Assembly (NCBI GenBank): GCA_031178645.1
Contig: JAPSIP010000006.1
Span: 1-15,758, forward strand
DNA: 15,758 bases
Source: Paracoccus sp. (in: a-proteobacteria)
Lineage (GTDB): Bacteria; Pseudomonadota; Alphaproteobacteria; Rhodobacterales; Rhodobacteraceae
Reading direction: 5' to 3'
Part shown: positions 1-15,758 of the stretch, in pieces
Layout: every line of letters starts with the position of its first letter
How positions within the stretch are numbered: position 1 is the first letter of the stretch
Notes under the pieces: generated by a model
Databases searched by the model: none
Seen by the model: only the letters and a program-made list of their open reading frames with translations
Told to the model about the DNA's origin: nothing
Position numbers and translations under genes: made by a program

Positions 1-140
1 GACCACTGGATCTGGAAGCTGCGGGCATAGGCGATGTCGCTTGCCAGCGTCCCCAGGAACAGCGGGAACGGGAAGGACAGCAGGATGGCGTGAAGCGGGT
101 GCAGCGACCTGCGCGGCAGGTCTGCATCAAGGGCGACCAC
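1..140 (-). CDS. DUF2231-like membrane protein, N-terminal fragment
   Basis: Reading the complementary strand from a GTG at 138-140 gives an open frame to the left edge (about 46 residues; the rest lies outside). After a short polar N-terminus it contains LHPLHAILLSFPFPLFLG, then TLASDIAYARS and FQIQW. The HPLHAIL...FP...ASDIAY pattern, with the first membrane segment starting at the HPLH motif, is typical of the DUF2231 family of small multi-pass inner-membrane proteins, whose function is unknown. An AAAGGA sequence about six bases before the GTG supports this start. The gene diverges from the thiamine operon. The family assignment rests on the N-terminus only, and no function is claimed. 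Confidence 0.6.
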   Translation of the reverse strand, partial: MVALDADLPRRSLHPLHAILLSFPFPLFLGTLASDIAYARSFQIQW

Positions 141-242
141 GGCGTTTCCTTTCGGTGAAAGCGGGCTGATCCGAGAGGCCGGGCAGCAAAACCATACCTT
201 CCGCAACGCGCGGATGGGCCAGATGTTTCACGCCTGCGTTGC

Positions 243-263
243 AAAAAGGGGTTGCACGACCCC
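243..263 (-). terminator. terminator-like hairpin facing the left-edge gene
   Basis: On the minus strand a GGGGT (263-259 on the complement of ACCCC) pairs with ACCCC (complement of GGGGT at 248-252) across a 6-base loop. Five T residues follow directly (complement of A243-247). This has the form of a small rho-independent terminator for leftward transcription. No leftward gene lies upstream of it, so it could only stop antisense transcripts leaving the thi region. It may instead be an inverted-repeat operator just upstream of the thi promoter. The stem is only 5 bp. Confidence 0.3.
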
Positions 264-265
264 TC

Positions 266-294
266 TGGACCTTCGCTGTGGGGGCGGCTAGCCT
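266..294 (+). promoter_or_regulatory. candidate promoter of the thiamine operon
   Basis: A TGGACC hexamer (266-271, four of six matches to TTGACA) lies 17 bases before TAGCCT (289-294, three of six matches to TATAAT). Transcription would start near A301, four bases before the first paired base of the TPP aptamer, which is where a riboswitch leader should start. The hexamers are weak, so the call rests on spacing and position. The rest of 141-304 shows no gene. Confidence 0.4.
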
Positions 295-304
295 GCGGGC
301 AACA

Positions 305-400
305 CTATCCGTTGGGGCGTCCCGTCGCGGGGCTGAGAGGTGCATTGCGCACCGACCCATCGAACCTGATCCGGGTCATGCCGGCGGAGGGAACGGATAG
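305..400 (+). promoter_or_regulatory. TPP riboswitch (THI element) aptamer
   Basis: The element binds thiamine pyrophosphate in the nascent mRNA and represses the downstream biosynthesis genes. Nine bases, CTATCCGTT (305-313), pair perfectly with AACGGATAG (392-400) to close the aptamer (P1). The pyrimidine-sensing segment GGGGCTGAGAGG (329-340) carries the invariant CTGAGA. P3 is GGTGC (339-343) with GCACC (349-353). The pyrophosphate-sensing half begins with ACCTGATCCGGGTCATGCC and ends in the family's usual GCGGAGGGAA. The following 87 bases to the thiD ATG form the expression platform. No U-run terminator is present there, so control is probably at translation initiation. Confidence 0.97.
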
Positions 401-487
401 GCAGACAGTGCCGCCCGTTGCCGCACGTCGTCTGCCGACCCACCCCCTGTCCATGCCCCGCAACGCGGAACAAGGAAGGGGGGGCAT
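401..487 (+). promoter_or_regulatory. riboswitch expression platform with RBS-masking pairing
   Basis: GCAGAC (401-406) pairs with GTCTGC (430-435), forming a hairpin directly after P1 whose interior can add GTGC/GCAC (408-411 with 423-426). ATGCCCC (453-459) is the exact complement of GGGGCAT (481-487), the seven bases immediately before the thiD ATG. An alternative partner for the G-rich Shine-Dalgarno (472-484) is CCCCCT (443-448) with AGGGGG (477-482). Both pairings would hide the ribosome-binding site. Which one TPP favours cannot be decided by eye. Confidence 0.6.
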
Positions 488-1306
488 ATGACACCGACCG
501 TCTTGACCATCGCAGGGTCCGACAGCGGCGGGGGCGCAGGCGTCCAGGCGGATCTGAAGACCGTCTCGGCGCTTGGCTGCTATGGCGCCAGCGTCATCAC
601 GGCGGTGACGGCGCAGAACACCCGTGCGGTGACGGCCGTCCACCCGCTGCCGCCCGACCTGATCGCCGCGCAGATCCGGGCCGTGCTGGACGACATCGCG
701 GTTCATGCCATCAAGATCGGCATGGTCGGATCGCCCGAGGCGACGCGCGCCGTGGCGGATACCCTGCGCGGCTGTGGCATTCCCATCGTGCTGGACCCGG
801 TGATGGTCGCCAAGTCGGGCGACGTGCTGGCGGGCGAGGCATCCATCGCCGCCCTTCTCCGCGACCTTCTGCCTCTGGCCCATGTCCTGACCCCCAACCT
901 GCCCGAGGCCGCGCGGCTGCTGGGCGACCAGCCCGCCGGAACCGAGGCCGCGGCCCTGTTACAGGGCATGACGCTGCGCGCGCTTGGACCGCGGCACGTG
1001 CTGATGAAGGGCGGGCACGCAGGCGGTCCCCATTGCACCGATCTTCTTGTCAGCCCCGGCGGATCCGCCCGCTTCACCGCGCCCCGGATCCGCACGCGGA
1101 ACACGCATGGGACGGGCTGCACGCTGTCATCGGCCATCGCGGCGGGGCTGGCTGAGGGAATGCCCGTGGCCGAGGCCGTGGGCCGGGCGCATGGCTGGCT
1201 GCATGGCGCGATCCGGGCGGCGGACGATCTGGCGATCGGCGGGGGCAACGGGCCGGTGCATCATTTCCACGCCCTCTGGCCCCGCCACGCAGGGGCCGCC
1301 GCATGA
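488..1306 (+). CDS. thiD: hydroxymethylpyrimidine/phosphomethylpyrimidine kinase
   Basis: A 272-residue ribokinase-fold enzyme that phosphorylates HMP to HMP-P and then HMP-PP, the pyrimidine half of thiamine, in the cytoplasm. The N-terminal signature TIAGSDSGGGAGVQADLKT is present at residues 7-25. VLDPVMVAKSG is at 101-111 and VLMKGGH at 171-177. The phosphate-binding anion hole GTGC, with the family's catalytic cysteine, is at 208-211 (HGTGCTLSSAIAAGLA). The length is normal for a stand-alone ThiD without a fused ThiE. A strong G-rich Shine-Dalgarno (AAGGAAGG from 472) precedes the ATG. It is the first gene after the riboswitch, and its stop overlaps the thiO start by 4 nt. Because thiC is not here, ThiD may serve salvage as well as synthesis made from elsewhere in the genome. 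Confidence 0.96.
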   Translation: MTPTVLTIAGSDSGGGAGVQADLKTVSALGCYGASVITAVTAQNTRAVTAVHPLPPDLIAAQIRAVLDDIAVHAIKIGMVGSPEATRAVADTLRGCGIPIVLDPVMVAKSGDVLAGEASIAALLRDLLPLAHVLTPNLPEAARLLGDQPAGTEAAALLQGMTLRALGPRHVLMKGGHAGGPHCTDLLVSPGGSARFTAPRIRTRNTHGTGCTLSSAIAAGLAEGMPVAEAVGRAHGWLHGAIRAADDLAIGGGNGPVHHFHALWPRHAGAAA

Positions 1307-2250
1307 GCGTCACGGTCATCGGCGGCGGCGTGATGGGGCTTTGCATCGCCGCGGAACTGCAAGGGCGCGGCATCCCGGTGGCCGTGCGCGACGAAGGCCC
1401 CGGCCCCCAGGCCTGTTCCTGGTGGGCAGGCGGAATGCTGGCCCCCTGGTGCGAGGGCGAGAATGCCGAGGAAGCCGTCACCCGCCACGGCCTGACCGCC
1501 GCCAACTGGTGGCAGGCCCAGGGGGTTCCGGTGACGCGCAACGGCACGCTGGTCGTCAGCCTGTCGCGGGATGCAGGTGCGCTTGACCGCTTTGCCCGCC
1601 GCAGCCGGGGCCACCGGATGCTGGACGCCCCCAGCATCGCGGCGCTTGAACCGGACCTTGCGGGCCGCTTTTCCCGCGCGCTGTTCTTCGCGGACGAGGC
1701 GCATCTGTCCCCGCGCCAGGCCTTGTCGATCCTGTCGGAACGCCTGGCGCGGGTCGACAGCACGGAAGGCACCGTCATCGACTGCCGGGGCCTGTCGGCC
1801 CGCGACGCGCTGCGCGACCTGCGCGGCGTGCGCGGCGAAATGGTCGTGATCCGCTGCCCCGAGATCGTGCTGTCCCGCCCCATCCGCCTGCTGCATCCCC
1901 GGATGCCGCTTTACGTGGTGCCGCGCGGCGACGGCGTCTTCATGCTGGGCGCGACGATGCTGGAAAGCGACCGGCGCGGCCCGCCCACGGCGCGGGCGGT
2001 GCTGGAACTGCTGTCGGCGGCCTTCGCCCTGCACCCCGCCCTGGCCGAGGCCGAGGTGCTGGAACTGGGCGCCGATGCCCGCCCCGCCTTTCCCGACAAC
2101 CTGCCCCGCATCCGCCGCGCGGGGGGCGTCATCCACGCGAACGGCCTATACCGACACGGCTTCCTGCTGGCCCCTGCGGTGGCCCGCATGGTGGCCGATC
2201 ACCTTCAACACCAGACCAGACCGGAGTTCATGGATGCGGATCACGATTAA
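1303..2250 (+). CDS. thiO: glycine oxidase ThiO (FAD-dependent)
   Basis: A 315-residue D-amino-acid-oxidase-family flavoenzyme. It oxidises glycine with O2 to iminoglycine (dehydroglycine), the nitrogen and carbon donor for the thiazole ring in aerobes. The FAD-binding Rossmann motif is at the very N-terminus (VIGGGVMGLCIAAEL, residues 5-19). SWWAGGMLAPW follows near residue 40-50, a typical ThiO flavin-contact segment. The C-terminal GLYRHGFLLAPAVA (from residue 281) includes the substrate-carboxylate arginine region (about R284). The ATG overlaps the thiD stop as ATGA, and the gene overlaps thiS by 17 nt. ThiO in place of the radical-SAM ThiH implies oxygen-dependent thiazole synthesis. Confidence 0.94.
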   Translation: MSVTVIGGGVMGLCIAAELQGRGIPVAVRDEGPGPQACSWWAGGMLAPWCEGENAEEAVTRHGLTAANWWQAQGVPVTRNGTLVVSLSRDAGALDRFARRSRGHRMLDAPSIAALEPDLAGRFSRALFFADEAHLSPRQALSILSERLARVDSTEGTVIDCRGLSARDALRDLRGVRGEMVVIRCPEIVLSRPIRLLHPRMPLYVVPRGDGVFMLGATMLESDRRGPPTARAVLELLSAAFALHPALAEAEVLELGADARPAFPDNLPRIRRAGGVIHANGLYRHGFLLAPAVARMVADHLQHQTRPEFMDADHD

Positions 2251-2428
2251 CGGCACCCCGCAGGACAGCACCGCCGCCACCCTGGCCCAGGCCCTGGCCG
2301 AGGCCGGCCTGACCGGCCGCATCGCCACCGCGCTGAACGGCAGCTTCGTCCCCGCCACCCTGCGCGAGACGACGCCCATCCGCGACGGCGACGCGATCGA
2401 GGCGCTTGCGCCCATGCAGGGGGGCTGA
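2234..2428 (+). CDS. thiS: sulfur carrier protein ThiS
   Basis: A 64-residue ubiquitin-like protein starting [10 protein letters not shown] and ending QGG. Its C-terminal Gly-Gly is adenylated by ThiF and converted to a thiocarboxylate that gives sulfur to ThiG. The central ALNGSFVP and the [16 protein letters not shown] tail are standard ThiS signatures. An open frame continues upstream inside thiO, but the ATG at 2234 is chosen. It gives the normal ThiS length with the first beta-strand intact, and GGAG (2223-2226) lies seven bases before it. The start lies inside the end of thiO (17-nt overlap), and thiG begins two bases after the stop. Confidence 0.95.
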
Positions 2429-2430
2429 CG

Positions 2431-3192
2431 ATGCCCGTCTTCTACGGCACTACCATCGACAGCCCGCTGATGCTGGGCACGGCGGGCTATCCCTCGCCCA
2501 AGATCCTCGCCGACGCCTTTGCCCGGTCGGGCGCGGGCGTGGCCACCGTATCGCTGCGCCGGGAAAGCGGCGGCGGGCAGGATTTCTGGGCGCTGATCCA
2601 GTCGCTGGGCGTGGTCCTGCTGCCCAATACCGCAGGCTGCCACACCGCGCGCGAGGCCGTGACGACCGCCCAGATGGCGCGCGAAGTCTTCGGCACCGAC
2701 TGGATCAAGCTGGAAGTGATCGGCAACACCGACACGCTGCAACCCGATGTCTTCGGACTGGTCGAGGCCGCGCGGATCCTGTCCGCCGAGGGCTTCAAGG
2801 TCTTTCCCTATTGCACCGAGGATCTGGTGGTCTGCGAACGCCTGCTGGATGCAGGCTGCCAGGTGCTGATGCCCTGGGGCGCGCCCATCGGGTCCGGCCT
2901 GGGGCTGAACAACCCCCATGGGCTGCGGGCGCTGCGGGCGGCCTTTCCCGACGTGGCCCTGGTTGTCGATGCGGGCATCGGCCTGCCCAGCCACGCGGCG
3001 GCGGCGATGGAGATGGGCTTTGACGCGGTGCTGCTGAACAGCGCCGTGGCCCGCGCAGGCGATCCCGCCGCGATGGCGGGCGCCATGGCCGCCGCCATCC
3101 GCGCCGGGCGCGAGGCCTGTCTGGCCGACCCGATGGAGAGGACCGACATGGCCATCCCCTCGACCCCCGTGATCGGGCGGGCCTTCCTGTGA
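2431..3192 (+). CDS. thiG: thiazole synthase ThiG
   Basis: A 253-residue TIM-barrel enzyme that condenses deoxyxylulose 5-phosphate, dehydroglycine (from ThiO) and sulfur (from ThiS thiocarboxylate) into the thiazole phosphate. The N-terminal [10 protein letters not shown] (residues 13-22), [18 protein letters not shown] (65-77) and WIKLEVIGN (91-99) are present. K93 corresponds to the imine-forming lysine of the family. The phosphate-binding segments [11 protein letters not shown] and [12 protein letters not shown], and the late [13 protein letters not shown] motif, are also intact. The length is typical. The ATG follows the thiS stop by two bases, and the final codons overlap the GTG of thiE (GTGA). 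Confidence 0.97.
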
Positions 3193-3782
3193 CGCTGCCG
3201 CGCTTCTATCCCGTGCTGGACAGCGCCGACTGGATCGCCCGCGTCCTGCCGCTGGGCGTCAGGCTGGTGCAGCTTCGCGCCAAGGACCGACCCGAAGATG
3301 ACTTGCGCGACCAGATCGCGCGCGCCCGCGACCTGTGCCGCCAGCACGGCGCGATCCTGGTCGTCAACGACCACTGGCGGCTGGCGATCGATTTGGGCTG
3401 CGACTTCGTCCATCTGGGGCAAGAGGATCTGGACGGGGCCGACCTGCCCGCGATCCGCGCCGCCGGGTTGCGGTTGGGGATCTCTACCCATGACGAGGCC
3501 GAACTGGACCGTGCCCTGGGCTGCCGCCCCGATTACGTGGCGCTTGGGCCGGTCTGGCCGACGATCCTGAAGCAGATGAAATGGCACAGCCAGGGCGTCG
3601 AGAAGCTGACCCAGTGGAAGGCCCGGATCAGCGACCTGCCGCTTTGCGCCATCGGCGGGCTGACCCCCGACCGCGCGCGGCTGGCCATTGCGGCGGGCGC
3701 GGATGTGGTGGCCGCCGTGACCGACATCACGCTGAACGCCGACCCTGCGGCGCGGGTCCGCGAATGGCTGGACATCGCATGA
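3189..3782 (+). CDS. thiE: thiamine-phosphate synthase ThiE
   Basis: A 197-residue TIM-barrel enzyme that joins HMP-PP to thiazole phosphate, releasing pyrophosphate. The motifs are in order: QLRAKD (28-33), VNDHWRLA (59-66), HLGQEDL (75-81), GISTH (97-101), [10 protein letters not shown] (116-125) with a lysine at 128, then AIGGL (154-158) and AAVTDI near the C-terminus. The C-terminal VAAVTDI differs from the more common VVSAI, and the KQMKW segment replaces the KQ-pyrimidine-contact stretch seen in enterobacterial enzymes. These look like lineage variation rather than loss. The start is a GTG overlapping the thiG stop (GTGA), and the stop overlaps the thiF ATG, so the gene is translationally coupled on both sides. 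Confidence 0.93.
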
Positions 3783-4723
3783 GATATGCCCGCCAGACCG
3801 TCCTGCCGCAGATCGGGGACGCGGGCCAGTCCCGGCTTGCCGCAGCCCATGTGCTGGTGGTCGGCGCGGGCGCCCTGGGCATCCCGGTGCTGCAATACCT
3901 GACCGGCGCGGGCGTCGGCCGCATTACCCTTGTCGATCCCGACCGGGCCGAGCTGTCGAACCTGCATCGCCAGCCGATCTATGGCCGCCATATCGGCCAG
4001 CCCAAGGGGCTTGCCGCCGCCCTGGAAATGGCGGCGCTGAATCCCGACACCACCGTCGCCCCGCTTGTCGCGCGTCTGGATCCGGCCAATGCGCCGGATC
4101 TGGTGGCGCAGGCCGACGTAGTCATGGACTGCGCCGACAGCTTTGCCGCGACCTATGCGCTGTCGGATGCCTGCCTGGCGGCGAACCGCCCGCTGATCGC
4201 GGCCTCCGTCCTGCGGATCGAAGGCTTCGCGGGCGGCTTTTGCGGCACCGCGCCCTCGGTCCGGGCGGTGTTCCCGGATCTGCCGGCGCAGGCAGGGAAT
4301 TGCGCGACGGCGGGGGTGATGGGGCCGATGGCGGGGCTGATCGGCGCGCTTCAGGCGCAGATGGCCCTGGCGGTGCTGCTGGGGCTGCGCCCCTCGCCCC
4401 TGGGTCAGATGATCCGCTTTGACGGCTTGCGCCCGGCCAGCTTCCGCTTTGACGGCGCGCCGGAACCCGCCACCGGCCACCGCTTCATCGCCGCAAGCCA
4501 GATCGGCCCCGGCGACCTTGCCGTGGATCTGCGCGGCCCCGACGAGGCCCCGCAGCCCTTCGTGCCCCATGCCCTGCGCCAGCCTGACGCCCTGCGCCCC
4601 GCCGACGGCCAGCGGGTCGTCCTGGCCTGCCGGTCCGGCCTGCGCGCCTGGACCGCCGCCGACCGCCTGCGCCAGCATTGGCCGGGCGAGATTGTCCTGA
4701 TCGCCCTTGGAGACCCCGCATGA
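3779..4723 (+). CDS. thiF: ThiF/MoeB-type E1 adenylyltransferase with rhodanese-like tail
   Basis: A 314-residue protein (the ATG at 3779 overlaps the thiE stop as ATGA). Residues 1-225 are an E1-like domain that adenylates the ThiS C-terminus. It has [12 protein letters not shown] at the start, the nucleotide loop VLVVGAGALGIP (25-36), DPDRAELSNLHRQ (53-65), MDCADSF (116-122) and the catalytic-cysteine segment GNCATAGVMGP (C175). Residues about 243-314 form a short rhodanese-like domain with the persulfide loop CRSGLRA (C284), suited to delivering sulfur to the ThiS acyl-adenylate. Both zinc-binding CxxC pairs usual in ThiF/MoeB are missing: the first position reads PSVRAVFPD (S160, A163) and no CPxC follows. 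Operon position between thiE and thiY supports ThiF over MoeB. Confidence 0.9.
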   Translation: MRYARQTVLPQIGDAGQSRLAAAHVLVVGAGALGIPVLQYLTGAGVGRITLVDPDRAELSNLHRQPIYGRHIGQPKGLAAALEMAALNPDTTVAPLVARLDPANAPDLVAQADVVMDCADSFAATYALSDACLAANRPLIAASVLRIEGFAGGFCGTAPSVRAVFPDLPAQAGNCATAGVMGPMAGLIGALQAQMALAVLLGLRPSPLGQMIRFDGLRPASFRFDGAPEPATGHRFIAASQIGPGDLAVDLRGPDEAPQPFVPHALRQPDALRPADGQRVVLACRSGLRAWTAADRLRQHWPGEIVLIALGDPA

Positions 4724-5649
4724 AGCCCCTTGCCCTGACCCTTGCCCTGCTGGCCGCCAGCCCCGCCGCCGCCCAGGATCTGTCGCTGATGCTGGACTGG
4801 TTCGTGAACCCCGACCATGCGCCCATCATCGTGGCGCAGGAACTGGGCTTCTTCGCGGATGCCGGGCTGACGGTCGATATCGCCGCCCCCGCCGATCCGG
4901 CGGATCCGCCGCGGATGCTGGCCTCGGGGCAGGTGGATCTGGCAGTGGGATATCAGCCGCAACTGCATCTGCAGGTCCATGAAGGCCTGCCCTTGACCCG
5001 CGTCGCCACCCTTGTCGCCACGCCGCTGAACTGCCTGACGGTGATGGCGGACGGGCCGGTGCAGGGGGTGGCGGACCTGAAGGGGCGCAAGGTCGGCTAT
5101 TCCGTGCCCGGAATGGAAACCGCGCTGATGGGCGCGATGCTGGACCATGCGGGCCTGACGCTGGACGACGTGGAACTGGTCAATGTGGGCTGGTCGCTGT
5201 CGCCCGCGCTGATGTCCGGCCAGGTGGACGCGACCCTTGGCGGATTTCGCAATTTCGAGCTGACGCAGATGCGGCTGGAAGGGGCAAATGGCCGCTGCCT
5301 GTTTGTCGAGGAACAGGGCATCCCCGCCTATGACGAACTGATCCTGCTGGCCAATCCGCAGACGATGGACGCTGATGCCACCGCCCGCTTCGTGGCCGCG
5401 ATGGAACGGGGCGCGCATTACATCCTGAACCACCCCGACCGGGCCTGGCAGGTCTTTCGCGATGCCCATCCCGACCTGGACGACGAATTGAACCGCCAGG
5501 CCTGGGCCGACACGCTGCCGCGCTTTTCCCAAAGCCCCGGCGCGGTCGATCACGCCCGCTATGCCCGGTTCGAGGCCTTCCTGCGCGATGCGGGCCTGAT
5601 CGACAGCGTGCTGCCCGTCAGCGCCCTTGCGACGGATCCGGGCGCATGA
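4720..5649 (+). CDS. thiY: ABC transporter substrate-binding protein, NMT1/THI5-like (thiamine-precursor uptake)
   Basis: A 309-residue periplasmic protein. An open frame extends 14 codons upstream, but the ATG at 4720 is chosen. It is preceded by GGAG at 4709-4712, overlaps the thiF stop as ATGA, and starts a clean signal peptide (MKPLALTLALLAASPAAA, cleavage probably before Q19). The mature protein begins with LMLDWFVNPDHAPIIVAQELGFF (23-45), the hallmark start of the NMT1/THI5-like family that includes the formylaminopyrimidine-binding ThiY. ASGQVDLAVGYQP and LKGRKVGYSVPGME follow, as in the family. The ligand is inferred as an HMP-type pyrimidine (FAMP or HMP) from the thi operon context with tenA. 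Ligand identity cannot be read from the sequence. Confidence 0.85.
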   Translation: MKPLALTLALLAASPAAAQDLSLMLDWFVNPDHAPIIVAQELGFFADAGLTVDIAAPADPADPPRMLASGQVDLAVGYQPQLHLQVHEGLPLTRVATLVATPLNCLTVMADGPVQGVADLKGRKVGYSVPGMETALMGAMLDHAGLTLDDVELVNVGWSLSPALMSGQVDATLGGFRNFELTQMRLEGANGRCLFVEEQGIPAYDELILLANPQTMDADATARFVAAMERGAHYILNHPDRAWQVFRDAHPDLDDELNRQAWADTLPRFSQSPGAVDHARYARFEAFLRDAGLIDSVLPVSALATDPGA

Positions 5650-6308
5650 GCTATGGCACCTGCTTTCCCTGCTGGCGGGCGGGCGCGCCGGATTGGGACG
5701 CCTATGTCCGGGCGCCCTTCGTCACCGCCTTGGCCGATGGCAGCCTGCCGCGCGCGGCTTTCCTGGCCTATCTGGCGCAGGACTACCTGTTCCTGATCCA
5801 CTTTGCCCGCGCCTGGTCCCTGGCCGTGACCAAGGCCCGCACCCTGGCCGAGATGCGCGCCTGTTCCGCCACCGTCCATGCCCTGCTTGAGACCGAGATG
5901 CGGCTGCACCTGGACCTGTGCGGCCGCGCCGGGATCACCGAGGGCGCGCTTGCCGCCACCACCGAGGCGCCGCAGAACCTGGCCTATACGCGCTATGTGC
6001 TGGAGGCGGGCTATAGCGGCGATTTCCTGGACCTTCTGGCGGCGCTTGCCCCCTGCGTCCTGGGATACGGAGAGATCGGAGCCCGGCTGCTGGCCGAACC
6101 CCATGCGCCAGATTACGCGGACTGGATCGCCACCTATGGCGGGGCCGATTATCAGGCGCTGTGCCATGACACCGCCGCGCTGATCGACGGTGCGGTGGAA
6201 AGCCGGTTGGGGGCAGGGGCGCGGGATCTGCCCCGCTGGGCGCAGTTGCAGGACCGCTTTTCCACCGCCACACGGCTGGAAGCGCAGTTCTGGACGCTGG
6301 CCGGGTGA
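5646..6308 (+). CDS. tenA: TenA-family thiaminase II / aminopyrimidine aminohydrolase
   Basis: A 220-residue all-helical enzyme of the TENA/THI-4 family. Such enzymes hydrolyse aminomethyl-HMP from degraded thiamine to HMP (salvage) and can cleave thiamine. Family features visible are the N-terminal PFVTALADGSLPRAAFLAYLAQDYLFL with the substrate-contact D46 and Y47, LLETEMRLH (80-88), the catalytic-cysteine stretch LAPCVLGYGEIG (C137), and the C-terminal RLEAQFW with the acidic residue E212. The cysteine marks the TenA_C class. It lies between thiY and thiX with 4-nt overlaps on both sides, which argues that transported pyrimidine is its substrate. Confidence 0.92.
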   Translation: MSYGTCFPCWRAGAPDWDAYVRAPFVTALADGSLPRAAFLAYLAQDYLFLIHFARAWSLAVTKARTLAEMRACSATVHALLETEMRLHLDLCGRAGITEGALAATTEAPQNLAYTRYVLEAGYSGDFLDLLAALAPCVLGYGEIGARLLAEPHAPDYADWIATYGGADYQALCHDTAALIDGAVESRLGAGARDLPRWAQLQDRFSTATRLEAQFWTLAG

Positions 6309-7030
6309 TCCGCCTTGCCCTGGCCTTCCTGCTGGCCTGGCAACTGGCGGTCTGGGCCTTCCAGATCCCGCGCTTCCTGCTGCCCGGACCGCTGGCCGTG
6401 GGCCGCGCCCTGCTGGATACGCCCGACCTGCTGGCCCGCGCCGCCCTGACCACCCTGGCCGAGATCGCGGCGGGCTTTGCCATCGGCGCGGGGCTGGGCG
6501 TGGTGCTGGCGCTTCTGATGGGGCTGCTGCCCGGTTTGCGCCGGGCGCTGTTGCCGGTGATGACCTTCAGCCAGACCGTGCCGATCTTCGCCTTTGCGCC
6601 GCTTCTGACGCTGTGGCTGGGATACGGCATCGCCCCCAAGATCGCCATCGTCGCGCTGATGGTGTTCTTTCCCGTGGCCTCAAGCTTTGGCGACGGGCTG
6701 GCGCGCACGCCCAAGGTGTTTCGCGAACTGGCCGACAGCATGGGCGCCACGCCGCTGGAGGCGATGCGGATCGTGCGCATCCCCGCAGCCCTGCCGGATC
6801 TGGCAAGCGGGCTGCGCATCGCCGCCGTCTATGCCCCGGCGGCGGCGATCGTGGGCGAATGGGTGGGCGGATCGCGCGGGCTGGGGGCGGTGATGATCCA
6901 GGCAAGCGGGCGCATGAAGATCGACCAGATGTTCGCGGCCCTTGCCGCGACCGTGCTGATCGCGGTGGCCTGCAAGGCCCTGGTATCCCGCCTGGCCCTG
7001 CGGCTGGAACGCCACGCGGCGGGAACCTGA
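6305..7030 (+). CDS. thiX: ABC transporter permease (NitT/TauT type), thiamine-precursor uptake
   Basis: A 241-residue inner-membrane permease of the BPD_transp_1 superfamily. An N-terminal hydrophobic segment (LALAFLLAWQLAVWAF) is followed by PRFLLPGPLAVGRALL. Several more membrane spans follow, for example in the AGFAIGAGLGVVLALLMGLL and APKIAIVALMVFFPVA regions. The EAA loop that contacts the ATPase is clear: ELADSMGATPLEAMRIVRIP followed by AALPDLASGLRIA. The start is GTG, overlapping the tenA stop as GTGA. It pairs with ThiY by operon position. No ATP-binding subunit gene follows: five bases after the stop lies the end of a convergent reductase gene. Confidence 0.88.
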   Translation: MIRLALAFLLAWQLAVWAFQIPRFLLPGPLAVGRALLDTPDLLARAALTTLAEIAAGFAIGAGLGVVLALLMGLLPGLRRALLPVMTFSQTVPIFAFAPLLTLWLGYGIAPKIAIVALMVFFPVASSFGDGLARTPKVFRELADSMGATPLEAMRIVRIPAALPDLASGLRIAAVYAPAAAIVGEWVGGSRGLGAVMIQASGRMKIDQMFAALAATVLIAVACKALVSRLALRLERHAAGT

Positions 7031-7035
7031 CTGCC

Positions 7036-7995
7036 CTAGCAATAGCGTTCCACGAAGGACATCTGGTGATCGCCATAGCGGTCGCCCTGGGCAAAGCCTG
7101 CGGGCAGGATCCGCTCGATCAGGGCAATGTCGTCCTTGTCCAGCGTCACGCCCTGCCAGTCGCGCAGATGATCCGCCGTCCGCGTGCCGGGGATCGGGAT
7201 GATGTGGTTCCCTTGCGCGAGCACCCAGGCAAGCGCCGCGCCCGGCACCGTCCAGCCCCGCGCGGCGCAAAGGTCGCGAAAGGGCCGGATGGCGGCAAGA
7301 TTGGCGGAAAAGTTCGGCTCGACGAAGCGCGGGTTGGTGTCGCGGAAATCGATGCCCGCGCGGAAGTCGCGCGCCAGCGGTTCGCGCCCGAACATCCCGC
7401 GGCCCAGGGGCGAGAAGGCCACGAAGGCCACGCCCAGGTCCTTGCAGGCCTGGATCAGGCCCAGTTGCGGCAGGCGGGTCCACAGCGAGAACTCGTTCTG
7501 GATGGCCGTTACCGGATGTTCGGCATGGGCGCGGCGCAGGGTGGCGGGGGCGACCTCGGACAGGCCGTATCCGCCGATCTTTCCTTCCTCGACCAGCCTG
7601 CCCATCGTGCCGGCCAGATCCTCGACCGGGATGTCGGGCTGGCGGCGGTGGATATAGTAAAGGTCCACATGGTCGCGGTTCAGCCGCCGCAGCGAGGCTT
7701 CCAGGCTTTGGCGGATATAGGCCTCGTCATTGCGGACCGTGCGGGGCGGCCCGGTGACGATGCCGCATTTCGTGGCGACATGGATGTCGCGGCGCCCCCA
7801 TGCGCCGATCACCTGCTCGGACAGGCCGTTGCCATAGATGTCGGCGGTATCGATATGGCTGATGCCCCCGTCCGCTGCGGCGTCCAGACAGGCAAGCGAG
7901 GTCGCCTTGTCCGTCGGACCGAAGATGCCGCCAAAGCTCATCGCGCCAAGGCCGATGGCGCCGACCGTCCGTTTGCCAAGCCGCCGTTGTTCCAT
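7036..7995 (-). CDS. aldo/keto reductase
   Basis: A 319-residue NADPH-dependent (by family) aldo/keto reductase TIM barrel. The catalytic tetrad is visible: D49 and Y54 in HIDTADIYGNG, K76 in HVATKCG and H116 in LYYIHRRQ. The C-terminal cofactor signature IIPIPGTRTADHL is present. Sequence around the start (RRLGKRTVGAIGLGAMSFGG) matches the broad YajO/AKR13-like group with unknown natural substrate. AGGAGG (8001-8006) lies five bases before the ATG. It is transcribed in the same direction as the subtilase gene, whose stop is 79 bases upstream, and converges tail-to-tail with thiX (5-base gap, no terminator). A link to the neighbouring genes is not evident. Confidence 0.93.
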   Translation of the reverse strand: MEQRRLGKRTVGAIGLGAMSFGGIFGPTDKATSLACLDAAADGGISHIDTADIYGNGLSEQVIGAWGRRDIHVATKCGIVTGPPRTVRNDEAYIRQSLEASLRRLNRDHVDLYYIHRRQPDIPVEDLAGTMGRLVEEGKIGGYGLSEVAPATLRRAHAEHPVTAIQNEFSLWTRLPQLGLIQACKDLGVAFVAFSPLGRGMFGREPLARDFRAGIDFRDTNPRFVEPNFSANLAAIRPFRDLCAARGWTVPGAALAWVLAQGNHIIPIPGTRTADHLRDWQGVTLDKDDIALIERILPAGFAQGDRYGDHQMSFVERYC

Positions 7996-8000
7996 TGCCG

Positions 8001-8021
8001 CCTCCTGTGTGCCGCAGGAGG
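8001..8021 (-). promoter_or_regulatory. inverted repeat covering the RBS of the aldo/keto reductase
   Basis: CCTCCTG (8001-8007) and CAGGAGG (8015-8021) are exact complements separated by seven bases. On the minus-strand transcript the second arm contains the AGGAGG Shine-Dalgarno of the reductase, so a hairpin here would hide it. As DNA, the same palindrome could be an operator. Confidence 0.45.
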
Positions 8022-8047
8022 GAAGCCGGGTTGGCGGGGACAGTCAA
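8019..8047 (-). promoter_or_regulatory. candidate promoter for the aldo/keto reductase
   Basis: On the minus strand TTGACT (complement of 8042-8047, five of six matches to the -35 consensus) precedes TTCCCT (complement of 8019-8024, poor -10) by 17 bases. The -10 overlaps the inverted repeat at 8001-8021, which is compatible with repression by a protein bound there. The weak -10 keeps confidence low. Read-through from the subtilase gene is the alternative. Confidence 0.3.
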
Positions 8048-8074
8048 GCGGGGCGGTCTGCACGGGGTTTGGGC

Positions 8075-11000
8075 CTAGCCGCGCAGGCCCAACAAGTCAC
8101 GCAGTGTTTCCAGCATCCTCGGGTCGATCTGCGGGCCGGGGGGCAAGCCCTGGCTTCTTCGGTCGCCCCTGCAGAAACCGTCCAGGCAGCGTTTCATCAT
8201 GTCGAGGTCGATCCCCTGCCGGCGAAGGCGTTCGCGCAGGTCGGGGCTTAGGACGCGTTCGGACAGAAGGCATTCCAGCAGGTCGCATAGCCTGTCCTTC
8301 CCGCCGTTCCCGGTCGAGACCGGCGGCGGGCGGTCGCCGCCCATCCAGAGGGCGGCGGTGCGGACCGCCTCGCGCGTGAAGGGGCGGCCCCGCAGCGTCT
8401 TGCCGCGCGCCGCGATGCGCATCTCGTACAGGCCAGCAAGCGGGGCGGTGATCGTCCGTTCGAAGATTCCGGGTGCGACCTCGGCCAGATGCAGCGCGGT
8501 CTCGACCTGGCCGGGGTCGGTCAGGCGGGCGGTGACCTCGGCCCGGCTCTCGACCGGCAGGCCGTATTCCGTCAGGGCCACGCGCAGCGTCAGCGACGCT
8601 CCGGGGGCGAAGCCGGTCTGATGCAGCGCCGCCGTCATCCGCAGGTTGGACTGGCTGTGGACAAGCAGGCTGTAGGCTGCCCCATGTCGTGCCGCCGCGA
8701 CGGCCGCGGCGTTGCGTTCGGGGACATGGGTCAGAACCCCCGCCTGGCCCCGCTTGGACAGTTCCAGCCGCGCGGTCCAGCGGCCCTCGCGCGCGCCGGA
8801 TCCTACCGGCACGGGCAGGGTCAGCCGGTAATAGCTGACATTGCGCCCGTCAAAGTAAAGGCCTCCCGGCATCGACATCGCCGCGGCCGGGTCGATCACG
8901 TCGCCCGCCGGGGTGACCAGGGTCATGTCGATCACGCCCCGCATCGGGGTCATCAGAATAACGTCGGCGGCGATGTCGGTTTCTGCCAGGTCGAAGGCGA
9001 TCTCGTGGACCTGGCCCGGGGCAAGCAGGCCGTCGGGGTCGCGCACGATGTCCTGGTTCCGGATGCCTGCCAGGACCTGCAGGAAGTACTTGGCCAGCTT
9101 GTAACGGCTGTTGATGTCCAGTTCGCCCGTCAGCACGCAATAGCCGCCGGTGCCGTTGGTCAGCGCGGTGAGGGCGGCGGGCTGGATGTTCTCGGCCCTG
9201 CCCAGGGCCACGGCAAAGACGCGGTCGTTGATGCTGCCCGCGACGTCGCTGATGAACTTGGCGTCGGTTTCCATTCCGTCGGTGAAGACCACCACGGATT
9301 TCGTGCCGAAGCCCGCCACCGGCGCCAGATGCGCCTGCGCCCGTTCAAGGCCGTCGCCGATGGCAGTCAGGCCGTTGGGGTTGGGGGTAAAGGTGGTGAT
9401 GGCGCTGCGGATCTGGTCGCGCTGCACGTCGAAGACGGTGACTGGCCCCAGCGGCCCCACGGGCGGCACCAGCACGTCATGGGGGTCATGGTCGAAGGCC
9501 ACGATGCCCACCCCGTCGCCTTCGTGGACCACATCGATCATGATCTCGGCCGAGAAGCGCAGCACGTCGATCCGCTGAGCGGCGCCGATCCCGGCGGGGA
9601 ACAACATGCTGCCGGACCGATCAAGGCACAGCATCACGCAGGCTGACTGGCGGGCCACGGTGTTGGCGGTGATGGGGATCGTCCATTCCCGGTCGATCTG
9701 CGGGCAGCGGACCGTGACGCTGCCGGCATGGGTCGCGCCGACGGTCGTGGCCGTGTAGCCGATCCAGACGATGGCCTCGCGCAGGGTGCTTGAACTGGGG
9801 GTTCCGGGCGAAGTGACGGATGGTCCCAGCGGCGTTGTGAAGGGTGCGCCCGGACCGGCCGTCACCTGGAACTGGACCGGCCACAGGCTTTGCACGTCGA
9901 AGCGGACGGCGCGGACCGTCGTCTCGCCTTCGGGGACGTCGTTGAAGGTGACCGAGGGGGTCGCCAGCTCGATCCGCCAGCCGGCATCGCGGACCGCCGC
10001 CGCCGCGTCCAGCCGGCCAAAGCCGAAGAACTCGGAGAAGTTCGGACCAAGATAGCCCGGATCGGTCGAGATGCGGTTGTCCACGTCGCGCCAGCGTCCG
10101 ACGGCATTGGTGTTGTTGGGGTCGATCTTGACGGCAGTGGCCCGGCAGATGTCGCGGACCTGGTCCCAGCGAAGCTGCGGGTTAGCAGACAGCATCAACG
10201 CTCCGATGCCTGCGCTGACGGGCGTGGCATAGGAGGTGCCGCCGAAATCGGTGCGATAGCTGCGCGGCCCCGCGGCGACTGGCGCGCCGGCGGGCAGTGC
10301 ATCGCCCAGGCCCGCGTCCAGCGTGATCTGGTTCGCCCCCGCATTGACCGCCGTGATGCGCCGTCCCGAGGCCGCCCCGCCGCCCGGCGCCCCCGTCAGG
10401 ACCGCCTGTCCCACGGCGAAGCCCGCCGCATTCGCAAGTGTCAGAACCGTTGCCCCCGCGGCCGCTGCGGCGGCAAGGGTGGACCGCTGCGCCGGATGCC
10501 CGCAGATCGCGTCTCCGTTCGGCTGGGCCAGGATCGTCGCCGCATGGGCACCGAACATTCCCGGCGGGTTGTGCCGCCCTTCATTGTCATTGCTGGGCGC
10601 GCACCAGTCCACGGTCGAGCCGAAGTTGCTGTAGGCGGCCTGGATCTCGGTCGTGCCGTCATTGCCCAGCGTCGAGGCCGCGACCCCGAAGCAACGGTCA
10701 TACATGCTCCACGGACGGCGGAAGGTCGTGTCCAGATCGACATTGTCATTCCCGGCCGAGAAATAGAGCAGCACGCCCCTGCCGCCCCGCCCGTCATCGG
10801 TCAGGCGGTCGAAGGTATCGCTCATCAGGCCCGAGATGGGGTTGTTCACGCTGACGCCGAAGCTGTTGGTGATGACATCGGCCCCGCGCGCAAGCTGGGC
10901 CGGGAACCCGTCGGTGGTGCTTCCGGCGTCAAAGCCCGCCGCCCAAAGATACATCTCTGCAAAGCGGGCTTCGTTGCCGCCGTGGCGGATGGCGATCAGC

Positions 11001-12190
11001 CGGCAGTTTCCGGCGACCCCCGCGACCCCTTCGTTCACGCCCCCCACCACCGAGGCATTGTTGGCAGTGGCGACGGCAGCGCTTGCGCAGCAGGTGCCGT
11101 GGTCGCGGACCGGATCGGCGGGATTGACGCTGAGGTTCGACATGTTGTCCACCATCGCCCCGAAGTCGAAGACCGCGACCTGCTTGGCTGCGCCTGACGA
11201 AACGGTTCCCGACAGGTCGGGGTGGTTCAGGTCCACGCCGTTATCCACCACCGCCACCACGACATCGGCATGGCCGAAGGTGCGGGCGGGATCCATGTCG
11301 CGCAGCGCCTGCCATGCATCCGGCGTGGCGATCAGCCGGTGGTCCCATTGTTCGGGGAAAAGGAAATCAGCGGGGAAGATCGCGTCCTCTTCGCTGGTCG
11401 AGACCAGGTCGGGTTCGGCATAGACGACCGCCTCCTCCTCGGCCAAGGCGTTGGCTGCGTCCAGCACCGCATAGCTGGCCGGGCCCGGAAAGCGCAGGCG
11501 ATAGACATTGCCCAGGGCGTTGAAGCGTCCTTCGGGCGACAGGCCATGACGTTGCGCGATCCGGGCAACCTCGGCTTCATCGACGTTCTCGTGGAAACGC
11601 GCGACGATCAGCGTCGTCAGGAACGAGGCATGGTCATCCGACAACTGCACGACCGCGCCCGCCGCCTCGATCGCCGGGTCATCATGCAGTTCGTCCAGCA
11701 GGGTTCCGGTCGCGTCCAGGCCTTCGTCGTCAAGCTGGATGATCGCGATGCCGCTGCGCCTGAAATTACCGTCGGACCTGATGGCGCGGCCGCCGATCCG
11801 GCCCGCTATCGTGGCCACGTCATCCTCGGCCGCCTTGCGCCTGCCCCGGCGAGGGCGTGGATCCCCGGCCGGTTGCCTCAGGATGCCGAGAAGCCCGGGA
11901 TGCGGTTCGAACGGAACCCTTACCTTGCCGCGATAGAAGAAGGGCATCCCGGGCCGCCCCAGGACGAAATCCTGGACCCGCGCCATGTCCCGCCGGTCGA
12001 GAAGACGGGTCTGCGGCTCCTGCCCCCGCGCCTCGACCATGACCACGGCTTGGCCTCCCTGCGGCGCGGCCAGTTCCGCCATTCCGCGAGGGCCGCTGAA
12101 GGTCGAGGCCTCATGCATCGTGATGGTGGCGCCGTCGACCGGGCGCCCCTGGTAATCCGTTATCCGAAATCGGATGATCTGCTTGTCCAT
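8075..12190 (-). CDS. large multidomain subtilase (S8 peptidase) with von Willebrand A domain
   Basis: A 1371-residue protein. Residues 1-80 resemble a carboxypeptidase-regulatory/transthyretin-like beta domain (ITDYQGRPVDGATITM). Residues about 145-262 resemble the fervidolysin-type pro-domain (VARFHENVDEAEVARIA...VVYAEPDLV). The S8 domain follows: D316 in VVDNGVDLNHPDL, H364 in RDHGTCCAS, oxyanion N481 in FSAGNDN and catalytic S653 in GGTSYATP. A roughly 70-residue beta-rich insert (about 570-641) splits N481 from S653. Residues about 848-1045 are a VWA domain with a complete MIDAS: DRSGS (D857, S859, S861), T942 and D971. Beta-sandwich-like sequence then runs to a helical tail with several cysteines (1300-1371). 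No signal peptide is visible, so cytoplasmic location or non-classical export is possible. The ribosome-binding site (GGGGA) is weak. It lies downstream of the dioxygenase gene and upstream of the reductase. Substrate unknown; processing or scaffolding of the neighbouring modified protein is speculation. Confidence 0.9.
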   Translation of the reverse strand: MDKQIIRFRITDYQGRPVDGATITMHEASTFSGPRGMAELAAPQGGQAVVMVEARGQEPQTRLLDRRDMARVQDFVLGRPGMPFFYRGKVRVPFEPHPGLLGILRQPAGDPRPRRGRRKAAEDDVATIAGRIGGRAIRSDGNFRRSGIAIIQLDDEGLDATGTLLDELHDDPAIEAAGAVVQLSDDHASFLTTLIVARFHENVDEAEVARIAQRHGLSPEGRFNALGNVYRLRFPGPASYAVLDAANALAEEEAVVYAEPDLVSTSEEDAIFPADFLFPEQWDHRLIATPDAWQALRDMDPARTFGHADVVVAVVDNGVDLNHPDLSGTVSSGAAKQVAVFDFGAMVDNMSNLSVNPADPVRDHGTCCASAAVATANNASVVGGVNEGVAGVAGNCRLIAIRHGGNEARFAEMYLWAAGFDAGSTTDGFPAQLARGADVITNSFGVSVNNPISGLMSDTFDRLTDDGRGGRGVLLYFSAGNDNVDLDTTFRRPWSMYDRCFGVAASTLGNDGTTEIQAAYSNFGSTVDWCAPSNDNEGRHNPPGMFGAHAATILAQPNGDAICGHPAQRSTLAAAAAAGATVLTLANAAGFAVGQAVLTGAPGGGAASGRRITAVNAGANQITLDAGLGDALPAGAPVAAGPRSYRTDFGGTSYATPVSAGIGALMLSANPQLRWDQVRDICRATAVKIDPNNTNAVGRWRDVDNRISTDPGYLGPNFSEFFGFGRLDAAAAVRDAGWRIELATPSVTFNDVPEGETTVRAVRFDVQSLWPVQFQVTAGPGAPFTTPLGPSVTSPGTPSSSTLREAIVWIGYTATTVGATHAGSVTVRCPQIDREWTIPITANTVARQSACVMLCLDRSGSMLFPAGIGAAQRIDVLRFSAEIMIDVVHEGDGVGIVAFDHDPHDVLVPPVGPLGPVTVFDVQRDQIRSAITTFTPNPNGLTAIGDGLERAQAHLAPVAGFGTKSVVVFTDGMETDAKFISDVAGSINDRVFAVALGRAENIQPAALTALTNGTGGYCVLTGELDINSRYKLAKYFLQVLAGIRNQDIVRDPDGLLAPGQVHEIAFDLAETDIAADVILMTPMRGVIDMTLVTPAGDVIDPAAAMSMPGGLYFDGRNVSYYRLTLPVPVGSGAREGRWTARLELSKRGQAGVLTHVPERNAAAVAAARHGAAYSLLVHSQSNLRMTAALHQTGFAPGASLTLRVALTEYGLPVESRAEVTARLTDPGQVETALHLAEVAPGIFERTITAPLAGLYEMRIAARGKTLRGRPFTREAVRTAALWMGGDRPPPVSTGNGGKDRLCDLLECLLSERVLSPDLRERLRRQGIDLDMMKRCLDGFCRGDRRSQGLPPGPQIDPRMLETLRDLLGLRG

Positions 12191-12316
12191 TCCCGCGTCC
12201 CCATCGGCTGCGAAGCGTCGCAGGAGGCCGGGGGAGCCTTAACAAAGGCCCATCTGGCCCGGTGCGGCGTGAGAAGCATCAAGATATCGCCGTGCAGCAT
12301 CATCCTATCCCTGATG

Positions 12317-12346
12317 AGGCCAAAAATCCACAGATTCAAAAGGCCT
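12317..12346. repeat. AT-rich palindromic element in the dioxygenase-subtilase gap
   Basis: AGGCC (12317-12321) and GGCCT (12342-12346) flank an A/T-rich interior with a second short pair, AATC (12325-12328) and GATT (12333-12336). It stands out against the GC-rich surroundings and lies in the 164-base gap (12191-12354) just after the dioxygenase stop codon in the direction of transcription. It has A and T runs inside the stem rather than after it, so it is not a standard intrinsic terminator. It may attenuate transcription or mark a subtilase promoter region. I see no convincing promoter hexamers and no gene in the gap. Confidence 0.3.
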
Positions 12347-12354
12347 GTCGGGGG

Positions 12355-13878
12355 TCAGAGCGGGATCGGATGGTTGCCGCCGGGGATCCGAAAGCGCGAG
12401 AACGTGGCCGAGATGCTGACATCCAGGCTTTTGACCCCATGCCACCAGCCTGCGGGCAGGAATAGCAGATCCCCTGGCGCCACAACAAGTTCGGTGACCG
12501 AGGCGCGCGCGAACAGCGGAAAGCGCGACAGATCGGGCTTATCCGGGTCCACGGCACTGTAGAACCTGCGCCTGACATACAGCTTGGGGCCGTCAAAGGG
12601 CGGGATCAGCAGAAAGCGTTTGCGCCCGTGGATCTGCCCGAACAGGATCGAATGCAGGTCGAAATGCAGCGGCGTGATGGTGCCGCGCGGCCCGATCCAC
12701 AGCTTGACTGCTCCATCCGCCCCGCTTGACGCGTCCACGATGTCGGGGGGCGCCCCCAGTTCCTGCCGCAATGGATCGAAGGCCGGATTGCGAAAGAAGT
12801 TGTTGCGGGCGACCATGTAGAAGTCGTTACCGTCCGGTCCGTCGCGCAGGCGCCGGGCAAGCTGGTCCAGCGTTGTGGTTGTCGTGGTCTGGCGGAAGTT
12901 CGTCTCGTAATCGGGATCGGCTTCGCGGCCCGATGTCACCTCGATCCGCTCGCGGCCAAAGCGGCGGGCCAGGCTGTCCGGGGTCCATGTCCGCACCGCA
13001 GGCGCATCCCGCAGCGCGCCCCGGATCACGACGGGCAGGTTGCGGTAATAATGACGCGCGAAGAAGTCAGGGGCCGCCATTGCCTCGACCTGGTCGATCG
13101 AGGTTGCCTTTCCGCCATCGCGCCAAAGCGCGCTGTAATGATCCAGCAGGCCGCGGGCGAGGTCGGGATCCAGTCCATCGGCCTCAGCCTGGTCGCCCCG
13201 CGCCGGGGCGGGCGGCGCAGGATCTGGGCGATGGGCCGACATGGGCGCTTGCCGCGACCGGGAGGGCAGGGGCCCCAGCACCTTCTGGTCGAAGTAGGAT
13301 CGGCGGGAGACTGCGGGTCGGTGATGGACCCAGCCGTTCAGGGTGAAGCGGCCATCCCGGAAGCGGTTGCCGGGGCAGACCACCGGAAGAACCTCGTGCC
13401 GGGTTCCGGCGGCGAAAAAGACCATGCTGTCGTTCCTAGGCTCGATCACCACCCGTTCGCCCCCAGGGGGATGGATCACCAGTTCGCCCCCCGAAAACCC
13501 CTTGGGCAGCGCGTGGAGGTAATAGACGAAGGTCAGCGCCCGGGTCCGCGTCTGGGGCGAGCCGTTGTCGGTGTGCCAGTGGTAATACTGACCGTCACCA
13601 TGCGCGGTCATCTGCAACTCGATCCAGCTGTCCTGCATGGGACCGATCCCCAGGGGACCGAGCACCTGGGGCGCAAGGGCGCGGACCGCGGCCTCGATCC
13701 GGGCGCTGACGGGGCCAAGCTGGTCCGCGAAGATCACCACCGACCGCCGCCAGTCGGCAAATCGCGGATCATCGCCGATCGTCTTCGAGGGCGAGAATAC
13801 GCTTTCCCTGGACAGCGCGAAGTCCAGCAACTGGGCGTTCACCTGGGGGCCGAACAGATCGGAGTAAAGCCTGTACAT
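12355..13878 (-). CDS. bifunctional dioxygenase: prolyl-hydroxylase-like 2OG-Fe(II) domain fused to JmjC/cupin_8 domain
   Basis: A 507-residue protein; the ATG at 13878 is chosen although the frame stays open upstream, because the upstream part lies inside the repeat-protein gene and reads as Arg-rich nonsense. Residues 1-205 form a P4H-superfamily dioxygenase with iron ligands H102 and D104 (YYHWHTDNGS) and H161 (GTRHEVLPV), and probable 2-oxoglutarate arginine R177 in GRFTLNGWVH. A Pro/Ala-rich linker spans about 205-235. Residues about 240-507 form a JmjC/cupin_8 domain: LPVVIRGAL, iron ligands H405 and D407 (LHFDLHS), K420 (HGRKRFLLIPP) and H480 (AGWWHGV). Both active sites look complete, so two separate hydroxylations are expected. 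No signal peptide. It starts 26 bases after the Pro-rich repeat gene. By family, targets would be peptide or protein side chains; the actual target is unknown. Confidence 0.9.
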   Translation of the reverse strand: MYRLYSDLFGPQVNAQLLDFALSRESVFSPSKTIGDDPRFADWRRSVVIFADQLGPVSARIEAAVRALAPQVLGPLGIGPMQDSWIELQMTAHGDGQYYHWHTDNGSPQTRTRALTFVYYLHALPKGFSGGELVIHPPGGERVVIEPRNDSMVFFAAGTRHEVLPVVCPGNRFRDGRFTLNGWVHHRPAVSRRSYFDQKVLGPLPSRSRQAPMSAHRPDPAPPAPARGDQAEADGLDPDLARGLLDHYSALWRDGGKATSIDQVEAMAAPDFFARHYYRNLPVVIRGALRDAPAVRTWTPDSLARRFGRERIEVTSGREADPDYETNFRQTTTTTTLDQLARRLRDGPDGNDFYMVARNNFFRNPAFDPLRQELGAPPDIVDASSGADGAVKLWIGPRGTITPLHFDLHSILFGQIHGRKRFLLIPPFDGPKLYVRRRFYSAVDPDKPDLSRFPLFARASVTELVVAPGDLLFLPAGWWHGVKSLDVSISATFSRFRIPGGNHPIPL

Positions 13879-13904
13879 CGCCTTGCCGCCTTGTGGCCTT
13901 TCCT

Positions 13905-14549
13905 TCAGTCCATGCCGGATCGTTGCGAAAGTTCCTGGATCCTGCGGTCGATATGAAGGTCCACCACGTCCAGCAGGGCTGGCGTCCTGATCGACAGGAA
14001 CCAATACAGGATCCAGGGATTCTCGGCGATCTCGCCGAAGCCGCCCGCAGGCCCCGCGGGCGGTGTCCCCGGTTCGGGCGGCCCGCCGTCCGGGGGGTTG
14101 AAGATCGCCGGTCCCGCAGGTCCTGCCGGCGGCACGCCCGGTTCGGGGGTTCCGCCGTCGGGCGGGGCAAAGATCGCCGGACCCACCGGGGGCACGCCGG
14201 GTTCGGGCGGGCCGCCATCGGGGGGTTCGGCGGCCCCTGGGCGACCTTGCCCGATAATCTCTTGCAGCTCGGCCATACGCTCGGCCAGGCGGGCTTCGGC
14301 GATGGCCTCGATCAGCCTTGCGGCAGGCTCGCGTCGGGGACGCGCGGCGCTGTCCCGGGCGAAGACCCAATGCGCCACAAGCGAATCCATCCAGGCCACG
14401 CCGAAGGGGCCGACATCGGGCGGGGGCTGGACGGATGCTGCGTCGCGATCCAGTGCGACGATCTCGTCGATCAGGTCGGGATTGCGCAGGATGTCCAGGT
14501 TGTCGCCGTGCTTCAGCCGCAGCCGTTCCAGCAATGCCTTGCGGGACAT
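13905..14549 (-). CDS. Pro/Gly-rich repeat protein, candidate substrate of the adjacent modifying enzymes
   Basis: A 214-residue protein not matching any family I recognise. The ATG at 14549 is preferred over one 11 codons upstream because AGGAGG sits five bases before it, and it follows the glycosyltransferase stop by one base. Residues 1-100 are charged and mostly helical (LLERLRLKHGDNLDILRNPD; then ARLIEAIAEARLAERMAELQEIIG). Residues 109-172 hold three imperfect repeats of 20-23 residues beginning PPDGG(P/T)PEPG(V/T)PP. The C-terminal 42 residues (ENPWILYWFLSIRTPALLDVVDLHID...) form a conserved-looking hydrophobic-to-charged segment. No signal peptide. The repeats are rich in P-P, E-P-G and G-P motifs of the kind prolyl hydroxylases act on. 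Sitting between a hydroxyproline-type GlcNAc-transferase and a P4H-like enzyme makes it the likely target, by inference only. Confidence 0.85.
   Translation of the reverse strand: MSRKALLERLRLKHGDNLDILRNPDLIDEIVALDRDAASVQPPPDVGPFGVAWMDSLVAHWVFARDSAARPRREPAARLIEAIAEARLAERMAELQEIIGQGRPGAAEPPDGGPPEPGVPPVGPAIFAPPDGGTPEPGVPPAGPAGPAIFNPPDGGPPEPGTPPAGPAGGFGEIAENPWILYWFLSIRTPALLDVVDLHIDRRIQELSQRSGMD
14034..14225 (-). repeat. three tandem Pro/Gly-rich coding repeats
   Basis: Three in-frame units of about 60-69 bases encode residues 109-128, 129-151 and 152-172 of the repeat protein. Each opens with PPDGG, continues PEPG and PP, and ends in GPA with AIF (units 1 and 2) or GGFG (unit 3). Unit 2 carries an extra GPA triplet of residues. 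The units differ at many third positions, so the repetition is maintained at the protein level rather than being a recent duplication. Confidence 0.85.
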
Positions 14550-14550
14550 G

Positions 14551-15495
14551 TCAGCCTCCTCCTGTGGGAAGAACAAGGTCATGTTCTGCAGGCGCAGCCA
14601 CTGGCTGGATCAGCCGCAGCCCCGCCCTTCGTTCGAAATCCGCAACCGACCGCGCCGTGCCGGTGCCAAAACGGGCGCCGCGCAACTCGCCGCGATAAAG
14701 CCGCCGCAGCTGGTCGCAGGATGCCCGGTTCAGGCGGGGCCAGTCCGGGTGATCCTGCCAGTGGGGCACCCGGGACGCGCGATCATAAAGGTGCCAGCCC
14801 AGCACGAGATGGGGGTGGAACAGGTCATAGCCATGCGTGAAGGCGCGCAGGCCCACCGAAACCTCGTCGGCAAAGAAATACACTGCCGGGTCGGCTTCGA
14901 CATCCCTGATGAAGCTGGCATCCGCGAAAAGGAAATGCAGCGATGCGAAGCTGGCCGGGAAGGGGCCTTGTGCTTCGGTGCGGGAAACGGGGTGGCCGAC
15001 CAGGCGGAACAGCAGGCCGTCCACGCGTTCGGCCTCGGCCATGCGATAGATCGCGCGGATGCGGCCTACGGGATCGGTCTGTGGGATATAGGGTGGCAGA
15101 TAGCCGGTCAGGACGGGCCTGGCAAAACCCGCGCTGCGCAGGTCCTCAAGGATACCGATCGCCATTTCGTCCCATCCAGGAACGAAGCGGTGATGGGAAT
15201 CCAACATCAGCGTATAGGGCTCGTCCCCCGCGCGCGCCTGAAGCAGCGACCGCGCCCAGTTGCACCCAAGGCTGCGGCTGGCAGGGATCTTGATGATCTC
15301 GACATGGGGCAGCCGCCGCAGGGCGGTTTCCCCGCCCTCGTCGCCGGGACCGTATTGCCAGGCCACGCCAATCCTAAGCCGGCCGGGCGAGGCAGCGGTG
15401 CGGAGCAGGTCCTCCAGCGTGAACAGCAGTTCCTTGTCCCGGTAGGCCGGGATCTGGACGTAGATCCGTTGATCCGCACGGGAAAGCACGGACAA
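14551..15495 (-). CDS. GlcNAc-transferase family protein (PF11397-like, Skp1 Gnt1-related)
   Basis: A 314-residue GT-A-type glycosyltransferase. Family marks in order are IYVQIPAYRDKEL (11-23) with LEDLLRTA, the RIGVAWQYGPGDEG segment (41-54), ARSLLQARAGDEPYTLMLD followed by SHHRFVPGWDEM (DSH at 99-101 in place of DxD), FADEVSVGLRAFTHGYDLF (208-226) with HPH, and LGWHLYDRA. The DSH-x-RF and acidic-E-R-T-GYD-P pattern is that of the GlcNAc family that includes the Dictyostelium enzyme adding GlcNAc to hydroxyproline of Skp1. The start is a TTG at 15495 after AAGGGGA; a GTG two codons in is the alternative. No signal peptide or membrane segment, so it should act in the cytoplasm. Donor sugar and acceptor are inferred. 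It is the first gene of the unit, one base from the repeat-protein start. Confidence 0.85.
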   Translation of the reverse strand: MSVLSRADQRIYVQIPAYRDKELLFTLEDLLRTAASPGRLRIGVAWQYGPGDEGGETALRRLPHVEIIKIPASRSLGCNWARSLLQARAGDEPYTLMLDSHHRFVPGWDEMAIGILEDLRSAGFARPVLTGYLPPYIPQTDPVGRIRAIYRMAEAERVDGLLFRLVGHPVSRTEAQGPFPASFASLHFLFADASFIRDVEADPAVYFFADEVSVGLRAFTHGYDLFHPHLVLGWHLYDRASRVPHWQDHPDWPRLNRASCDQLRRLYRGELRGARFGTGTARSVADFERRAGLRLIQPVAAPAEHDLVLPTGGG

Positions 15496-15539
15496 GGTCC
15501 CCTTTCCGAAGGACGAGGCATTTATTGCCTGCCAGCTTC

Positions 15540-15567
15540 ACTATGCGCCCAATGCCCCCATCGGCAA
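15540..15567 (-). promoter_or_regulatory. candidate promoter of the glycosyltransferase-dioxygenase unit
   Basis: On the minus strand TTGCCG (complement of 15562-15567, four of six matches to TTGACA) lies 16 bases before CATAGT (complement of 15540-15545, four of six matches to TATAAT). Transcription would start near 15533, about 38 bases before the TTG start codon. The leader contains a perfect AGGCA/TGCCT inverted repeat (15516-15530). Confidence 0.38.
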
Positions 15568-15685
15568 AGCGAACTTTCAGGGCGGCGCACGCTCTGCCGC
15601 TTGCTTTGAAACAAGGTGCAAGACCAGCAAACGCACGAGGTTGCGGGGACGGACCAAAAAAATGCGCATCCGGTGAATTTTTCTC

Positions 15686-15714
15686 TTGCGGGGCCGGATG
15701 GGCGGGTCTATATG
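15686..15714 (+). promoter_or_regulatory. candidate strong rightward promoter at the right edge
   Basis: TTGCGG (15686-15691) is separated by exactly 17 bases from TATATG (15709-15714), with an A/T-rich stretch (GAATTTTTCTC) immediately before the -35 that could act as an UP element. Start of transcription would fall near 15721. The gene it serves lies beyond the window. Confidence 0.55.
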
Positions 15715-15721
15715 ACGGTTC

Positions 15722-15758
15722 TCCGAAGGGAAGACCTGAAAAGGAACGCGGCTTCGGA
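15722..15758 (+). other. hairpin-forming 5' leader of an off-window gene
   Basis: TCCGAAG (15722-15728) is the exact complement of CTTCGGA (15752-15758), enclosing 23 bases. It begins at the predicted start of the rightward transcript, so the RNA would open with a 7-bp stem. The window ends at the second arm, so neither the full structure nor the downstream gene can be named. Confidence 0.4.

Follow-up and report, generated by a model that had tools for sequence, protein, structure and literature searches.

A three-gene Paracoccus locus as a candidate bacterial cassette for prolyl hydroxylation and hydroxyproline glycosylation of its own repeat protein

Introduction

To our knowledge, hydroxyproline glycosylation is known from eukaryotes only. 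In Dictyostelium, Skp1 is hydroxylated on proline by a P4H-type 2-oxoglutarate (2OG) dioxygenase and then given GlcNAc by a transferase of the PF11397 family. This PhyA/Gnt1 pathway (Dictyostelium, Toxoplasma) combines a PHD-type prolyl hydroxylase with a GT60/PF11397 transferase, and its target proline lies in a flexible segment. A GT60 enzyme of T. cruzi uses the threonine of mucins as acceptor and is not known to have a hydroxylase partner. This polypeptide alpha-GlcNAc-transferase is assigned to the same CAZy family, GT60, as Gnt1 (PMC6939170). The Pseudomonas enzyme PPHD acts on EF-Tu, with no sugar step mentioned in the available part of its description (PMC7864055), and its solved chain of about 229 residues is too short for an added JmjC domain.

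Here, we describe a locus in Paracoccus sp. that resembles the Skp1 pathway in its enzymes. The window, that is, the whole stretch of DNA analysed, comprises 15,758 nucleotides. A preliminary description, made from the letters alone, had proposed that three of its genes hydroxylate and then glycosylate prolines of a repeat protein encoded between the two enzymes.

Results and Discussion

Two enzymes and a repeat protein

The trio and its parts are laid out as follows.

12355..15495, minus strand: trio of genes, 1 and 26 bases apart
14551..15495, minus strand: GT60-type glycosyltransferase (PF11397), 312-314 aa, start at TTG 15495 or GTG 15489
13905..14549, minus strand: repeat protein and proposed substrate, 214 aa, ATG at 14549; helical N-domain, Pro/Gly linker and C-terminal helix
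14049..14228, minus strand: repeat region of three PDGGxPEPGxPPxGP units, motif cores at 14197-14222, 14137-14162 and 14068-14093
12355..13878, minus strand: fused two-domain 2OG-Fe(II) dioxygenase, 507 aa, ATG at 13878; PF13640 and PF13621
13294..13878, minus strand: N-terminal HIF-PHD-like prolyl-hydroxylase domain, aa 1-195; H102, D104, H161, R177
12355..13170, minus strand: C-terminal JmjC/cupin hydroxylase domain, aa 237-507; H405, D407, K420, H480

The open reading frame list bears out the three leftward genes and short gaps first described. A profile search likewise places the transferase, previously called PF11397-like, firmly in that family (E 5.7e-53; 181.1 bits against a curated cut-off of 21). 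Its residues D97-S98-H99, D208, E209 and H233 are invariant in all 32 aligned sequences (32 of the 120 listed relatives, the window's own included), and no other PF11397 gene was found in the 71.5% complete genome of the window. Searches by sequence for relatives of solved structure returned none that was usable (best E 0.18).

The dioxygenase holds 2OG-FeII_Oxy_3 (3.5e-19) and Cupin_8 (4e-44) in one protein of 507 aa, a fusion seen in at least 79 homologues, 120 of the 157 having been listed. Its two iron sites, H102-x-D104...H161 and H405-x-D407...H480, are complete, as had been claimed. Both triads, together with R177 and K420, which we take by analogy to be the likely 2OG residues, show no variation across the 29 sequences aligned, which comprise 27 drawn from the 79 listed fusions (with that of the window) and the proteins of loci L004 and L005. 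The first half is closest in sequence and fold to HIF-type prolyl hydroxylases, with an HxD...H site and a likely Arg ligand, in agreement with its earlier description as prolyl-hydroxylase-like, and Dictyostelium PhyA is among its sequence matches. The second half is closest to JMJD5/JMJD7, with a JmjC fold, HxD...H and a likely Lys ligand.

The repeat protein is matched by 155 proteins with an E value of 1e-3 or lower, and its SWMDSWVAHW and ENPWILYWF segments are conserved among 30 aligned sequences. The three Pro/Gly-rich repeats reported earlier proved to be the three PDGGxPEPGxPPxGP units. In its AlphaFold2 model, a helical N-domain and a C-terminal helix are joined by the repeat linker, which is without secondary structure (block-mean pLDDT 54-68). 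At E 0.01 no Pfam family, collagen repeats included, matched any of 30 members, no solved relative was found, and a Foldseek search gave a single, meaningless match (E 8.8).

We consider it somewhat more probable than not that these genes form a self-contained cassette for prolyl hydroxylation and hydroxyproline glycosylation that encodes its own substrate and, in addition, a JmjC hydroxylase. The HIF-PHD-like domain, using O2 and 2OG, would hydroxylate the neighbouring protein on prolines of its unstructured repeats, those of E-P-G and G-x-P-P being the best candidates, and the hydroxyprolines would then receive a sugar, most likely alpha-GlcNAc, from the GT60-type transferase. The JmjC domain would probably carry out a second hydroxylation of the repeat protein, perhaps at the Asp of PDGG; an Asp lies four residues ahead of PEPG in 314 of 342 units. 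Targets of this domain outside the repeats are also possible. Enzyme types, gene order and repeat conservation support part of the scheme first put forward, and from these, together with the intact catalytic residues, we infer its chemistry: substrate, modified residues, sugar and order of steps, as well as any role in oxygen response.

Conservation of the locus

The locus is more than a chance arrangement, given the 155 matches to the repeat protein, the gene order and the codon-level conservation of the repeats described below. The preliminary description had suggested a survey for co-occurrence, and in all six loci seen the trio keeps the same order of transferase, repeat protein and fused dioxygenase. 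Distances of the three genes are correlated with one another (Mantel r 0.77 to 0.84, 0 of 5000 permutations; 15 trios, 12 of them paired by equal contig size), a correlation that speaks for shared history and not for function, as plain common descent would give the same. Among 49 transferases listed on contigs of at least 5 kb, at least 29 match a repeat protein or fused dioxygenase in contig size; for the remaining 20 no partner of equal contig size stands in the lists, which were limited in length. The homologue lists are skewed towards sequences that have exact words in common with the window's protein. Chance co-location is rejected on the strength of the six loci, the equal-sized contigs and the correlated distances.

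The cassette is rare and patchily distributed. A first genome scan with the transferase gave 228 stretches, none of which was confirmed. One weak match (G1065, E 6.8e-4), with one stop inside, was set aside. The preliminary description knew of no characterised bacterial system with this arrangement, and our literature search, thin for subscription journals, likewise found no paper on the trio cassette.

The repeat units and their likely acceptor

In five genomes, the PDGGxPEPGxPPxGP motif was found only in the repeat-protein gene. Within five such genes, the repeat copies differ by 78 synonymous codon changes and 40 that are not, a count that is biased because the units were chosen by a pattern fixing several residues; in the Nitrospira gene (L004) the figures are 19 to 21, with one unit degenerate, and the copies are not clearly conserved. 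We therefore compared whole genes between the window and L019, both from Paracoccus. In this single genome pair, uncorrected for GC content, conservation within the protein is highest in the repeat linker, with 83% identity and 49 codon changes of which 39 are synonymous, against 44% identity in the N-domain. This argues against a region that is a low-complexity spacer only.

Perhaps, instead, the transferase glycosylates Thr or Ser of the repeat region while the dioxygenase independently hydroxylates prolines or Asp, the two enzymes sharing the repeat protein as target without one step depending on the other. We regard this as unlikely, though it is the strongest of the alternatives. The T. 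cruzi enzyme of the same family offers a precedent, T ranks second in frequency at two positions of the unit (77 and 103 of 313), and none of the 118 repeat regions is free of S, T and Y, where chance would give 1.45 such regions. Furthermore, PF11397 enzymes more distant from the window's (27.9 to 39.2% identity) occur in 8 plasmid and 3 phage records. Five were inspected, including one from a phage, and within 4 kb of them neither a 2OG oxygenase or other hydroxylase nor a repeat protein is annotated. The existence of such enzymes without an annotated hydroxylase nearby lowered our confidence in the hydroxyproline reading to the level given above and raised that in Thr or Ser. Against Thr or Ser as acceptor, however, both residues are missing at the two positions in 130 of 307 units, and 21 of 119 proteins lack them there in every unit, no fewer than in shuffling; Thr as a required acceptor in the units was not supported. 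The repeat prolines are near-invariant where T is not, and a prolyl-hydroxylase-like gene stands beside the transferase in all six loci seen.

Flanking protease-like genes

One further gene lies close to the trio.

8075..12190, minus strand: protein of 1371 aa with subtilase and VWA domains, separated from the trio by 164 bases on the downstream side; PF00082 5.5e-27, VWA_2 1.1e-9

In L019, a gene 74% identical to it occupies the same place and strand; at E 1e-3 it has no match in L004, L005 or L006. The flank of L005 carries a divergent subtilase (2.9e-18), and that of L004 a convergent gene whose M12-type match is weak and falls below cut-off, with an HELGH motif seen by eye. A large protease-like protein therefore adjoins the cassette in three of three independent loci with enough flank, the window and L019 counting as one, and the subtilase/VWA gene is a possible accessory member.

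These neighbours bear on a second alternative, a little less probable than the first, in which the enzymes modify a different protein, for instance the protease beside the cassette or some large protein encoded elsewhere, to which the repeat protein serves as recruiting scaffold or adaptor. The recurrence of the proteases and the conserved N- and C-domains of the repeat protein would fit such a role. The flanking proteins change between loci, however, where the trio is constant, and the superior conservation of the linker between the window and L019 suits a target better than a spacer. A RiPP-like pathway, in which the neighbouring protease cuts modified units out of the repeat protein and releases them, would explain why core-like repeats, tailoring enzymes and a protease occur together, but seems improbable, given that unit spacing varies and that a conserved segment follows the repeats, which the usual RiPP precursor lacks after its core units.

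Relation to known systems

The cassette we favour, acting on prolines of its own repeat protein, shares with the Skp1 pathway both enzyme types and, in its proposed target, prolines in a flexible segment. It differs in being bacterial, in the fusion of its hydroxylase to a JmjC domain, in a self-encoded, repetitive proposed substrate that has no match to Skp1, and in having no further sugar-adding enzymes among its three genes. Because a Skp1 model matched none of the five window proteins scanned, and because the repeat protein has no Pfam family or solved relative, we infer by analogy that the cassette works like PhyA/Gnt1 on Skp1 and is not a member of that pathway. The C-terminal domain is alike in sequence and fold to JMJD5, JMJD7 and FIH, with iron and likely 2OG residues intact, but is fused to a prolyl-hydroxylase-like domain; the usual JMJD5/JMJD7 targets are nearly lacking in the repeat units, since K, R, N or Q occurs in only 6 of 307. 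Unlike the T. cruzi enzyme, the cassette transferase lies beside a putative hydroxylase.

If the proposal is correct, the cassette would be a small, movable system coupling O2-dependent hydroxylation to glycosylation, tractable in E. coli, with a substrate family that has no Pfam match, and it would bear on the origin of the Skp1 pathway. PHD and FIH separately regulate animal HIF, and here PHD-like and FIH/JMJD5-like hydroxylases are paired in one protein. It is tempting to speculate, albeit with considerable doubt, that the trio is a mobile bacterial glyco-switch, in which this polypeptide and the GT60 enzyme mark a dedicated repeat protein with sugar in a manner that depends on O2 and 2OG. 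Such a switch could stand to the protist Skp1 oxygen-sensing pathway as its counterpart in bacteria or as its forerunner.

Mobile elements and related enzymes

We rejected the idea that the trio stems from a phage, plasmid or virus. The repeat protein has no match among viral contigs, plasmids and phages. For the dioxygenase, a single plasmid matched, through the C-domain only, and a single phage, over 19% of the query. The transferase family is represented in such collections, with a match of the window's transferase to PHROG 24687 at 3.3e-71. Three of the distant enzymes, when scanned, belong to the same Pfam family at 232 to 271 bits, above the 181 of the window's, a point against the reading we favour. 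Such enzymes are longer (408 and 468 residues in two cases), and the five inspected stand without annotated trio partners within 4 kb. Their neighbours include T6SS or phage-tail-like genes. Among the PADLOC models of anti-phage defence systems, none matches the transferase or the repeat protein; the dioxygenase matches two generic CAS-associated 2OG models (1.2e-21, 2.1e-4), and the window's subtilase weakly matches a subtilase model (0.0087).

Gene content and order of the cassette

The transferase, repeat protein and fused dioxygenase genes, the last encoding an N-terminal HIF-PHD-like prolyl-hydroxylase domain and a C-terminal JmjC/cupin domain, form a cassette that is real, conserved and unusual. 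Reading of the open reading frames on the minus strand bore out the preliminary description of three leftward genes separated by 1 and 26 bases, and its calls of a PF11397-like transferase and of two dioxygenase domains in one protein agree with the profile matches listed here.

Cassette genes and adjoining gene in the window, with Pfam matches (source genome rated 71.5% complete)
14551-15495, minus strand: transferase; PF11397, 5.7e-53
13905-14549, minus strand: repeat protein, 214 aa; no Pfam match
13878 (ATG) to 12355 (end), minus strand: dioxygenase, 507 aa; PF13640 (2OG-FeII_Oxy_3), 3.5e-19, and PF13621 (Cupin_8), 4e-44
164 bases downstream of the dioxygenase gene, minus strand, as the trio: protein with subtilase and VWA domains, 1371 aa

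Scanning genomes with the repeat-protein alignment yielded four loci out of 68 pattern matches: two nearly identical ones in Nitrospira MAGs (L003 and L004), one in Nocardioides astragali (L005) and one in an Intrasporangium MAG (L006). In all four the genes run from transferase through repeat protein to dioxygenase (by tblastn for L004, L005 and L006), the sequences of L003 and L006 stopping within the dioxygenase gene. A survey of the genus with the dioxygenase added a second Paracoccus genome (L019, on a 3,271,357-base contig), in which the trio and the subtilase/VWA gene stand in the window's order, with identities to the window of 67.6% (transferase), 61.4% (repeat protein), 62.5% (dioxygenase) and 73.8% (subtilase/VWA protein). 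The co-occurrence in other genomes to which the preliminary description had looked is thus found: the order agrees in six of six loci, window counted, which we take to span four genera and three phyla, and gene order is conserved.

Protein lists point the same way. A contig size is given for 118 listed repeat proteins, and 42 of these lie on contigs of 5 kb or longer. Of the 42, 23 have a contig size identical to that of a fused dioxygenase or transferase among the matches listed, and 12 pair in this way with both enzymes (window included in both counts), while nine shifted-size controls gave 0 or 1 pairs. The misses among the other 19 arise in part because pairing was made among the matches listed, as N. 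astragali is unpaired yet carries all three genes. One 78,752-base contig of Roseovarius sp. S1116L3 carries the full trio, and the matches listed also include fused dioxygenases from Burkholderiales and Chitinophagaceae MAGs (read from the dioxygenase protein alone). Distances of the three genes correlate over 15 trios, as is expected if the genes travel together.

The distribution of the cassette is rare and patchy. Searched with the repeat-protein profile, 390 genomes of the window's order and 299 of its phylum each yielded the window alone, 175 of the Nitrospira family yielded the two loci known before, and 293 of the Nocardioides order yielded two, N. astragali and a doubtful one. With the dioxygenase, 125 genomes of the window's genus yielded two (one new), 394 of its family the window alone, and 296 of the Nocardioides class N. 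astragali alone. These samples overlap, and for some genomes only part of the first-look candidates was scored.

The repeat protein and its units

The repeat protein belongs to a distinct family: a protein search at an E threshold of 1e-3 found 155 members, the window's own counted. Thirty aligned members (row P0108 being cut at the N-end) share an N-terminal SWMDSWVAHW and a C-terminal ENPWILYWF segment. Among 120 listed of the 155, PEPG occurs three times in 54, twice in 40, four times in 21, five times in 3, once in 1 and not at all in 1. In 313 units aligned on the P, D, G, E and G anchors, prolines at three further places are near-invariant (312, 311 and 309 units). An AlphaFold2 model from 68 sequences (mean pLDDT 73.5, pTM 0.29) predicts four N-terminal helices, one C-terminal helix and, in the repeat region, no secondary structure (block-mean pLDDT 54 to 68).

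In the five genomes tested, some of them incomplete MAGs, the motif occurs nowhere outside the cassette: a degenerate DNA pattern for PD(G/A)GxPEPG gave 14 matches, all 14 inside the repeat-protein gene, and the reversed pattern gave none. The repeats are also conserved at the codon level. With the whole gene aligned for one genome pair, window and L019, 39 of the codon differences in the repeat region are synonymous and 10 non-synonymous (83% identity at the amino-acid level), against 19 and 57 in the N-domain (44%) and 16 and 12 in the C-domain (74%), where random single changes are expected to be 71 to 76% non-synonymous. An earlier count among copies within five genes, biased by unit picking, gave 78 synonymous to 40 not; L004 alone gave 19 to 21.

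A putative hydroxylation and glycosylation system

In the simplest reading, the PHD-like domain would hydroxylate prolines and a sugar would then be transferred to hydroxyproline. As read from sequence, the parts and arrangement of this proposal are well supported, and the chemistry is putative. Toxoplasma Gnt1 belongs to family GT60 and relies on PhyA for its activity (PMC6939170). The cassette resembles PhyA/Gnt1 of Toxoplasma and Dictyostelium in its two enzyme types and adds a conserved proline-rich partner; by analogy, the bacterial trio would be a variant on this known type of modification and not that pathway itself. Perhaps the JmjC domain adds a second hydroxylation, for which the Asp of PDGG is our guess, as just 6 of 307 units contain K, R, N or Q. 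In Dictyostelium, the JmjC dioxygenase JcdI binds Skp1 (PMC9485057), a loose parallel.

The transferase family is not private to the cassette. Eight plasmid and three phage records carry PF11397 enzymes (27.9 to 39.2% identity to the window's), and three of these enzymes that were scanned score 232 to 271 bits on PF11397, against 181 for the window's. In the five of these 11 records inspected (four plasmid, one phage; plasmid gene tables incomplete), no annotated 2OG oxygenase or repeat protein lies within 4 kb; two of the enzymes are inside type VI secretion clusters and one adjoins Pvc16-type and tail-sheath genes. The family name by itself therefore does not settle the acceptor, and the hydroxyproline case rests on the conserved partnership of a prolyl-hydroxylase-like enzyme with a proline-rich protein.

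Thr or Ser in the repeat region may instead be the acceptor, as a less probable alternative. S/T is missing from the two variable positions in 130 of 307 units, and 21 of 119 proteins lack it there across all their units (shuffle mean 15.9, range 7 to 26), so a Thr within the unit is not demanded. But each of 118 repeat regions holds an S, T or Y at some position, where 1.45 would lack them by chance, so a Thr or Ser elsewhere in the region may still serve.

Neighbouring genes

Protease-like proteins adjoin the cassette in all three independent loci with enough flank; their types and strands differ, although the L004 and L005 proteins show a relationship across 544 aa (E 2e-17). Large proteins near the cassettes of L019 (15322-17922, 866 aa) and L005 (12349-14889, 846 aa) resemble each other weakly (25% over 275 aa, E 2.8e-5), with no Pfam match above cut-off.

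In the Nitrospira loci, an amine-oxidase-like gene lies between the transferase and repeat protein genes (L004 1988-3460, flavin type, PF01593 5.6e-12); its product could alter the sugar. Transposase-like genes near the cassette at L019 (13002-14027) and in stretch L022 (HTH_33 and others by Pfam, the rest by eye) suggest a mobile neighbourhood at L019. An aldo-keto reductase gene about 20 kb from the L019 cassette (L021 3855-4814) is by eye very similar to the window's, and the spacer toward it may have been inserted later. About 3 kb from the Nocardioides cassette stands a Septu-like PtuA/PtuB pair (L005 15342-19468; PtuB 1.2e-69, PtuA 4.5e-126), followed by a patatin-like gene, by eye.

The window's aldo-keto reductase gene (7036-7995, PF00248) adjoins the subtilase gene. 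A thiamine gene run occupies 488-7030 on the plus strand: HMP kinase (TIGR00097), ThiE and TenA exceed NCBIfam cut-offs, ThiO falls slightly under, matches to an SsuA-like binding protein and to an ABC permease are both under cut-off, and 2431-3192, without a match at 1e-10, is ThiG by eye. More distant PF11397 transferases lie beside contractile injection genes on an Azospirillum plasmid (L043 3995-8882) and two Burkholderiales plasmids (L044, L045); one of the three has Pvc16_N (2e-25) together with a tail-sheath gene, and the other two have type VI secretion genes plus a fimbrial protein.
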